A DNA stretch of 64,000 nucleotides from Niastella vici (GTDB lineage: Bacteria > Bacteroidota > Bacteroidia > Chitinophagales > Chitinophagaceae): assembly GCF_002077945.1 (NCBI RefSeq), contig NZ_LVYD01000045.1, forward strand, positions 1 to 64,000, given 5' to 3'. Below are positions 1 to 64,000 of this stretch, piece after piece (the stretch's first letter is position 1; each line of letters opens with the position of its first letter). A program made the position numbers and the translations under genes. The notes under the pieces are model-generated. The model was not told where the DNA came from. It searched no databases and was given only the letters and a program-made list of their open reading frames with translations.

Positions 1-79
1 AAATACTATTTGAATTCGATTTGATTTTATTTAACCGGAACTGAAAATCATTTAAAAAGCCTGTGTGATCGGCATGTGA

Positions 80-481
80 TTATTGCGATGTGATTTTACT
101 GCCGACTATTTGGCTGGTTAAAAGTGCCAGCGCCGCCTTTAATTCCTGGTATGGGCCGCTTTTGGAAACGATCACGTCTGCTCCTTCAGGTTGTTGCGCA
201 TGTGGATCTTTAAAATCCATTGAATAAGCAATGATTTTAATGCCAGGCCATTTTTCTTTTACAACTTTTATGGTTTCATAGCCATCCATTTCAGGCATTC
301 GCATGTCTAAGATGCAGATATCTGGTATGATTCCCCTAACAAGCAAGTCCAGAAAGTCTTTGCCGTTTGTCGCTTGTGGAATTACGTTGTACCCCCAAAG
401 GCTGACTAATTCTTGCAGGCTTTTACGAATTAGAGCATGATCGTCTACGATAGCTACTTTTATTTGGCTACTTATGTTCAT
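80..481 (-). CDS. Single-domain response regulator (receiver only)
   Basis: A 133-residue CheY-like receiver with no output domain. Visible phospho-acceptor chemistry: acidic pair D13-D14 in IVDDH, phosphorylatable D59 in CILDMRMPEMDG, switch residue S87 in AYSM and the conserved lysine K107 in VSKSG. It should accept phosphate from a histidine kinase and act by protein contact. The VDDHALIRKSL start resembles NarL/LuxR-type receivers, but the C-terminal HTH is absent: the protein stops soon after the receiver fold. No kinase lies next to it inside the window. The gene upstream on the same strand (557-1174) is separated by 75 bp, so co-transcription is possible but not shown. Confidence 0.9.
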   Translation of the reverse strand: MNISSQIKVAIVDDHALIRKSLQELVSLWGYNVIPQATNGKDFLDLLVRGIIPDICILDMRMPEMDGYETIKVVKEKWPGIKIIAYSMDFKDPHAQQPEGADVIVSKSGPYQELKAALALLTSQIVGSKITSQ

Positions 482-556
482 AAAGTGGAGTTTAGGTTGG
501 CGAAATTTATAAAGAGGGAACCCAAAGGTGACTGAGGATGGATATTGGAGGTTGTA

Positions 557-1174
557 TTAGTGGACGATCTTATTCCTATTTTTGGGAATGCCTCTGATGT
601 GGTTAACTTCCCTTACATCTATCAGATGGGCTGCTTCTACCAATTTAGAAAGATGAAAATAGAGCGATAGCATATCTTTTTCAATACCGGCTTCAGATAG
701 ACTTGTTTCAACCAGTGCATATTCCAGCAGGTCTTGCAATTCCAATTTCCATTTCGGTAACGACAAGTATTTAAAAAAGCGCTTGAAGGTTATATATGGG
801 TTAGCAAATTCCTTAAATGATAAAGCGCGTGGAAAATAGTCCCATTGGGTAGAATGCACATGCCATCCGCAAAAAAGGTTGGGGTTGAATGAGTCTTCCT
901 TTTTAATGCTCAGCGGTGAAGTTTTATTTTCTTTGTTTAGTAAATAGGCTGCATTGATAACGGATTCTATCATCTTAAAGTCATACAACAAGTCACCTGG
1001 ATTGTATTTACGCCAGATAAATTTACCCGCAGCCGCATTCAGAGCTTGTTTGATACATTTTCTGCGTGCTGATAGGTGGCCAGAACAGAAAAATTCGGCA
1101 ATTACCTGGTAAGGGTCGGTTATTTTCTCTTTGTACCATAGAGAAGTTTGCAAATAATCGTTGGCTGATTTCAT
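557..1174 (-). CDS. Uncharacterised protein paired with HEPN gene
   Basis: A 205-residue soluble, mainly helical protein with no signal peptide or membrane segment. I do not recognise a characterised family. Its reading frame begins 13 bp after the HEPN/nucleotidyltransferase-like gene ends, on the same strand, so the two are probably one transcription unit. Lysine and aromatic residues are abundant (FFKYLSLPKWKLELQDLLEY). It may be a distant relative of RteC-like proteins of Bacteroidota mobile elements, but I could not establish this from sequence alone. The name is left open. Confidence 0.7.
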   Translation of the reverse strand: MKSANDYLQTSLWYKEKITDPYQVIAEFFCSGHLSARRKCIKQALNAAAGKFIWRKYNPGDLLYDFKMIESVINAAYLLNKENKTSPLSIKKEDSFNPNLFCGWHVHSTQWDYFPRALSFKEFANPYITFKRFFKYLSLPKWKLELQDLLEYALVETSLSEAGIEKDMLSLYFHLSKLVEAAHLIDVREVNHIRGIPKNRNKIVH

Positions 1175-1187
1175 AAAGATTAAAGGT

Positions 1188-2099
1188 TTAGGCTATGGGG
1201 GTGGCATTTGGTGTTAATGGAAATGTGGTGGTTTGATTATTCTGTATTGCTATAGCTTTCTTGTTATATAGTTTTCCTGCAACAAGCAATAATTGATGTA
1301 CTCGTTTCTTTAAAAGATTCGCTGTTTCCGTGGGTATAGAATAATCTTCCTTATAGCGTGCATCTGAATAGGCTTTATTAAGTAGATTGAAAAGGGAGGT
1401 TTCTTCTTCCGTGCTACAAGGGAAAATAGTAGAGGGTATAAATGAGAAATTTTCAATAAGAGCCAATAATCGGGAGAGATTGTGTGTAGTTGACCGATAG
1501 CCGGTAAATATTCGAAGTAGGGCCATGCAGGTGTGTTGAGTTGCCTGGTGTAAATCAAACAGAGCTTTTTCATTCCAGCCATTGTCCAGGCAAAAACAGG
1601 CGGTTTTATAAAAGCGCTCCGCCGTTCGGAAGCATTTGTTCCAGGTAGTTTCTAATTTACTCTTTGTTGTTTCATACGATGGTGCTGTCGGAGGGGTGAT
1701 TAAAGTACTATTGCTTGTATTGTAAAGCAGAACGGCTTTATGATAAAGTGTAGTAAGAAAACGGCTGTTTTTGGCTAATAATTCGTTTACAGCATCCAGG
1801 GATTGAACCACGGCAGTAACCTCACAGTCCAGAGAAGTTGCCAATAGATCAATTTTCTGTTGGATTTCATGGTCGGCCTGGTTGTCATCATTACCTGTGA
1901 TTATCAGTAGATCAAAGGTAGCTTTGATTGTGTCTTGGTAGCCGGTATCGTCTTTAAAACAGCTCCAATCCTGGTAATTAGAGGTTCGGTAACCGTAGCA
2001 AAGGATCTTTTCGGGGTGGATGGTTGTAGCAATTTTCTGAATAAACTGGGCTAATAGAGTTACCAGACTCGGGGATAGGTTGTCAAAAGTAGTTAGCAT
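1188..2099 (-). CDS. HEPN domain protein with degenerate nucleotidyltransferase-like N-terminus
   Basis: 303 residues. The N-terminal ~130 residues look like a degenerate minimal-nucleotidyltransferase fold: KILCYGYRT sits where the GS motif of active enzymes would be, followed by an acidic strand FDLLIIT. Residues ~150-275 are HEPN-like, with a helical segment WNEKALFDLHQATQHTCMAL and a terminal YRSTTHNL-LL motif. MNT-HEPN pairs are known toxin-antitoxin or defence modules; here both parts are in one chain. The missing GS motif suggests the first domain is not catalytic. It starts 199 bp from the divergent XRE regulator. Assignment to the HEPN superfamily is fairly safe; the biological role is inference. 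Confidence 0.75.
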   Translation of the reverse strand: MLTTFDNLSPSLVTLLAQFIQKIATTIHPEKILCYGYRTSNYQDWSCFKDDTGYQDTIKATFDLLIITGNDDNQADHEIQQKIDLLATSLDCEVTAVVQSLDAVNELLAKNSRFLTTLYHKAVLLYNTSNSTLITPPTAPSYETTKSKLETTWNKCFRTAERFYKTACFCLDNGWNEKALFDLHQATQHTCMALLRIFTGYRSTTHNLSRLLALIENFSFIPSTIFPCSTEEETSLFNLLNKAYSDARYKEDYSIPTETANLLKKRVHQLLLVAGKLYNKKAIAIQNNQTTTFPLTPNATPIA

Positions 2100-2286
2100 A
2101 AAAGGTTAAAGGTTTGGTATTAAAATAAAAGCATATGCCTTGTGGCTGGGTACGGCTTTTATCTGTAACTAACAGCAAATTACGGGGCGCTTGTACTGTA
2201 CCGAACCAATTTAACTGGTGGACTACCAGTATTTTATTGTATTTTACGAGGGATATAACGGTATAATACCAATACCATAAATTCCA

Positions 2287-2294
2287 TATATTTG
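2287..2294 (+). promoter_or_regulatory. Bacteroidota -7 box TATATTTG before XRE gene
   Basis: The octamer matches the Bacteroidota primary sigma -7 consensus TAnnTTTG. It lies only five bases before the first ATG (2299) of the XRE gene, so the transcript would begin about at or just past that codon. This favours the second ATG at 2314 as the true start, or a leaderless message. No clear -33 TTTG was found at ideal spacing. Confidence 0.4.
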
Positions 2295-2298
2295 AACC

Positions 2299-2721
2299 AT
2301 GATAACTACGCCTATGCCTGAAAAAGTACATCAAGGACGAGCTGTTAAGCGCATACGAGAAATATTACAGGTAAAACAGGAAACCCTGGCTAGCGAACTT
2401 GGTATCAGCCAGCAAAGCGTGTCCCTGTTAGAATCTAAAGAAACGATTGATCCGGAGACTTTAGAGCAAATTGCCAAAACGCTAAAGGTGCCAGTGGAAG
2501 CGATTAAGAGTTTTAATGAAGAAGCAGCCGTTAATATTATAGCGAACACTTTTCAAGACGAATCTGTTGCATATGCCTATAACTACAAGTGTACTTTCAA
2601 CCCATTAGATAAGTATATCGAAACTGTTGAAAAGAATGAAAAGCTTTATGAGGCGTTATTAAAATCAGAACGTGAAAAGATTGCTTTGTTGGAAAAGATG
2701 TTGGGAGAGAAAAAGAAGTAA
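2299..2721 (+). CDS. XRE-family helix-turn-helix regulator
   Basis: 140 residues. An N-terminal lambda-repressor-like HTH covers about residues 13-68 (VKRIREIL, QETLASELGISQQSVSLLE, IDPETLEQIAKTLKVPVEAI). The tail ends in a charged, probably coiled-coil helix (KSEREKIALLEKMLGEKKK) suited to dimerisation. This is a common small Bacteroidota regulator. It is divergent from the HEPN gene and upstream of the SPARTA operon, but a terminator at 2746-2764 separates it from the latter, so it is probably a separate unit. The start could be 2299 or the in-frame ATG at 2314; a -7 promoter box immediately upstream argues for the latter. Confidence 0.85.
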   Translation: MITTPMPEKVHQGRAVKRIREILQVKQETLASELGISQQSVSLLESKETIDPETLEQIAKTLKVPVEAIKSFNEEAAVNIIANTFQDESVAYAYNYKCTFNPLDKYIETVEKNEKLYEALLKSEREKIALLEKMLGEKKK

Positions 2722-2745
2722 TAATAGAACGCTTTTAATACTTTT

Positions 2746-2769
2746 AACCACCTTTTGGGTGGTTTTTTT
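2746..2769 (+). terminator. Rho-independent terminator after XRE gene
   Basis: Seven-base stem AACCACC/GGTGGTT with a TTTTG loop, followed by a run of T. It lies 25 bp past the XRE stop codon and is well placed to end that transcript before the defence operon. Confidence 0.85.
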
Positions 2770-2905
2770 ATTAATGCACTTTCAACAAACGCAATTTGAC
2801 TTATTCATGTATCCTAAAGGTGTTCTAGATTATAATAAGGAAATTTTTCCACAACGGTGGAAAAAGTACTAAAGAAATTAGGATTAATATTCATATTTTG
2901 CTATA

Positions 2906-2926
2906 GGCGTCAATATCATTGACGCC
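2906..2926 (+). promoter_or_regulatory. Hairpin directly before SPARTA start codon
   Basis: A perfect 9-bp inverted repeat GGCGTCAAT-ATC-ATTGACGCC ends eight bases before the ATG of the TIR-APAZ gene. The sequence that follows (CTTTATTAATG) is only weakly T-rich, so this may be an operator or a 5' leader structure near the start codon, or a weak terminator. Function is inference; the symmetry is seen directly. Confidence 0.6.
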
Positions 2927-2934
2927 CTTTATTA

Positions 2935-4227
2935 ATGAATGAAAAGGAAACGATATTTATAAGCCATAAATCTCCAAGCGACAATTATTTTGCTGCATGG
3001 TTAACCTCAAAGTTAAAGTTGCTTGGATACGATGTTTGGCTAGAGGTTGATGAATTGAAAAGCGGAGATCCTTTCTGGCCAGAAATCGAAGCTGTTATAA
3101 GGAACCGGGCGGTAAAATTCCTTATACTCATTTCTAATAACTACTTGGACAATATAAATGATGCCAGTAGTGGAATATTTAAAGAGCTTTCAACCGCAGA
3201 CAGAATTAAAACTATAAAAAATTTTAAAACCCCCATTAAGATTGATGATGTGAATGAGGACAACTTTCCTCTTCAGCTAATGGGACTCAACTCAATTGAT
3301 TTTTTTAACAATTGGCAAAGTGGCCTGGATAAATTACTTGATAGTTTCGGAAAAGAAAAAATTCCTAAAAAAGATCACGCAGACAGTCCACTAAATTTTT
3401 GGCTAGAAGCATTTAAGATTAAAGATTGTCACACAAACGAACCTGAGAAAATATATACTAATTGGTTTCCTTTCACCTTACCAGATAAACTGTACATTCA
3501 TAAACCTATTATTAAAAGTAGCCTTGACAAAACAGATATAATCTACCCATTTATTGAATATAGTGATAGACACATAAGCTTTTTTCCCAGCAGTGCGTAT
3601 CCTGAATCAATCGTAGTTCCTACCAGCGCAGAATTGAGCATCCCTGATATATTAGACCAGCAGCTAGTTCCAATTGATGATTTTCTTTCTTTAAGCGAGC
3701 CTAGAAAAAAGATAATTGAACTAGTAAATAGCGCATTTGCTGAATACTTGTTTCAATCAGGCTTAAAAAAATATGAGCAGTCTAATAGATTAGTATTCTA
3801 CTTCCAAAATACAGAGGCACATAGGAAAAGGATTAGTTTGAAAACTGTGGGTAAAACTAATGTTGCAGTCACAGGTAAGACAAAAGAAAACCGTTGGAGT
3901 TTCGCGATTAGTTTTTTTTCTATCCTGCACCCATACCCTTGTCTGCGTGTGAATAGCCATATCGTATTTGAATCGCAAGAAAATATTGTACTTGACGCTG
4001 ACGAACAGCATCAGCTTAGAAGGAAATTTGGATTTGATTGGTATAATAGAGACTGGTTAGATACCTTATTGGGAATGATGCTAAAGATTTCGGATAGTGT
4101 TAATGATTGTAAAATTAGAATACCCATTGGTCCAAAATTGGAGTTAGTCATTGACGCGATTCCCGCATCTATTGATACTAACTTTGGATATTTTGAACCT
4201 GAGAAAGAAGAAAAGGAAAATGCTTAA
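2935..4227 (+). CDS. TIR-APAZ protein of a SPARTA system
   Basis: 430 residues. The N-terminal TIR domain spans about 1-130: strand TIFISHKS, YDVWLEVDELKSGD, FLILISNNYL, and a candidate catalytic glutamate E84 in IFKEL at the usual TIR NADase position. The remainder is an APAZ-like region that in this family replaces the N/PAZ part of Argonaute and holds the partner subunit. In characterised SPARTA systems the TIR hydrolyses NAD+ after RNA-guided recognition of invading DNA, killing or stalling the cell. The next gene, a short Argonaute, overlaps this one by 8 bp (4220-4227), as expected for a stoichiometric complex. Length and order match known SPARTA pairs, including ones from the same bacterial family. 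Confidence 0.9.
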   Translation: MNEKETIFISHKSPSDNYFAAWLTSKLKLLGYDVWLEVDELKSGDPFWPEIEAVIRNRAVKFLILISNNYLDNINDASSGIFKELSTADRIKTIKNFKTPIKIDDVNEDNFPLQLMGLNSIDFFNNWQSGLDKLLDSFGKEKIPKKDHADSPLNFWLEAFKIKDCHTNEPEKIYTNWFPFTLPDKLYIHKPIIKSSLDKTDIIYPFIEYSDRHISFFPSSAYPESIVVPTSAELSIPDILDQQLVPIDDFLSLSEPRKKIIELVNSAFAEYLFQSGLKKYEQSNRLVFYFQNTEAHRKRISLKTVGKTNVAVTGKTKENRWSFAISFFSILHPYPCLRVNSHIVFESQENIVLDADEQHQLRRKFGFDWYNRDWLDTLLGMMLKISDSVNDCKIRIPIGPKLELVIDAIPASIDTNFGYFEPEKEEKENA

Positions 4228-5770
4228 AATTATACATATAAATGAACCGAATCTTATTTTTGGATTTGACCAGAAAACGATTGATCCCCGCGATGGTCTT
4301 GTTTTATTCGGACCACATCAGCCGTTATACCCCTACTCCTTAAGAATTGGGGTCATCGGTTTACAAGAAGATGTTATTGAATATAAAAATTTTGTTGCAC
4401 AACTAAATCGGCCAATACTTTCAACACAGTCAAAGTATAAAGTAACAAAATCTCTTGAAAGGTCGCGCCCAAGTTTTCCTGGCTTTGAAGCGGTTTTTAA
4501 TGTCAAATGGCCCGTCAAGCCTGAAGTTGAATTAATAATTGGTTCCCTGGAAATTCAAAAGTGCCTAAAGAATCCGAACAGAATTTTACGTGCCAACGAT
4601 CTAGTTGACCTCTACCTAAATAAAATACGTCAAGTTGAAAAGAAAGAGGATGCAAAACTTAACTTATGGTTCATCCTTATTCCCACCCAAATCTATGAAA
4701 CTTGTAATGCTAGTTCTTGGGGGCGAAGTATTGGCAAAGGCACTCACGAATATGTAGAGAAGACTGAAAAGGGCCAAATTTCGTTAAGTTTTTCTGAATA
4801 TGCAGATTACGACAACAAACTGGCAAGGATACTCGACACCGCTTCTGATTTTCACAACTTACTAAAAGCCAGGTTAATTCAAGAACAGATTACAGTTCCT
4901 GTACAGTTAATAGTCGATAAAACGCTAAGATTTCGAAATAGGGATACCAATATACCGTTCCAGGAATATCTGAAGGCAAACTTTGCATGGACGCAATCAA
5001 CCACGGTCTATTACAAATTGGGCAGGTTGCCTTGGAAATTAGGAGATGTCAGGGAAGGTGTATGTTATATAGGCTTAGTCTATAAAAAGCTACCTAATGA
5101 AAGGGAAAGAAATGTTTGCAGTGCAGCACAAATGTTTTTAAAAGATGGTGACGGTTCTGTCTTTAGAGGAAATATTGGGCTTTGGGAAAGTGAAAAACCG
5201 CACGAATATCACCTTGACGAGATGTCTGCTCAAGAATTAATCGGTATGGCCCTAGATGATTATAAAGAAAAATGGAATATATATCCGAACGAACTCTTTA
5301 TTCATGCCAAAGCTAATTTCAACGATATCGAATGGCAAGGCTTTTTAAATGCAGTTCAGAACCGTTCGGCTCACACAAGTTTAGTCGGAATTCTCATTAA
5401 AGATTTAAACGAACTAAAGTTATATCGTCAGCCCTATAATCAATTGGGTAATTATGGTGTAATGCGCGGCACTGCCTTAATTGTTGATGAAAAAGAAGGT
5501 TACCTCTGTACCAAAGGATTTATCCCTCGCCTTAACACTAGCAATAGTTTAGAAATTCCGAGAAATCTGAGAGTAAAAATTGTTCGTGGGAATGCACACA
5601 TTGAAACTGTATTAAAAGATATATTGGCATTAACCAAGTTAAATTACAACGCCTGTGCTTATGGAGATGGAAGCCCAGTAACTCTTAAGTTTTCTAATAA
5701 AATTGGTAGTATTCTAACGTCAATACCCGATTGGAAAGTGGACACTCGACAATTCATGTTTTATATATAA
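4220..5770 (+). CDS. Short prokaryotic Argonaute (SPARTA subunit)
   Basis: 516 residues when started at ATG 4220, inside the tail of the TIR-APAZ gene; a longer frame reaches back to 4151 but would overlap by 77 bp, and the purine-rich AAGAAGAAAAGGAAA just before 4220 fits a ribosome site. The beginning, NLIFGFDQKTIDPRDGLVLFGP, is characteristic of short pAgos. A MID region and a PIWI-like region (LFIHAKANF, LYRQPYNQLGNYGVMRGTAL) follow, ending with a hydrophobic C-terminus FMFYI. Short pAgos lack a working DEDX nuclease site; I see no convincing tetrad here. The expected role is guide-RNA-dependent recognition of foreign DNA to activate the partner TIR NADase. The next TIR gene starts only 3 bp downstream. 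Confidence 0.9.
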   Translation: MLKIIHINEPNLIFGFDQKTIDPRDGLVLFGPHQPLYPYSLRIGVIGLQEDVIEYKNFVAQLNRPILSTQSKYKVTKSLERSRPSFPGFEAVFNVKWPVKPEVELIIGSLEIQKCLKNPNRILRANDLVDLYLNKIRQVEKKEDAKLNLWFILIPTQIYETCNASSWGRSIGKGTHEYVEKTEKGQISLSFSEYADYDNKLARILDTASDFHNLLKARLIQEQITVPVQLIVDKTLRFRNRDTNIPFQEYLKANFAWTQSTTVYYKLGRLPWKLGDVREGVCYIGLVYKKLPNERERNVCSAAQMFLKDGDGSVFRGNIGLWESEKPHEYHLDEMSAQELIGMALDDYKEKWNIYPNELFIHAKANFNDIEWQGFLNAVQNRSAHTSLVGILIKDLNELKLYRQPYNQLGNYGVMRGTALIVDEKEGYLCTKGFIPRLNTSNSLEIPRNLRVKIVRGNAHIETVLKDILALTKLNYNACAYGDGSPVTLKFSNKIGSILTSIPDWKVDTRQFMFYI

Positions 5771-5773
5771 ATA

Positions 5774-6313
5774 ATGATTATAACAGAAGCTCAATTCTTT
5801 AGCGACACTAAAGGAGATAATAAATTTTCTGTATTGTTTGAAAAAGTGTTAGCTGATGCATTTAAAAAAACACTTTACATTTTCATTTCCCATAAACACA
5901 ATGAAGTGAATCATGTTTATAGGCTCCAAGAAATATTAGGCCGATATGGTTTTACAGGCTATGTTGACTGGGAAGACGATAACATGCCTCCTACCACAAG
6001 TGGTGAAACAGCCGTCCAATTGAAAGACAGAATAGTAAAAGCCAGAAAATTTATATTAATAGCAACAGAAGCAGCTATTGAATCCAAATGGTGTAATTGG
6101 GAGGTTGGCTTTGCAGATGCACACAAGTATGAAGATCATTTGGCGTTGCTTCCAATAAAACCTGATCAATCACAATACAAAGGAGAAGAATATTTACAAA
6201 TTTATCCTTCCATTCAGATAAGAAGTGAAAGCTTGGAAAGGTCACAATTATCTTATTACGTTCAGTACCCCAACGGAAAGGAAATATCATTAAAAAACTG
6301 GTTAACAATTTAA
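5774..6313 (+). CDS. TIR-domain protein coupled to SPARTA operon
   Basis: 179 residues, starting 3 bp after the Argonaute stop. A TIR fold covers about residues 32-135: strand TLYIFISHKH, GYVDWEDDNMPP, RKFILIATEAA, and candidate catalytic E110 in WCNWEVGFAD. There is no membrane segment or second recognisable domain; the tail PNGKEISLKNWL is short. It is followed at 10-bp and 9-bp gaps by a membrane protein and a ThsB-like TIR, so these three look like one cassette. The translational closeness to SPARTA may only reflect island compaction. The role is probably NAD+-dependent signalling or depletion in anti-phage defence. Confidence 0.85.
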   Translation: MIITEAQFFSDTKGDNKFSVLFEKVLADAFKKTLYIFISHKHNEVNHVYRLQEILGRYGFTGYVDWEDDNMPPTTSGETAVQLKDRIVKARKFILIATEAAIESKWCNWEVGFADAHKYEDHLALLPIKPDQSQYKGEEYLQIYPSIQIRSESLERSQLSYYVQYPNGKEISLKNWLTI

Positions 6314-6323
6314 AATATAACAT

Positions 6324-6725
6324 ATGGAAAATAAGATCAAACATCTGGAATTTATTCAACTAACCATCACCAGGATGAACGTGAATTCCTTTATGGTAAA
6401 GGGCTGGCTCATAACACTTGTTGCAGCAATTTTTGTTTTGTCTGAAAAGGATGCTAACACAAAATTTCTATGGTACACACCCTTTGCCACCGCAGTGTTC
6501 TATGGTTTGGATACATATTTTTTGATGTTAGAAAGGCAATTCCGCAGTCTTTATAATCATGTTAGGACTTTGCAGGAAGCTGAAATAGACTACTCTATGG
6601 ATATTTCTTCTTACCAAAGCGGAAGAAACAGTTTTGTAAGGTGCCTGGTTTCTCTTACAGTACTCTTGTTTTACCCTGTGGTTCTCGTCGCATCCCTCAT
6701 TGCGGCTGCATATATTAATCATTAA
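6324..6725 (+). CDS. Small three-helix membrane protein, candidate effector
   Basis: 133 residues with three hydrophobic spans: about 25-42 (KGWLITLVAAIFVLS), 49-68 (WYTPFATAVFYGLDTYFL) and 107-130 (RCLVSLTVLLFYPVVLVASL). A conserved-looking charged loop LERQFRSLYNHVR follows the second helix. It resembles a family of small Bacteroidota membrane proteins found among defence genes; I know of no tested function. Placed between two TIR genes with 9-10 bp gaps, it could be the membrane-disrupting effector of a TIR-generated messenger, comparable in logic to transmembrane effectors of CBASS. That role is inference. Confidence 0.75.
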   Translation: MENKIKHLEFIQLTITRMNVNSFMVKGWLITLVAAIFVLSEKDANTKFLWYTPFATAVFYGLDTYFLMLERQFRSLYNHVRTLQEAEIDYSMDISSYQSGRNSFVRCLVSLTVLLFYPVVLVASLIAAAYINH

Positions 6726-6734
6726 TTTTTTGTT

Positions 6735-7232
6735 ATGACCAGAAAAGTTTTTTTTAGCTTTCATTACAAAAGGGACATTGTTAGGGTGTCAAGAATAAGA
6801 AATAGTGGCATCGTTACTTCTAACTATGAAAAATCATCTTTTCTCGACCATGCAGATTGGGAGTCCATTCAGAGAAAAGGTTCTTCTGCTATAAAAGATT
6901 GGATTGACAGCCAACTGATTGGCTCAACTGTAACCTGTGTTTTAATTGGTTCCGAAACCAATGATAGAGAATGGGTACATTATGAGATAGAACAAAGTGT
7001 TTTGAGAAAAAACGCAGTATTAGGAGTCTATGTTCATAATATGAAAGATTTCAATGGGAATGTTGATCGGCCCGGCTTCAATCCTTTGGCCAAACACAAA
7101 ATAAATGGCTATGATTTACAATTGATCGCTCCAGTTTATGATTGGGAATTACATGATGGGTACAGAAGTTTCGGAGGATGGATTGATCAAGCAGTCAGCA
7201 AGTTTAAACATATAGGGCATTTCAGGGGATAA
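6735..7232 (+). CDS. ThsB-like TIR protein (DUF1863/MTH538 TIR type)
   Basis: 165 residues, nearly all TIR-like. It has the hallmark start KVFFSFHYKRDIVRVSRIRNSG, then DHADWESIQRKG, a core strand TVTCVLIGSET and WVHYEIEQSV with candidate catalytic E84. This is the fold of ThsB, the Thoeris sensor that converts NAD+ to a cyclic ADP-ribose isomer when phage is detected. A canonical ThsA (SIR2-SLOG or membrane-macro) is not adjacent; the nearest possible partner is the small membrane protein 9 bp upstream. A paralogue lies at 8737-9357. Family placement is strong; membership of a Thoeris-type pathway is inference. Confidence 0.88.
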   Translation: MTRKVFFSFHYKRDIVRVSRIRNSGIVTSNYEKSSFLDHADWESIQRKGSSAIKDWIDSQLIGSTVTCVLIGSETNDREWVHYEIEQSVLRKNAVLGVYVHNMKDFNGNVDRPGFNPLAKHKINGYDLQLIAPVYDWELHDGYRSFGGWIDQAVSKFKHIGHFRG

Positions 7233-7353
7233 AATCCATTGTATCTACATTATACTTTTTCCAATATCCGATTATATCTTTAAATAATTCCAAAGCCATA
7301 CATTAGAACTTACAATATTTCCTTATTAACTAAATCCTAAATTCTTCCTTAAA

Positions 7354-8613
7354 GTGCAATATGACGCTTTTATCTGCCATGCCAGTGAGGACAAAAAAGA
7401 TTTTGTTCGCCCGCTGTCTGAATTGTTGCAACAACAAAACCTTGATATTTGGTATGACGAGTTTTCACTTACTGTCGGCGATAGTCTGATGAAAAAAATT
7501 GACGAAGGGCTATCCAAATCTAGGTTTGGAATTGTTGTACTGAGTCCAAATTTTTTTAATAAACCTTGGGCGAAACGAGAGTTGAATGGTCTTACAACAA
7601 GGGAAATGTTGGAGAAAAGGAATTTAATTCTACCTATTTGGCATGGGGTCACAGCTCATGACGTTGCTCTGTACTCTCCCCCGTTGGCGGATAAATTAGC
7701 GATATCTTCTGCAAATGGAATAAATGCTGTTATAAGGGAATTGACCAGAAAAATTAAACCAGATGAAAGTCCATTAATAGTTGCGCGAGATTACCTATTG
7801 CATCTTAAACTTGATCCCCCACCTATTTCAGATGAATGGTGGTTAGATATGGTCGAATATAAAGAGTTCCTTAAATTTCCGGATCTCAATGCACAAAAAA
7901 GATGGATATTTCCATTGCCCTATCCGAATGAAGATAGAGGTTGGGAAAGAGGTCATAATATTGCATCCACTGCTTTACAATTGGATTGGTCATTTGAAGG
8001 TGAAGAATTAAATATTGATCCAACAACTCACCCCGAAATCGTTCATAAATTCCTTCATCGATGGCCGGGACTATATGAATGTGTAAGATTAAATCCAACC
8101 GTGCTAGCCTTGTACGTCCCTCAGTTAACAATTCCTGGTTTCGATTCTGGGTTCGAAGACTTATTTGACGAAATTCTAAGCCCAAGTAAACAAACTTCAG
8201 ACAAAATATTTTCTTATGGCAAACACAAAACTATTGATAACAATGATCCCTTATGCGCAGACATAATTGCTCTTAGACATCCAACATTTGGTAACTATAC
8301 GGAAGAAGAATTGGGATATTGGTATTTTAATGCTCATGATACAAAATATTTTCGTTCTGAAGCGGATACTTTCGAAGGGCTAGTTTGGCTTTTGAGTGAT
8401 GATTCCACATGGTTGCCTCAAAAATATAGAGATACTTTTATTAAGGGAATCTGTTCTAGGGATCAATGGACGCACCCAGGGCATAGATATAACAATTCAT
8501 TTATGCAGGCATTATTAACCAAACCACGTAAGCAGTTTAAATTTACGAAGCAAGTAAAGAAAGGATTATTTGAAATAGTAGAACAAGCGAAAAACAATAT
8601 GGCCATTCGGTAA
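7354..8613 (+). CDS. TIR protein with large C-terminal domain of unknown function
   Basis: 419 residues from a GTG start at 7354, which places the TIR strand YDAFICHASED at the very N-terminus as is usual. The TIR covers about 1-140 with IWYDEFSLTVGDSL, IVVLSPNFF and candidate catalytic E76 in WAKRELNGL. The remaining ~280 residues are soluble, rich in tryptophan and proline, and match nothing I recognise; they may sense the invader or bind a ligand. After the TAA stop the frame stays open for another 32 codons (8614-8709) with a plausible coding look, so the C-terminus may once have been longer. It is probably co-transcribed with neighbours, though 121-123 bp gaps on both sides allow own promoters. 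Confidence 0.85.
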   Translation: MQYDAFICHASEDKKDFVRPLSELLQQQNLDIWYDEFSLTVGDSLMKKIDEGLSKSRFGIVVLSPNFFNKPWAKRELNGLTTREMLEKRNLILPIWHGVTAHDVALYSPPLADKLAISSANGINAVIRELTRKIKPDESPLIVARDYLLHLKLDPPPISDEWWLDMVEYKEFLKFPDLNAQKRWIFPLPYPNEDRGWERGHNIASTALQLDWSFEGEELNIDPTTHPEIVHKFLHRWPGLYECVRLNPTVLALYVPQLTIPGFDSGFEDLFDEILSPSKQTSDKIFSYGKHKTIDNNDPLCADIIALRHPTFGNYTEEELGYWYFNAHDTKYFRSEADTFEGLVWLLSDDSTWLPQKYRDTFIKGICSRDQWTHPGHRYNNSFMQALLTKPRKQFKFTKQVKKGLFEIVEQAKNNMAIR

Positions 8614-8712
8614 AAGTCAGATAGTATTATTTCAAAGCTACTGGAACTAGATTTAGTTAAATGTTTCTATGATTATAGGGACTGGTTGGAAGATCAAAGG
8701 AACCGTTATTAG
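8614..8712 (+). pseudogene. Possible in-frame C-terminal remnant after TIR stop codon
   Basis: Directly after the TAA of the preceding TIR gene, the same frame reads on for 32 codons to a TAG at 8710-8712. The translation (including LLELDLVKCFYDYRDWLEDQ) has an amphipathic, protein-like composition. It may be the old C-terminus cut off by a nonsense mutation, or a chance open stretch. No start codon or separate gene is supported. Confidence 0.3.
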
Positions 8713-8736
8713 GACGAATGGTGAAAAAAAATAGCT

Positions 8737-9357
8737 ATGGCAAAACGAGTATTTTTTAGCTTCAATTATGAAGACGTAAAGAACTTCAAGGTAAATGTAG
8801 TCAGAAACAGCTGGATAATAAGAGACGGCGAAGGCTCTTTTGTTGACAGTTCCATTTGGGAATCTGCAAAATCCAAAGGAGTAGCTCTTATTAAAAATTT
8901 AATAGATAGTGGGTTAAAGGGCACTTCGGTTACTGCTGTTTTAATTGGCGAAGATTCGGTTAACCGCAGATGGGTTAATTATGAAATTATCCGGAGCTTT
9001 GAGCGAGGGAATGGTTTATTGGGTATTCATATTAATAGAATAGCCGGACGAACGGGTCCTACTGTCAGAGGATTAAATCCACTAGATCGGCTTGGCTTCG
9101 AGATTTCAAAGGATGGCAAGAAAGTTCATTTTTATGAACTCAATAACAAAAATTGGGTCTCTTATGCGGATTTACCTATAATTAATAACAAACAATCCAA
9201 TACTCTCTTTTTTGAAGACAGCTTTTGGTCTGGCAATGAATTTGGTAAGTTTTATCGCTTTTCTGATAAATTCAGTACGAAATGTTGGGATTTAGAAAAT
9301 GGATATAAGAATTTATTTAACTGGGTGGAAATTGCAGTTAAACAAGCAGGAAAGTGA
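8737..9357 (+). CDS. Second ThsB-like TIR protein
   Basis: 206 residues. The first ~110 align by eye with the protein at 6735-7232: RVFFSFNYED, VVRNSWI, SSIWESAKSKG, TSVTAVLIGEDSV and WVNYEIIRSFERGNGLLGIHIN with candidate catalytic E83. The C-terminal ~95 residues differ and carry an additional aromatic-rich segment (VHFYELNNKNWVSYADLP, FEDSFWSGNEFGKFYRFSDKF). Thoeris systems often hold several ThsB genes with different sensing specificity for one effector, and two divergent copies here fit that habit. The start ATG at 8737 sits right before the conserved first strand. Confidence 0.88.
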   Translation: MAKRVFFSFNYEDVKNFKVNVVRNSWIIRDGEGSFVDSSIWESAKSKGVALIKNLIDSGLKGTSVTAVLIGEDSVNRRWVNYEIIRSFERGNGLLGIHINRIAGRTGPTVRGLNPLDRLGFEISKDGKKVHFYELNNKNWVSYADLPIINNKQSNTLFFEDSFWSGNEFGKFYRFSDKFSTKCWDLENGYKNLFNWVEIAVKQAGK

Positions 9358-9407
9358 TCATGTTCCTATCTAATAAATTGTATAATTAATTATGAACATA
9401 AAAGTTT

Positions 9408-10580
9408 ATGACTACCACATATCAATTAATAACAATCGGAATTTCTCATACTCTTAAAGACACAATTATTGAATCTTTCTTTCAAAGGGTTGAGGAATTA
9501 GGAATTCCAACCGAATTAATATCAATTATTAATGGAGAAAATTTTAACCAATACAAACCCAATGCTCCTTCCGTTTGCCTCTATTTTGGGGAGCCTCAGG
9601 TTAAACAATTTCCAGACCTTGTTATATTAGAGCAACTACAGGCAAATGCAGTTTTTACGATACCAATTGTACCTGATCTTAAAAATTTTTCAAATTCTAT
9701 ACCTGAATCACTACGTCCCATTAACGGTACCGCGTTGAATAATCTCACGCAAGTCGATGCGATTGTAAACAGTATTTTAGAAGGGCTTTCGCTTTTACGA
9801 GAATCGAGAAGACTTTTTATTAGTTATAGAAGAATCGAATCTAGGACGATGGCAATTCAGCTTTACGAACATCTGGATGCCTGTGGGTTTGATGTGTTCT
9901 TAGATACTCATTCCATTCGCCCAGGAGAACCGTTTCAAGAAGAACTTTGGCATCGGCTGGTGGATACTGACGTCGTAGTACTTTTAAACACTCCTGGCTT
10001 TATGGAGAGTCGGTGGACTGCAGAAGAGCTTGCTAAAGCATCTGCTATGAGTATCGGAGTCGTACAAGTAATCTATCCTGAGCACGAGCCAGAAAAAATG
10101 GCTGCACTTTGTTTTCCTTTTTATTTGGACGATAAACATTTTGCAGGGGGCAATTCAAGAAATCCTGATGGCTTTTTCACCGTAGGTGCACTTAAAGAGA
10201 TAGCAAAACAAGTAGAGGTAGTAAGGGCTAGAAGTTTAGCAGCACGTCAAGACAATATTATACGGGAATTTACTTCCACCGCGCAAAAATTAAACGTAGC
10301 TGTTCAATTGCACCCACAAAAGTTCATGACCCTGCGGAATTCAAATGGTAAGGAAGTAGCGGTGATTCCGACTGTAGGAATTCCTCATGGTTTTACTTAC
10401 AACCAAACAGCCGAGTTGATTAAACTGATTCGAGAGAGTGAAGCCGCAGAAGCATTAATACTTTATGACCATCGGAATATCAGAGAAAAGTGGTTAAATC
10501 ACTTGATTTGGTTAGACTTATATTTGCCTGTCAAATCGGTAAAAATCACCGAAATTGAAGAATGGATGACTAAATTATAA
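9408..10580 (+). CDS. TIR protein with N- and C-terminal extensions, partner of SLOG gene
   Basis: 390 residues in three parts. Residues 1-130 form an alpha/beta segment of unknown role (YQLITIGISHTLKDTI, PSVCLYFGEP). A TIR domain covers about 134-270: RRLFISYRR, FDVFLDTHSIRPGE, VVVLLNTPGF and candidate catalytic E206/E207 in RWTAEELAKA. The C-terminal ~110 residues (VAVIPTVGIPHGFTYNQTAELIKLI) may form another small alpha/beta unit. It is followed after 4 bp by a stand-alone SLOG protein. TIR plus SLOG pairs are predicted nucleotide-signalling conflict systems, the TIR making an NAD-derived signal and the SLOG binding it. The pairing is seen; the mechanism is inferred. Confidence 0.85.
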   Translation: MTTTYQLITIGISHTLKDTIIESFFQRVEELGIPTELISIINGENFNQYKPNAPSVCLYFGEPQVKQFPDLVILEQLQANAVFTIPIVPDLKNFSNSIPESLRPINGTALNNLTQVDAIVNSILEGLSLLRESRRLFISYRRIESRTMAIQLYEHLDACGFDVFLDTHSIRPGEPFQEELWHRLVDTDVVVLLNTPGFMESRWTAEELAKASAMSIGVVQVIYPEHEPEKMAALCFPFYLDDKHFAGGNSRNPDGFFTVGALKEIAKQVEVVRARSLAARQDNIIREFTSTAQKLNVAVQLHPQKFMTLRNSNGKEVAVIPTVGIPHGFTYNQTAELIKLIRESEAAEALILYDHRNIREKWLNHLIWLDLYLPVKSVKITEIEEWMTKL

Positions 10581-10584
10581 TATC

Positions 10585-11160
10585 ATGATATTTTTATCTG
10601 CCAGCATTCCTGATGCCAAACGCGATCCGAAATACTTTAATACAGCTGATATTGTAGCCATAAGGGATGCCGTTCGCGCTCTAGCCACGGTGGTAATACC
10701 TCGTACGCAACTGATTTGGGGTGGGCATCCAGCTATTACTCCCTTAATTCGCCATGTGATGCAAACTATGAAGTCCGATGTAAATGAACATGTTACTCTA
10801 TATCAGTCTGAATATTTCCGATTGCACTTCCCACAAGAAAATAAATATATAGAAAAAATCATATTCACTGATGCTAGGCCAACCCTTGAAGAAAGTCTTT
10901 TAATTATGCGTCAGGAAATGTTACAAAAGGAGCATGAATTCAAAGTTGGAATTTTTATTGGAGGAATGGGAGGTGTTGAAAAGGAATTTAGACTGTTTCG
11001 TGAATTGCACCCTACGGCTCATATTTTACCAGTGGCTAGCACCGGCGCTGCCGCTAGGATAATCTACGATAACTTTGAGCAAAAACCTAATAGGAGACTT
11101 TTAACTGATTATGCTTATATGGCATTATTCAAAGAATTGCTTAATGAATACTTACAATAA
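10585..11160 (+). CDS. Stand-alone SLOG-family nucleotide-binding protein
   Basis: 191 residues. The start MIFLSASIPDAKRDPKYF, the helix VAIRDAVRALA, the IWGGHPAITPLI loop and the glycine-rich VGIFIGGMGGVEKEFRLF are typical of a Rossmann-like SLOG domain of the kind associated with TIR proteins. In Thoeris type I the SLOG domain of ThsA binds the cyclic ADP-ribose signal; here the domain is alone, with no fused SIR2 or other effector. It could work as a ligand-binding regulator of the TIR encoded 4 bp upstream, or as an enzyme in signal turnover. No catalytic motif of lysine-decarboxylase-like LOG enzymes (PGGxGTxxE) is exact here: GGMGGVEKE is related but altered. Confidence 0.8.
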   Translation: MIFLSASIPDAKRDPKYFNTADIVAIRDAVRALATVVIPRTQLIWGGHPAITPLIRHVMQTMKSDVNEHVTLYQSEYFRLHFPQENKYIEKIIFTDARPTLEESLLIMRQEMLQKEHEFKVGIFIGGMGGVEKEFRLFRELHPTAHILPVASTGAAARIIYDNFEQKPNRRLLTDYAYMALFKELLNEYLQ

Positions 11161-11201
11161 TTAATAATCTTTTTGAATATTACATTTTAATTTAAGTAAG
11201 A

Positions 11202-11984
11202 ATGTATAGAGGTTTTAATCTTAGTATCGGAAGCACTGAGGACTTTTATGAAACAGGAAAGAAGATATATGATAAAATTAAAAATCCTATTCAAAAGACA
11301 TTAAAAGATTTTATTTCCGTTTCTGGCGTTATCGAAGGATCTAAATTACGAGAACATTGGTTCCCCCAACTAAATGCAGATGTATTCATTGCTCATTCGC
11401 ATAAGGATGAGCGGAATGCAATTGGGCTTGCTGGTTGGCTGCATCAGAAATTTGAGATTACAGCTTTTATCGATTCCTGTATTTGGGGTTACGCTGACGA
11501 CCTTTTAAAAATTATTGATACTGCTTATTGTTTAGATGATGATAGAATAAATTATAACTACCAAGAAAGAAACTTCTCTACGGCACACGTTCACATGATG
11601 TTGTCTACTGCGTTAACTATGATGATAGACAGAACTGAATGTATTTTTTTATTAAATACTCCTAATTCTATTTCATCAACAGAAACAATTAAAGACAAGA
11701 CAACATCTCCATGGCTTTATTCTGAAATTATAATGACGCAATTGGTCAGAAGACGAAGGCTTCTTTCACATCGTCCAGCTACACGAACTTTCGCAAAATC
11801 CCTAAAACTAAATGAGCGGCTTGAAATCGAACATGATGTAGACATAAGTGGGCTCACAAACCTAGATAGAGATGGTCTTTTAACTTGGCTTAGAAAGTGG
11901 AATCGAAAACCATTTCACAAAGAAGCGTTTCCATTAGATTACCTTTATGAATTGTTTGATGATTCAGGAAAGGAAGCTCTATAA
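11202..11984 (+). CDS. Divergent TIR-like protein
   Basis: 260 residues. An N-terminal helical lead of ~55 residues is followed by a TIR-like domain: ADVFIAHSHKDE, FEITAFIDSCIWG, a helix-rich insertion of about 45 residues, TECIFLLNTPN and candidate catalytic E175 in SPWLYSEIIM. The C-terminal ~80 residues include a basic stretch LVRRRRLLSHRP. The insertion between the second strand and the core strand is unusual for TIR. It starts 41 bp after the SLOG gene and appears to belong to the same run. It may be a NADase or a signal maker; the sequence cannot distinguish these. Confidence 0.75.
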   Translation: MYRGFNLSIGSTEDFYETGKKIYDKIKNPIQKTLKDFISVSGVIEGSKLREHWFPQLNADVFIAHSHKDERNAIGLAGWLHQKFEITAFIDSCIWGYADDLLKIIDTAYCLDDDRINYNYQERNFSTAHVHMMLSTALTMMIDRTECIFLLNTPNSISSTETIKDKTTSPWLYSEIIMTQLVRRRRLLSHRPATRTFAKSLKLNERLEIEHDVDISGLTNLDRDGLLTWLRKWNRKPFHKEAFPLDYLYELFDDSGKEAL

Positions 11985-11985
11985 A

Positions 11986-12330
11986 ATGGTAAAAAAGTTG
12001 TTGCGTTCATTCTGGTAAAGGATTCGTAGAAACCACGTCTGAAACAAATGTCCACCAATTAAATGCTCTGCAATACCTCTTTAGTGATGGTCAATTATTC
12101 TTCAATAAAAAAACTTTATCTCAGCATTACATTAAGGATTTAGTAAAAGAATCGAAGCACCTCAGAGTATCCGACCGGCCCAAAAAGCAACGCATTCACA
12201 AATAAGAACGAGGCTGGAAAAGAGACTTATATTGTCTTCAACTCTTTCCTTGAACCTCACTTTGGACTTGAATAGGCCTTTCATTCAGCTAACTAAGGGA
12301 GGTAGAACAGAAAAACTTTCCAATGGCCTA
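11986..12330 (+). pseudogene. Decayed coding remnant between TIR genes
   Basis: The 492 bp between the TIR-like gene and the Roco gene hold no intact ORF, but pieces read as protein: an open stretch 11993-12205 (about 70 codons, no ATG, containing HQLNALQYLFSDGQLFFN) and, in another frame, about 12198-12274 (AGKETYIVFNSFLEPHFGLE). A short ATG frame at 11986 ends after 10 codons. This pattern suggests a frameshifted gene remnant. I cannot name the parent family. A near-perfect palindrome CTTCTTTCA-A-TGAAAGAAG lies further on at 12347-12365. Confidence 0.35.
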
Positions 12331-12346
12331 CCCGAAGTTCGCCATC

Positions 12347-12365
12347 CTTCTTTCAATGAAAGAAG
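12347..12365. repeat. Palindrome CTTCTTTCA-A-TGAAAGAAG before Roco gene
   Basis: Nine-base arms around one central base, 111 bp before the Roco start codon. With one base between the arms it cannot make a normal hairpin loop of that size, so a protein-binding site is more likely than a terminator. Whether it controls the Roco gene is not known. Confidence 0.4.
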
Positions 12366-12476
12366 AAACAAAATCTAACGTCAGCACTATTAGTCGGGTT
12401 ATTGTCTAAGTGCTAAAATATATAATGTGGATGCAATACGATCACTATATTGTTTTCTAACCTTTAACATCAGTTA

Positions 12477-15400
12477 ATGAATCTGATTTATACTTTTCAA
12501 AACTCTGGAGAACAGATCAATAACGACGTCGTGCTGCCAGGCGCACCGTTTCGAGTTGAGCCTATTTCGTATAATTTCTTACTAAAGCCTCAATGTAAAT
12601 TTTGGCGTTTCGGTATTCGATTTTCAAGGACAGATACTGTTCAATTTTATATGCCTGAACACAGATACAAGAAGCCAGAGTTCGACGAAAACTTCATCGA
12701 CATTCATATAGGTGTCGGTCAATGGGAAGACGGAGTTTGGAGAGATGAAACCAAATTCCATTTAGCACAGTATAATCTAGATGGATTAGATCATTTATTG
12801 ACGGAGAAACCTTATGTTCCAATGTCAGCAGTTGGATGGAGTCTCAATTTTGAACCGTCCACAAATACTATCGTTACTTATTTTGAGTTTAATGACAATC
12901 AGAAACTGCCTATAGTCACTCATGAACTATCAATACCTAGAGAGTTTAAATTTTTCAAAGTCTTTGCTTGGGCGGATAAATCTTCCTTCCAAATAGACTG
13001 TGAAATATCAATCAACTCTGCCCAAACCGATTTGTCGTCAGTTGATTTCAGGGTCGGAAATATCATCTTTCGAAAAGGGAACATGTTTGATTATAGCACC
13101 CAGCGAATGGCAAATGTCTTCATTTTACCTGCTTCATCAAGTGGCACTGCAACACCACATACCTTAAATAGAGCTTCGGAATTAGGAATTCCAAATCCAA
13201 AGCCAAATCTTGCAGGATCCGTTGAGCTTTATCCAGTAACGAGTGCTCGCCAATGGATGAGTGCAGGTTATGGTTATGCAGTAAACCGTGACAGTTCAAG
13301 TTTGGAAATAGTAGCACAAACAGCAATGAATCTGCACGACAAAATTGTAAATAATAAAGAAGCGAAACTGAATTGCCGTGCTGTTAGTTTACCCCTTTTG
13401 GGAACTGGTACAGGTCGGCTTGATCCCATACTAGTAGCGTCAACGCTTGATCAAACTCTTAATGCAGGTATGTTGCTTAATTATGTAGTGAGCATACCTG
13501 ACGGAATAACTTTCTTAAATGTTAAAAGATTTTTCATTGGACGTTACGATGAATTAGGTGGAGATGAAAATAACGTTGTTCCAAATGTGATTATAGATTT
13601 CGCAAAAAGGTATTTACTTAATATTGATAATATTAAGTACGATTTCGATGAAGATCGTAGGGTTTCACATTTATCACTTGAGGATTCATCATTCACGTTT
13701 CATGATTTTTGGCCAGGTGAATTGAAGTTTGTAACACATTTGTCATTCAATAATTGCAAGTTGAATAATCTTGAATTTCTCAAAAAGGTCAACAGATTGA
13801 AACATCTAAAAATGACTTCATGCTCAATTGTAAATATCAGTGCACTCGAAGCTAAACGGAAATTATACTCATTAGAACTTAGCAATCTAGATATAGAATC
13901 TTTATTGTTTCTGATCTCCCATACGTCCCTTCGAGCGTTGACCCTACGGAGTATGCATCTAAAATCACTTAGTGAAATATCGATTCTGACCAACTTAGAG
14001 GAGCTAGACTTACGATCAAATGAAATTGACAACTTAAACGGTGTAGATGCTCTTAAAAAACTTAGGAAGCTATTTATTGCTACCAATAGAATTACTTCTA
14101 TTCAACCAGTCAAGCACCTAAAGCAATTAGAGATCTTGGACATTAGCAATAATCTTATACAAGATCTAACCCCAATAGCAGTGTTGAAGAATCTAAAATA
14201 TCTGCGAGTAAATAAAAACCCTGCTATTTCGAAAGAGAAAATCATTTTGGATGATAATGAGAATCAGTTGTTACCTATTCAAAATATGCTGCAAAAAAAG
14301 GCAGAAGAAGACTTGGTAGACATTCAGTTGCCTTGCAAAATTTTGCTTTTAGGAAATCACGGAACTGGCAAATCATCTTTATTAAATCTATTGCAAAAAA
14401 GGCAAAACGAAACACCGCATTCAACTCATATAATTAAAATTGAAAAATATCCAACAGGCGCCAAGGGTATTCCCAAAGCTATTTTTTTTGATTTTGGAGG
14501 GCAAGATTACTATCATGGCTTATACAAGGCCTTTCTTAGCGGCGGTTCAGCTTACTTATTGTTGTTTAACCTGAACAGCAATGAAAACAAAAAACAGTCT
14601 GATTCCAATAAAATTTTAACTCAAGATTTCAGCTTGCAGTATTGGTTAAACCAAAAAAAGTATTTCGAACAGCAAGTATTTCAAACTGGCAGTGATCCAA
14701 TATTTATTATTCAAACATATGCTGATAAACATCCACGACTATTAAAGCTAGAGTTGACGGAGGATATCCAAAACATCTACTATGTGAATTTAATTGAGGA
14801 AGCAAGACAGCTAAGTACTTATAAGCAAAAGCAAAATAGTAACAATCTTAATCATCTGATTCAGGAAATTAAAGATTACATAGATTTTGCGTCTGAAATT
14901 GTTAAACGGCCTCGATGGTTTGTGACTTTCGTAAACAAGTTATTAGACCTTTCAGAGACTTCTACTCATGAAGCACTTTCAATAGAAAGACTTTTAGATT
15001 TTTATGACCGACCGGGGGATTCTGAACAAGTAAAAATATTTATGCAAGACGACCTAGATCAATTACATAAACAAGGACTTGTGTTATATTATAAAGATCA
15101 TTTGCCCGATATTGTATGGCTTAATCCGGTGGCGGTTGTCAATTATGTTCATGACAAAATTCTAATTAAGAGCAAGTTGCTAGATAGGTATGGCCTCACT
15201 CTAGAGGAAGTTAAAAAGTTCGATCAAAATATTGTCCAACTTCTCCATTTACAAAAAGTTCTATTCTATCATGAATACGGACAAGAATCGTACTATATAG
15301 TGCCAAACTTTCTCCCCTTGTTTGAAGAAGAGATTTCAGGAGCTGGATTACTTATGTTTGGAATGAATCGCCCGTGTGTAGTTTTGAAATTTATTAATTT

Positions 15401-16511
15401 TTTACCTTTCGGACTTATCAATCAATTGATTTGTTTTTTTGGCGTCTTGCCAGAGCATAAGAGGTTTTGGCGAGATAAGTTACTTTTTAAACTAGGCAAA
15501 ACCAAAGTGTGCATTGACGTGGATATGCAGTTGCTGGAAATAAAGATATTTACGTTCTCAGACACAGTTCTTTCCAGCAAGGAATCAGACTTAGTGGAAC
15601 GTTACATTTTTCTCAGCATAATGGGACAATATTGGGACATGGACATCCTAAGTTTTAACGACTTCTCTGAATTTGAAAAGGATAAGATCGTCAAAGAGAA
15701 ATTAAATTTAGAACAACCTCTGCATCAAAAAATTGCAAATCTAGAAGCGTTAATTGATAACGAGGCATGTAGACCGTTGGACCTATATATATCAAAAGAT
15801 AATAAAAATTTCGTGTCTTACTCCCAATTATGTGGATCGGACGGAGCGTCATCTATCAACGCCTATGAGAAAAGTTCTGAAACGGAGAACCTAACTGAAA
15901 AGATCAATATTGTGGAAGCGCATCCATTTCAAGTATTTACCAAAGCTAAATTGAAAAAAGCCTTCAAGGCGGTTATTTCTTATTCAAAGCAAGACTTAGA
16001 CCACGTACTCAAGTTTAGACAATACCTGGAACCGTTACGTGAACAAGGGTTACTTGATCGACATTGGTTTTGCACGCTACTGCTTGCTGGGGAAGAATGG
16101 AACGAAAAAATCAAAAAAGAATTTGATGAGGCTGACATCATTTTCTTTATGGTTAGCGAAAACTTAATGAGTACTCAGTACGTCAAGGAAAACGAAATAA
16201 AAAATGCTATTGATAAATATGATAAAGGCGGGGAAATATTTATTATCCCAATTTTGTTAGTACCCTATAATTTTAAGGGGAAGGGTAAATATGATTTAAC
16301 AAGATTTTCGTCCCTTCCATACTCGCTTAAACCAATAACTGAATTTCGTAATCAACATATTGCATGGCATGTAGTTTCAGAATTGATACGAATAACACTT
16401 GAGCGAAATTTAAAGCCAGAAACAACCAATGATCAATTTTATCCTCAGCTAGATAGGTATTTAGCAGCTATTATTAATGGAGACAAAATTGCAGACTCCG
16501 ACAAACTATGA
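12477..16511 (+). CDS. Macro-LRR-Roc-COR-TIR protein (bacterial Roco immune-type receptor)
   Basis: 1344 residues. Parts in order: 1-190, a beta-rich N-terminal region of unknown fold; ~190-365, a macro-like domain (VGNIIFRKGNMFD, NVFILPASS, VSLPLLGTGTGRLDP); ~385-605, leucine-rich repeats of the LEELDLRSNEIDNL type; ~618-790, a Roc GTPase with Walker A GNHGTGKS (626-633) and switch motif DFGGQD (D672, G675); ~800-1130, a COR-like region (RPRWFVTFVNKLLDLSE, DIVWLNP); ~1160-1310, a C-terminal TIR (FKAVISYSKQD, ADIIFFMVSENLM, KENEIKNAI). This resembles a STAND-like receptor: LRR and macro would sense, Roc-COR switch, TIR act on NAD+. A 492-bp gap before it suggests its own promoter. The combination is unusual; domain calls for Roc, LRR and TIR are firm, the macro call moderate. 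Confidence 0.88.
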   Translation: MNLIYTFQNSGEQINNDVVLPGAPFRVEPISYNFLLKPQCKFWRFGIRFSRTDTVQFYMPEHRYKKPEFDENFIDIHIGVGQWEDGVWRDETKFHLAQYNLDGLDHLLTEKPYVPMSAVGWSLNFEPSTNTIVTYFEFNDNQKLPIVTHELSIPREFKFFKVFAWADKSSFQIDCEISINSAQTDLSSVDFRVGNIIFRKGNMFDYSTQRMANVFILPASSSGTATPHTLNRASELGIPNPKPNLAGSVELYPVTSARQWMSAGYGYAVNRDSSSLEIVAQTAMNLHDKIVNNKEAKLNCRAVSLPLLGTGTGRLDPILVASTLDQTLNAGMLLNYVVSIPDGITFLNVKRFFIGRYDELGGDENNVVPNVIIDFAKRYLLNIDNIKYDFDEDRRVSHLSLEDSSFTFHDFWPGELKFVTHLSFNNCKLNNLEFLKKVNRLKHLKMTSCSIVNISALEAKRKLYSLELSNLDIESLLFLISHTSLRALTLRSMHLKSLSEISILTNLEELDLRSNEIDNLNGVDALKKLRKLFIATNRITSIQPVKHLKQLEILDISNNLIQDLTPIAVLKNLKYLRVNKNPAISKEKIILDDNENQLLPIQNMLQKKAEEDLVDIQLPCKILLLGNHGTGKSSLLNLLQKRQNETPHSTHIIKIEKYPTGAKGIPKAIFFDFGGQDYYHGLYKAFLSGGSAYLLLFNLNSNENKKQSDSNKILTQDFSLQYWLNQKKYFEQQVFQTGSDPIFIIQTYADKHPRLLKLELTEDIQNIYYVNLIEEARQLSTYKQKQNSNNLNHLIQEIKDYIDFASEIVKRPRWFVTFVNKLLDLSETSTHEALSIERLLDFYDRPGDSEQVKIFMQDDLDQLHKQGLVLYYKDHLPDIVWLNPVAVVNYVHDKILIKSKLLDRYGLTLEEVKKFDQNIVQLLHLQKVLFYHEYGQESYYIVPNFLPLFEEEISGAGLLMFGMNRPCVVLKFINFLPFGLINQLICFFGVLPEHKRFWRDKLLFKLGKTKVCIDVDMQLLEIKIFTFSDTVLSSKESDLVERYIFLSIMGQYWDMDILSFNDFSEFEKDKIVKEKLNLEQPLHQKIANLEALIDNEACRPLDLYISKDNKNFVSYSQLCGSDGASSINAYEKSSETENLTEKINIVEAHPFQVFTKAKLKKAFKAVISYSKQDLDHVLKFRQYLEPLREQGLLDRHWFCTLLLAGEEWNEKIKKEFDEADIIFFMVSENLMSTQYVKENEIKNAIDKYDKGGEIFIIPILLVPYNFKGKGKYDLTRFSSLPYSLKPITEFRNQHIAWHVVSELIRITLERNLKPETTNDQFYPQLDRYLAAIINGDKIADSDKL

Positions 16512-16662
16512 AACAACTAGTAGAAAATTGCACAATAGAAAAACACACTCAAAATCAACTCACTCGTTTAAAGTATATCAATTTATTATATGCCTAATCT
16601 GTTGTATTTCTTGCAAATCCTCAATAAACTGGTTCGACAATTGTCCAGCCGCCCCGACAAAT

Positions 16663-16696
16663 AAAAAAAGGCTCTGTTAAAAAGGAGCCTTTTTTT
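16663..16696. terminator. Strong bidirectional terminator at island end
   Basis: A 12-base perfect inverted repeat: seven A then GGCTC, a 10-base loop, GAGCC then seven T. It lies between the plus-strand Roco gene and the minus-strand SRPBCC gene and can end transcription from both sides. Confidence 0.92.
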
Positions 16697-16797
16697 ATTC
16701 ATGTATTTCGTGGCTATAATTGACGAATCCTATTGCGGGCAAACAAATAACTGTCAGCCTCACCATTGCCATGCCGATGGTAGACAGCCGTTTCTTT

Positions 16798-17301
16798 TTA
16801 TTGTCGTTGCGATAAAGTTCCCAACAGAACTTCCAGGTTTTGCATTGATACTGCATATCCTTCTTTGAAGCCCATCTCAATCATCTTCTCCATACGGGCA
16901 AGCGATTCGTTATAAATAGTAATGCTCACTTTTGTTATTTCCCCCTGTTCGCTGAATGTAAAATCCCAATCAGAACCCGGCAATTCAGGGTTTTCATTTT
17001 CGTCTGCAAAAGCATTGAACATTTTGAAATTGGTCTTTGGGGTAATGGAAGTATATTTCTGAATTGCCCAACGCTCCTGTCCTTCCGGGCTTACCATCGC
17101 ATAAAATCGTCGACCACCCACTTCAAAATTCATATGTTTTGTTTTTGCAGTCCAGGGTTTAGGTGCCACCCATTGGTCAAGAAGTTCTTGTTTTGTAAAA
17201 GCATCCCATACCAGCGAAAGTTCGGCATCAAATTCCCTGGTTATGAATACTGTTTTTGTTGTTTTGTCAACGGTAAAATCAAATAGCAAATTAGTTGTCA
17301 T
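16798..17301 (-). CDS. SRPBCC/AHSA1-family protein
   Basis: 167 residues of the START-like SRPBCC fold (activator of Hsp90 ATPase homologue 1 type): [61 protein letters not shown]-like C-terminal helix. Proteins of this type bind hydrophobic ligands; the ligand is unknown. The gene overlaps the end of the ArsR regulator by 4 bp (ATGA), a very common pairing in which the regulator controls the SRPBCC gene. Confidence 0.92.
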
Positions 17302-17624
17302 TTTTTTTGTTTTTTAAGTGTTACTAATACTTTGTCAAGTTGATTAAATTGGGTTTCCCACAGCATTCTGAATTGATCTAACCATTTATCAATCTCTTTC
17401 ATTTTTTGAATTTGGAGTGAGTAGTAAATTTCCCTGCCCTGCTGTTCCTGTTTTACCAGGTCGCACTCTGTCAAAATTTGAATATGCTTTGATACAGCCT
17501 GTCTGCTTGTATTAAAATGTTCGGCAAGGGCATTGGGTGTCATTGCCTGCAATGCGATCAGGGCAATGATTGCCCGCCTTGTTGGGTCGGCAATTGCCTG
17601 AAAAATATCTCTTCTTGTTTCCAT
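17298..17624 (-). CDS. ArsR-family transcriptional repressor
   Basis: 108 residues: winged HTH with [38 protein letters not shown] (recognition helix) and the wing GREIYYSL. No ArsR-type metal-binding cysteine motif (ELCVCDL) is visible, so the ligand is probably not a metal. It starts the two-gene operon with the SRPBCC gene, overlapping by ATGA. Upstream, two 16-bp GCAA...TTGC inverted repeats flank the -7 promoter box, which fits autorepression. Confidence 0.93.
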
Positions 17625-17637
17625 CTTTGGTTTATTT

Positions 17638-17683
17638 GCAACTATGTGGTTGCAAATATAAGTGCAATTATTTGGTTGCGCAA
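17638..17683 (-). promoter_or_regulatory. ArsR operon promoter with two operator palindromes
   Basis: Read on the minus strand: TTG at 17683-17681, a 20-base spacer, then TATATTTG at 17660-17653, matching the Bacteroidota -33/-7 pattern. Two inverted repeats, GCAACCAAATAATTGC (17679-17664) and GCAACCACATAGTTGC (17653-17638), lie in the spacer and just after the -7 box. Binding of the ArsR product there would block transcription. Promoter match and symmetry are seen; regulator identity is inferred. Confidence 0.75.
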
Positions 17684-17874
17684 TTTTTATTTATGATCTG
17701 CTGCTGAAGGCTATTTTCAGGATATTTGTCATTATCAAAATAAGGCCCATCCTGATCTGTCAATGTAATTACATGATCGTTGATAAGGTCGGTTATAGAA
17801 CCCGTAATTAAAACCGGTTTGGTGAAATCCCTTCTGACCAATATGCAATAATGAACCGGAACATTGCTTTCCAC
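17668..17874 (-). CDS. Small hypothetical protein
   Basis: A 68-residue frame upstream of the ArsR gene. The sequence (including [19 protein letters not shown] and [18 protein letters not shown]) looks like real protein, but it is short, shows no domain I recognise, and its 3' end overlaps the ArsR promoter region. It may be a fragment of a longer lost gene. Confidence 0.35.
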
Positions 17875-18135
17875 TGGGCATTATTGTTCACACCTTTTTG
17901 AACCATAAACCTGTAACCTGGCAACCGGGAATTGGTTAACAACAGTAAATGTGCGAATGATGTAACCTGTTTATGGAATTATATAATACCTGGCATCAAA
18001 AAAAGACCCAACTTCATGTTGATCGTTATTAACGAGATAAATGAAGACAAAGCGGAAACGTATCCTATTGCCTTATCAACACCAGTTCAAAGAATGCTGG
18101 AAGTATTAAGACGATCCGCAATCCAGCTATTAAAT

Positions 18136-18167
18136 AAAAAAATCCGGGCGAGATCCCGGATTTTTTT
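18136..18167. terminator. Rho-independent terminator hairpin
   Basis: 13-bp perfect stem (seven A plus TCCGGG, paired with CCCGGA plus seven T) and a 6-base loop CGAGAT. Typical in both directions. No firm gene reads into it from the left, which suggests a lost or unannotated transcript there. Confidence 0.85.
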
Positions 18168-18282
18168 CATTAGATAAAATTCAATGGAATAGGTTCGTTG
18201 TTATTTGTCTTTTTTACTAATAGATCAACGTACAAAGGTGAACTTGTTTTAAATGATGCAGGATACACGATTAAATAAATAA

Positions 18283-18303
18283 ATTACATCATTCACACAT
18301 TTT
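18283..18303 (+). promoter_or_regulatory. Recurring motif ATTACATCATTCACACATTT, copy 1
   Basis: One of six related sites between 18.2 and 27.3 kb. Core TTAYATYATTCACACATT. It lies 167 bp before the chosen start of the OmpA-like gene. Confidence 0.5.
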
Positions 18304-18469
18304 CATAAGTGTTGCCTCTCTGCAAATTATCAGGCCACGCTGTTCGTTTTTTATATACTAACGTTGAAGGTATATTATGAGGTGCTTTAACCCCCTTTCC
18401 ATTTCAATACAGATTTTTAAATGCCTGTATAACGGGTATGCTTATCGAAGCAATTACCTAAATAATAGT

Positions 18470-20719
18470 ATGAGAAAAAATTATTTACTCTTTTGTTTTT
18501 TATTGATGATAGTGAGTACAATCCGATCGCAAACTTTCCCGGGATACCGTACCGGTAATTATACAGGTGTAAACGGCGTCGTGTTCAATCCGGCCAACAT
18601 TGCAGACAACCGTTACATGTGGGATGTTAATGTTATCGCCATCAATGGCTTTGCAGGTACCAATCAGTCGGGCCTGCGTTTTAAAGATATAACCCGGTCT
18701 TTCAATGCAGACTCATTAAAATCAAGACTTTTGAGCGGCAATGATCACATCAATAGTTTAGCCTATGCCGATGTACTCGGGCCTTCAGTTATGTTTAGCC
18801 TCAGCCCTAAAACATCGCTTGCTTTTACAACGCGGTCGCGGGTATTTGCCAACGGTAGTGATATAAATGGCAACCTGGCAAATGCTATCATTAATGGGGG
18901 AACAGCTACGGCCGGCGTGCCGTTTACGTTCAGTAATAATAATATGCTGGTACATACAACCGGCTGGACGGAAATCGGTGGTTCGGTTGGCCAGGTGCTA
19001 ACCAATAAAGGCAACCGGAATTTCTTCAAAGCAGGTATTACCATTAAATACTTAGCCGGAACAGCAGATTCCTATTTATCAGCTAATGACCTTTCCGGAA
19101 ACGTAGATGGGGTTGGAAACAATTATTTAACCGCTACAACCGGATCTCTTTCTTTAAATACCACTGATGCCAATTTTAGCGATTACAAGTTCAAAGATTT
19201 TTTTAAATTCAATGGCCATGGTGTAAGTGGTGATGTTGGATTTGTTTATGAATGGCGCCCGGCAACGGATTATTCCATGTATGAAACAGACCGTTTTGAC
19301 AATAAGTATAAATTAAAAGTAGCAGCTTCCCTTTTGGATGTGGGGAGAATAAATTTTAACAGAAACAGTAATGAAGCTGCCAGTTATGCAGTTAACATTC
19401 CACATGGAGAAGCCTTTGAATTAAACAAGTTCGCCGATAAATCAGTAAAGGATTACAAAACCATCCTGGATCAAAGCCCTTACTTTAAAGGTACAGCAGT
19501 TGATAATTCATATAAAACAACCCTGCCCACCACTATTCACGCAGAAGTGGATTATATGATTGGAAAAGGTTTTGCCCTCAATGCTGCAGGCCAGTTCACC
19601 ACCAACAAAAAAAGTACACTTGCGCTATATTATTATAATGTGTACAGTTTTACGCCTCGCTGGGAAAATAGCCTGTTCAGCATTGAACTTCCCATGAGTT
19701 ATAATGAGTTGACACAATTCAATGCCGGCGTGGCCTTTAGGGCGGGACCATTTTTTATCGGTTCAGGAAGTGTGCTTTCTGCATTGGTGCATGATTCCAG
19801 ACAGGCTGATCTGCATGTTGGTTTCCATTTCGGAATGAAGTATAAGAAGAGGTTCAAACCTGACTTTGATAAAGATGGTGTGTATGATGATGTAGACAAA
19901 TGCCCCGGAATTGCGGGCCTGGTGCGTTATAACGGTTGCCCGGTCCCTGATACCGATGGCGATGGTATTAATGATGAAAATGATTCCTGTGTAACAGTGC
20001 CTGGCGTGGCGCGCTACAATGGTTGTCCGGTCCCTGACACAGACGGTGATAGTGTTAATGACGAAGAGGATTCCTGTAAAGATGTTGCCGGCCTTAAAAA
20101 ATTCAACGGATGCCCCGATACCGACGGCGACAACATAATGGATAAAGATGATAAATGTCCAACTGTAGCCGGTGTTGAAAAATATGCAGGCTGCCCGGTA
20201 CCTGATACAGATAAAGATGGCGTGCCCGACGACGAAGATCTTTGCCCTAATGATCCGGGCCCTGCATCTTCAAAAGGCTGTCCTGTTGAAAAAGTAGTGG
20301 TTCAGATTACGGCCGATTTCAAGAACATCCTGTTCGATTACGGCAAAGCCACCATAAGACATGAATCGGATTCCATTCTTTCGAAAGCTGCCAGAACGAT
20401 GATCGAGCAAATAGGCAACTCTAATTTCTATATTGATGGTTACACTGATAATAAAGGTAGCGTGGCCTTCAATAAAAAATTGTCAAAAGCAAGAGCACAG
20501 GCAGTGGCGAATGCCCTGATCGCAAATGGGATCGATAAATCGCGAATAATAGTGCGGGGCTTTGGAAAAGATAACCCTATTTGTGATAATAATACGGAAC
20601 GTGGAAGGCAATGCAACAGAAGGGTTGAAGTTGTGATCAGAAATATAAATCAAAAGCAAGAGCAGCGAAGTATAAAAGTTAAATCATACGGTGTTGTAAA
20701 TAAAACCCCGAACGATTAA
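18470..20719 (+). CDS. OmpA-family outer-membrane protein with DUF5723-like beta-barrel and TSP3 repeats
   Basis: 749 residues from ATG 18470, chosen because it opens a clear signal peptide (MRKNYLLFCFLLMIVSTIRS-Q); the frame is open back to 18377. The first ~450 residues are a DUF5723-type barrel-like region (GYRTGNYTGVNGVVFNPANI). Next come five calcium-binding thrombospondin type 3 repeats (DTDGDGINDENDSC type), then an OmpA peptidoglycan-binding domain with IDGYTDNKGS and the NRRVEVVI ending. It should anchor the outer membrane to the cell wall. A terminator at 20745-20789 ends the gene. Confidence 0.93.
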   Translation: MRKNYLLFCFLLMIVSTIRSQTFPGYRTGNYTGVNGVVFNPANIADNRYMWDVNVIAINGFAGTNQSGLRFKDITRSFNADSLKSRLLSGNDHINSLAYADVLGPSVMFSLSPKTSLAFTTRSRVFANGSDINGNLANAIINGGTATAGVPFTFSNNNMLVHTTGWTEIGGSVGQVLTNKGNRNFFKAGITIKYLAGTADSYLSANDLSGNVDGVGNNYLTATTGSLSLNTTDANFSDYKFKDFFKFNGHGVSGDVGFVYEWRPATDYSMYETDRFDNKYKLKVAASLLDVGRINFNRNSNEAASYAVNIPHGEAFELNKFADKSVKDYKTILDQSPYFKGTAVDNSYKTTLPTTIHAEVDYMIGKGFALNAAGQFTTNKKSTLALYYYNVYSFTPRWENSLFSIELPMSYNELTQFNAGVAFRAGPFFIGSGSVLSALVHDSRQADLHVGFHFGMKYKKRFKPDFDKDGVYDDVDKCPGIAGLVRYNGCPVPDTDGDGINDENDSCVTVPGVARYNGCPVPDTDGDSVNDEEDSCKDVAGLKKFNGCPDTDGDNIMDKDDKCPTVAGVEKYAGCPVPDTDKDGVPDDEDLCPNDPGPASSKGCPVEKVVVQITADFKNILFDYGKATIRHESDSILSKAARTMIEQIGNSNFYIDGYTDNKGSVAFNKKLSKARAQAVANALIANGIDKSRIIVRGFGKDNPICDNNTERGRQCNRRVEVVIRNINQKQEQRSIKVKSYGVVNKTPND

Positions 20720-20744
20720 ATGAATGAATTAGCTTTTAAAATGT

Positions 20745-20789
20745 ATTCCCCTGCACCGGTATTATAAACCGTGGCAGGGGAATTTTTTT
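20745..20789 (+). terminator. Terminator after OmpA-like gene
   Basis: Stem ATTCCCCTGC/GCAGGGGAAT with a 19-base internal region that holds a smaller ACCGGT/ACCGT pairing, followed by seven T. It lies between convergent genes. Confidence 0.85.
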
Positions 20790-20822
20790 CTGCAGCCATT
20801 CTCAGTGGTAATATTTATTCTA

Positions 20823-21272
20823 TTAGTTCGGTATTGTATCGATAGCCGCACTGTTAGGTCTTCCGTCTTTTATTCGTTTATCTAATTTGGCTTGATTATT
20901 TTCAATTTTCTTCTTTAGATCCTGGATGTCCTTATGTAATTTGTCCAGATTTTGGGATTCTACTCTTGCATTCCTGGAATCTTTTTTGGCATCACTGGCT
21001 TTATTTTTTGCTCTTCTGGCCAGCTTCCTACTATCTGGATCATCACTTAATTTATCTGCTGCAGTTGAATTTATATTCGCAGAACTCTGTGCTTTCTCAG
21101 AAGCATCTTGCTTTTTATTAGTTTGTTGTTCAAGCTGGCTTAGAAGTTTGCCCAGCTTTATTTGATTGCGATGAATTTCCATTGCTAACGAAAGGGAATC
21201 TGCATTCACCTGGGCTGTTATTGATATACAATATAACAAGCTACCCGAGATCAATAATAATAGTTTTTGCAT
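20823..21272 (-). CDS. Secreted coiled-coil protein of unknown function
   Basis: 149 residues with a signal peptide (MQKLLLLISGSLLYCISITAQ). The mature part is highly charged and alpha-helical, with lysine-rich heptad-like stretches (LARRAKNKASDAKKDSRNAR, LKKKIENNQAKLDKRI) likely to form a coiled coil. It is probably periplasmic. No enzyme motif is present. It is divergent from the AI-2E-type gene across a 247-bp region that contains a copy of the recurring motif. Confidence 0.8.
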   Translation of the reverse strand: MQKLLLLISGSLLYCISITAQVNADSLSLAMEIHRNQIKLGKLLSQLEQQTNKKQDASEKAQSSANINSTAADKLSDDPDSRKLARRAKNKASDAKKDSRNARVESQNLDKLHKDIQDLKKKIENNQAKLDKRIKDGRPNSAAIDTIPN

Positions 21273-21325
21273 ATATAAAGGTGGGATTTTTTCTGAACTA
21301 CATAATTATATGATTCTGGATAAGA

Positions 21326-21346
21326 ATTACATTATTCTCACATTCC
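21326..21346 (+). promoter_or_regulatory. Recurring motif ATTACATTATTCTCACATTCC, copy 2
   Basis: Differs from copy 1 at only a few positions. It lies in the divergent region between the secreted coiled-coil gene (54 bp from its start) and the AI-2E-type gene. Confidence 0.45.
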
Positions 21347-21443
21347 TGAAGTGTGGTGATATGAACGTCTATGAACCTGATAATATATTTACAACAAATG
21401 ACCACGTAATACAGTTAAGTATAATCACTCTATTAAAATCCTG

Positions 21444-21451
21444 TATTTTTG
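21444..21451 (+). promoter_or_regulatory. Possible -7 box TATTTTTG for membrane-protein operon
   Basis: Matches TAnnTTTG and lies 68 bp before the ATG of the AI-2E-family gene. A convincing -33 element was not found, so this is tentative. Confidence 0.3.
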
Positions 21452-21519
21452 TATTGCGGTTTCATTACTGGCCCACTGGTAAATAACATTTTCTCATGGA
21501 TCAATATTGAATAAGCCAT

Positions 21520-22617
21520 ATGAAAGAAATGCCTGTCACCATAAAGCGTTCAATTGAATTGCTGGGGCTTTTTTTGATTGGGGCAATAATTGTTATTGGA
21601 AAGATTATCATCATGCCCCTTCTGATGTCCTTTTTTATCAGCATTATACTGTTGCCGGTATACCGTTTCTTCAGAAAGCATAAATTCCCTGATGTTTTAG
21701 CTGTTATTTTACCGATATTATTAGTAATCATCGTTATCGCACTTATAATCTGGTTATTTTACAACCAGACAAGCTTTCTCCTTCATGATTATTCTAAAAT
21801 AGAAAAAAATATAACCACACATCTTAATGCGCTGAGTTTATGGATAAGCCGGGTGTTCGACTTCTCGCCAACAGAGCAATTAAAGTTTATCAGGGATCAA
21901 AGCAATAAATTTTTCAGTTATGCAGCCAGTATTTTGAGCGGCGCAGCTGGTTCGGCTACAGGCATTTTGTTATTCTTTGGATTATTGCCCATTTACACTT
22001 ACCTGTTAATAATGAATAGAAATATTTTTATGAAATTCATCTTAATGTGTTTTGAGCCCAAAGAACATACTAATATAAAAGACGTTATGCAGCAAATTGA
22101 AAAGATGGGTAAAAAATATCTGTTAGGCCTGCTGATCCAGCTGTGTTACATTACTATCCTTTTATGGGCAATACTGGCTATATTTGGTATAAAACATGCA
22201 TTGCTAATAGGAATTATATTTGCCTTCTTAAACCTGATCCCATACCTCGGCGCATTGATAGGTAACATTTTAGGTGTATTGATTACATTGGCTTCATCCG
22301 AAAGTGTTGTCGATATCCTGTTTGTGTTGGGTGCTATAACTGTAGTACAGTTCCTCGATAATAATATTTTGATGCCGCGTATTGTAGGTTCACAGGTAAA
22401 GCTCAATCCGCTTATTTCCATCATAGGCATTTTTATTGCCGGAACCCTTACCGGGATCTCCGGAATGTTTCTTGCCCTGCCGGTCATAGCGGTTTTAAAA
22501 ATTATTTTCGACCGCACTGAGCAATTTAAAAAATGGGGGGTGCTATTAGGTGATGAAAAACCTGCAAAACCGATGCATTTCCCGGGCTATCCTCTGACGA
22601 AAAAAATAAGCTCATGA
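21520..22617 (+). CDS. AI-2E family (UPF0118) transporter
   Basis: 365 residues with about eight membrane spans, starting with IELLGLFLIGAIIVIGKIIIMPLLMSFFISIILLP in two helices. The central soluble-looking stretch and the C-terminal signature (FLNLIPYLGALIGNILG, DNNILMPRIVGSQVKLNPLISI) are typical of PF01594. Members export autoinducer-2 or act as Na+/H+ antiporters; the substrate here is unknown. It overlaps the YihY gene by 4 bp (ATGA), so both are in one operon. Confidence 0.93.
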   Translation: MKEMPVTIKRSIELLGLFLIGAIIVIGKIIIMPLLMSFFISIILLPVYRFFRKHKFPDVLAVILPILLVIIVIALIIWLFYNQTSFLLHDYSKIEKNITTHLNALSLWISRVFDFSPTEQLKFIRDQSNKFFSYAASILSGAAGSATGILLFFGLLPIYTYLLIMNRNIFMKFILMCFEPKEHTNIKDVMQQIEKMGKKYLLGLLIQLCYITILLWAILAIFGIKHALLIGIIFAFLNLIPYLGALIGNILGVLITLASSESVVDILFVLGAITVVQFLDNNILMPRIVGSQVKLNPLISIIGIFIAGTLTGISGMFLALPVIAVLKIIFDRTEQFKKWGVLLGDEKPAKPMHFPGYPLTKKISS

Positions 22618-23528
22618 AATGGATACCGATCTTTTTTGCGCAGTTATGGGTTTCCCTGAGAACGACCTTTAAAACCTTTATTGCCGAAAATCTCCTTCGC
22701 TATAGCGCCTCTCTTTCTTACTATACTATCTTTTCGCTGGCGCCTTTACTTATTATTACCATTTCCCTATTAGGATATCTTTTTGGAAGACAGGCTATGG
22801 AAGGAAGAATATTTTCAGAAATACGCTCACAGGTTGGCGATGTTGCTGCAATGCAGATCCAGCAAATGATTCAGCATATTGTTTCTGCTCAGTATTCCTC
22901 TGTTGCAGGGGTTGCGGGGATCATAGCAATGGTGATTGGTATATCAGCAGTTTTTACAGAAGTACAGGACGCTGTCAATCACATCTGGAAGCTCAAACCA
23001 ATCCCGAAACTTAACCGGAAGAAATTCCTTATCAAAAGAGCGATATCTTTAGCGATATTCAGCGTCATTGGCTTTATACTTGTTTTGTCATTAATAATGA
23101 ACCTGCTGATAGATATGTTGGGTAGTTACCTGATTGACTTTTTTGCAAATGCCGGCGTTATTATGGAATTTGCAATTAACCGCATATTTATAATTGTTGT
23201 TGTGGCTGTATTATTTACATTCATGTTCAAGTATCTGCCAGATGGAAGAGTGAAATGGAAAGATGCAATTAAAGGAGCTATATTTACTTCGTTCTTATTT
23301 ATGCTTGGTAAAGCAGCTATAGGTTATTTTCTTGGTCACATACAAACGGCTTCCACCTATGGTGCTGCAGGCAGTCTGATTGTTTTGCTTCTATGGATTT
23401 ACTATTCAAGCGTTATTATATACTTCGGGGCAACATTTACAAAAGTATATGCGTATTTGTATGGAGGAAAGATCACTCCCAGGTCATACGCAGTTTATCT
23501 GGAAACGAAAGAGGTCTTTCCAGGCTAA
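22614..23528 (+). CDS. YihY/BrkB-family inner-membrane protein
   Basis: 304 residues with about six membrane spans. The family signature is visible: LLRYSASLSYYTIFSLAPLLIITISLLG, a long cytoplasmic or periplasmic helix with VFTEVQDAVNHIWKLKP, then FKYLPDGRVKWKDAIKGA and TYGAAGSLIVLLLWIYYSS. Once called ribonuclease BN; that activity belongs to another protein and no transport substrate is firmly known. It is translationally coupled to the preceding gene. Confidence 0.93.
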   Translation: MKWIPIFFAQLWVSLRTTFKTFIAENLLRYSASLSYYTIFSLAPLLIITISLLGYLFGRQAMEGRIFSEIRSQVGDVAAMQIQQMIQHIVSAQYSSVAGVAGIIAMVIGISAVFTEVQDAVNHIWKLKPIPKLNRKKFLIKRAISLAIFSVIGFILVLSLIMNLLIDMLGSYLIDFFANAGVIMEFAINRIFIIVVVAVLFTFMFKYLPDGRVKWKDAIKGAIFTSFLFMLGKAAIGYFLGHIQTASTYGAAGSLIVLLLWIYYSSVIIYFGATFTKVYAYLYGGKITPRSYAVYLETKEVFPG

Positions 23529-23831
23529 AAATTAAGCTCCTGAATCATTCGCCGGCCCGTAGCCTGTCGGGGCCGGCAAGCATCAATATCAATTTTGCTC
23601 CTTGGTTATCAATTTATTCTTTGCTATGTGTATCTTATGTCCTTTTTTATCGATCCAATAATATTTTGAATGCTTGTCAATATAAATGGTTTCACCATTT
23701 TTTTTATTTTAAAGGATAATTATGAGCGGTGTATTACAGAAGGCGGGCATAAAAAAAGGATCAGCTAACATGACCCTTTTAGTATATGTAATTTCAAACA
23801 ATTCTTTATCCGTTCTGTGCACATTGGCTTT
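23529..23831. other. 303-bp convergent intergenic region
   Basis: Contains a GC-rich hairpin GCCGGCCC/GGGCCGGC (23551-23577) 22 bp after the YihY stop, without a T-run. A plus-strand frame starting at 23722 is antisense to the more convincing minus-strand gene and was not accepted. Confidence 0.5.
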
Positions 23832-24122
23832 TTATTGCCTGATTATGCGAACACTATTATTGTATTCGATCAAAAGATGTAATACTTTAATTTTTTCAAT
23901 TATTTTATTTCTGAAAGTGCTATGGAACCGGGTTTTGTTAACTTCCTTTAAAGCGCTTTCATATTTAACTACAGCTTCTTCATACAGGCCATTATTTTCA
24001 TTCCTTATTGCTTCATTAAACAAGTCAACAGAGATATTCTTTTTACGTGACAGTAAAGAGCGCAAAACAAGAATAATAATTGACAGCCCTATGAATAAAA
24101 TGAAGTAATAATAAAATGGCAT
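23832..24122 (-). CDS. Small membrane-anchored protein with TPR-like helix pair
   Basis: 96 residues: an N-terminal hydrophobic span (YYYFILFIGLSIIILVL), a basic RSLLSRKK boundary, then about 65 residues resembling a single TPR (LFNEAIRNENNGLYEEAVVKYESAL). The cytoplasmic helix pair may bind a partner. It lies 26 bp after the end of the next gene on the same strand, so they probably share a transcript. Function unknown. Confidence 0.7.
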   Translation of the reverse strand: MPFYYYFILFIGLSIIILVLRSLLSRKKNISVDLFNEAIRNENNGLYEEAVVKYESALKEVNKTRFHSTFRNKIIEKIKVLHLLIEYNNSVRIIRQ

Positions 24123-24148
24123 ATAAAATATTTAGTGCCGGTAGAAAA

Positions 24149-24484
24149 TTAACCCTTTCCCGTTAAAAGCTGTGTACTAATGTATTCTTCATAATCCTTT
24201 AGGAAAATTTTATTGTCTCTGGCCGATTCAAATAAAGATTCCAGATTAGAAGTTTTGAAAAAACCAGAGGTGACCATTCGGGTGAGTGAAGGGTTGGCAT
24301 CAACCCAGTCGGTTTGCAGGCTGTGGTTCTTTAAATAAGATACAACGATCTCAACTTTGAAATAAACAGAGGCTTCTGATATTCCTGATCGTAAAGCAAA
24401 AAGTTCACTCATGGCTTTTGGATAGTTTGCCGGATTAAACTTTTCGTTGTTCTTAATAGTGATATTATTTGTATTGATTGTCAT
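24149..24484 (-). CDS. Hypothetical protein, 111 residues
   Basis: A soluble, mainly helical protein without signal peptide; the beginning MTINTNNITIKNNEKFNP is polar and probably disordered. I recognise no family. It is the first gene of a probable two-gene unit with the small TPR-like protein. A weaker, reverse-oriented copy of the recurring 19-bp motif (24535-24554) lies about 50 bp upstream of its start. Confidence 0.65.
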   Translation of the reverse strand: MTINTNNITIKNNEKFNPANYPKAMSELFALRSGISEASVYFKVEIVVSYLKNHSLQTDWVDANPSLTRMVTSGFFKTSNLESLFESARDNKIFLKDYEEYISTQLLTGKG

Positions 24485-24534
24485 AAAATATGTTAGATTG
24501 AATATCCCTAAACCTTTTCATGATTTCTATGTTT

Positions 24535-24554
24535 GAATGTGTAGGAATAACTAA
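24535..24554 (-). promoter_or_regulatory. Weak copy of recurring motif before 24484 gene
   Basis: Read on the minus strand: TTAGTTATTCCTACACATTC. It shares TTA..TTATTC..ACACATT with the stronger copies. Confidence 0.3.
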
Positions 24555-24617
24555 ATACAACAGCATACAAAACTGTGTCTTTTAATTCAAATAACAGTTA
24601 CATAATTGGAGAATTAA

Positions 24618-24638
24618 GTTATATTATTCACACATTTG
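24618..24638 (+). promoter_or_regulatory. Recurring motif GTTATATTATTCACACATTTG, copy 3
   Basis: The best-conserved copy together with 27210-27228. It ends five bases before the first ATG of the antiporter gene, so a protein bound here could block transcription or ribosome access. Confidence 0.5.
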
Positions 24639-24643
24639 AATGA

Positions 24644-26287
24644 ATGATGGAAAACTTTAAGATCATCATTTTTATATTAGTAGTGTTGATCAGCTTATCT
24701 GCTCTTGTTGATAAACTAAAACTTCCTAATCCCGTTTTTCTGGTGTTGGTGGGGCTGATCATTGGATTTATACCTGCATTGCCTGGCCTGGTTATGGATC
24801 CGGATGTTGTATTTCTTGTTTTTTTACCGCCCTTACTATATGATGCAGCTTTCCGTACTTCCTGGCATGAGTTTAAAACCAATATAAAACCCATATCAGC
24901 ATTAGGTGTCAGCCTTGTTTTTATTACTACGCTTGCTGTTGCCATTACAGCCCGTTATTTCATTCCAATGTTTAGCTGGCCGCTGGCTTTTCTAATGGGC
25001 GCAATCATTTCTCCGCCCGATGCGGTAGCTGCAACCGGTATCATTAAAGGTCTTGGACTGAACACAAAGGTCATCAGTATTCTGGAAGGTGAAAGCCTTG
25101 TTAATGACGCTTCTGCTTTAATTGCCTACCGCTATGCACTCGTAGCAAGCATTACGGGAGGTTTTCTGTTGTGGCAGGCTGGTTTACAGTTTTTGTATGT
25201 TGCCGGTGGTGGCATAATTATGGGTTTGCTGATTGGCTTTATACTAATATTTATTCATAAAAGAATCGAGAACCAGTCTATAGTTGAAACCAGCCTTACC
25301 TTGTTAACTCCATTTTTGTCTTATTTAGCTGCCGAACAAATACATGCCTCCGGCATACTGGCTGTAGTAAGTACCGGGCTTTTACTGGCGTGGCGTTCTC
25401 CGGAAATATTTTCTTACCAAACAAGGATACGAACAAGAGTGGTTTGGGACACTTTAATATTTTTGTTGAACGGCTTTGTATTTATTCTCATTGGCCTGCA
25501 ATTACCCGGTATTTTAAAGCAGTTAACAGGGTATAAATTATCTACGCTTATAGGTTATGGAATGATCATTAGCGTGGTGACTATTTTAATACGCATGATA
25601 TGGGTTTTCGCGGGGGCTTATTTACTCAGCTTGTTTAACCGTGATAAGAAAGAACATAACGGTGTACCGCCCGATCTGGAACAGTATGGCAACTGGAAGA
25701 ATGTTTTAATAGTAGCCTGGACAGGAACAAGAGGGGTGATCTCTATGGCGTTGGCCCTTGCGCTGCCGCTTAAACTTTATAATGGAAATGTCTTTCCGCA
25801 AAGACACCTGATCGTATTTGTTTGTTTTGTTGTGGTTTTTGTAACGCTGGTAGTACAGGGATTCTCCCTTCCCCTGCTGATCAGGCTGCTTAACGTGAAA
25901 CCTTCTATTAGTGAGGATAAGGAAGTAAAAGAACTCCAGTTGTATATGGTGAACAGCACGCTGCATTTTATTGATTATGAATTTTACCCACAGCCGGCCG
26001 AGCGGGTCAGGATGGAGTTAAAAAAGAAATTTGAGCAGGTAGCCGGAAAATTAGCCAATGAGATCAATATACATACAAGAAATGAAAACCAGGAAGAACA
26101 GTTAGCTGTAAGAACGCTTACCGAAATGCAAAAAGCGCAGATAGAGATCGGCCGGTTTCAACGGGAACTGTTGCTAAAACTCCATAAAGAAGGCCGGTTC
26201 AGCGATGCAGCAATAAGGATGGTGGAAAGGGATATGGATATAGATGAATTGAAATTGAATCAATTGCTGCCTAAAGAAGATAAATAA
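24644..26287 (+). CDS. Na+/H+ antiporter, CPA1 (NhaP-like) family
   Basis: 547 residues. An N-terminal domain of about 12 membrane spans carries the CPA1 signatures FLPPLLYDAAFRTS, GAIISPPDAVAATGII (ion-binding PDA) and LEGESLVNDASALIAYR, and TGTRGVISMALALALPL. The C-terminal ~120 residues are cytoplasmic and charged, with likely regulatory helices. It exchanges Na+ or K+ for H+ across the inner membrane. Start ATG is 24644 or the adjacent 24647. Confidence 0.95.
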   Translation: MMENFKIIIFILVVLISLSALVDKLKLPNPVFLVLVGLIIGFIPALPGLVMDPDVVFLVFLPPLLYDAAFRTSWHEFKTNIKPISALGVSLVFITTLAVAITARYFIPMFSWPLAFLMGAIISPPDAVAATGIIKGLGLNTKVISILEGESLVNDASALIAYRYALVASITGGFLLWQAGLQFLYVAGGGIIMGLLIGFILIFIHKRIENQSIVETSLTLLTPFLSYLAAEQIHASGILAVVSTGLLLAWRSPEIFSYQTRIRTRVVWDTLIFLLNGFVFILIGLQLPGILKQLTGYKLSTLIGYGMIISVVTILIRMIWVFAGAYLLSLFNRDKKEHNGVPPDLEQYGNWKNVLIVAWTGTRGVISMALALALPLKLYNGNVFPQRHLIVFVCFVVVFVTLVVQGFSLPLLIRLLNVKPSISEDKEVKELQLYMVNSTLHFIDYEFYPQPAERVRMELKKKFEQVAGKLANEINIHTRNENQEEQLAVRTLTEMQKAQIEIGRFQRELLLKLHKEGRFSDAAIRMVERDMDIDELKLNQLLPKEDK

Positions 26288-26366
26288 GGAAGTTTTACGT
26301 ACATTTAAGTAGGAAACGCCGTCATACCTGTACTACCTTTCTATACTGGCGGTAAAATTTGCTCCC

Positions 26367-26927
26367 TTGATATTGTATATTAAAAATATGGTTTGCCTCC
26401 GCTGTAAGATGGTCGTGAGAGAGGAATTGACAAAACTGGGTATCCATTTTACTTCAGTAGAATTAGGCGAAGTGGAAGTGATGGAGAATATTTCAGCTGA
26501 ACAAAAGGAACAGATAAAGACAGCGTTATTGAGATCGGGCCTCGAATTAATGGACGATAAAAAGAGCATTTTGATCCAGAAAATAAAAAATGTTATTATT
26601 GAAAAGGTCCATTATTCAGAAGAGCCGTTGGCAGTAAATTTTTCTGAATATTTAAGCCAGAAATTAAACTACGATTATACCTACCTGGCCAATCTCTTTT
26701 CAGAAGTGCAGGGTACTACGATTGAAAAATTCTTAATAGCCAACAAAATTGAACGGGTAAAAGAACTACTCGTATATAATGAGTTTAATTTAACCGAAAT
26801 CGCTTATCGGATGCATTATAGCAGTGTGGCGCATCTTTCGGCCCAGTTCAAGAAAGTAACCGGTCTTACCCCTTCACATTTTAAACAGCTAAAAAATAAG
26901 CGCCGGTCCATGCTGGATGAAATGTGA
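26367..26927 (+). CDS. AraC-type regulator with HMA-like N-terminus and CxxC pair
   Basis: 186 residues from TTG 26367, chosen because MILYIKNMVCLRCK then lines up with MKLYIKNMATLRCI, the start of the paralogue at 29945-30520. The N-terminal ~75 residues resemble a heavy-metal-associated fold and hold a CLRC pair. The C-terminal ~90 residues form the AraC double HTH (IEKFLIANKIERVKELLV, LTEIAYRMHYSSVAHLSAQFKKVTGLTPSHFKQ). It could bind the recurring motif found around its neighbours. It is not preceded by an ATG in the conserved position, so translation may be weak. Confidence 0.88.
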   Translation: MILYIKNMVCLRCKMVVREELTKLGIHFTSVELGEVEVMENISAEQKEQIKTALLRSGLELMDDKKSILIQKIKNVIIEKVHYSEEPLAVNFSEYLSQKLNYDYTYLANLFSEVQGTTIEKFLIANKIERVKELLVYNEFNLTEIAYRMHYSSVAHLSAQFKKVTGLTPSHFKQLKNKRRSMLDEM

Positions 26928-27006
26928 ATCAAATCATTCCTTTATTACACCATTACTGCCCTTTCTTAACAGGGGAAATAATGCCCCATAGAACTGCTTT
27001 ATCTAT

Positions 27007-27026
27007 AAGTGTGAATTGTGTAACAT
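27007..27026 (-). promoter_or_regulatory. Recurring motif, reverse copy 4
   Basis: Minus-strand reading ATGTTACACAATTCACACTT keeps the TTAC..AATTCACACTT pattern. It lies about 80 bp after the AraC stop codon and 290 bp before the desaturase. Confidence 0.35.
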
Positions 27027-27104
27027 ATTTAATAAAATGTATAACATGAATAAAAAACCAGCTATTATCCTGTTCCGGTTTTTCATAGGATATTGGATTA
27101 ATTC

Positions 27105-27135
27105 AGGGCTGGATTTTTATCCTGGCCCTTTTTTT
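27105..27135 (+). terminator. Weak terminator after AraC gene
   Basis: AGGGC-TGGA and TCCT-GGCCCT can pair with a bulge around a T-rich loop, followed by seven T. The stem is imperfect. Confidence 0.5.
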
Positions 27136-27209
27136 AGATCTAAAACGATGACATTCAACGCCATTCATTAGTTTAAATGATGCCCATCATTAAACACCGT
27201 TCAGTAAAT

Positions 27210-27228
27210 AATGTGTGAATAATATAAC
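27210..27228 (-). promoter_or_regulatory. Recurring motif, reverse copy 5
   Basis: Minus-strand reading GTTATATTATTCACACATT is identical over 19 bases to the copy before the antiporter gene. It lies 90 bp before the desaturase start. Confidence 0.55.
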
Positions 27229-27317
27229 TCTCTCTAGGAAGTATATAACAGTTATACTGTGAAATTAAGTCAATTTTGATGGAAGCAGCTATGCTGATTT
27301 AAAAATACGGTTCGGGT

Positions 27318-28388
27318 ATGCCTAAAATAACATTTAATAACAAGGACCATTTGTTTTTCCAGTCTGTTAAAAGATCTGTGGAAGCTTATTTTCAAAACAA
27401 CCGGCTCAAAAAAACCGGAAACTGGAAATTGTATACAAAAGCATTGGTATTGATTCCGGTTGCTGTTGCAGTCTATTGCTGGTTGCTGTTTGGCAATTAT
27501 AGTTGGCCGGTTGGCGTATTGCTTTCCGGGCTTTTTGGTTTCAGCCTGGTATGCATAGCGTTTAATGTGATGCACGACGCCTGTCATGGCAGCTATTCCG
27601 GAAAGAAATGGGTCAATGATTTCATGGGTTTAAGTATGAATGTTTTAGGCAGCAATGCGTTTATCTGGAAGATCAAGCACAATATTATTCATCATACCTA
27701 TACCAATATAGACGGAGTTGACGATGATATCGCCAATGGCCCGTTATTAAGGCAATGCATTACCCAAAAATGGATGCCTATACATCGCTACCAGTTCATC
27801 TATATGTTCATCCTGTATTCTGTAAGCACGCTTGCCTGGATGTGGGGCACTGATTTTTACAAGTACTTTTCAAAAAAGATCCATACTACCGTTATTAAAA
27901 AAATCGATGCCCGGCAGCATGTCATATTCTGGATCAGTAAGGTATTGTATCTGTTTTTTTATGTTATTGTACCTGTTTATTTTTTAGGGTGGCAGGCATG
28001 GTTAACCGGTTTTTTAATTCTTCATATAACAATGGGGCTTGTTTTATCTATCGTATTTCAGCTGGCGCATGTGGTGGAAAAAACTTCTTTTGATTCGGTT
28101 GCAGAAAACAGTAAGGTGATAGCATCGGAATGGGCTGTTCATGAAGTGAAAACCACTGCCGATTTTGCCCCTCGAAATAAAGTGATCAGCTGGCTAGTGG
28201 GTGGTTTAAATTTCCAGATAGAGCATCACCTTTTTCCGCAGATCAGCCATGTGCATTACCCGGCATTAAGTAAAATAGTACGGAAACAATGTGAATTATT
28301 TGGTTTGCCCTACAACTATTACCCAACCATGAGTGAGGCCATTTACTCGCATGTGCGGCTCATGAAACAATTAGGAAGAAACTATTAA
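27318..28388 (+). CDS. Membrane fatty-acid desaturase
   Basis: 356 residues. The three histidine boxes of acyl-lipid/acyl-CoA front-end desaturases are present: HDACHG, HNIIHHTYTN and QIEHHLFPQ, the last with glutamine in place of the first histidine as in delta-5/delta-6 types. Four membrane spans lie between them. It introduces a double bond into acyl chains with a di-iron centre. No fused cytochrome b5 is present. A radical-SAM gene follows after 4 bp, so the pair forms an operon for lipid modification, flanked by two related AraC regulators. Confidence 0.94.
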   Translation: MPKITFNNKDHLFFQSVKRSVEAYFQNNRLKKTGNWKLYTKALVLIPVAVAVYCWLLFGNYSWPVGVLLSGLFGFSLVCIAFNVMHDACHGSYSGKKWVNDFMGLSMNVLGSNAFIWKIKHNIIHHTYTNIDGVDDDIANGPLLRQCITQKWMPIHRYQFIYMFILYSVSTLAWMWGTDFYKYFSKKIHTTVIKKIDARQHVIFWISKVLYLFFYVIVPVYFLGWQAWLTGFLILHITMGLVLSIVFQLAHVVEKTSFDSVAENSKVIASEWAVHEVKTTADFAPRNKVISWLVGGLNFQIEHHLFPQISHVHYPALSKIVRKQCELFGLPYNYYPTMSEAIYSHVRLMKQLGRNY

Positions 28389-28392
28389 TAAT

Positions 28393-29919
28393 ATGCGATC
28401 TCTTAAAATAGGGGTAATTGATCTTGTATGTAAAAGCCCCTCCAGGTCCTTATGGGGAAAGATCATGCATGCTAACCTGGCCAGTATAATGCCTCAGGTG
28501 ATAGCCACCTGGTGCGAACAGGAAGGGCATACCGTCACCATGATATGTTATACTGGGAATGAAGATTTGCGTAAAGAGCTACCGGAAAATGTAGACTTGA
28601 TTTTCATTAGTTCATTTACCCAGGCGGCGCTCCTGGCTTATGCAATCAGTAACTATTTCCGTAGCCGCGGAATAATAACCGTTCTTGGTGGTCCGCATGC
28701 ACGGTGTTATCCCGATGATGCTATTCAATACTTTGATTACGTACTGGGTTTTACCAACCGGGGAATAATTACAGAGTTATTGAATAATTGTATACCCCAA
28801 CGTCCTGTAGGAAAAAAAATGTGTGCCGGTAAACAACCGGCAAATTTATGCAGCATACAGGAGCGATGGAAATTTATTGAGGCTACTTTAAAGAAGGCCC
28901 CTTTTATTAAGATTGTGCCTATACTGGGAAGTGTTGGTTGCCCCTATACATGTTCGTTCTGTATTGATTCAACTGTCACTTATCAGGCATTGGATTTTCA
29001 AACAATAAGTTCTGATCTTCAATTTTTGCTTACAAAGTATAAAAAGCCGTGGATAGCATGGCATGACCCGAATTTTGGTATACGGTTCGACGAAAGTATG
29101 CAGGCAATCGCTTCGGCTGCGCCGCCTAAAAGCTTTCATTTTATTGCAGAGAGCAGCCTTTCTGTTTTGACAGAAGGTCACCTGAATAAATTAAAGGAAA
29201 ATGGTTTTGCCGCCCTGCTGCCAGGTGTAGAATCATGGTACGAATTGGGTAATAAGGCGCGGGCTTCACATATTACCGGAGCCGAAAAAGTGAAACAGAT
29301 CTCCGAACACATTAATACTGTTTTTCGTTATGTGCCATATGTACAAACAAACTTTGTACTGGGCCTCGATAGCGATGCGGGGGCTGAACCATTCGAGCTT
29401 ACCAAACGCTTTATTGATTCTTCCCCTACCGCTTTCCCCGGGTTTTCGCTCCTCACTGCTTTCGGTGAGGCTGCTCCGCTGAACCTGGAATATCAAAGAG
29501 CAGGACGGGTACTTCCATTTCCATTTCACTTTCTTAATAATCACTTGGCTATGAATGTGAAACCCAAAAATTATGATTGGGTCGACTTTTACGACAAAGT
29601 GATTGATCTTACAGAATATGCATTTTCACCAAAGGCGATCTATCGACGTTTTATGCATACGAAAGGTTTTACATCGAAATGGATGAATGTTATGCGCGCC
29701 ATTTCTTCGGAAGGTTGGGGCCGGTTGAAATTTTACCGGCAGGTAAGGCAAAACCTTATTCAGGACCGCAACTTTAGAAAATATTTTGAGGGGGAATCGC
29801 AGCAATTGCCAGAGTTCTATAAAAACATTATTAAAACGGATCTCGGCGTGTGGTGGCAATGGCTGCCAGATACCGCCCTGTTACATAATGCATATGCGTA
29901 TCTTCAGAAGACCAATTAA
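28393..29919 (+). CDS. B12-binding radical SAM protein
   Basis: 508 residues. An N-terminal cobalamin-binding-like Rossmann domain (IFISSFTQAALLAYAISNYFRSRG, VLGGPHARCYPDDA) is followed by a radical SAM core with the cluster motif CPYTCSFC near residue 185, and a C-terminal helical region. Such enzymes methylate or rearrange unactivated carbons. Its location 4 bp after a desaturase suggests a fatty-acid or lipid substrate, possibly as in hopanoid or branched-lipid modification, but the substrate is unknown. Confidence 0.9.
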   Translation: MRSLKIGVIDLVCKSPSRSLWGKIMHANLASIMPQVIATWCEQEGHTVTMICYTGNEDLRKELPENVDLIFISSFTQAALLAYAISNYFRSRGIITVLGGPHARCYPDDAIQYFDYVLGFTNRGIITELLNNCIPQRPVGKKMCAGKQPANLCSIQERWKFIEATLKKAPFIKIVPILGSVGCPYTCSFCIDSTVTYQALDFQTISSDLQFLLTKYKKPWIAWHDPNFGIRFDESMQAIASAAPPKSFHFIAESSLSVLTEGHLNKLKENGFAALLPGVESWYELGNKARASHITGAEKVKQISEHINTVFRYVPYVQTNFVLGLDSDAGAEPFELTKRFIDSSPTAFPGFSLLTAFGEAAPLNLEYQRAGRVLPFPFHFLNNHLAMNVKPKNYDWVDFYDKVIDLTEYAFSPKAIYRRFMHTKGFTSKWMNVMRAISSEGWGRLKFYRQVRQNLIQDRNFRKYFEGESQQLPEFYKNIIKTDLGVWWQWLPDTALLHNAYAYLQKTN

Positions 29920-29944
29920 TTGTTGTACTAACTGTAATTCCCTG

Positions 29945-30520
29945 CTATTTCTGGTTACCGCACACCTTTTCAACGAGATCACGTTTATTGCCATTGTTTT
30001 GTTTGAAGTGCGTAGGGGAAAGGCCGGTGATTTTTTTGAACTGCGCCGAAAGATGTGCAACACTGCTAAAATGCAATTTGAAGGCTATATCCGTGAGGGA
30101 AAGCTCTTTGTAAATGAGTAGTTCCTTAACCCGTTCAATTTTGTGGCAGATATAGAATTTTTCTATAGTAATGCCCAGTTGGTTTGAAAACAGGTTCGAC
30201 ATATAGGTGTAATCATAGTGCAATTGATTACTAAGGTATACAGACAGGTTTTTGACTAACGGTTCGTCTGTGTGGTAGATGAGATTAATAATGAGGGCCT
30301 TAATTTGTTGAGCCAGGATAGTTTTTTTGTCTTCCAGTAATTCCAGATCTAATGATAATAGAGTGGATTTGATCTGATTAAGCTGGGTATCGGAGATGTT
30401 CTCTTTCAGGCTAACCTCCCCCAAATTCACTTCACTATACTGAATACCAAGCTTTTCCAATGCATCTTTTACAACAATAATGCAGCGGAGGGTAGCCATA
30501 TTTTTAATGTAGAGTTTCAA
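29945..30520 (-). CDS. AraC-type regulator, paralogue lacking the CxxC pair
   Basis: 191 residues. It is collinear with the protein at 26367-26927: MKLYIKNMATLRCIIVVKDALEKLG at the start and IEKFYICHKIERVKELL, LTDIAFKLHFSSVAHLSAQFKKITGLSPTHF in the double HTH. The N-terminal CxxC of the paralogue is reduced to one cysteine (ATLRC), which should remove any two-cysteine metal or redox site. The gene is convergent with the radical-SAM gene. The two regulators flank the desaturase/radical-SAM operon. Confidence 0.9.
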   Translation of the reverse strand: MKLYIKNMATLRCIIVVKDALEKLGIQYSEVNLGEVSLKENISDTQLNQIKSTLLSLDLELLEDKKTILAQQIKALIINLIYHTDEPLVKNLSVYLSNQLHYDYTYMSNLFSNQLGITIEKFYICHKIERVKELLIYKELSLTDIAFKLHFSSVAHLSAQFKKITGLSPTHFKQNNGNKRDLVEKVCGNQK

Positions 30521-30727
30521 GTAAGTTTATTTTCGGCAATTGACTTAAACAGGAAGCTCTCTTAGGGGGATCAGGTCAGTTGATCATTGGGTGTGGCAAA
30601 TAACTTATACCATAATTGTACCAGCCCTGCTACATTCTTCAACACCAGAATGCGATTTGTAACCATAGCCTTAATAAATGTACCTTGGAAAGGTTTTTCG
30701 ACCATAATTTTCAGCAAATGCTACATC

Positions 30728-33700
30728 ATGTCTGAATTTCACATTAAAGATAAAAACAAGGAACCTTCTGATAATCTTTTCCCGGTAGTGGGCGTGGGAG
30801 CCTCGGCTGGAGGCCTGGAAGCTTTTAAAAAGCTGATGAAGGCTTTACCGGAAAATGCAGGAGCCGCCTATATTTTGGTACAACACCTGGAGCCGTCGCA
30901 TGATAGTATGTTGGTGGAGATACTGCAAAAGACCACATTAATACCCGTACAGGAGATCACCAATAATGTACGGGTTGAGCCAAACAGGGTGTATGTGATC
31001 CCTTCGAACAAATTGCTGATGGCAAATGATGGCCGTCTTGAATTAAGTCCCCGGGGGCCGAAAGGCGAGAAAAATATGCCTATCGATCTTTTTTTCACCT
31101 CGCTGGCTGAAGTTCACCAGAGCCAGGCGATCGGCGTGGTTTTATCCGGAACCGGAGCCGATGGTACCCTTGGATTGAAGTCGATCAAGGAACATGGGGG
31201 CTTTACTTTTGCCCAGGAACCACAATCTGCTGCCTTTTCCGGCATGCCTCAGAGCGCTATCGATGCGGAAGTAGTGGATTTTATTCTTAAACCCGAAGAA
31301 ATCCCTTTGCAACTGGCCAGGATATCGGAAATTTTCAGAAATGGTTTGGAGGTGGAAAAAGAAGAAGGGAAATCGGCCAGGGAAGAGGCTTTTCGTCAAA
31401 TAATTGCGTTATTACGTGTACGGAAAGGAAATGATTTCACCTATTATAAACAGACTACCATTCGCAGGCGCATCATTCGCAGGATGGGCTTGAACAAGAT
31501 TGAAAATATTACGGATTACCTTACCTATTTCAGGGAGAATATTGCTGAACAGGATCTTCTGTATCAGGATCTCCTTATTCCGGTAACGGATTTTTTCCGC
31601 GATCCGAAGGTTTTTGCAGCACTATACGAATCCGTGTTTCCAAACATCTTAAAGGATAAAGATGATGCTAACCCGTTGCGCATCTGGATCGCCGGCTGTT
31701 CAACCGGAGAAGAGCCCTACTCAATGGCCATCTGCCTGAGCGAATATTTAGGAGATAAGGTAGCCGACTATAAGATCCAGATCTTTGCGACAGATATTTC
31801 TGAAAAATCGATAGCAAAAGCCCGTATTGGCATTTACTCCAAAAAAGAGCTGGGCGGATTAAGCGCCCTCCGGGTGGAAAAATATTTTACTAAAGTAAAT
31901 GGCGGCTATCGTGTCAATAAGTCCATCAGGGATATGTGTGTGTTTGCCTGCCATAATTTTTTGAAAGATCCGCCCTTTGCAAAAATGAGCCTGATCAGTT
32001 GCCGGAATGTACTGATCTATATGGAAACATTTCTCCAAAAAAGGGCGTTGACCACTTTTCACTACGCGCTGAATGAGAACGGATATTTGTTACTGGGCAA
32101 TTCAGAGACTACAGCGCCTGCGGCAGAGCTGTTTGCAACTTATGGAAAAAGTGAAAAGATCTATACAAGAAAAAACGTTCCCGGAAAGTTTTTGCATCCT
32201 TCTTCCAATAAAACTGAAAATATATCTAGAGACAGTGTGGACACTGTTAAAAAGGAACCGGGGCGCGACGATTTTCAGCGGAGCGCCGATGAGGTAATTG
32301 TACAAAAGTTTTCACCGCCCGGGGTAGTAGTAAATGAAGAAATGGACATTGTGCAGTTCAGGGGGATAACTGGCGCCTGGCTTGAACCGGCACCAGGAAA
32401 AGCGAGCCTGAACGTGCTGAAAATGGTTAAACCAGGACTGGCCTTTGAACTGCGGAATGCTTTGCATAAAGCAAAAACGGATAAAAAACCGGTGGTGAAA
32501 AAAGGGATCTCTCTTGTTGCACCTGAGAAACAGCAATTGGTGACCATTGAAGTTATTCCGTTGTTGAATACGATCGAACCCTATTATCTGGTTCTTTTTG
32601 GGGATACAATGACTAATGTGCCAGGCGAAGACCTGGAAAGGTTAACCCGGGAAGCCCTGAATAAAGAGTTGGCCGAAAGCGAACGGAACAGTCAATTGGA
32701 AAGAGAGTTGGCCCAGTTGCGTGAGGATATAAGAAGCATTACCGAAGATCAGGAAGCGGTTAATGAGGAGCTGCAAAGCGCAAACGAAGAGCTGTTGTCG
32801 GGTAGTGAAGAGTTGCAAAGCCTGAATGAAGAACTGGAAACATCAAAGGAGGAGATCCAAAGCACTAATGAAGAGCTGACTACGCTGAACCAGGAGCTTC
32901 AGGACCGGAATGATCAATTGAATATTGCCCGGTTGTACGCCGAGTCCATAATAGCTACCATCCGGGAACCACTCATTGTGCTGGATAAGGAGATGAAAGT
33001 AAGAACGGCTAACCAGTCATATTATAAGAAGTTCAAAACTACAGAGGGGGATACGGAAGGGCAATCCTTTTATCAGCTTGGAAACAGACTGTGGGATATT
33101 CCAGAGCTTCGATCGGCCCTGGAAAATAGTTTGTTGACAGATGGCCGTATTACTGATGTGGAGATCAAACAAAGATTTGAAGATATTGGAGAAAGGATCT
33201 TGTTGTTAAATGCCTGCCGGATAGCCAGAAAAGATAATGGTGAATTATTAGTATTACTGGCTTTTGAGGACATCACAGATACCAGGAACCGGGAAACTGA
33301 TCTCGTTAATTTTTCGCGTGAACTGGAAAGTAAAGTATCAGAACGCACCCTTTCGCTTAAAGAAGCCAATACCTTGCTTAAACAATCAAATGATAGTCTG
33401 GAACAGTATGCAACAATTGCTTCCCATGATTTGCAGGAACCCTTGCGAAAGATCCGGACTTTTTCGGCGCTTCTGAGTGAACGGTTTAGGAAAGATATAG
33501 ATGGTGAGGCCAGGGAATTGATCGACAAGATCGGCCTGGCTGCAAAACGAATGTCAGAATTGATCAGTGATGTACTTAATATTTCAAAGGTATTGGACGC
33601 TAATGTTTTTGAACAGGTAGACCTGAACGTTATTCTGCAAAATGTAAAGAAAGATTTTGACATGCTGATTGCACAGAAAAAAGCCATTATAACACAGGGT

Positions 33701-34099
33701 GAACTTCCGGTTATTAAAGCGGTGCCATTGCAAATGAACCAGCTTTTTTACAATCTGCTCGGCAATGCTATTAAATTTTCCAGACCGGCTGTAGCGCCTG
33801 TGATCCATATTTCCTGCCGAATGCTCCCGGCCGGCGAAGTGCAAACGTATCCATCTCTCAATAGCACCTCCACTTATTTTGAAATTATTTTTTCTGACAA
33901 TGGTATAGGCATCAATGAAAAATTTATGGAACAGATCTTTCTGATATTCCAGCGATTAAATGCAAGGGACCGTTTTGAAGGAACTGGTATCGGCCTGGCC
34001 TTATGTAAGAAGATAGTATTAAATCATAGAGGAGAAATTTATGTACAATCAAAAGAAGGGGTAGGAACAGAGTTTCATGTTCTTCTTCCCAGGGAATAA
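30728..34099 (+). CDS. CheB-CheR-PAS hybrid with C-terminal histidine kinase
   Basis: 1123 residues from ATG 30728 (an open frame reaches 30587, but MSEFHIKDKN before the CheB fold is the natural start). In order: CheB methylesterase (GVGASAGGLEAF, LVQHLEPSHDS, LSGTGADGTLGLK), CheR methyltransferase (TIRRRIIRRMGL, RIWIAGCSTGEEPYSMAI), a long coiled coil with repeated NEEL units, a PAS region, HisKA with IASHDLQEPLRKI, and HATPase with NLLGNAIKFSRP and DNGIGINEKF. This architecture is widespread in Bacteroidota; it probably controls adaptation or surface behaviour rather than classical chemotaxis. The partner is likely the response regulator 35 bp downstream. Confidence 0.95.
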   Translation: MSEFHIKDKNKEPSDNLFPVVGVGASAGGLEAFKKLMKALPENAGAAYILVQHLEPSHDSMLVEILQKTTLIPVQEITNNVRVEPNRVYVIPSNKLLMANDGRLELSPRGPKGEKNMPIDLFFTSLAEVHQSQAIGVVLSGTGADGTLGLKSIKEHGGFTFAQEPQSAAFSGMPQSAIDAEVVDFILKPEEIPLQLARISEIFRNGLEVEKEEGKSAREEAFRQIIALLRVRKGNDFTYYKQTTIRRRIIRRMGLNKIENITDYLTYFRENIAEQDLLYQDLLIPVTDFFRDPKVFAALYESVFPNILKDKDDANPLRIWIAGCSTGEEPYSMAICLSEYLGDKVADYKIQIFATDISEKSIAKARIGIYSKKELGGLSALRVEKYFTKVNGGYRVNKSIRDMCVFACHNFLKDPPFAKMSLISCRNVLIYMETFLQKRALTTFHYALNENGYLLLGNSETTAPAAELFATYGKSEKIYTRKNVPGKFLHPSSNKTENISRDSVDTVKKEPGRDDFQRSADEVIVQKFSPPGVVVNEEMDIVQFRGITGAWLEPAPGKASLNVLKMVKPGLAFELRNALHKAKTDKKPVVKKGISLVAPEKQQLVTIEVIPLLNTIEPYYLVLFGDTMTNVPGEDLERLTREALNKELAESERNSQLERELAQLREDIRSITEDQEAVNEELQSANEELLSGSEELQSLNEELETSKEEIQSTNEELTTLNQELQDRNDQLNIARLYAESIIATIREPLIVLDKEMKVRTANQSYYKKFKTTEGDTEGQSFYQLGNRLWDIPELRSALENSLLTDGRITDVEIKQRFEDIGERILLLNACRIARKDNGELLVLLAFEDITDTRNRETDLVNFSRELESKVSERTLSLKEANTLLKQSNDSLEQYATIASHDLQEPLRKIRTFSALLSERFRKDIDGEARELIDKIGLAAKRMSELISDVLNISKVLDANVFEQVDLNVILQNVKKDFDMLIAQKKAIITQGELPVIKAVPLQMNQLFYNLLGNAIKFSRPAVAPVIHISCRMLPAGEVQTYPSLNSTSTYFEIIFSDNGIGINEKFMEQIFLIFQRLNARDRFEGTGIGLALCKKIVLNHRGEIYVQSKEGVGTEFHVLLPRE

Positions 34100-34134
34100 A
34101 GGTTCTTTTTTTCACTTATTTCAAATGAAAGACT

Positions 34135-34521
34135 ATGACTATTTTGCTAATTGATGATGATGAAGACGACAGGAAGTTGTTCTTTGAGGCAACCGCAGAA
34201 TACGATGACACGATTAAATATGTTGCTGCAGCTGACGCCCGGGAAGCACTGCTATATTTGAATAATGCAGCCAATGTTTTACCTGATTTTATTTTCCTGG
34301 ATTTGAGAATGCCGGGCCTGAGCGGAGAGCAATGCCTGATAGAAATTAAGAAAGACCCCCGGCTTGCTGCTATTCCGGTGATCATTTACACAACTTCCAG
34401 GGATGAAAAGGAATCTGTAAGGCTAAAAGGGCTGGGAGCAGCACATTTCATGAGCAAACCGGTTTTGCCGGATGATGTGTATTATATGGTTTCGTTTGTG
34501 CTTGGTGAAAAATGGAGTTAG
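34135..34521 (+). CDS. Single-domain response regulator next to CheB/CheR kinase
   Basis: 128 residues, receiver only: LIDDDEDDRKLF acidic cluster, phospho-acceptor in FIFLDLRMPGLSG, switch threonine in IIYTTS and conserved lysine in MSKPVLP. It has the Rcp1-like form often coded after bacterial hybrid kinases. It lies 35 bp after the kinase and is the likely phosphate acceptor. Confidence 0.93.
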   Translation: MTILLIDDDEDDRKLFFEATAEYDDTIKYVAAADAREALLYLNNAANVLPDFIFLDLRMPGLSGEQCLIEIKKDPRLAAIPVIIYTTSRDEKESVRLKGLGAAHFMSKPVLPDDVYYMVSFVLGEKWS

Positions 34522-34620
34522 TTATTGAACATGCTGGCCGGGTGACGGAATAAGCACTTTAGTCAATAAAATCTCATAAGTAATGGTAAGTGATACGTTT
34601 TGAGTATATTTGAAATTTTT

Positions 34621-34977
34621 ATGACAGAAGATCAACACATTTTTAAAAAGATTGAACTGACAGGCGACCGGGTATTACGGTTAGCTGCAGTAGAACTTTG
34701 TAATGAAATTATAGAGAACAGGTACAAAGCCGCTGAAATCATCGATTACCTGGGCAGTAATAAAGTATTTGGGCTTATTGCGAGGATGAAGAAGCTCGAA
34801 GCGCATAAAGACGACCCTGAAGTTAAAGGGAGATCAAGGCAATTAGCAAACGCCTACGAGTATTCAATAGGAAAGCTCTACTACGAAGATAAAATTAAGG
34901 CATTGGCAACAGCAAAAGAAGACCTGGCCCATTTTTACGAAAACCAGGAACAGTATTATGTGAAGAAGGATGCGTGA
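34621..34977 (+). CDS. Hypothetical helical protein, 118 residues
   Basis: Start taken at ATG 34621; the open frame extends upstream to a TTG at 34600. The protein is soluble and almost entirely helical, with many charged residues (LEAHKDDPEVKGRSRQLANAYE). No family recognised. It stands alone between the response regulator and the convergent TIR gene. Confidence 0.65.
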   Translation: MTEDQHIFKKIELTGDRVLRLAAVELCNEIIENRYKAAEIIDYLGSNKVFGLIARMKKLEAHKDDPEVKGRSRQLANAYEYSIGKLYYEDKIKALATAKEDLAHFYENQEQYYVKKDA

Positions 34978-35045
34978 TAGATCAATCGTTGATTCTAAAA
35001 TGCAACCAGGCCTAAAAATAAACCTGCGTACACAAATGGCTTAGA

Positions 35046-35684
35046 TCATGGTACTATTTTGGCGAGGCCTTTTTTATCGTCTTTGAGTGTTACATGACGA
35101 AATATAGACTTATTATTTTCAATCAATGTATCTAGTATTTCATCTGTAAGGTTGGGGTCAATTCTTCTGCGAATTCTTTCAAAACTTGCCGTTTGATAAC
35201 CTCGTTGGTTCAGGTAATTGAGTATGGCTTTTACCTGTGGATCTTCTGTATTCGATGGCATATTTGGAGTTGCGTTTGTTGATACAATAGAACTTGGATC
35301 TATTTCTTCATAAATTTCTTTAATTTGTTCAGTGAGCAAATTCCAGGGAAGTGAATTGGGCACAGTGAAGTCTAAATATTGAATGGATTCTAAACGAGGA
35401 TGCATCTGACATTGACTGATTTTTATTGGAATAATTGTTTTGCCTTTCCCAATTGCATAAGCCCATTCATAAGTTACATAAGGCGATTCAGTCGAATATG
35501 AACTTAGGGCGATTAACACAGCTCCGCTGGTAGAAATGCCATCTTCAATGCCTTGTCTCCAATCGGCGCCGGCTACCAGGCTGCCCTGGTCTCTCCATAA
35601 ATCAATACCTGCCTCTTTAAGTTTGATTTCCATTAGTTCTGCAAAAAAATAATCCTTCGTTGAATAACTTAAAAATACGGTCAT
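35046..35684 (-). CDS. TIR protein with C-terminal winged-helix-like domain
   Basis: 212 residues. The TIR domain occupies about 1-135: TVFLSYSTKDYFFAELMEIKL, IDLWRDQGSLVAGADW, AVLIALSSYST and candidate catalytic E73 in YVTYEWAYAIGKG. After a proline/serine linker (~140-150) the last ~65 residues (VKAILNYLNQRGYQTASFERIRRRI, DEILDTLIENNKSIF) look like a winged helix. It is well outside the main TIR island, with unrelated neighbours. A winged helix on a TIR could bind DNA or a partner protein; the role is unknown. Confidence 0.85.
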   Translation of the reverse strand: MTVFLSYSTKDYFFAELMEIKLKEAGIDLWRDQGSLVAGADWRQGIEDGISTSGAVLIALSSYSTESPYVTYEWAYAIGKGKTIIPIKISQCQMHPRLESIQYLDFTVPNSLPWNLLTEQIKEIYEEIDPSSIVSTNATPNMPSNTEDPQVKAILNYLNQRGYQTASFERIRRRIDPNLTDEILDTLIENNKSIFRHVTLKDDKKGLAKIVP

Positions 35685-36007
35685 GGTAGTTTCGGTATTA
35701 GTTACTGCAAAATGTCAAAACCCAATGCAATTGAACCATACCAAGATTACTAATATATGAGGATAAAAAAACGGGTTTTTTTCACGTTTTTTTACCTGTT
35801 TTGAAACATAAAAGTATTATTAGTTTCTTCTGCCTCCATGGTGCCACTGGTTCAAATATTTTTCAATGTCAGCTTGTTTTAACAGTTGTAGCATTGCATT
35901 TTCACCGCCCCTATACCCCCATTTACCGGCAATCTTCCATTTTTAGCCTAACAACACTGTTCTACAGCGTGAGGTATGTTTAGTTTCGCTTCTATAAATT
36001 CAACACA
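35685..36007. other. 323-bp divergent region
   Basis: Lies between the TIR gene and a SnoaL-like gene. It has A/T runs around 35760-35800 but no gene, clear promoter or repeat that I can support. Confidence 0.4.
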
Positions 36008-36463
36008 ATGACACCAGAAGCGAATAAAGAAGCCATTAAACATGCCTATGATACGATATTTAAAACATTCGAAAACCTTGATTTCAGAGCGGCTGCTAAC
36101 TGCATTACAGCTGACTGCGACTACATCACCTTTAATGGAATGCATTTGCAGGGGCGTGAAGCTTATTTGCAATCGCATGAAGAAATGATGAACAACTTTA
36201 TGTTCAGAGGGGCCAAACTGGAGGGACAACTGCAAAAGATCCGTTTTGTAAACGACACCACTGCTATTGTAATTGCTACCGGCGCCATTCGTTTTCGCTG
36301 GCAGAAGAAAGCGCCTAAAAGCCGTCAATCGATCAATACGGGTGTATGGGTGAAGAACGAAGAGGGCGAATGGCAGCTCACCGCTTTTCATAATTGCCGC
36401 ATTCAGAAAATTCCCTTTATTGGCAGGGTGATGATGATGCTAACTAAAAAGAAGAAAGGATAA
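36008..36463 (+). CDS. SnoaL-like/DUF4440 family protein
   Basis: 151 residues with the NTF2-like cone fold pattern: IKHAYDTIFKTFENLDFRAAANCITADCDYITFNG at the start and TGVWVKNEEGEWQLTAFHNC at the end. Family members include steroid-isomerase-like and uncharacterised enzymes; the substrate is unknown. A strong hairpin follows at 36482-36504. Confidence 0.88.
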   Translation: MTPEANKEAIKHAYDTIFKTFENLDFRAAANCITADCDYITFNGMHLQGREAYLQSHEEMMNNFMFRGAKLEGQLQKIRFVNDTTAIVIATGAIRFRWQKKAPKSRQSINTGVWVKNEEGEWQLTAFHNCRIQKIPFIGRVMMMLTKKKKG

Positions 36464-36481
36464 TATCCAGCACACAAAAAA

Positions 36482-36504
36482 GCCCTCATCGTGTTGATGA
36501 GGGC
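36482..36504. terminator. Terminator between convergent genes
   Basis: Perfect 9-bp stem GCCCTCATC/GATGAGGGC, loop GTGTT. A-rich to the left and T-rich after a short gap to the right, so it can serve both the SnoaL-like gene and the slipin gene. Confidence 0.8.
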
Positions 36505-36512
36505 AGCCGGTT

Positions 36513-37277
36513 TTATTCGGCTTCTTTTTTGTTTTTCACTAATTCACTAAAGCTTTTTGCGGCATTCGAAAATTCAGAGGGTAATAATACGATCGTAGTT
36601 GTATTGTTGTCGATCCCGATTTCTGAAAGCATTTGCATCCTTCTTAATTCAAGTGCGATAGGACTACCTTCCATTTCTTTTGCACCTTGTGTAAGTTTTA
36701 TGGAAGCATCCAGCTCGGCTTCTGCTTTTACTATTCGTGCTCTTTTTTCTCTTATTGCTTCTGCTTCTCTGGCCATTGCCCGTTGCATTCCTTCCGGAAT
36801 TTCCACATCCTTCATTTCAACCATTTCGATCTTTACACCCCAGGGTTCAGTCGTTTGATCTACTATCCTTTGCAAATTGGAATTTATTTGCTCCCGCTCT
36901 CTTAATACTTCGTCTAAACTGTGCTGCCCTATAATATTTCTTAAAGCTGAAACCGAAAATTGATACACAGCTTTGTTATAATCCGCAACTTTAATGATTG
37001 AATCTTTGGGATTTGTAATACTGAACCATAGAACAGCATTTACTTTAATAGTAACGCTATCCTTTGTTATCGTCTCTTGTTGCTCAAGCGCAACTGTTTT
37101 AGTTCTTATGTCTACCTTTTGTTGCCTTTCTATTAATGGTATTAACCAATAAAGTCCCGGGCCTTTTATAGCTTGAAACCGGCCCAGCCTGAAGACAATG
37201 GCCCGTTGATATTCCTGGGCTATTCTTAGCCCGGAAAGGATTAATAAGATGATTAATCCTGTGATTAATAAGATCAT
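36513..37277 (-). CDS. Slipin (SPFH/Band 7, stomatin-like) protein
   Basis: 254 residues: one N-terminal membrane span (ILLITGLIILLILSGLRI), then the SPFH domain with YQRAIVFRLGRFQAIKGPGLYWLIPLIER, KVDIRTKTVALEQQETITKDSVTIKVNAV and the stomatin helix AMAREAEAIREKRARIVKAEAE. It should form oligomeric membrane microdomains. The usual NfeD partner is not next to it. Confidence 0.94.
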   Translation of the reverse strand: MILLITGLIILLILSGLRIAQEYQRAIVFRLGRFQAIKGPGLYWLIPLIERQQKVDIRTKTVALEQQETITKDSVTIKVNAVLWFSITNPKDSIIKVADYNKAVYQFSVSALRNIIGQHSLDEVLREREQINSNLQRIVDQTTEPWGVKIEMVEMKDVEIPEGMQRAMAREAEAIREKRARIVKAEAELDASIKLTQGAKEMEGSPIALELRRMQMLSEIGIDNNTTTIVLLPSEFSNAAKSFSELVKNKKEAE

Positions 37278-37400
37278 TTTATATCGTTTTATTGTTCGCT
37301 TGATATATGTGATCTTATTTGTCGCAGAACTAACGTTAAGATTACAATAAATTTAAAAAAAATGGGGGAGGGGATAACCTACTGAATGACAGCTTATGAT

Positions 37401-38417
37401 TCAATTCTCCTTTTCTGCAAGCCCGGCAACTTCGGCCAGTGCCAGATAAAATGAGCTTTCCTTAAATTCCCTGATGAAATGTTCCTTTGTGGCCTTTTCC
37501 CCGTTTTCAAGATCGGGACGTGGCATCTCAACTGTTTTATTGAACAGGTTTATGGTGGCTGATCCCGAATAATAGGTCAGGGTATCAGTTTTCGCTGTTT
37601 TGCTACCGAAATTGGAAGTCACATAGCTGAAAGAAGGGAAGGTATCAAATGTACATTGTATGGAATTTTCCGCTTTATTTAAATAATCCCTGATCGCGTT
37701 TTTAGAATACAGTTTCTTAATTACCCGCACACTGACTTCGTCATAGCTGTCAAAACTCTCAGGAAGCAACAATTCCAAAACTTTATCGTATTGTTTTAAC
37801 CCTTCATAACAACGGGCATACAGAAAATCATATTTTTCTTTTTGCATGTGATAGCCCGTTCCACAGTTGTAAGTGATTTTGTATTTTTTTACAGCATCTT
37901 CCAGGTATTTATATGCCTTGTTATACTGCTTGTTTAAAATATAGATCCTGGTTAAGTAAATAGCTGCACTGTTTTTATAGCTTGATGTATAGCTTCCATA
38001 ACCGTAAATATTGGTTGTTGTATCGCCCCGAACGTCTGATGAATGATAATACGTGGTTGCATAATGCTTCTCTGTTGACTTAATAATATTCAGAAACATT
38101 TGCTCTGCTTCATGTAGTTTATTGAGCTCCCAAAGCGCACAGGCAAGTTGGTAATATTTATCGTAATTCTTTGAAGTGGGTTGTTGTGTTGCCAGCTGCG
38201 CATACTTTTTATATACTTTTTTGTCATTTGCATTGGGTGACTGATCCAGATAATTAATCGACAGTGAAACGGTTCTCCCTGCCAGAGTTTTCACTGCGTT
38301 AAGAAATGAGGAGTCAATAGTATAGGTAATCAATGTATCCTGACAGTAAGCCCAATGCGCATTGATTAAGATGCAAACAAGAAGAAATATTTTAATATGA
38401 AGCCTGCCGGGATTCAT
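37401..38417 (-). CDS. Secreted TPR-like repeat protein
   Basis: 338 residues with a signal peptide (IFLLVCILINAHWAYC-Q). Several helix pairs resemble tetratricopeptide repeats, for example YYQLACALWELNKLHEAEQMFLNII and RCYEGLKQYDKVLELLLPE. It is probably a periplasmic scaffold protein. Function unknown. Confidence 0.75.
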   Translation of the reverse strand: MNPGRLHIKIFLLVCILINAHWAYCQDTLITYTIDSSFLNAVKTLAGRTVSLSINYLDQSPNANDKKVYKKYAQLATQQPTSKNYDKYYQLACALWELNKLHEAEQMFLNIIKSTEKHYATTYYHSSDVRGDTTTNIYGYGSYTSSYKNSAAIYLTRIYILNKQYNKAYKYLEDAVKKYKITYNCGTGYHMQKEKYDFLYARCYEGLKQYDKVLELLLPESFDSYDEVSVRVIKKLYSKNAIRDYLNKAENSIQCTFDTFPSFSYVTSNFGSKTAKTDTLTYYSGSATINLFNKTVEMPRPDLENGEKATKEHFIREFKESSFYLALAEVAGLAEKEN

Positions 38418-38558
38418 GGGGCTAACTTGTATGTTTCCACTATTTTACGCTTTTTTTTGGCGGAAAACAATATGCTACCTCCCTCACAATACAATCTTGA
38501 TTAAACATTAACGCATTTTCTTAGTCTATAACAAACCCATGATACCAAAACTTATACT

Positions 38559-39677
38559 ATGAAGCTGTATTTTTTACTTACTGCACTTATAGTTATTGCC
38601 TCCTGCCAAAAAAATAATGATACCCCTCCTGTAAACGAAAGCGACAAGCCTGTACGGCTTACTATTGATGGTAAGACTATTAAAACGCCTGATGGCAATG
38701 CCATTGAATTGCGTGGCGTAAACTGGGGTTGGTGGGAAACCGCCCAGCCGCAGGATGCGGCCGAGGCAGTAACCATGGGCGCCAATATTGTCCGCATGCC
38801 CTTTCGATGGTATTTTGGTGGCGATGGAAGCAACATCCGCCAAACTGATGCGCCCGGACATATAAATCCAGACGGCTTAAAGCTGTTAGACCAATACATC
38901 AACTGGTGTACAGATCAAAAAATATGGGTATTACTGTTTGCCGGTTCCGACCAGGGCGCAGGCGATTCCACTGAAAACTACTGGACCAACGCATCGCTGA
39001 AAAAGGAATTTATTGAAACCTGGCAATTCCTGGTACAACGGTATAAAGACAAACCATACATGGCGGCTTATGAATTATTATCTGAACCACATCCCAGAAA
39101 GCCGGCGACATCACAGGATGTAGTGTCTTTTTATGAAGATGTTATTGCGGCCGTTCGTAAATACGATACCATTACTCCTTTGATGATTGGGGCCAACGAT
39201 CATTACGATATCAACGAGCTTGAGGATGCCGTTACAATCAAAGATAAAAAGCTCATCTATACCTTCAATTATTACCTGCCAACCGACTATATAAAACCCG
39301 ATAAACGGGAACAGGCCAATTTGCCCATTGTTTCTTATCCCAGCACCTATACCGACTTTGATGGCAAAACTGTAAATCTTAATAAAGATTATTTAACACA
39401 GATACTGCAGCCGGCGGTGCAGTTCAGGAGCAATCATAATGTACCGGTATTTGTAAACCAGATGGGCGTACGAAGCCGTTGCCCAAACAATACAGACTAT
39501 CTCACCGATGTATGCGATATCTTCTATCAAAACCACATTCCATTTACTTACTGGACCTACCGTACCAATAGTGATGAGTCTGAATACGGCATCTATTGGT
39601 TCAACAAAACAACCAACCAATACGTTTTCAAGCCTGGGCCGGCAGCTGTGCTCACCGCGGCCTTTAAAAGAAAATGA
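38559..39677 (+). CDS. GH5-like lipoprotein with altered catalytic residues
   Basis: 372 residues: lipoprotein signal (LTALIVIASC), then a TIM-barrel of cellulase (GH5) type with LRGVNWGWWE, ANIVRMPFRWYF and a YELLSEPH motif in which E176 stands at the acid/base position (family NEP is SEP). At the nucleophile position, where GH5 enzymes have an E in a (G/N)EFG motif, the sequence is FVNQMGV, with Q301. The H-x-Y motif is also altered (TFNYYLP). The enzyme may be inactive, a binding protein, or belong to a divergent subfamily. It is convergent with a SnoaL-like gene. Confidence 0.82.
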   Translation: MKLYFLLTALIVIASCQKNNDTPPVNESDKPVRLTIDGKTIKTPDGNAIELRGVNWGWWETAQPQDAAEAVTMGANIVRMPFRWYFGGDGSNIRQTDAPGHINPDGLKLLDQYINWCTDQKIWVLLFAGSDQGAGDSTENYWTNASLKKEFIETWQFLVQRYKDKPYMAAYELLSEPHPRKPATSQDVVSFYEDVIAAVRKYDTITPLMIGANDHYDINELEDAVTIKDKKLIYTFNYYLPTDYIKPDKREQANLPIVSYPSTYTDFDGKTVNLNKDYLTQILQPAVQFRSNHNVPVFVNQMGVRSRCPNNTDYLTDVCDIFYQNHIPFTYWTYRTNSDESEYGIYWFNKTTNQYVFKPGPAAVLTAAFKRK

Positions 39678-39693
39678 CCCGTGGAACGGGTCA
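39675..39693. terminator. Hairpin at the end of the GH5-like gene
   Basis: 8-bp stem TGACCCGT/ACGGGTCA with loop GGA; the first three bases are the stop codon. The T-run after it is poor, so termination strength is uncertain. Confidence 0.55.
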
Positions 39694-39701
39694 CTGAAGT
39701 C

Positions 39702-40124
39702 TTATTTGTTTTGCGTTAATTGCTGCCATAATGCACTGTTATCACGAATGCTCCAGTGTTCAATGGCCTGGTCGTCATTCAGGCGAATGATATCTATGGT
39801 GGAAAAGCTAACGCTTTTGTTGGTAGGCTCAATACCCATGTAGGTGCCTTTGTGTGTGCCCTGAAAGGTTTTGTAGGTCATTACCAGATCGTCTTCCGCA
39901 ATCTGCATGTTTATGGTCACATTCAGATCAGGAAACACCTGCCACATGAGTTGCAGGAATTGTAATACGCCGTCCTTACCTGCATTGCCGGCGCCGGCCG
40001 GAACGCTGTGGTTAACGAATTGCGCATGCACAATTTCATCAAAAGCCTGCGCATTTTTGCCCTGAATTACTTCGTAATTGAATCGTTTTACAATTGCTTT
40101 GTTCTTTTCTAAAATAGTATCCAT
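39702..40124 (-). CDS. SnoaL-like polyketide cyclase/ester cyclase family protein
   Basis: 140 residues, NTF2-like fold: IVKRFNYEVIQGKNAQAFDEIVHAQFVNHS, FLQLMWQVFPDLNVTINMQIAEDDLVMTYKTFQGTHKG and ideally placed EHWSIRD at the C-terminus. Typical of the ester cyclase family. It lies next to an AraC regulator on the same strand (58 bp gap), which may control it. Confidence 0.9.
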   Translation of the reverse strand: MDTILEKNKAIVKRFNYEVIQGKNAQAFDEIVHAQFVNHSVPAGAGNAGKDGVLQFLQLMWQVFPDLNVTINMQIAEDDLVMTYKTFQGTHKGTYMGIEPTNKSVSFSTIDIIRLNDDQAIEHWSIRDNSALWQQLTQNK

Positions 40125-40182
40125 ATTTTTTTAGGGCAAAACTATGGTTGGCGCTACTCAATGCTTTGTACATTTACCGGGC

Positions 40183-41067
40183 TCATTTGTACATTTCGCG
40201 GATGGCCTGCCTGAAGACAGCAGGCGTTTGTTCTGTCAGTCTTTTAAAGAAACGGGTGAAGTAGGCCACATCTTCAAACCCCAGGTCGTAAGCGATCTCC
40301 TTAATGGAAAATTCGGTATGTAATAATTTTCTTTTTGCTTCCAGCAAAATGCGCTCATGAATATGTTCAATAGCCGTTTTGCCGCTTTGTTGTTTAACTA
40401 CTTCATTTAAATAGCCGGCCGTCTTATTCAATAAGGGCGCATAATCTGCCACCTGGTGCAATGTTGAAAACTGTTCATTGATCAGTTTTTTGAAATCAGT
40501 TAACAGCTTTCGCTCATTTGTTCCGGCGCTTTTTGAAATTTGTTCAGTATATAAACGGCTGCTGTATATACTCAATACCCGTAAATACGATAGTAACATT
40601 GTGTTCCGCCATTCACTGCCTGTCTGGTATTCGACCCACATTTTTAAAAGCAGGTCTTCAATAAATGAAAAGTCTTGCGGCTGCAATGATAATTCATGGG
40701 CATTAAAAGGGTTTTGAATTACGGGCAGTTGCCGAAGGGTTTTATCGTCGTCGAGGTTCAGGAACTCTTCAGTGAAAGAAAGCAGGATCCCTTCAAGCGG
40801 TTCTGTTTGTTCTTTTACCTGTACCTGCCAGGGTGAGGAAATGTATAAGGTGTTTTTCTTTATCGTATAAGGCGTCGTATCTATCCAATGCCGGCTGCTG
40901 CCATTACGCACCAGCACAAACATGTAATAATCCTTGCGGTGTGGCACCAGGTGATTAACTTTTCGCTTTTGAAATGCCGTGCCATCATTGACGATCATTT
41001 CAATTAAATGATTGCCCTTTGCAAAGCTTTGCTGCAAGGAATATTTAGGGATATTATTTTCTTTCAT
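40183..41067 (-). CDS. AraC-family transcriptional regulator
   Basis: 294 residues from ATG 41067 (a TTG three codons upstream at 41076 would overlap the small gene behind it). An N-terminal cupin-like sensor (HRKDYYMFVLVRNGSSRHWIDTTPYTIKKNTLYISSPWQ) precedes the double HTH (TAIEHIHERILLEAKRKLLHTEFSIKEIAYDLGFEDVAYFTRFFKR). It probably regulates the neighbouring SnoaL-like gene; the ligand is unknown. Confidence 0.92.
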   Translation of the reverse strand: MKENNIPKYSLQQSFAKGNHLIEMIVNDGTAFQKRKVNHLVPHRKDYYMFVLVRNGSSRHWIDTTPYTIKKNTLYISSPWQVQVKEQTEPLEGILLSFTEEFLNLDDDKTLRQLPVIQNPFNAHELSLQPQDFSFIEDLLLKMWVEYQTGSEWRNTMLLSYLRVLSIYSSRLYTEQISKSAGTNERKLLTDFKKLINEQFSTLHQVADYAPLLNKTAGYLNEVVKQQSGKTAIEHIHERILLEAKRKLLHTEFSIKEIAYDLGFEDVAYFTRFFKRLTEQTPAVFRQAIREMYK

Positions 41068-41072
41068 TAAGG

Positions 41073-41222
41073 TCAATGCCTTTTAAAATACTGCACTTCC
41101 TTCTCGTGTTTTTGAGCGGCTGCCAGTGAATCGAAGGTACCTAAATTCCTTCTTTTATTCGTTTTGGGGTCTTTCTTCCGGGAGTACAGGCGGTATTGAC
41201 CTGATTTTAATTTGCGGATCAT
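41073..41222 (-). CDS. Small basic protein, 49 residues
   Basis: Short ORF with start ATG 41222 and stop TGA at 41075-41073. The protein begins MIRKLKSGQYRLYSRKKD and ends AAAQKHEKEVQYFKRH. Such very basic ~50-residue proteins, with the pattern IRKLKSGxYRLYSRKK...RRNLGTF, recur in proteobacterial and Bacteroidota genomes; the function is unknown, perhaps nucleic-acid binding. The stop lies five bases before the ATG of the AraC gene, suggesting joint transcription. The sequence is recognisable enough to count as a real gene despite its size. Confidence 0.8.
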   Translation of the reverse strand: MIRKLKSGQYRLYSRKKDPKTNKRRNLGTFDSLAAAQKHEKEVQYFKRH

Positions 41223-41300
41223 AACTGTAATTTTAGTAATACAGTCAATAATTATACCTGGCTCAAGGTTAATGAGGAAACATTTCTACATAAAACAAAA

Positions 41301-41323
41301 GCTTCAGGTTGGGAACCTGAAGC
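41301..41323 (-). terminator. Terminator after alpha/beta hydrolase gene
   Basis: 10-bp perfect stem GCTTCAGGTT/AACCTGAAGC, loop GGG. On the minus strand it is followed by TTTTGTTTTATG, a good U-tract for the hydrolase transcript. Confidence 0.85.
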
Positions 41324-41348
41324 CTTGTTGTTACATCAACTGCCGGTC

Positions 41349-42284
41349 TTACTCCTTAATAAATTTGATCAGTTCGTTATTGAATTTTTCCCTTTCCTCT
41401 ACAAACAATCCATGCCCGCTATTTTCGAAAGGAACGATCGTTGAGTTCTTAATTCCCTTATGCATTTGTTCTGCTAAAGCAAATTCACAGATCTTGTCTT
41501 TTACACCATGGAAGATCACTGTGGGAATACTGATCTTACTCAGCTCGGGACGCAGGTCTGTATCCCTGAGGGCGATCAGGCTCTGCGTGGCGGCATAGGG
41601 TGATGCTTCCATATTGATACCACTTAACCAATTGCCAATGCCCGGTGATAAAGCTGTTTCAGAAGCCGCAAAGATCTTTCCAAAGTTCTCCAATAACTGA
41701 GGCCGGTTTGTTTTGCTAAGGGCGATCAACTCATTGACTGTTTCTTTGGTAAAGCCATAAGGATAATCAGTGCGTTTTGTCCAAACCGGTGCTGCGGCGC
41801 CAAATAATGCCAGTTTGGCAACATGGGCGGCATTATATTTAGCTACATAGTGGATCGAGATAGCGCCGCCCATAGAAAACCCGCCTATCGTAGCTTTTTG
41901 AATATTTAATTTGTCCAGTACAATTTTGATATCATCGGCATACACATCATAATTGTATTTACCATATGGCTTATCCGATTTACCAAATCCTCTCAGGGTG
42001 ATACCGATTACGCGGAAGCCTTTCTCAACCAACTCCTGGTATTGGTATTCATACATGGCATCGCTCAACGGCCAACCGTGAATGAGCACTACCGGGCTGC
42101 CTTCGCCCAAATCGGTTACATGCAGCTTTACATTTTTTTCTACTTCAATAAATTCTTGTCTGCCCAATGAGTTATTTCTTTCGGGTGTTTGGGCAACACT
42201 TTGATCAGCAGAGAATATTCCAGCGAAAATGGCAGGTATGATGAGCGCTTTTTTCAGGGTCCTTGTGAATGCTGTACGTTTCAT
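41349..42284 (-). CDS. Exported alpha/beta hydrolase (non-haem haloperoxidase-like)
   Basis: 311 residues from ATG 42284, which opens a signal peptide (KKALIIPAIFAGIFSADQSVAQ). Oxyanion-side motif LIHGWPLS, nucleophile elbow GGFSMGG, acid D in FHGVKDKICE and catalytic histidine in NSGHGLFVEE. The LRGFGKSDKP segment is typical of chloroperoxidase/epoxide-hydrolase-like members. The export signal is unusual for this subfamily. The substrate is unknown. An AraC regulator lies upstream on the same strand. Confidence 0.9.
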   Translation of the reverse strand: MKRTAFTRTLKKALIIPAIFAGIFSADQSVAQTPERNNSLGRQEFIEVEKNVKLHVTDLGEGSPVVLIHGWPLSDAMYEYQYQELVEKGFRVIGITLRGFGKSDKPYGKYNYDVYADDIKIVLDKLNIQKATIGGFSMGGAISIHYVAKYNAAHVAKLALFGAAAPVWTKRTDYPYGFTKETVNELIALSKTNRPQLLENFGKIFAASETALSPGIGNWLSGINMEASPYAATQSLIALRDTDLRPELSKISIPTVIFHGVKDKICEFALAEQMHKGIKNSTIVPFENSGHGLFVEEREKFNNELIKFIKE

Positions 42285-42365
42285 TTTGTGTTCTTTTAAT
42301 TGATTAAATTGATAACACAAAACTACTTACGGGCGTAAGGCGGGTCAATGCACCAAAATCTTCAT

Positions 42366-43229
42366 TTATTGTACTTTTTTCCCTTCAACATGATTGTACT
42401 GTTTTCTGAATTCAACCGGCGATGTCCCGGCCTGTTTAGTAAAAAGCCGTACAAAATAAGCAGGATCTTCATATCCCAGGGCGTAGCCAATTTCTTTTAC
42501 CGAGAGGGGAGTGTGGGCTAATAATCTTTTTGCTTCCAGAATGATCCTTTCCTTGATGAGGTCATTAGGCGATGCCTGGCCAGTTTTCGTAATATGCTTA
42601 TGCAGCATCTTGGGCGACATGGCCAGCATATTCGCATAATCGGCAACTGTATGCAGTTTTTTATAATGCAGTTCAACCAGCTGGCTGAATTTTCTCAGAA
42701 ATTCAATATCCTGGCTGGCTTCACTGGTAATTATGCTGTGTTCTTTTTTCCAGATCCGCGTAGCTATTATGATCAGTTTCTTTAGCAGAATGCGCAGCAT
42801 TTCTTCCATTGCCGGTTCATCATTTTTTATTTCCTGCACTATTTCTGCAAGGATCTGCTGCACCTGGCCAGATTCTGCTTTCGATAAGTATACTACCGGT
42901 ATTTCATATACATTATTATATAGTATGCCGTCGCACGACACTTCTTTGTCGTGAATTTCTACACAATAAAAGTCGCGGTTATAATAAATGAGCGAGCCAC
43001 TGCTGGCATCGGGCAATGGAAGTTCGTACCATTGGTTTACGTTTATAAAAAAGAGGGCGTCATCTTTTAATTTATATTTATTAAAATCAATGCCAATATG
43101 ACTGCCTTTCTTAAGAAATAGAATTTTTATGTACGGGTCGAATTCCTGCTGGTTCACTTGTTCTGCAACCGGCGCATCAAATGGTAATACCCCAAATTTC
43201 TTATAAGTGAATTGACGAAAAAGGCTCAT
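42366..43229 (-). CDS. AraC-family transcriptional regulator
   Basis: 287 residues: cupin-like N-terminal sensor (IKILFLKKGSHIGIDFNKYKLKDDALFFINVNQWYELP) and C-terminal HTH pair (LAMSPKMLHKHITKTGQ, LIKERIILEAKRLLAHTPLSVKEIGYALGYEDPAYFVRLFTKQ). It lies 9 bp after the truncated haemoglobin gene, so the two are probably co-transcribed; the hydrolase gene downstream may be a target. Confidence 0.92.
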   Translation of the reverse strand: MSLFRQFTYKKFGVLPFDAPVAEQVNQQEFDPYIKILFLKKGSHIGIDFNKYKLKDDALFFINVNQWYELPLPDASSGSLIYYNRDFYCVEIHDKEVSCDGILYNNVYEIPVVYLSKAESGQVQQILAEIVQEIKNDEPAMEEMLRILLKKLIIIATRIWKKEHSIITSEASQDIEFLRKFSQLVELHYKKLHTVADYANMLAMSPKMLHKHITKTGQASPNDLIKERIILEAKRLLAHTPLSVKEIGYALGYEDPAYFVRLFTKQAGTSPVEFRKQYNHVEGKKVQ

Positions 43230-43238
43230 TGATTGAAG

Positions 43239-43715
43239 CTAATTTTCTTTTGGAATGTATGGCCCGCCTGTTTCACCCCATCCCCATTTGGGCATTGGTT
43301 CTGTATGTTGCATGGGGTTTTCGGCCAGTTGGGAGTTGATGACCGCAATACGTGATCCCCATTCAATGTATCCTACAAAAGCTGAACGGAATTCCGGGTC
43401 GCTTTTTAATCCAATTTCATCGGCGGTCTGCATTAAAAGATGTACCCAGCGTTGGCGTTTTTCTTCTGTCAGCATTTTTCCGATATGCTTTCCAACCATA
43501 GTGGCATGACTGCCGCCTTCCTGTGTATATAATTTTTCGCCACCAAATACTTCGGCTACAAAATGCGCCACATGTGTTTGGTGCTCGGGCGACATGTTTC
43601 TAAACACTTCACCCAACAACTCATCTCTTAAAACTTTTTCATAAAAGGTCTTGAACAGTTTTTCAAAAGTTGCCAGGTCGCCTGCCCATTCATATAAGGT
43701 TGGAACGCTTTTCAT
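43239..43715 (-). CDS. Group II truncated haemoglobin
   Basis: 158 residues with the 2-over-2 globin pattern: TLYEWAGDLATFEKLFKTFYEKVLRDELLGEVF, the HVAHFVAEVFGG stretch, YTQEGGSHATMVGKHIG with the proximal-type histidine region, and IEWGSRIAV. It should bind haem and O2 or NO; such proteins help against nitrosative stress or deliver oxygen to oxidases. It carries a C-terminal extension of about 25 residues. Confidence 0.92.
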   Translation of the reverse strand: MKSVPTLYEWAGDLATFEKLFKTFYEKVLRDELLGEVFRNMSPEHQTHVAHFVAEVFGGEKLYTQEGGSHATMVGKHIGKMLTEEKRQRWVHLLMQTADEIGLKSDPEFRSAFVGYIEWGSRIAVINSQLAENPMQHTEPMPKWGWGETGGPYIPKEN

Positions 43716-43829
43716 CGGTGTCTTTTATTCGCAATTTAAGTGTTCTGCTTATCAAAAAAACGATTTGTGATAGTTGGTCATGCTGTTCATTCACCGGCGT
43801 ATATGTTCATTTGCCGGAAAAGGGAGTAA

Positions 43830-44456
43830 TTATTCCCTATTCATCAACTCCTGGAATTTATTAATAAAAAGCCCCACATGATAGCCGTCTGCCAATGCAT
43901 GATGCACATGTACCGCAACCGGCATTGTTTTTTTACCATGTTCCGCTTTCACTTTTCCGAAGGTTATTTTCGGACAGCTATCGGCAAACGAAAAACAACG
44001 GGCGTGTGATATGGCGGTGAAATTAAGCCAGGGAATAGCCGAAAAATGAATGACGTTCTCACCTGATACAGCCGGCTTTAACCCGGTTGCCCCTTTCTCT
44101 GCTTCAATGATCTCCGTAGCGTTGGCGTAAAAACTATCTTCATTTTCAGTATAATCAATATACGCAAATCCAAAGGTGCCATCGGGGCGGGGAATGGTGG
44201 GCGAGGCATCGATCCTGTTGAACAGGAACACATCTTTATTGACAATGCGATAACGGAAATTTTCAATGGTATTGGCGGCTTTCAACGCCTGGTACAGGTA
44301 ATACTGAAAAAAAGAAATGTTATGTTGACGGGCATAGTCATAACCTGTTGTACAATCTATTTCAACGGTTATCCCATGAAAGGGTTCTTCAAATTGCGAA
44401 AAGAACTGGTAATGATCTTTTCTTGCCCAACTGGTTATATCAATGGCTGTTTTCAT
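43830..44456 (-). CDS. Type A chloramphenicol acetyltransferase
   Basis: 208 residues of CAT family: catalytic HHALADG near the C-terminus (VHVHHALADGYHVGLFIN), CTTGYDYARQHNISFFQYYLY, and FGKVKAEHGKKTMPVAV. It transfers acetyl from acetyl-CoA to chloramphenicol-like hydroxyls; chromosomal versions may have another native substrate. It is the second gene after a HAD phosphatase (2 bp gap). Confidence 0.92.
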   Translation of the reverse strand: MKTAIDITSWARKDHYQFFSQFEEPFHGITVEIDCTTGYDYARQHNISFFQYYLYQALKAANTIENFRYRIVNKDVFLFNRIDASPTIPRPDGTFGFAYIDYTENEDSFYANATEIIEAEKGATGLKPAVSGENVIHFSAIPWLNFTAISHARCFSFADSCPKITFGKVKAEHGKKTMPVAVHVHHALADGYHVGLFINKFQELMNRE

Positions 44457-44458
44457 GG

Positions 44459-45151
44459 CTAATCAAGGTGATTTAAAATGTCTGCAATATTGGTCAATGT
44501 TATAAGATTGGGATGTTCTATTGTATCGTCGTGCTGCTCATGCATCCAGGTAGTGTGATAGGGGATATGTGCAGCGAATGCCGCCAGCGCCAACACCGGC
44601 AGTACATCCGATTTAACCGAATTGCCCAGCATCAGAAAGTTTCCGGGAGAACAATCAAGATGGGTCAACAGTTTTTGGTAATTGGTTACCTGTTTGTTGC
44701 TCATGATCTCGATATGATGGAAATAATCCTTCAAACCCGATTGTTTCAGCTTCCGTTCCTGATCGAGCAGGTCGCCCTTGGTGGCTATGACCAACTGGTA
44801 TTTCCCATGCAGGCCTTCCAGTGTTTCTGCTACCCCTGGTAACAACTCAATAGGTTTTTGCAGCAGATCATGGCCCAGTGCCAGGGCTTCATCGATCAGT
44901 TGCAATGGGGCCGTTCCATTCGAAACCCGGGTGATCGTTTCTATCATGCAAAGCATAAATCCTTTAATGCCATAACCATAAAGCGAAATGTTTTTCATTT
45001 CAGTTTGAAACAATTCCCGCGATACAGCCTGAGCCGGCAGATGATCTTTCAGCAATACACAAAACCGATGTTCGGCTTCCTGAAAGTAAGGTTCGTTCAC
45101 CCACAGGGTATCATCAGCATCAAATGCAATGGTTTTTATCTTGTTCCTCAT
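44459..45151 (-). CDS. HAD-superfamily hydrolase
   Basis: 230 residues from ATG 45151, immediately before the motif I strand (IKTIAFDADDTLW); the frame is open to 45271 but that extension overlaps the divergent Crp/Fnr promoter. Motif II is in LVIATKGD, and motif III/IV in FLMLGNSVKSDVLPV. It is a phosphatase of unknown substrate, translationally close (2 bp) to the acetyltransferase gene. Confidence 0.92.
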   Translation of the reverse strand: MRNKIKTIAFDADDTLWVNEPYFQEAEHRFCVLLKDHLPAQAVSRELFQTEMKNISLYGYGIKGFMLCMIETITRVSNGTAPLQLIDEALALGHDLLQKPIELLPGVAETLEGLHGKYQLVIATKGDLLDQERKLKQSGLKDYFHHIEIMSNKQVTNYQKLLTHLDCSPGNFLMLGNSVKSDVLPVLALAAFAAHIPYHTTWMHEQHDDTIEHPNLITLTNIADILNHLD

Positions 45152-45240
45152 GGTCGCATTATTAGTTTTTGTACTTTCCGGTTTGCAAAATTGGGCTGTT
45201 GACACAGTCATAAAAAGGACATTTGTCCCATCCGGAAAAT

Positions 45241-45810
45241 ATGCTTCGTACCAACAATGCTTTTTTATCATATATAGAAGCGCTGTACCAGGCGCAGCAA
45301 CGCAGGGAAGACATTCTGTTAAAAGAATTTTCCGCTGCGCAGTTACTGCTGCAACAGGGTGAAAAGCCTACCAAAGTAATGTTGCTGAAAGAGGGTATTA
45401 CCACCTGTTATTTTAATGAAGGAGATGATAAGCGGTTTATTGTGGAGTTCCTGGGGAAAGGGGAGATCATTGGTGAGCTCGAGATCATAAAGAACGTCCC
45501 CTGTTTATGCAATATAAAGGCTTTAACGCCGGTTAAAGTTTATGCCATTTCCATCCCGTATTTTCGGTCCCTGCTTGAAAAGGAATTACCGTTTAATAAA
45601 TTATTATTGGAGTCCTTTGCCGAACGCATCATCAACACCTCTTCCCGTGCCTCCTTCCAGCAATTAAATACAGTAGAACACACACTGAGTAAGTTGCTGG
45701 CATTGATTAAAGAACAGGAAATAAATATTTCCAAAGAAGACATGGCGGCATACCTGGGCATCACCATTCGAAGCCTGAACAGAACATTGAAAAAGCTACA
45801 ACAGGAATAG
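45241..45810 (+). CDS. Crp/Fnr-family transcriptional regulator
   Basis: 189 residues from ATG 45241 (a TTG at 45223 is less likely). Cyclic-nucleotide-binding-like beta roll (LLLQQGEKPTKVMLLKEGITTCYF, FLGKGEIIGELE) and a C-terminal HTH (ISKEDMAAYLGITIRSLNRTLKKL). No N-terminal FNR cysteines. It is divergent from the HAD-acetyltransferase operon across 89 bp, which contains TGAC-ACA-GTCA (45200-45210) and GGACA-TT-TGTCC (45217-45228), possible operators. Confidence 0.92.
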   Translation: MLRTNNAFLSYIEALYQAQQRREDILLKEFSAAQLLLQQGEKPTKVMLLKEGITTCYFNEGDDKRFIVEFLGKGEIIGELEIIKNVPCLCNIKALTPVKVYAISIPYFRSLLEKELPFNKLLLESFAERIINTSSRASFQQLNTVEHTLSKLLALIKEQEINISKEDMAAYLGITIRSLNRTLKKLQQE

Positions 45811-45975
45811 CTCAAAAACGCTAAAAAGTAAATTTTTGCTTTGTTAGTTCTGCCTTTACAAGGTATGCCTGTTCAGCGTCAACTGCCGTTCATTCCCTTA
45901 CGCAAACGTTAGCGTAACATTCTGCACTCACGCGGTTGCTTTGTTAATATATTTGTTTTCGTACATTATATTAAT

Positions 45976-48351
45976 ATGAAAATAAAACACCCGCTTGCCT
46001 GGCTCACGCTGATCGGTATTGTTTCATTTAAACCGCTTACCACTATTTATAAGGATGGCTGGATCGATCTCAACAAAAATGGAAAAAAAGATATCTATGA
46101 AGATCCCACCCAACCGGTGAATGCCAGAACAGCCGATCTGTTGTCGAAAATGACGCTGGATGAAAAGACCTGTCAAATGGCTACACTCTATGGCTGGCGC
46201 CGCGTGTTGAAAGATTCTCTCCCAACTGCTGAATGGAAAAATGCTATCTGGAAAGATGGAATTGCCAATATAGATGAACACCTGAATGGATATATCGGTT
46301 CCAACAAAACATTGACGCTTGACCTGGCTACAGATATGGAAAAACACGTTTGGGCAATGAACGAGACCCAGCGTTTTTTTATTGAACAAACCCGGCTGGG
46401 TATTCCGGCCGATTTTACCGATGAAGGTATTCGTGGTGTTGAAGCATATGAGGCAACCAGTTTTCCCACCCAGCTTAATATGGGCATGACCTGGAACAAA
46501 GACCTCGTGCATCAGGAAGGCATTATTACCGGCAGTGAAGCGCGGGCACTGGGTTATACAAATGTATATGCGCCCATTCTCGATGTAGCCCGTGACCAGC
46601 GCTGGGGCCGGCTCGAAGAATCATACGGCGAAGACCCATACCTGGTAGCCTCCATGGGTATTGCGCTCGCAAAAGGTATTCAACAAAACGGCCAGGCCGC
46701 CTCTACTGCCAAGCATTTTGCGGTGTACAGCGCCAATAAGGGCGCCCGGGAAGGCCAGGCCCGCACAGACCCGCAAGTGGCGCCACGCGAAGTGGAAAAT
46801 ATTCTCCTGTATCCCTTCAAGAAAGTGATCAAAGAAGCCGGCATCATGGGCGTTATGAGCTCGTACAACGATTACGATGGTATACCCATTTCGGGTAGTA
46901 ATTACTGGTTGATACGCAGGCTGCGGGTTGAAATGGGTTTTACCGGCTATGTGGTCAGCGACAGCGAAGCGCTCGAATACCTGAGCAGCAAACACCATGT
47001 GGCGGCCAATTTAAAAGAAGCCGTGTACCAGGCCTTTATGGCAGGCATGAATGTACGCACTACGTTCCGTGCGCCCGATAGCATTATCATTTACCTGCGC
47101 CAGTTGGTGAAAGAAGGACGTATACCCATGGATACCATCAACCATCGCGTAGGAGATGTATTGCGGGTGAAGTTCCGGCTGGGGTTGTTTGATCATCCCT
47201 ATATAGCAAGTGCTGCCGAAACCCGTAAACTGGTGAATAATGCGGCCAGCCGGCAGGTGGCCTTGCAGGCATCGCACGAAAGCATTGTGCTGCTGAAAAA
47301 TAATAACAACATCTTACCACTGTCGAAAGAATTGGAAAAAGTCGCCGTAATTGGTCCCAATGCTACGGATGACGATTATGCGCACACGCATTACGGCCCA
47401 TCGCATACGGCCAGTGTAAATGTGCTGCAGGGTGTACAGCAAAAGCTGGGTGCCGGCAAAGTGCTGTATGCAAAAGGCGTTGACCTGGTTGATAAACGCT
47501 GGCCCGAAAGCGAGATCCTGCCGGAACCGATGGATGCGGGCGAACAGGCCATGCTCGACTCTGCCGTTCAGGCAGCCAAACAGGCGCAATGCGCAATTGT
47601 CGTTTTAGGCGGAAATACAAAAACGGGTGGCGAGAGTAAAAGCCGCACCAGCCTCGACCTGCCCGGTTATCAGCTGGACCTTATAAAAGCCATCAAGGCA
47701 ACCGGCAAACCGGTAGTGGTGGTGCTTATTGGTTCCCAACCCATGACCATTAACTGGATCGATAAATACATCGATGGCATTATTTACGCCGGTTATCCCG
47801 GAGCGTACGGTGGTACAGCCATTGCCGATATTCTGTTTGGCGATTACAACCCCGGTGGCAAGCTCACGCTTACCTTCCCCAAATCGGTTGGACAATTACC
47901 GTTGAACTTTCCATCCAAACCCAGTGCGCAAACAGATGAGGGTGAGCATGCGCGCATCAAAGGCTTGTTATATCCGTTTGGATTTGGGTTGAGCTATACT
48001 ACGTTCGGATACAGCAATCTGAAAATAAATGCAGGTACTAAGGCCACCGATCCTGTTGCGGTAACAGTTGATATCAGCAATACCGGTAAAGTAGCTGGCG
48101 ACGAAGTAGTGCAACTGTACATTCGCGATGTATTGAGTTCGGTGACCATGTATGAAAAACTGTTGAAGGGTTTTGAACGCGTGCACCTGCAACCCGGCGA
48201 AACAAAAACGCTTTCGTTTACCATTCCACGCGATGAATTGAAATTGTACGACCGCGATATGAAGTTTGTGCTGGAACCGGGCGAGTTCAGTGTGATGGTA
48301 GGTGCATCATCGGGCGACATCAGGCAAAGTGGAAGTTTTTATATAAAGTAG
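45976..48351 (+). CDS. Beta-glucosidase-type glycoside hydrolase family 3
   Basis: 791 residues. After an N-terminal hydrophobic lead and a calcium-loop-like DLNKNGKKDIYED, the GH3 N-terminal barrel shows NVYAPILDVARDQRWGRLEESYGEDPYLV, STAKHFAVYS and the nucleophile aspartate in GYVVSDSEALEYL. The C-terminal sandwich (SIVLLKNNNNILPLS, VVVLIGSQPM, GYPGAYGGTAIADILFGDYNPGGKL) and a fibronectin-III-like end (DEVVQLYIRD, LKGFERVHLQPGE) follow. It releases beta-linked sugars from oligosaccharides in the periplasm. It stands alone with its own terminator. Confidence 0.95.
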   Translation: MKIKHPLAWLTLIGIVSFKPLTTIYKDGWIDLNKNGKKDIYEDPTQPVNARTADLLSKMTLDEKTCQMATLYGWRRVLKDSLPTAEWKNAIWKDGIANIDEHLNGYIGSNKTLTLDLATDMEKHVWAMNETQRFFIEQTRLGIPADFTDEGIRGVEAYEATSFPTQLNMGMTWNKDLVHQEGIITGSEARALGYTNVYAPILDVARDQRWGRLEESYGEDPYLVASMGIALAKGIQQNGQAASTAKHFAVYSANKGAREGQARTDPQVAPREVENILLYPFKKVIKEAGIMGVMSSYNDYDGIPISGSNYWLIRRLRVEMGFTGYVVSDSEALEYLSSKHHVAANLKEAVYQAFMAGMNVRTTFRAPDSIIIYLRQLVKEGRIPMDTINHRVGDVLRVKFRLGLFDHPYIASAAETRKLVNNAASRQVALQASHESIVLLKNNNNILPLSKELEKVAVIGPNATDDDYAHTHYGPSHTASVNVLQGVQQKLGAGKVLYAKGVDLVDKRWPESEILPEPMDAGEQAMLDSAVQAAKQAQCAIVVLGGNTKTGGESKSRTSLDLPGYQLDLIKAIKATGKPVVVVLIGSQPMTINWIDKYIDGIIYAGYPGAYGGTAIADILFGDYNPGGKLTLTFPKSVGQLPLNFPSKPSAQTDEGEHARIKGLLYPFGFGLSYTTFGYSNLKINAGTKATDPVAVTVDISNTGKVAGDEVVQLYIRDVLSSVTMYEKLLKGFERVHLQPGETKTLSFTIPRDELKLYDRDMKFVLEPGEFSVMVGASSGDIRQSGSFYIK

Positions 48352-48394
48352 GGGAGAGCTGAATTGAATTTTAATCCCAACTCATGAAATATAG

Positions 48395-48421
48395 TGGCCC
48401 CTTAGGGGGCCATTTATTTTT
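48395..48421 (+). terminator. Terminator after GH3 gene
   Basis: 7-bp GC-rich stem TGGCCCC/GGGGCCA, loop TTAG, then TTTATTTTT. Confidence 0.88.
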
Positions 48422-48651
48422 GTCAAAGATCACAAGGTTGCCAAACATCTCATTGACAATGAGTCAATTACAGGTCTTAGTTCGGAGAAGCTTTAGCGCT
48501 GTTTTTGCAAATTTCTTATTTTCAATTAGTTATTGAGCTTAAGTTATCCAGTTGTTGTACTATCCTTGTACCAACCTTGTACCATCCCTTAGTAAACACC
48601 CCTTTTTACCGAAGGATGACTGAAGGATCGCTAAAGTTTATTAAGTATGTT

Positions 48652-48697
48652 AGAAGTAAGAGGTAAGAAGTTCACGAATTTCTTACCTCTTACTTCT
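48652..48697. repeat. 18-bp-arm perfect palindrome built of AAGTAAGAGGTAAGAA words
   Basis: Arms of 18 bp (AGAAGTAAGAGGTAAGAA and its complement) around a 10-base spacer. The arms themselves are made of repeated AAG/GTAAG words. It lies 8 bp after the lipoprotein stop (minus strand) and has no T-run, so it looks more like a dispersed palindromic repeat than a classic terminator. Confidence 0.7.
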
Positions 48698-48704
48698 TTT
48701 GGAA

Positions 48705-49553
48705 TTACGGGTGAACCATCTCTCCATAAGTGACTCCATCCGGAGTCAACCATTCATATCTGTCAGTGCTGAGCGTTTGAATAGTTGAGGTAAAGGTGCC
48801 AACGGGGCTGAAAACCCGTACCTGTGTCTGGTTGTTCAGGAAAGTCCACGTACCATTATACACAGTGCCATTTTGATCAATCTCTGTATAAGTGCCATTT
48901 GTTTCAAACTTGACCCAGTTCTGCGACAAGTTGAGCGGACTGTTGGTTTTATTGGGTTTCCAAATCAGAGAAGGGTTCGATTGGTTGAAATTAGTGAAAT
49001 ATTCAGTGTACACCCAGGGTTTGGACGTTAACAACTGCAACCTCCCGCCTGTAGTATCGATCACCTGGTTTTTGGGTACCATAACGCCGTAGTTACCGCC
49101 ACCACTCTGCAACCATTCATACCTGTTTGAAGTGAGCTCCTGAATGGTGGATACAAAAATACCAAGGGGATTGTTAACCTGAACCTGTGTCTGGTTGTTC
49201 AGGAAAGCCCAGGTGCCATTTAAAGTGATGCCATTTTCAGTGATCTCCGTGTAATTGCCATTCGAATAAAATTGCACCTGGTTCAACGACAGGTTTAACG
49301 AATTGCCGGTTTTGTTTGTTTTCCAGACCAGATTGGTAGGGTTGTTATTGAAATCGGTAAAGTATTCATAATATACCCAGGTTTGGCCCGTGAGCAGGTC
49401 TGTTAAGTCGCTTGTTGTGCTGATACGGTTCGACTTGCCGGTTCCTGAAGTTTTCTGCGACAGTGCTTCTTTAGGTTCGTTGATCGATTTCGAGCAGGAA
49501 GTAATTGCTGCCAGCGAGCAGCAGAATAAGGTAAATGTTAATAGCTGTTTCAT
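48705..49553 (-). CDS. Lipoprotein with two tandem lipocalin-like repeats
   Basis: 282 residues when started at ATG 49553, which opens a lipoprotein signal (FTLFCCSLAAITSC). Two ~105-residue repeats follow: each starts WVY.EYFT.FN, continues L.WK.NKT, NGTYTEI or NGNYTEI, NGTW.FLNNQTQV and ends in NRYEWL or DRYEWL. The repeats are typical of Bacteroidota lipocalin-like lipoproteins. The same frame reads upstream without a stop into a response-regulator fragment, so the gene may be expressed either on its own or as a fusion; the signal peptide argues for its own start. Confidence 0.8.
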   Translation of the reverse strand: MKQLLTFTLFCCSLAAITSCSKSINEPKEALSQKTSGTGKSNRISTTSDLTDLLTGQTWVYYEYFTDFNNNPTNLVWKTNKTGNSLNLSLNQVQFYSNGNYTEITENGITLNGTWAFLNNQTQVQVNNPLGIFVSTIQELTSNRYEWLQSGGGNYGVMVPKNQVIDTTGGRLQLLTSKPWVYTEYFTNFNQSNPSLIWKPNKTNSPLNLSQNWVKFETNGTYTEIDQNGTVYNGTWTFLNNQTQVRVFSPVGTFTSTIQTLSTDRYEWLTPDGVTYGEMVHP

Positions 49554-50120
49554 TTTGAATAAAGTTTCGGCTAATTTACCACGGTATAATGCAACCGTTA
49601 ACAGAAAGCTGCAAGGCCCCTTTGCTTCAAGGCGCACAATGTCTTTCAATGGAATAAAAGAAAGACCCTGCATGGTGGGAACGGCCATTTTTTGCTGTGA
49701 TATTTGCAAAGCCTGGATATTTTCCTGCAGTACTTTAAGGTTATCTATTACTTCTTTTTCGTGCGATCTTTTGACCACTTTTTTAATGGCCCTTTGCAGA
49801 TCAGCCGCGTCAACCGGTTTGAGCAGGTAATCTACAGCACTGTATTTGAATGCTTCAATGGCATGGTCGTTCCATGCCGTCACGAATATTATCTGGAATT
49901 CGATTTTGTCAAGGCCATTCAGCAGATCAAACGCATTTTCATTATTGATGGCGATATCGAGCAATAACAGGTCTGGCGAGCATGCATGGATGACTTCTAA
50001 AGCAGCGTGTACACTGGCAGCTTCGCCAATGATCTCTATTTCCGGGCAATGGGCCTTTAATAAATTTTTTAAAATACCGATACTGGCACGCTCATCATCT
50101 ACCAGAACAGTTCGTATCAT
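49554..50120 (-). pseudogene. LytTR-type response regulator truncated and fused in frame to lipoprotein gene
   Basis: 189 residues from ATG 50120: complete receiver (VDDE, phospho-acceptor in LLLLDIAINN, T in FVTAW, LLKPVDAADL), a linker helix and only the first ~25 residues of a LytTR DNA-binding domain (FIPLKDIVRLEAKG). Homology stops near residue 170 and the frame runs straight into the lipoprotein signal peptide. Such regulators normally have ~240 residues. The DNA-binding half seems to have been deleted or replaced. No partner kinase is adjacent. An assembly error cannot be excluded. Confidence 0.7.
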
Positions 50121-50226
50121 AAGATATTAATCACTTTTGCAAAACACAAGATAGGTAAAAATACTGATAGGGATAGGCCAGTGTTACACATCTCAATTAA
50201 ACTTATTTGGCTTCCCACAAAAAAAT

Positions 50227-50259
50227 AAACGCAGGAAATCGTATGAACTTCCTGCGTTT
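50227..50259 (-). terminator. Hairpin after EEP/FG-GAP gene
   Basis: 11-bp perfect stem AAACGCAGGAA/TTCCTGCGTTT with an 11-base loop. On the minus strand it is followed by ATTTTTTTG, giving a good terminator for the gene ending at 50290. Confidence 0.85.
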
Positions 50260-50289
50260 AAGCTTATTTCGTGAAAGTTGTTTATACTG

Positions 50290-52200
50290 CTACCTGGCGA
50301 AATAGTTCCTTAGTTCTCCACTGTTCTCCCCATAATTCCAACGCACCTGATCAGCCTTTCCATCCCCGCTGATGTCTGCGAAATAGAAATATGTATTCTC
50401 GCTTTGTGAAGTGCCTCTTAACGTATAGATAGGACCGCCGAAGGCGCCTGAATCGGAATAGTATACTTTCAGGTAACCCTGGTAGTTGTCGGGGTTCCAG
50501 TATACTTTATCAGCCTTGCCATCGCCGTTCATATCGGCAAAATAGAACCGTGTATTGCTTAAACCGCTGGTGGCAGAATTGCTGTATGAAGCGTTTTCTG
50601 TAAAGGTTCCATCCCCATCAGATGTATATACCATGGTTTTACCTGAGTTAAGATCAGGGTGCCATAATATTTTATCAGCTTTACCGTCGCCGTTTACATC
50701 AGCATACCAGAACGAAGTACCGGCAGTGGTGCTGGCTCCCGTTGTACCTGACACTACGGTGCCGCTGAAGCTGCCGCCTGAAGTGGCCAAATATACACGG
50801 GTATGGCCATCATCGTAAGTAGCGTTCCAGTATATCTTGTCTGCTTTTCCATCGCCATTTACATCGGCAAAATTGTACAGGGTGGTGGTGCCTGCGCTGG
50901 TGCCTTCGGGATTATCAACAGCGGTGGCGCTGAAATTACCGCCTGAGGTGGCCAGGTAAACCAGGGTATGACCCGAATTCAGCGAAGGGTTCCAGCGAAT
51001 AAGGTCAGCTTTTCCATCCCCATTGATGTCGGCGTAATAATACCGGGTGGTAGATGAAGTAGAAGCACTGGCTGCATGGGTAACTGCAGCAGCCGCAAAA
51101 GTGCCATCGCCGTTTGAGAGAAATACCCGCGGCTTGCCGCTGTCATAGGTATAGTTCCAGTAAATTTTATCGGCATCGCCGTCGCCGTCTACATCAGCGA
51201 AATTGTATTTGGTAACTGAACTGGCGCTAATGCCATTGACATCGGTGTGGGCGCCGCCAAAGATGTAGGGGATATAAGTAGCCATTACCGGCCAGTGATC
51301 AGAAGGCCAAAGCGTTTGTCCGTTTACGGTGTAGCTTTTGGTGATCACGCTCGAGCTGGTGAAGGCCATGCTCCGTGTGCTCAGGATCCAGTCAATTTTG
51401 GCATCGCCTACGGCATCCCAGCCATGGAAAGTAGGATCGCCCGAAGAATCGAACAGTGCATCCACCATATTAAGACCGCTGGCATCTTTTATAATGCCCA
51501 TTTCGGCAGTGCCGGGTTTGGCGTTAAAGTCGCCAAAGCAAATGACCGGCAGGTTGGCGGTGTTGTTGTTTTTAATGTTCATCAGCACCGTATCTGCATC
51601 GAGCTGGCGTTCGCCGGTGCTCACGGTTGTCCAATGGTTGTTACAAACAAAATAGCTGTTGGCCGTGTTCAGCTTATCCTGCAGCACCACCCATTTGCCG
51701 GTGCGCGTTTCAGACGTGATCATGGTGAACCCTCCACCGCCGGTTCGGGTGAAACGGTCATTTTTATAATAGATCGTTTTGGGTGAACCGTTATTCGGTC
51801 CGGTTGAGTAACGTCCGTAACCGGCGGAGTCCATCCTGGCATTGAACCAGGTTTCAATATCGTTGACCGCAATTTCCTGCAGGCCTACAATGTCTACATC
51901 GTTCTCGAGAATGATTTGCAGGCAATAATCCTTACGTACATACTGGGAGAAGGGATCGCCGGCTGCATCGTTACGTACGTTAAACGACATTACCTTGATG
52001 GGGTTCATATCGCTTATGATGGTTTCGGTTTTGGCAGAACGGCCCCCATTGTTTGGCGGGGTTGCTGCATTTTCATCCAGTTGAACTTTTTTACAGGCTG
52101 CAAAGCTTACGGCAAGCGCCAGCAAGCAGGCGGTTACTTTGAGTAATGCATAGTTTTTCCAGGGCATTCGGGGAATGCCAGTTGAATTTGCTTTTTTCAT
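50290..52200 (-). CDS. Lipoprotein: endonuclease/exonuclease/phosphatase domain plus FG-GAP repeats
   Basis: 636 residues. Signal with lipobox SFAAC; then an EEP domain (~65-310) with MSFNVRN, GLQE, CFGDFNAKPG, IDWIL and SDHWPV, all the metal and catalytic positions of DNase I/phosphodiesterase types. The C-terminal ~320 residues carry about six FG-GAP/VCBS-type repeats (DVNGDGKADKIYW), which form a beta-propeller on the cell surface. It could cut extracellular DNA or a phospho-lipid. The start may be M1 or M12. Confidence 0.9.
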   Translation of the reverse strand: MKKANSTGIPRMPWKNYALLKVTACLLALAVSFAACKKVQLDENAATPPNNGGRSAKTETIISDMNPIKVMSFNVRNDAAGDPFSQYVRKDYCLQIILENDVDIVGLQEIAVNDIETWFNARMDSAGYGRYSTGPNNGSPKTIYYKNDRFTRTGGGGFTMITSETRTGKWVVLQDKLNTANSYFVCNNHWTTVSTGERQLDADTVLMNIKNNNTANLPVICFGDFNAKPGTAEMGIIKDASGLNMVDALFDSSGDPTFHGWDAVGDAKIDWILSTRSMAFTSSSVITKSYTVNGQTLWPSDHWPVMATYIPYIFGGAHTDVNGISASSVTKYNFADVDGDGDADKIYWNYTYDSGKPRVFLSNGDGTFAAAAVTHAASASTSSTTRYYYADINGDGKADLIRWNPSLNSGHTLVYLATSGGNFSATAVDNPEGTSAGTTTLYNFADVNGDGKADKIYWNATYDDGHTRVYLATSGGSFSGTVVSGTTGASTTAGTSFWYADVNGDGKADKILWHPDLNSGKTMVYTSDGDGTFTENASYSNSATSGLSNTRFYFADMNGDGKADKVYWNPDNYQGYLKVYYSDSGAFGGPIYTLRGTSQSENTYFYFADISGDGKADQVRWNYGENSGELRNYFAR

Positions 52201-53331
52201 GTTAAAGGCGTTTTAGTTGGAAATGATGAGCGTTTTGATTTTTAGGTTATGGAAATAGCGTATTCATTATTGATTGACAATAATTAATGTATAGGGGAAC
52301 CAATGAAATAAGGGCAGGGTTGAACCAGGAATGCATCGGGCTATTAATAGCAGTGTCTCACTTCACTTTAAAACAAAAATAACTGTAATTAAAGTTTAGT
52401 AAAGTAAGTTAAGTAATTAATTAAATAAAAATAAAGTTGTGTAAACAAATAGATAAAGATTATTTAATTGGGCAGCGTGGTGGTGAATGAAGCATTATGC
52501 GTAGGGGCAATGGGAATCAAGGCGCAGAAAAACGCAAATGGGAAACGTGAGTGGTGAATGGTGAATCTGATAAACGGATTTCTTAGTTGCCCCCGCGTAC
52601 ACTGGTAATAATGCAGGTTTTGCTACCCTCTCAAAACGCCTTGGTGCTACAGACGCAAGGCTTATTTCACGGCCCCGTTAGGGCTAATAAGATCTTTTGT
52701 ATTATTAGGCGGCGTTTATTTACATTCGGCGGACATGCAGCAAGTATTTTGCGTTCATAATCAAAATATTGCTGCATTAAAGTAATTTCTTCTGGTATTT
52801 AAGTGAATAAACAGGCAAATGAGTGAACCTGCATTAAAAAAAAGTCAGTTATTTATGATTGTAAGTGAACTTTACTGAAATTAGTGGAGCCGCAATAAAA
52901 AAGAACTGCAAATTGGGAAAAAAACGTACTTATTTCATCAGGCGATCAACTTCCACAAAAAAGTAATTAACTTCAAATGAAAAGATGTTACAACCGGCAA
53001 AAAGTGATCAACTTTTTTTTAAATAATGCTAACTGTAATAAAAAAAACTATCTCCTATGCAGAAAATGTTATATCTGCTAACGCTGATGTTATAGCCCGG
53101 GAAAAAGTAACTATAAACCTGAAAAAGTAATTATCTTCTTCAAAAAAGTAACTATGACCTGGTAAAAAGTAAGTATCGTCCCCAAAAAATAACTATCGCC
53201 CGGCAATAAGCAATTATCGGCCCCCAAAAAGTAAATATCTCCCGGTAAAAAGTAATTATCGTCCCCCAAAAAGTAACTATAACCCGGAAAATAGTCCACC
53301 CAAAAAATTGAGTTCAAAAAACTAACCCATT
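52201..53331. other. 1.1-kb AT-rich non-coding region with a degenerate tandem repeat
   Basis: No convincing gene. The left half is AT-rich with scattered GTGAATGG-like words near 52540-52570, and a small inverted pair GCCTTG/CAAGGC near 52648-52671. The right part is the 21-bp repeat array described separately. A minus-strand frame 53111-53317 is open only because the repeat unit is a multiple of three. Confidence 0.6.
53097..53300. repeat. Degenerate ~21-bp tandem repeat (AAAAAGTAACTAT-type)
   Basis: About ten units of 20-21 bp with the core AAAAAGTAAYTAT followed by C-rich spacers. Spacers alternate between CCCGGT and CCCCC forms, giving a higher-order period near 42 bp. Looser copies lie upstream (about 52953-53010). 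It lies directly 3' of the OsmC-like gene. Confidence 0.8.
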
Positions 53332-53979
53332 TTACTCATCTTTATCGGCAGGGATCCACGAAAGCGCTCCGGTAGGGCACCTCTCTACCTGCAATTTTAT
53401 CGTTTCCGAATCGGCGCCGGTCATGGTGACCCAGGGTTTGGTTTTTAAATTAAAGACTTTCGGCAATTGCGTTACACAACGGCCTGAGTGTTTACAAAGC
53501 TCCGGTTTCCAAACCACGGTAATATCGCCATTGGTATACTTCAATTTCTTGTCAACATCTTCTTCATGGTACACGTAGCTTCTGACTTTGATATTTCCTT
53601 CGAGCATTTTTGAGACCGGGCATTGAGCGGCAATTTCCAACAACCGGTTCTTCTGCTCCGGTTCTACCCCCGCCGGAAATGTAATATCGCGATCGATAAA
53701 TGTAGTGGTATTGTCACCATCCTTTGTCTGGAACAGGTTGACATTTACTTTGATCTCCGCGATGTTCCAGCCTTTTCTGTCGATATACATTCGCAACGTA
53801 ATGAGGGTACAGGTGGCCAGCGATGATAATAATAAAGTGTATGGATCGGGGCCGGTGTCTTTGCCGCCATTTTTTTCGGGCTCATCGGCAATGAACTGTC
53901 CGTTGCGCCATTCAATAACACACTGATATTTGGTTGTGCCAATAGTTCCATGAACAGGTTTTTGAAATTTATATTCCAT
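53332..53979 (-). CDS. OsmC-like protein fused to a divergent 4Fe-4S mono-cluster domain
   Basis: 215 residues from ATG 53979 (10 codons inside the longest frame). The OsmC/Ohr domain has its two reactive cysteines in SSLATCTLITLRMY and AAQCPVSKML. The C-terminal ~70 residues are a Fer4_19-type cluster-binding domain (ELCKHSGRCVTQLPKVFN, VERCPTGALSW). OsmC proteins reduce organic peroxides; the attached iron-sulfur domain may feed electrons or sense redox. The fusion is known but less common than separate proteins. Confidence 0.9.
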   Translation of the reverse strand: MEYKFQKPVHGTIGTTKYQCVIEWRNGQFIADEPEKNGGKDTGPDPYTLLLSSLATCTLITLRMYIDRKGWNIAEIKVNVNLFQTKDGDNTTTFIDRDITFPAGVEPEQKNRLLEIAAQCPVSKMLEGNIKVRSYVYHEEDVDKKLKYTNGDITVVWKPELCKHSGRCVTQLPKVFNLKTKPWVTMTGADSETIKLQVERCPTGALSWIPADKDE

Positions 53980-54119
53980 GAGATTACTTTTAGAGGTTTC
54001 AGGAAACAAAACGGCTACAATTTACGGCTTTCTCTCAAGTGTGCGCCTTAAGGATGGCGCAGGATGGTTGCCTTTGTTTAAATCGGTAATTTAATTTTTA
54101 CTAAACGATTAATGCCAAC

Positions 54120-55760
54120 ATGAGAAAACTTTATTCTGCAGCACTACTCCTGCTGCTGAGCGGGTTAGCTACACCCGCTCTATGCAAAATTTATTATGTA
54201 GCCACCGGTGGCAACGATGCCAATACCGGCACCATCAGTTCTCCCTTTCTTACCATTCAACGGGCGCAAACTTCCGCCGCAGCGGGCGATACGGTGTACA
54301 TACGGGGAGGTACGTATGCAATGTCTGTGTCGCAGGTTGCCCAGTATTCCAGCATCTGGGCCTATGTAACCCTGTTGAACAAAAGCGGTACATCGGGCAA
54401 TCGCATCAAGTATTGGAACTATCCCAATGAAAAGCCGGTGTTTAATTACACCAACGTAAACCCCTCAGGTTACCGTATTCATGCATTCCAGGTTACCGGT
54501 TCGTGGATACATATCCGCGGAATAGAGGTGGTGGGCGTACAGGTGAACATTACCACCCATACCCAAAGCGAGTGTTTCGAGAACCAGGGCAGCAACAATA
54601 TTTATGAGCAGTTGAGCATGCACGATGGCAAGGCTATTGGTTTTTACCTTACCAGGGGCGGCAATAACCTCATTTTAAATTGTGATGCTTATAACAACTG
54701 GGACAATGTTTCTGAAAACGGCCTCGGCGGCAATACCGATGGTTTTGGTTTCCATCCCAATAACGACCTGGTAGGCTATACCGGCAATGTGTTCAGGGGA
54801 TGCCGGGCCTGGTTCAACAGCGATGACGGGTTCGATTGTATCAATGCTTTTGAAGCAGGCACCTTTGAGAACTGCTGGAGCTTTTACAATGGCTATTCCA
54901 CAGCGTTCGCCAGCCTCGGCGATGGCAACGGCTTTAAGATCGGCGGTTTTGGCGTTTCTGATTTCAGTAACCTGCCGGCCACTATTCCCCGTCACACGGT
55001 TCGCAATTGTTTGGCCATCCGGAACAAAGCAAATGGTTTTTATGCCAACCACCATTTGGGAGGTAATAACTGGTATAACAATTCGGCTTACTATAATGCA
55101 GTCAACTATAACATGCTGAACAGAAGTTCAGATTATGCATCGGATGTGCCGGGTTATGATCACAACCTGAAGAATAACCTGGGCTGGGGCGCGCGTAGTA
55201 CGGAATACAGCAACCTTAACACCTCAACCAGCAATGTGAGCTATAACTATTTCACCCTGTCGGTAACTGTGAACAGCTCCGATTTCTTAAGTGTAGATCA
55301 AAGTTTGTTAACAGCGGCCCGCCAGAGTGATGGTAGTTTGCCGGTGAATAATTTTATGCGGCTGGCTACATCAAGCGATTGTATTAATAAGGGCACCAAT
55401 GTGGGACTGGCCTACAACGGATCGGCCCCCGACCTGGGTTGTTTTGAGTCGGCTGTAACAACAAGAGAAGCCACAGCACCCGAAGAGGTGGCCAATGATC
55501 CATTCACAAATGGACTGGTTGTATTTCCCAACCCCATAAAAGGAAAGATCGTGGCGCGTTATTCATTAGCCCGGGTATCGAAAGTGCATTTGAGTTTGTA
55601 CGATGCCAAAGGAGCATTGCTGGCCGTGTTACTTGATCGCGAGCAGGCAGCAGGCAATTATTCTTTCCCCGTTGGGGAGAAGTATTTCAAAACAGCCGGT
55701 ACTTATTTTATGCGATTGCGTACCGGTGAACATACCGAAACCGTATCACTGGTTAAATAG
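54120..55760 (+). CDS. Secreted parallel beta-helix protein (PL9-like) with type IX sorting domain
   Basis: 546 residues: signal peptide (KLYSAALLLLLSGLATPALC), then YYVATGGNDANTGTISSPFLTIQRA and a right-handed beta-helix with NTDGFGFHPN, NSDDGFDCIN and DGNGFKIGG, as in pectate lyase family 9. The C-terminal ~80 residues (VVFPNPIKGKIVARYSL, TYFMRLRTGEHTETVSLVK) form a T9SS type A sorting domain that sends the protein across the outer membrane. Probable pectin or uronan degradation; the exact substrate is not known. Confidence 0.9.
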   Translation: MRKLYSAALLLLLSGLATPALCKIYYVATGGNDANTGTISSPFLTIQRAQTSAAAGDTVYIRGGTYAMSVSQVAQYSSIWAYVTLLNKSGTSGNRIKYWNYPNEKPVFNYTNVNPSGYRIHAFQVTGSWIHIRGIEVVGVQVNITTHTQSECFENQGSNNIYEQLSMHDGKAIGFYLTRGGNNLILNCDAYNNWDNVSENGLGGNTDGFGFHPNNDLVGYTGNVFRGCRAWFNSDDGFDCINAFEAGTFENCWSFYNGYSTAFASLGDGNGFKIGGFGVSDFSNLPATIPRHTVRNCLAIRNKANGFYANHHLGGNNWYNNSAYYNAVNYNMLNRSSDYASDVPGYDHNLKNNLGWGARSTEYSNLNTSTSNVSYNYFTLSVTVNSSDFLSVDQSLLTAARQSDGSLPVNNFMRLATSSDCINKGTNVGLAYNGSAPDLGCFESAVTTREATAPEEVANDPFTNGLVVFPNPIKGKIVARYSLARVSKVHLSLYDAKGALLAVLLDREQAAGNYSFPVGEKYFKTAGTYFMRLRTGEHTETVSLVK

Positions 55761-56010
55761 GAAATGATCAGTAGATGCCGCCAAAGGGCAGGCATTGATT
55801 TTCTTTTTGTGATAATATTTACTGGCCACTACGGATATGGTCAATATCATTGAACATCTCTGTGTGGCCGCTGTATAACCACTGTGCCAAATGCGAATTA
55901 AATTATATATTTATTGGGCTTTTGGCAGAAAGATCTTATTGATCTCAGTTTGAAATTCCCGACTGGGTGATTACTAATTGTTTCGTAGCTTAAGCAGATA
56001 ATTCTTCGTA

Positions 56011-56853
56011 ATGAAAATAACCACTGTCGCACTGGTTTTTATACATATGTTGTTGCTGGCTGGTTGCGCCAGGTTCGATAACGATCTGTTTGATGCCGTT
56101 TCAAGGAATGATATAGGCAGTGTAGACCATATGTTAAGAAAAGGGGTTGGGATAAATATTAATAAAAAGGATGCCGAAGGACGTACGCCTTTATTCCTGG
56201 CTGCTTTCCTGGGCGAGAAGGATATTGTTCATCTGCTGATCAAAAATGGCGCGAATACCGAGGAGAAGAATAGATTTGGGGAAACCCCTTTATCGATCGT
56301 AGCTACTAAAGGCTATACCGAGGTGGCTCATATCCTGATCGAGAACAAGGCCGATGTAAATGCGGTGAATGTAGATAGCGTAACGCCGTTAATGTACAGC
56401 GCCACTTATGGTTTTCCCGAAATCGCCGCGCTGCTGTTAAAACACCAGGCATTGGTGAATGTGGAAAGCAAGGAAAAATTAACGCCGTTGGTGTATGCCT
56501 GTGTCAATGATCGCCTGGAGGTGGCCGAGTTGCTGATAGCGCATAAAGCCGATGTAAATTTCAATATGCAGGACAGGGAAACCATCCTGATGACAGTTTG
56601 CATAAAAGGTGATGCCGCCCTGGCAAAATTGTTAATTGATAATGGCGCCCAGGTAAATGCCCAAACCACGTATAAGAGCACCGCTTTAATGGCAGCCTGC
56701 CGCAACCGCCATGTTGATGTTGTAAAAGTACTGATAGCTGCCAAAGCCGATCTGAACATAAAGGATGAGAACGGTGAAACGGCCCTTGACCATGCGAAGC
56801 GGGCGGGTGCGCAAGAGATTGTTAAGTTATTAAAGGATGCTGGCGCACAGTAG
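56011..56853 (+). CDS. Ankyrin-repeat lipoprotein
   Basis: 280 residues: lipoprotein signal (FIHMLLLAGC), then about seven ankyrin repeats (GRTPLFLAAFLGEKDIVHLLIKNGAN, VTPLMYSATYGFPEIAALLLKHQA, GETALDHAKRAGAQEIVKLL). Ankyrin proteins in the periplasm usually bind partner proteins, for example as immunity or stress factors. No partner is evident here. Confidence 0.92.
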   Translation: MKITTVALVFIHMLLLAGCARFDNDLFDAVSRNDIGSVDHMLRKGVGININKKDAEGRTPLFLAAFLGEKDIVHLLIKNGANTEEKNRFGETPLSIVATKGYTEVAHILIENKADVNAVNVDSVTPLMYSATYGFPEIAALLLKHQALVNVESKEKLTPLVYACVNDRLEVAELLIAHKADVNFNMQDRETILMTVCIKGDAALAKLLIDNGAQVNAQTTYKSTALMAACRNRHVDVVKVLIAAKADLNIKDENGETALDHAKRAGAQEIVKLLKDAGAQ

Positions 56854-56884
56854 GTGAGTAGAGAGTGGAAAAAGCAATTTACTA

Positions 56885-56956
56885 GTTGCAGGTTTCAGGT
56901 TACAAGGAATACAAAAATAACTGCACCCTGTAACCTGTAACTTGAAACCTGTAACT
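56885..56956. repeat. Imperfect inverted repeat of GTTACAGGTTTCAAGTTACAGG words
   Basis: Left arm 56885-56907 (GTTGCAGGTTTCAGGTTACA..) pairs with the right arm about 56927-56955, which has an extra TAACTT. The arms consist of the repeated word CCTGTAAC/GTTACAGG. Style is similar to the palindrome at 48652-48697. Confidence 0.6.
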
Positions 56957-56970
56957 CCTTCCTATTACAA

Positions 56971-57000
56971 AATGAACCCCGCTTTCGCGGGACTCATTTT
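56971..57000. terminator. Terminator between ankyrin and pectate-lyase-like genes
   Basis: Stem CCCGC/GCGGG with loop TTTC, extended by AATGA/TCATT on the outside, A-rich on the left and T-rich on the right. It serves convergent genes. Confidence 0.8.
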
Positions 57001-57026
57001 CATGTTAGTGTTTGTAGCCAAATAAA

Positions 57027-57926
57027 TTAATATATGCGGGTCATCAGGCCTGATCCGTTTCCAGATCCGCCACTGCCGGTGATCGTAATATGACCGGTGT
57101 TACCATTTCCATCATAACCCCAGGCTTTGTTATTGGTGGCTGTACAATAGGTAACAGTATGGGGTACCGACTGGCCTGCGCTGCCCAGCTTGAACCCATT
57201 GCCATCACCATTGGTGCCATAACCGTTATTGCTAGCAGTACAACTGGTGATGGTTACCGTGTATGGCTGTCCATATAAGTCCCAGCCATCATCCGAATTG
57301 TGGTTAGAAACACAACTCTGGAACTTGTTGCCGGTGCCGCCAGATAGTTTACAGGCAAAACCATCGGCATTTTCGCCGCCATTCTGGGTATCGTAGTTTT
57401 CATTTGATTTGCAGGATTGTACGTTGTTGTCGTGCGATCCGTTGTAGATCTGCAAACCGGTATCGTGGTTGCCGGTTGTTGTTACATTATATACATAATT
57501 GTAACCACCGGTCTGGAATACAAGACCAGCATCGGGCCCGCCCTTAATAGTCATGTTGGTAATGTTCCAGTAGCTGCCATTACATTTTACCACCCAGCCT
57601 GAAGAAAGGCCGGCGCCATTGAGTGTACCACCGGTAAGATTGATCTTTGAGCTGGAGGTACCGCTGTTCAGCAATTGCAGGGTACTGGTTAAATTAATTG
57701 TACCGCTGATAGTAATAATATCACCTGCCTTGGCATTGGCAACAGCGGTCTTTAAAGCTGATTCTGTAGTAACAGTGGTGTTAACAGCTGCAACGGAAGT
57801 ACCACCTGTTAATTCTGATTTGGCAGCGGCATCAGAGGAGGAAGCGTTAGTTGCTGGTCTTTCTGTATTCTTTAAGCAACTGGCAAAAAGGATCACAAGC
57901 GCCATGGCGCCAATGTGTTTTTTCAT
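57027..57926 (-). CDS. Pectate-lyase-like (PL9-type) parallel beta-helix lipoprotein
   Basis: 299 residues from ATG 57926, opening a lipoprotein signal (GAMALVILFASC). After a serine/alanine-rich linker, a right-handed beta-helix carries GENADGFACKL, NSDDGWDLYG and DGNGFKLGSAG, the pattern of PL9 calcium-dependent lyases with acidic residues on successive turns. It is shorter than many PL9 enzymes. It probably cleaves pectate at the cell surface. A perfect 24-bp palindrome of LacI-operator type lies 95 bp upstream (58021-58044). Confidence 0.88.
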   Translation of the reverse strand: MKKHIGAMALVILFASCLKNTERPATNASSSDAAAKSELTGGTSVAAVNTTVTTESALKTAVANAKAGDIITISGTINLTSTLQLLNSGTSSSKINLTGGTLNGAGLSSGWVVKCNGSYWNITNMTIKGGPDAGLVFQTGGYNYVYNVTTTGNHDTGLQIYNGSHDNNVQSCKSNENYDTQNGGENADGFACKLSGGTGNKFQSCVSNHNSDDGWDLYGQPYTVTITSCTASNNGYGTNGDGNGFKLGSAGQSVPHTVTYCTATNNKAWGYDGNGNTGHITITGSGGSGNGSGLMTRIY

Positions 57927-58020
57927 ACTTGAAGGCAATTTAATCGTTAAAAAAAAGGTTCTTCACTAAATTTAGCACATGTACTAAATAGTTAGAGTAC
58001 TGCTTTTAACATTAATTTAT

Positions 58021-58044
58021 GCAATCGTTACCGGTAACGATTGC
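58021..58044. promoter_or_regulatory. Perfect 24-bp palindrome with CGTTACCGGTAACG core
   Basis: Every base of the 24 pairs with its mirror. The centre TTACCGGTAA has the central CG typical of LacI-family operators and resembles the GntR-type core ATGTTACCGGTAACAT. It lies 95-118 bp before the pectate-lyase-like gene and 62 bp past the DinB stop codon, and so is well placed to regulate the lyase. No LacI-type regulator is present in the window. Confidence 0.75.
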
Positions 58045-58105
58045 ACCTTCGCCCGCAAATATTTCGAATAATAGTAAAAACCACATTTATAAGAGCTGCA
58101 GCCCG

Positions 58106-58639
58106 TTAGAACTCTTTTCCGTCAATATTATAAAGGTTATAATCTGTCATTGGTGCATCGGTAAAGCCCAGCTGCCGCCCAATAGTTATAACCTGTCCGC
58201 GATGATAGGTGCTGTGATTGGCATAATGTACTATATATTCAAAGTTCCTGAAATTGCACCTAAACCAGGGGCTTTCGATCATCGTCTTTTCCTGTACATT
58301 TTCATCGGTCATGGCGTTTATATACCTGGCCAGTTCACCCGAGGTTTTTAATAATGCATCAAATACGGCCTGCATATTTCCGGTGAATTCGCCATAAGCC
58401 GGTTCATCTTCGTTTTTAAGTATGGCCAGCCAGTAGCGTTCTGTTTGCCAGATGTGTAAAAGCGTAAGCCTGATGCTGGGAAAACTGGAAGGCACTTCCC
58501 GCTCCAGGGTGGCTACCGGCTTGGTTTTTAGCCAGTTTATAAGGGTTGAATTGGCCCAGAGGTTATAATTCGCATAGTTTTTCATTAAACAGGCAATGGC
58601 TGTTTCCTTTGTTGCTGGTTCAATGTTTACCGTATCCAT
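58106..58639 (-). CDS. DinB-family protein
   Basis: 177 residues of the DinB/YfiT four-helix bundle. Metal-binding histidines are visible in LTLLHIWQTERYWLA and in the C-terminal HSTYHRGQV motif. Family members are mostly thiol S-transferases of unknown substrate. It lies upstream of the pectate-lyase-like gene on the same strand with an operator-like palindrome between them, so they are likely separate units. Confidence 0.9.
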   Translation of the reverse strand: MDTVNIEPATKETAIACLMKNYANYNLWANSTLINWLKTKPVATLEREVPSSFPSIRLTLLHIWQTERYWLAILKNEDEPAYGEFTGNMQAVFDALLKTSGELARYINAMTDENVQEKTMIESPWFRCNFRNFEYIVHYANHSTYHRGQVITIGRQLGFTDAPMTDYNLYNIDGKEF

Positions 58640-58793
58640 AGTTGTTTGTTTTTTGATAGTACAAAGAAACCCGGGGTTGGTGACAACAGTATGTCAGCAG
58701 GGGTTGAAATAATCTGAAAATGTTTTAATGTTATAATGTGGGGTTTTATATTTAAAAAATAGCTGCTATCTTGGGCCATACATTATAATATCT

Positions 58794-59525
58794 ATGAAAT
58801 CCATTGTACTGCTCCTGATCTCCGTGGCGTTTTTTACGGGTAATGCTTATTGCCAGAATGCCGGCGGGCAGGAATTTGGGGAAGACATTAAGACCTGGTT
58901 AAAGGAAGGCGAGCATAAAGTGGAGTTGATGGGCGTAAAGGCTACCGTAAATCCCCGTATGATGGAGCTTACCTCCAAAATGTTGAAAGCTGCTGAAAAA
59001 AACGCTGCCTGGATCAAGGATTCCATGGCCACGGCGACCGACTCCTCAGTAATGTTTGAGAAGTTTGGTTTAACAAAGGCCGAGTATTATGAATATATCG
59101 CTTTGAACAATACCACCACAACAAACCAGCAATGGATAAAAACCGGTGATGAAAAGCTGGTAATAAAACGAAAGAAGAATACACTCAGTTTCCAGGGCAC
59201 CGGCCAGCTAAAGGTGCTCGATTCACTTAAATTCAATATACTTCTGAATGAACCCATTTATGGGGGAAAGGAAATAGAATTTGCACATAAATCTGAGTCG
59301 GCAGAAAACAGCAACCCGTTTAACAGTCCATGGACCGGTTACCATTATTCGTACGAAAATGTAGAGGACATTGGTACGGGGGTATCTGATATGAGTGCAA
59401 CAACCATATCATTCGATATTGGACAATTGAAGAGCAATGGAAAGATCATTCTGTTGTTCATGATGTACCAGGTAGAACTTGGCAAGCTCACCCATAAAGC
59501 AACGCTTTTCTGTCAATTTGATTAG
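58794..59525 (+). CDS. Secreted hypothetical protein
   Basis: 243 residues with a signal peptide (KSIVLLLISVAFFTGNAYC-Q). The first half is helical and charged; the second half is beta-rich (LVIKRKKNTLSFQGTGQLKVLDSLKFNI). No recognisable domain, no lipobox exact enough to call a lipoprotein. It stands alone. Confidence 0.75.
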   Translation: MKSIVLLLISVAFFTGNAYCQNAGGQEFGEDIKTWLKEGEHKVELMGVKATVNPRMMELTSKMLKAAEKNAAWIKDSMATATDSSVMFEKFGLTKAEYYEYIALNNTTTTNQQWIKTGDEKLVIKRKKNTLSFQGTGQLKVLDSLKFNILLNEPIYGGKEIEFAHKSESAENSNPFNSPWTGYHYSYENVEDIGTGVSDMSATTISFDIGQLKSNGKIILLFMMYQVELGKLTHKATLFCQFD

Positions 59526-59970
59526 CGGCTTCCCAATACAGATATAATAAACAATAATAATATCTGGAAATCATTTTCCTTCCCATTCTTTTTGATTGAA
59601 AGTGTCAAAAATAAATGTGGTTTGAGTATTTTATTACCCAACAATATTGAGTTTGTTAATGAATAACTTGTATGTTGTGGAATTTTTATAATTATCTTCT
59701 TCGTTCTGTTGATCTCCGCTTCTTTTTCTTATCAAGGCTTATAATTTGCATTAAAGAATGGGGTTCCATGCAAAAAAATAAGGAGTTGCATTATTTAATA
59801 ACTAACCTAGCGGGGATGGATGCTAAAAATTCTATTGCACAGTGATTGACTTTATTTGATTCAGCTCTTAGACTATCCCATTTCACCAATAAAACGATTG
59901 CTACTAACATTTCACAAGCATTATATGGTGTTTGTTAAGGCATTCTTTGGCATAAACAAAACAAGAACGT
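59526..59970. other. 445-bp AT-rich upstream region of the polysaccharide cluster
   Basis: No gene. It should hold the promoter for manC and perhaps for the cluster. I could not identify a convincing -33/-7 pair, terminator or repeat in it. Confidence 0.4.
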
Positions 59971-61110
59971 ATGTATAGATCAACTTATGTAGTTATTATG
60001 GCAGGAGGAATCGGCTCACGTTTTTGGCCGGTTAGCAGAACTGATTTTCCCAAACAATTCCTTGATATATTGGGAACAGGTGAAACATTGATCCAGCAAA
60101 CCTTCAAACGGTTTGAAACATTGGCCCCGGTTGAAAATATTTATGTAGTAACTTCCACAGAATATACAGATATTGTAGAAAAGCAGTTACCCACATTACT
60201 CAAAGAAAATATTTTAAGCGAACCTGAAAGAAAGAATACAGCTCCCTGCATCGCATATGCATCCTTTAAAATTCTACAAAAAGATCCGGCTGCCTCAATC
60301 ATTGTAGCGCCGGCCGATCACCTGATATTAGACCAGCAGGCGTTTGAAGCAGTTTGCACACAGGCCTTACAGTTCATCGATATTCATCATGATGCCCTAT
60401 TGACATTGGGCATTAAGCCTTCTTATGCGAATACTGGGTACGGATATATACAATTTAATAAAGAGACTGCACAATCCGGGGTGCATAAAGTGATAGCTTT
60501 TACTGAGAAACCAGATGCCCAACGTGCTGCAAAATTTGTAAACGGTGGGGAACACCTGTGGAACTCGGGCATTTTTGTGTGGAAGGCCAGATCAATAATA
60601 AATTCAATTGAAAAATATCTTACTGATCTGTTTCAGCTGTTTAAAGAAAAACAATCATGGCTTGGAACAAGTTTTGAGAAGCTAATGATCGCCGATATTT
60701 ATGCTGTATGTGAAAACGTTTCAATTGATGTTGGCGTCATGGAAAAAGCGGGGAATGTATATATTATTCCTGCTTCGTTCCGGTGGAGTGACCTCGGAAC
60801 CTGGAACAGCGCCTGGGAAAATATGGGTAAAGACAGGCGCAACAATGCAGTGGCCGGTAATGGTGTGCTGGTTATTGATACAACACAATGTGTGGTACAT
60901 GCTTCAGATGAAAAGCTGGTAGTGTTACAGGGATTACAGAATTACATTGTGGTTGATACAACGGATGTGCTGCTGATATGTCAGAAAGAAAAAGAACAGG
61001 ATATAAAGAATTATGTGAGCGAAGTGAAAAAACTAAAAGGTGAGCGATACCTGTATTCTGTTAACAACATATTAAAACCCGCGGGTGCAGTACTTGAACG
61101 GGTTTATTAA
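59971..61110 (+). CDS. manC: Mannose-1-phosphate guanylyltransferase
   Basis: 379 residues of the GDP-mannose pyrophosphorylase family: nucleotide motif MAGGIGSRFWPVSR, PKQFLDI, the sugar-site region (EKPDAQRAAKFVNGGEHLWNSGIFVWKA) and FRWSDLGTWNSAW. No fused C-terminal isomerase domain, so it is the single-function form. It makes GDP-mannose from mannose-1-phosphate and GTP for exopolysaccharide or glycan synthesis. It lies 243 bp before the export lipoprotein gene. Confidence 0.94.
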   Translation: MYRSTYVVIMAGGIGSRFWPVSRTDFPKQFLDILGTGETLIQQTFKRFETLAPVENIYVVTSTEYTDIVEKQLPTLLKENILSEPERKNTAPCIAYASFKILQKDPAASIIVAPADHLILDQQAFEAVCTQALQFIDIHHDALLTLGIKPSYANTGYGYIQFNKETAQSGVHKVIAFTEKPDAQRAAKFVNGGEHLWNSGIFVWKARSIINSIEKYLTDLFQLFKEKQSWLGTSFEKLMIADIYAVCENVSIDVGVMEKAGNVYIIPASFRWSDLGTWNSAWENMGKDRRNNAVAGNGVLVIDTTQCVVHASDEKLVVLQGLQNYIVVDTTDVLLICQKEKEQDIKNYVSEVKKLKGERYLYSVNNILKPAGAVLERVY

Positions 61111-61353
61111 ATAAAATTGATTTGTTTGCTGATAATCATTCAAGAACAAACTTGAAACAAGGCTGGCACAAAAAATTAATATTATGATTTCCGATAAAGT
61201 GCAAGCTTTTTGATATAAGACCCCAAACCTTAAAGATCCCCCTTGCTTGCATATAAAAAACACCTCTTCCCTTAGGTTACTCCTGATTCAATAGGACATA
61301 CAGGTCCTGTAGTGTAGTGTAATAGGCTTGTCAGGCAAAATTAAAAATCATAT

Positions 61354-62160
61354 ATGGGTTATAGAAAAACTATGGCATGGCCACGGTGGTGGCAGTCATG
61401 TAAATATTATTGTGTTTTGGTAGTACTGCTGGCAGGCGTGTCATGTACGAGTACGAAGAAGGCAGTTTATTTTTCAGAGCAAAAGAACGGTTCATTTGAA
61501 GCCCCGGCTATTCCAAAGCTGGTTATACAAAATAATGACCTGCTGAGCATTTCTGTCAGCAGTTTGAACCCTGAAGCATCAGCAATATTCAACCAACCTA
61601 ATAATGCTGCTGCCAATACTAATACAACCACAACTGTTGCCGCTACCGGCTACCTGGTCGATGGTGAAGGCAATATTCAATTCCCTTTTTTAGGGTCGGT
61701 AAAAGCAGCCGGTTTATCAAAAGATGAGTTGAAAGATAAGCTCATCAAATCGCTGGTTGATAAAAAGTTGTTGGTAGATCCCATCATAACCATCCGCTTT
61801 CTCAATTTCAAAGTAACGGTTTTAGGTGAAGTGGCGCACCCCACCGTGGTGACGGTGCCCAGTGAAAGAATATCCTTGCTGGAAGCCCTTGGCCTGGCAG
61901 GCGACCTCACCATTTATGCCCAGCGCGATAATGTGCTGGTGATAAGGGATGAAGATGGTAAAAAGGTCACCCATCGCCTGAACCTTAATTCAACAGAACT
62001 ATTCAACTCACCATATTATTATTTAAAGACGAATGATGTGGTGTATGTAGAACCAAATAAATCAAAAGTAGCCAGTACAAGCCGTTCCCAGCAATGGATA
62101 CCAATTGTATTAAGCGCTTTATCGCTGGGAGTTATCGTCGTAGATCGTTTAACAAGATAA
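61354..62160 (+). CDS. Wza-type polysaccharide export lipoprotein
   Basis: 268 residues: lipoprotein signal (VVLLAGVSC), a Poly_export domain (IQNNDLLSISVSSLNPEAS, GYLVDGEGNIQFPFLGSVKAAG) and a SLBB-like segment (VTVLGEVAHPTVVTVPSERISLLEALGLAGDL). C-terminal hydrophobic helix (WIPIVLSALSLGVIVVDRL) anchors it in the membrane as in Wza-like porins. It should form the outer-membrane export channel. The Wzc-type gene starts 12 bp downstream. Confidence 0.94.
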   Translation: MGYRKTMAWPRWWQSCKYYCVLVVLLAGVSCTSTKKAVYFSEQKNGSFEAPAIPKLVIQNNDLLSISVSSLNPEASAIFNQPNNAAANTNTTTTVAATGYLVDGEGNIQFPFLGSVKAAGLSKDELKDKLIKSLVDKKLLVDPIITIRFLNFKVTVLGEVAHPTVVTVPSERISLLEALGLAGDLTIYAQRDNVLVIRDEDGKKVTHRLNLNSTELFNSPYYYLKTNDVVYVEPNKSKVASTSRSQQWIPIVLSALSLGVIVVDRLTR

Positions 62161-62172
62161 AATAAATTATTT

Positions 62173-64000
62173 ATGCAAGTGACACACAAAAATGGATTGG
62201 AGATGGAGAGCAGGGAAACCAGTTTTAACCAGTTATGGAACCGTTATGCTTCCTACTGGCCATGGTTTGTATTTCTGTTGTTGCTGGCAATAGGAGGAGC
62301 CTGCCTGTACATGCGGTATTCAATTCCACAGTATGAGTCCACTGCACGGTTACTTATTAAAGATGAAAAGAAAGGGGTGGAAGATTCCAAAGGGTTGGAA
62401 TCACTGAACCTTATTTCTACCAAGAAGATCCTGGAAAATGAAATGGAAGTGTTGCAGTCGCGCACCCTGGTAAAGGAAGTGGTGAACAACCTGGAATTGT
62501 ATGCACCGGTTTATGAAGAAAGGAGGATCCATTCCTGGCTGGAATCGAATAAATGGTTATCGAACAACGCCCTTGCCAACTGGTTTACAAAAAAAGGCGT
62601 TGCTCCGGGTGGATTGCCTGCCTATACTACCTCACCGGTAATTATTAAAGCAAAAAGCCCCGATAGCCTGACCGAAACAAAGAAAGTTCCTTTTGGCTAT
62701 AATAAGGAAGAAAAGAAAGTGGTCATCGGCACCGACAGTTACCCGATAAATGAATGGGTGCAAACACCGTATGGTACGTTACAATTCATGCCGAACCCCC
62801 GGTTGAAAGATTCGGCCTATGTACCTGCCGGACAATTCTATTTCACTTTGCAGGAACCTAAAAAAGTGATTGCGAATATTCAGGACCGGCTGGTGATCGC
62901 CTCGGCCAGCAAGCTGTCTTCTATTTTAAACCTTACCATTCAGGATGAAGTGCCCGAGCGCGGTGAAGACATCCTGAATGAATTGCTGACGCAATATAAT
63001 GTTGCAATGCTCAAGGATAAAAATACGCTGGCCGCCAATACCCTCCGGTTTGTGGAGGACAGGTTGAACCACGTATCGCGCGACCTGACCGGCATTGAGC
63101 ATAAGATTGAACAATATAAATCATCACAGGCGGCGGTAGATGTAAGCGAGCAGGGCAAATTGTTCCTCGAGAATGTAAGCGCCAACGACCAGAAGCTGGG
63201 TGAAATTGATATGAAGCTGGCCGCGCTTGACCAGGTAGAGCGTTACGTAAAACAAAAAGATAATAACAGCAGCATTGCACCTTCTACATTAGGTGTTTCT
63301 GATCCGGTATTATCGAACATGCTTGATAAATTATACGAACTGGAGCTGGAATATGAAAAGAAGAAAGGAACTACGGGGGAAGGTAATCCATTGATGTCAT
63401 CGGTTACCGATCAAATCAACCGCATAAAGCCCGGCATCCTTGAAAATATTCAAAACCAACGGCGGGGTTTACAGGCAAGCAGGGGCAACCTGGCTTCAAC
63501 CAATAATTCCTATACTTCGGTATTGCAAACCATTCCCAAGAAGGAACGCGATCTCATAGAGATCAGCCGCCAGCAAAGCACCATGCAAAGCATTTACGCT
63601 TTCCTGTTGCAAAAGAAAGAAGAAACAGCCCTTTCTTATGCTGCCAATGTGAGCGACAGCCGCGTGGTTGACCGCGCTTCTACTACTGTAAAACCGGTTA
63701 GTCCAAAAGCACCGATCGTGTTTGCCATCGCTGTTATTACTGCCCTGGCTATTGGGGTTGTTTGGATTACATTGAAAGAAATATTCAACAAGAAGATCAT
63801 GTACCGGCAGGATATAGAACGCCTCACCAGTCATCCGGTGATCGCAGAGATCTCAATTGATAAATCAAAGAACCCGGTCGTGATCGGCGGCCCAAACAGC
63901 CGCAGCTTTGTAGCGGAACAATTCCGCAAATTGCGCGTGGCGCTTAATTACCTGGGGGTGAACACCACTAATAAAAAGGTGCTGGTAACTTCCAGTATCG
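62173..64000 (+). CDS. Wzc-type chain-length determinant/tyrosine kinase (partial, runs off window)
   Basis: 609 codons from ATG 62173 to the window edge, no stop. Begins MQVTHKNGLEMESRET, then a membrane span (WFVFLLLLAIGGACLYM), the Wzz region (STARLLIKDEKKG, ILENEMEVLQSRTLV), long coiled coils (~290-460), a second span (PIVFAIAVITALAIGVVWITL) and the start of the BY-kinase (AEQFRKLRVALNYLG, VLVTSSI). The Walker A motif would follow just after the cut. It controls polymer length and export by autophosphorylation, together with the Wza-type gene 12 bp upstream. Confidence 0.93.
   Translation, partial: MQVTHKNGLEMESRETSFNQLWNRYASYWPWFVFLLLLAIGGACLYMRYSIPQYESTARLLIKDEKKGVEDSKGLESLNLISTKKILENEMEVLQSRTLVKEVVNNLELYAPVYEERRIHSWLESNKWLSNNALANWFTKKGVAPGGLPAYTTSPVIIKAKSPDSLTETKKVPFGYNKEEKKVVIGTDSYPINEWVQTPYGTLQFMPNPRLKDSAYVPAGQFYFTLQEPKKVIANIQDRLVIASASKLSSILNLTIQDEVPERGEDILNELLTQYNVAMLKDKNTLAANTLRFVEDRLNHVSRDLTGIEHKIEQYKSSQAAVDVSEQGKLFLENVSANDQKLGEIDMKLAALDQVERYVKQKDNNSSIAPSTLGVSDPVLSNMLDKLYELELEYEKKKGTTGEGNPLMSSVTDQINRIKPGILENIQNQRRGLQASRGNLASTNNSYTSVLQTIPKKERDLIEISRQQSTMQSIYAFLLQKKEETALSYAANVSDSRVVDRASTTVKPVSPKAPIVFAIAVITALAIGVVWITLKEIFNKKIMYRQDIERLTSHPVIAEISIDKSKNPVVIGGPNSRSFVAEQFRKLRVALNYLGVNTTNKKVLVTSSI

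Follow-up and report, generated by a model that had tools for sequence, protein, structure and literature searches.

A TIR gene cluster of Niastella vici with a predicted type III Thoeris core and a SPARTA pair

Do eight TIR-domain genes packed on one strand make up a single immune system, or do several systems adjoin? The question is raised by a 13.6-kb block (positions 2935-16511) of the Niastella vici genome, which lies within the 64,000-nt stretch of contig NZ_LVYD01000045.1 analyzed here (the window). The eight co-directional TIR genes had been listed in an initial annotation, and all of them were recovered as plus-strand ORFs in our ORF check. The cluster is genuine and sizeable, yet most of it is of known kind: a type III Thoeris core and SPARTA are accompanied by several TIR genes that are less well understood. 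Our best explanation, with a probability of about 0.6, is a defence cluster in which a type III Thoeris operon stands with a SPARTA pair, the split genes g4 and g10, the AbTir-like g6 and the LRR-Roc-TIR gene g11, and which would act by the mechanism proposed below.

Gene content of the TIR block

The block and the gene directly upstream of it contain the following features (coordinates in the window, strand, assignment and best supporting matches):

2299..2721, +, upstream gene, XRE-type HTH protein (Pfam HTH_3, 8.2e-10)
g1, 2935..4227, +, TIR-APAZ protein of SPARTA (PADLOC Aga_TIR-PNTD1-PNTD2, 1.7e-116; PDB 8fex TIR-APAZ, 3.5e-52)
g2, 4220..5770, +, short pAgo of SPARTA (PADLOC pAgo_I, 1.1e-180; PDB 8ifk, 3e-121)
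g3, 5774..6313, +, ThsB-like TIR, E110 (PADLOC ThsB, 2.6e-50)
g4, 6324..6725, +, small protein, membrane-like by eye, PDC-M50A (PADLOC PDC-M50A, 6.1e-52)
g5, 6735..7232, +, ThsB-like TIR, E84 (Pfam ThsB_TIR, 1.3e-23; PADLOC PDC-M50B, 4.3e-62)
g6, 7354..8613, +, GTG start, AbTir-like TIR (residues 2-131) with a C-terminal part of ~290 aa (PDB 8g83 AbTIR, 6e-42)
g7, 8737..9357, +, ThsB-like TIR, E83 (Pfam, PADLOC)
g8, 9408..10580, +, probable ThcB4 of type III Thoeris, E207 (NCBIfam NF058526, 442.1 bits, cut-off 220)
g9, 10585..11160, +, probable ThcA of type III Thoeris, stand-alone SLOG, LD_cluster3 (NCBIfam NF058525, 247.1 bits, cut-off 110; Pfam PF18180, 9.5e-63)
g10, 11202..11984, +, ThsB-like TIR, divergent and carrying an insertion, E175 (PADLOC PDLC00430, 1.6e-82; hhalign to the g3 family, 96.8%)
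g11, 12477..16511, +, LRR-Roc-TIR protein, E1240 (Pfam LRR_4, 2.6e-16; Roc, 8.2e-9; TIR_2, 2.8e-8)

Three further genes, interspersed with the eight, are not TIR genes, namely the short pAgo g2, the small membrane-like g4 and the SLOG gene g9. Pfam TIR_2 or ThsB_TIR was found above cut-off in seven of the eight TIR proteins; g10 has no Pfam match and was called a TIR through the PADLOC ThsB model PDLC00430 and its profile alignment to the g3 family. The g5 and g7 proteins share 43% identity over 120 aa. The start of g2 was set by us at the ATG at 4220, and the 8-nt overlap with g1 depends on that choice. In the whole genome (10.06 Mb), a Pfam search gave 12 TIR_2 matches, five of them inside the block; adding g5, g7 and g10, the block holds eight of at least 15 genomic TIR genes. 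A ninth TIR gene of the window lies at 35046-35684 on the minus strand.

A glutamate at the usual catalytic place had been claimed for every TIR, and the alignments agree for all eight. Scored as a fraction of the alignment rows having a residue at that position, its conservation was 1.00 for g8 E207 (81 rows), g3 E110 (64), g5 E84 (42), g7 E83 (28) and g10 E175 (8), and g11 E1240 was present in 8/8 rows. For g6 and g1 it is visible in the alignments to AbTir and to SPARTA chains, respectively.

The block is AT-rich (GC 34.5-37.7%), as had been noted, but not distinctively so, since other segments of the stretch range from 34.8 to 50.3% and overlap with it, for example at 21-28 kb. Intergenic gaps are short throughout g1 to g10, and g11 starts 492 nt past g10. 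A promoter scan yielded fewer sites than its shuffled control, and terminators were at chance level, so the operon limits were drawn from the gaps. No repeats marking an insertion boundary stood out in a repeat search. The Pfam macro domain, a type II Thoeris trait, had no match at E <= 0.1 among the proteins of the block; one had been suspected by eye at the N-terminus of g11, whose first ~400 aa carry no assigned domain, but found no support. The XRE-type HTH protein is a possible regulator of the block.

The g8-g9 pair as the probable core of a type III Thoeris operon

Both g8 and g9 score about twice the curated cut-offs of NCBIfam equivalog models, and with a threshold of E <= 1e-20 the ThcB4 and ThcA models matched every row of set A2 (67 rows, from the window and 66 relatives) and of set A3 (66 rows, from the window and 65 relatives). 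By these profile matches, g8-g9 (9408-11160) is almost certainly the ThcB4-ThcA pair of type III Thoeris. The predicted type III Thoeris operon here would comprise g3, g5, g7, g8 (ThcB4) and g9 (ThcA). Our first reading of g8-g9 as an unnamed "split ThsA" system, adopted when Pfam and PADLOC offered no better name, was overturned by the NCBIfam match. The suggestion that known systems are mixed here with parts of no described layout is not supported for g8 and g9, which fit that of type III Thoeris.

In the single-chain AlphaFold2 model of g8 (pLDDT 87.4), an N-terminal alpha/beta domain is followed by the central TIR, a long helix and a C-terminal alpha/beta domain. Profile comparison did not support TIR or SLOG kinship for the two terminal domains, and Foldseek returned mostly generic alpha/beta folds, with TIR matches starting at E = 1.3e-3. 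The single-chain model of g9 (pLDDT 94.4) had no Foldseek match in the PDB with E <= 0.001. The g3, g5 and g7 genes lie near the core and belong to classes that recur in relatives, yet none passes an NCBIfam cut-off, so that the names ThcB1-3, which derive from the numbering, could be given to them by inference. In a phage paper, TadIII is mentioned as "protecting from Thoeris type III" (PMC12390725). The literature searched, which mostly excluded subscription papers and bioRxiv, gave no further description of this type.

Recurrence of TIR genes around g8-g9

The loci of the best 80 of 146 g8 relatives were compared; they group into 70 clusters at 95% identity and into 53 at 80%. The SLOG gene g9 was present in 78 of them, both misses being at contig ends, and it overlapped g8 in 73/78 (mechanical start codons). 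Another TIR gene was located within 5 kb of g8 in 77/80 relatives, with one extra TIR in 19 loci, two in 32, three in 20, four in two, five in three and six in one; the three loci without any were L072, with a broken SLOG, and L093 and L103, at contig ends. Thus, the clustering of TIR genes at g8-g9 is a recurrent property. The extra TIRs are mostly of the g3 class (beside g8-g9 in 48/80 loci), the g5/g7 class and a ThsB class of ~230 aa, and a further TIR falls inside the co-directional run of g8 in 72/80 loci. The minimal sets consist of g8, g9 and one ThsB-like TIR: within 5 kb, the ~230-aa class stands alone in 10 loci and g5/g7 in seven. When the same criteria are applied manually to the window, the run of g8 holds five other TIR genes (six counting g1 on the far side of the pAgo), and six lie no more than 5 kb away. 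This puts the window level with the largest sets among the 80, as L037 and L043 each have five in the run and L043 has six within 5 kb.

Similar results were obtained from other sources. A further TIR was found at four of the five SLOG loci, other than our own, drawn from 395 genomes of the phylum, and the fifth (L126, apparently the same genome as L049) carries the ~230-aa class. On viral contigs, g9 and further TIRs were present in four of five loci; at the fifth, just a TIR was weakly matched. This grouping of TIR genes at a fixed ThcA-ThcB4 pair is seen in Bacteroidota as well as in Proteobacteria. The distance-matrix correlation was 0.88 between g8 and g9, and between g8 and its partners 0.33 for the ~230-aa class, 0.38 for g5, 0.63 for g3 and 0.81 for g7 (16 loci). 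All partner classes tested co-diverge with g8 beyond 300 shuffles, g7 most strongly, so it appears that partners are not freely swapped. The expectation that the set recurs in related genomes was therefore borne out for g3, g5/g7, g8 and g9; the eight genes do not recur as one system, with SPARTA near g8 in 1/80 other loci (L094).

SPARTA and the other neighbours

With a TIR-APAZ protein (g1) and an adjacent short pAgo with MID-PIWI (g2), g1-g2 is, judging from its domains, a complete SPARTA pair. The homologues of g4 elsewhere mostly adjoin g10-type TIRs; g4 and g10 form a conserved pair in those genomes, whereas here they are split by five genes. With these two genes apart, the gene order of the window is unusual. 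The adjacency of M50A (g4) and M50B (g5) also corresponds to the PADLOC candidate PDC-M50. L034 repeats much of the set (g10-g4-g3-g8-g9-g5, and a g6-class TIR of another architecture).

The g6 and g11 genes are looser neighbours of the core. The C-terminal part of g6 had no relative in the loci searched. L043, L052 and L084 have LRR-Roc-TIR genes no more than 10 kb from g8, and contig-edge pieces matching g11 profiles were detected in L062 and L078. In a survey with g11, capped at two scored candidates for each genome, matches apart from g11 itself were limited to the LRR or LRR-Roc part.

The SLOG of g9 and the ThsA pocket

In the family alignment, the invariant residues of g9 are S104, R109, G126-G127-M128, G130 and E134. 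The best PDB match of the g9 profile, a weak one, is 7uxt ("USG protein", 497 aa; E = 0.021), which we take to be a ThsA, and the invariant R109 and E134 align with its R397 and E426. According to a published report, 3'cADPR is coordinated by R371, K388 and E403 of ThsA (PMC10022894). K388 has no counterpart in g9, and the Pfam STALD model scores 19.9 bits on g9, under its cut-off of 24. With the single model PDLC00407 (E <= 0.01), which has matches in 2/14 control genomes, no SIR2-STALD ThsA was detected in the N. vici genome. A SIR2-type ThsA relative lies within the same cluster in L039, L044 (two pieces), L062 and L078, so some of the ThsB-like genes there may serve ThsA.

Proposed mechanism and alternative explanations

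For the Thoeris part, we tentatively propose, at a little under even odds, a division of labour in which the ThsB-like TIRs would make the signal, ThcA would bind it and ThcB4 would execute. The small ThsB-like TIRs would sense different phage parts and make a nucleotide signal from NAD+, which ThcA, the SLOG protein, would bind in a pocket akin to the one in ThsA. Its partner ThcB4, whose TIR is followed by a long helix, would then oligomerise and destroy NAD+, resulting in abortive infection. SPARTA, which is triggered by invading DNA, would operate alongside. Within the same operon the roles may also be reversed, a possibility to which we give clearly less weight: ThcB4 would be a sensor or scaffold TIR pairing with the small ThsB-like TIRs, and ThcA alone a LOG-type, nucleotide-destroying effector. 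PADLOC files g8 as ThsB, so ThcB4 could be a sensor rather than the executioner; the name ThcA parallels ThsA; and there is a precedent in Staphylococcus aureus Thoeris, where ThsB1 is reported to recruit ThsB2 in a capsid-triggered pair (PMC12578639). Moreover, g9 keeps the invariant residues given above, and LOG-clade SLOGs are described as splitting base-ribose bonds (PMC9503650). On the other side, g9 is a bare SLOG with no added effector domain, and the SLOG of ThsA is presented as a sensor, not a killer (PMC10022894).

A wider reading, that of the initial annotation, joins all eight TIR proteins in a single NAD-signalling network, in which g9, and perhaps g4, would serve them all as receivers. 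The short gaps from g1 to g10, the recurrence of a large part of the set in L034, SPARTA with g8-g9 in L094 and the g11-like genes or pieces near g8 in five loci would all fit; however, SPARTA is otherwise lacking near g8, 9/10 control pAgo loci had within ~10 kb no TIR match beyond an APAZ-type or directly adjacent one (four of the ten, possibly other short-pAgo types, showed no TIR), g4-g10 occur without g8-g9 in the short flanks of L129-L131, and SPARTA acts as its own NADase. We consider this network unlikely. The annotation's phrase "several signal makers, few receivers" does match the way the g8-g9 core is built, with its exchangeable ThsB-like TIRs, while a single network of all eight is unsupported. 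Similarly improbable is one modular hub, in which the ThcB4-ThcA executor and g4 would read the NAD-derived signals of all makers (the ThsB-like TIRs, g10, g6, g11 and the SPARTA TIR); if true, protein, nucleic-acid and surveillance sensors would feed common effectors. Least probable is a passive defence island of unrelated, piled-up TIR systems, in which g8-g9 and the other TIRs would be functionally unconnected. Type I restriction-like families (at least two within 6 kb, recognised by eye) in 23/80 loci, recurring integrases and the 18/29 g8-bearing plasmids predicted to be conjugative are in line with it, but an extra TIR within 5 kb at 77/80 g8 loci, versus a TIR other than the pAgo's own partner within ~10 kb at 1/10 pAgo loci, and the further TIR so often found in the co-directional run of g8 argue against it.

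Comparison with known systems and implications

The preferred reading, a Thoeris operon with SPARTA and looser neighbours, agrees with type III Thoeris in that g9 and g8 exceed the cut-offs of their equivalog models and further TIR genes adjoin them as in relatives, whereas the three ThsB-like TIRs (g3, g5, g7) without an NCBIfam name, the split of g4/g10 around the core and SPARTA directly upstream are different here. From SPARTA itself (both genes, order, overlap and TIR glutamate the same) nothing defining differs, apart from the placement of the pair just upstream of a Thoeris operon. Type I Thoeris (ThsA SIR2-SLOG and ThsB) shares the ThsB-like TIRs and the SLOG residues aligning with the ThsA pocket, but here the one SIR2-STALD model gave no ThsA, and the SLOG stands alone, partnered with a TIR protein. 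PDC-M50 is matched by g4 adjoining g5, although g4 elsewhere mostly lies next to g10-type TIRs.

With one to six exchangeable TIR partners per fixed ThcA-ThcB4 pair in 77/80 loci, this family provides a natural test of one receiver for many makers of NAD-derived signals. The window has one of the largest TIR sets of this type, and in what looks like one operon it combines the DNA-guided TIR immunity of SPARTA with TIR immunity of the Thoeris kind.

Gene content of the TIR cluster

Eleven plus-strand genes span positions 2935 to 16511 of the window, a contig of the Niastella vici genome (10.06 Mb, 134 contigs). The initial annotation had listed eight TIR genes here, and both this list and its coordinates proved correct when ORFs and domain matches at 2935-16511 were examined.

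Genes of the cluster at 2935-16511
g1, +, TIR-APAZ
g2, +, short pAgo
g3, +, ThsB-like TIR
g4, +, small protein, membrane-like by eye
g5, +, ThsB-like TIR
g6, +, AbTir-like TIR with a C-terminal part of unknown kind
g7, +, ThsB-like TIR
g8, +, TIR flanked by alpha/beta domains
g9, +, SLOG
g10, +, divergent ThsB-like TIR
g11, +, LRR–Roc–TIR

Each intergenic gap from g1 to g10 is at most about 125 nt, and 492 nt separate g10 from g11. This last gap (11985-12476) contains no ORF of at least 100 aa and is possibly a gene remnant. Just upstream of the cluster lie genes for a HEPN-domain protein (1188-2099, -) and an XRE-type HTH protein (2299-2721, +).

The TIR_2 model matched 12 genes in this genome, 5 of them inside the cluster; the ThsB_TIR model added g5 and g7, and PADLOC added g10. 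Thus, 13.6 kb of 10 Mb holds 8 of at least 15 TIR genes. In a class-wide survey, TIR_2 was present in at least 83 of 346 genomes. g5 and g7 are related to each other (43% over 120 aa), and the other TIR genes match different PADLOC models, so the cluster did not arise as a single tandem duplication. A ninth TIR-domain gene of the window (35046-35684, -, 212 aa, TIR_2 5.3e-24) is located outside the cluster and has the top TIR_2 score of the genome.

The catalytic role of the TIR glutamate is known from these families. The earlier statement that every TIR keeps a glutamate at the usual catalytic position was borne out by alignments of all eight proteins. In family alignments, it is kept in all rows with a residue at that place for g3 (64 rows), g5 (42), g7 (28), g8 (81) and g10 (8), and E1240 of g11 is kept in 8/8 rows. 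The glutamate is also in place when g6 is aligned to AbTir and g1 to SPARTA TIR-APAZ. In a further ThsB class of about 230 aa, found in loci of relatives, it is present in 0.98 of 46 rows.

Identity of the core

In NCBIfam release 20, g9 matches 'Thoeris type III ThcA' (247.1 bits, cut-off 110) and g8 matches 'Thoeris type III ThcB4' (442.1 bits, cut-off 220). These models also matched, at E ≤ 1e-20, every tested row of g8 and g9, namely 66/80 and 65/78 relatives, respectively, plus the window's own proteins, after near-duplicates, truncated relatives and lengths outside the range had been left out. Judged by sequence, therefore, the heart of the cluster is type III Thoeris, a known system already named in NCBIfam. 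The ThcB4 numbering implies ThcB1–3. Obvious candidates for these names are g3, g5, g7 and the ~230-aa class, none of which passed any NCBIfam cut-off.

Recurrence of TIR genes around g8–g9

We scanned 84,980 species genomes with g8 aligned to three of its relatives, and the best 80 of 146 relatives (loci L033-L112) were analyzed. Judged by title, they are mostly from Bacteroidota, also from Ignavibacteria, Alpha- and Gammaproteobacteria, and they form 70 clusters at 95% identity and 53 at 80%. The g9 gene is found in 78 of these best 80, both loci without it stopping at a contig edge. Recurrence in other genomes was confirmed: 77 of the best 80 have a further TIR gene within 5 kb of g8, the exceptions being L072 (broken SLOG), L093 and L103 (contig edges). 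In 72 of the best 80, the co-directional run of g8 includes at least one other TIR gene. Partners number one to six per locus and belong to the g5/g7 (48 of the best 80 loci), g3 (48), ~230-aa (46) and g10 (5) types.

A second draw, of five SLOG loci other than our own from 395 genomes of the phylum, gave a further TIR in 4/5; it is only partly independent, L124 and L126 apparently being the genomes of L046 and L049. The fifth locus, L126, showed no further TIR by the profiles used, and L049 carries the ~230-aa class. Of five loci on viral contigs, four carry both g9 and additional TIRs; the remaining one matches weakly and over the TIR part alone. As a control, ten other pAgo loci were taken from 345 genomes with up to about 10 kb on each side: only one (L120) has a TIR in addition to any APAZ-type or immediately neighbouring one, and four (L117, L118, L119, L121) have no TIR match.

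Neighbouring systems

By every sequence test made, g1–g2 is SPARTA. Besides the window, only L094 of the best 80 loci has it next to g8–g9; there, g4 lies directly upstream of the SPARTA pair, followed by ThcB4-ThcA (4114-9566). Genes g4 and g10 are often paired, being adjacent in L034, L050, L053, L065 and L080 and in all three other g10-bearing genomes among 296 (L129–L131, short flanks). In PADLOC PDC-M50, by contrast, the partner of g4 is g5. In the window, g5–g9 lie between g4 and g10. No g4 adjoins the g10 of L025 or L134, nor the second copy in L050, and L094 has g4 without g10. The TIR of g6 is very like AbTir, and its C-terminal part has no relatives among the loci searched. LRR–Roc–TIR genes occur no more than 10 kb away from g8 in L043, L052 and L084, and L062 and L078 have pieces at contig edges that match g11 profiles. 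L034 (Salegentibacter) carries a large part of the set seen in the window: g10–g4–g3–g8–g9–g5, close together with a g6-class TIR whose architecture differs.

At least two families resembling type I restriction subunits by eye lie within 6 kb in 23 of the best 80 loci, and the core sits between hsdS- and hsdR-like genes (by eye) in 18. In four of the best 80, a SIR2-type ThsA relative occurs within 6 kb, so that type I and type III Thoeris stand side by side; STALD was found in 4/48 genomes searched.

SIR2-type ThsA relatives, all inside multi-TIR clusters
L039, 6671-8110, coincides with a STALD match
L062, 11869-13323
L078, 7042-8520, coincides with a STALD match
L044, 6653-8111, in two pieces

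Relatives of g8 are carried by 29 plasmids, 18 of them predicted conjugative; at E ≤ 1e-8, there was no match among 50,697 phage records. In L070 (12449-15499), Pfam matches a neighbouring module of MazG/MazG_C, a ThsB-like TIR, Nmad2 and HMUDK_hel (5-hmdU DNA kinase helical domain), which suggests a modified-nucleotide-linked TIR system. The families of this module recur in six to eight of the best 80 loci (besides L070: L062, L065, L067, L087, L094, L109).

Possible mechanism

With mechanical starts, g9 overlaps g8 in 73/78 loci, mostly by 19 nt; in the window, 4 nt lie between them. Divergence of g8 and g9 is correlated (r = 0.88, 72 loci), whereas partner correlations with g8 are mostly lower (r = 0.33, 0.38 and 0.63 in three classes, 0.81 in g7 with 16 loci), each class lying beyond all 300 shuffles. 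Together with the overlap, this fits a fixed g8–g9 pair with partly exchangeable partners.

The best PDB sequence for the g9 profile is 7uxt ('USG protein', 497 aa, E = 0.021), which we take to be a SIR2–SLOG ThsA; invariant R109 and E134 of g9 align to its R397 and E426. In ThsA, 3'cADPR is coordinated by R371, K388 and E403 (PMC10022894). By spacing, we read R397 and K414 of 7uxt as the likely equivalents of R371 and K388; E403 fits E426 only nearly. Unlike ThsA, g9 has no counterpart of the pocket lysine. AF2 models have pLDDT 94.4 for g9 and 87.4 for g8, the latter showing a long helix that follows the TIR.

We infer a scheme in which the ThsB-like TIRs would make a signal, ThcA would read it and ThcB4 would execute by NADase. 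The main rival assigns the last two roles differently, with ThcB4 as the sensor partner and ThcA as the effector. The single NAD-signal network across all eight TIRs that had been considered initially is unlikely. Multi-TIR clustering is a property of type III Thoeris, of which the window holds a rich example adjoining SPARTA, its cluster being level in size with the largest of the best 80 and not larger.
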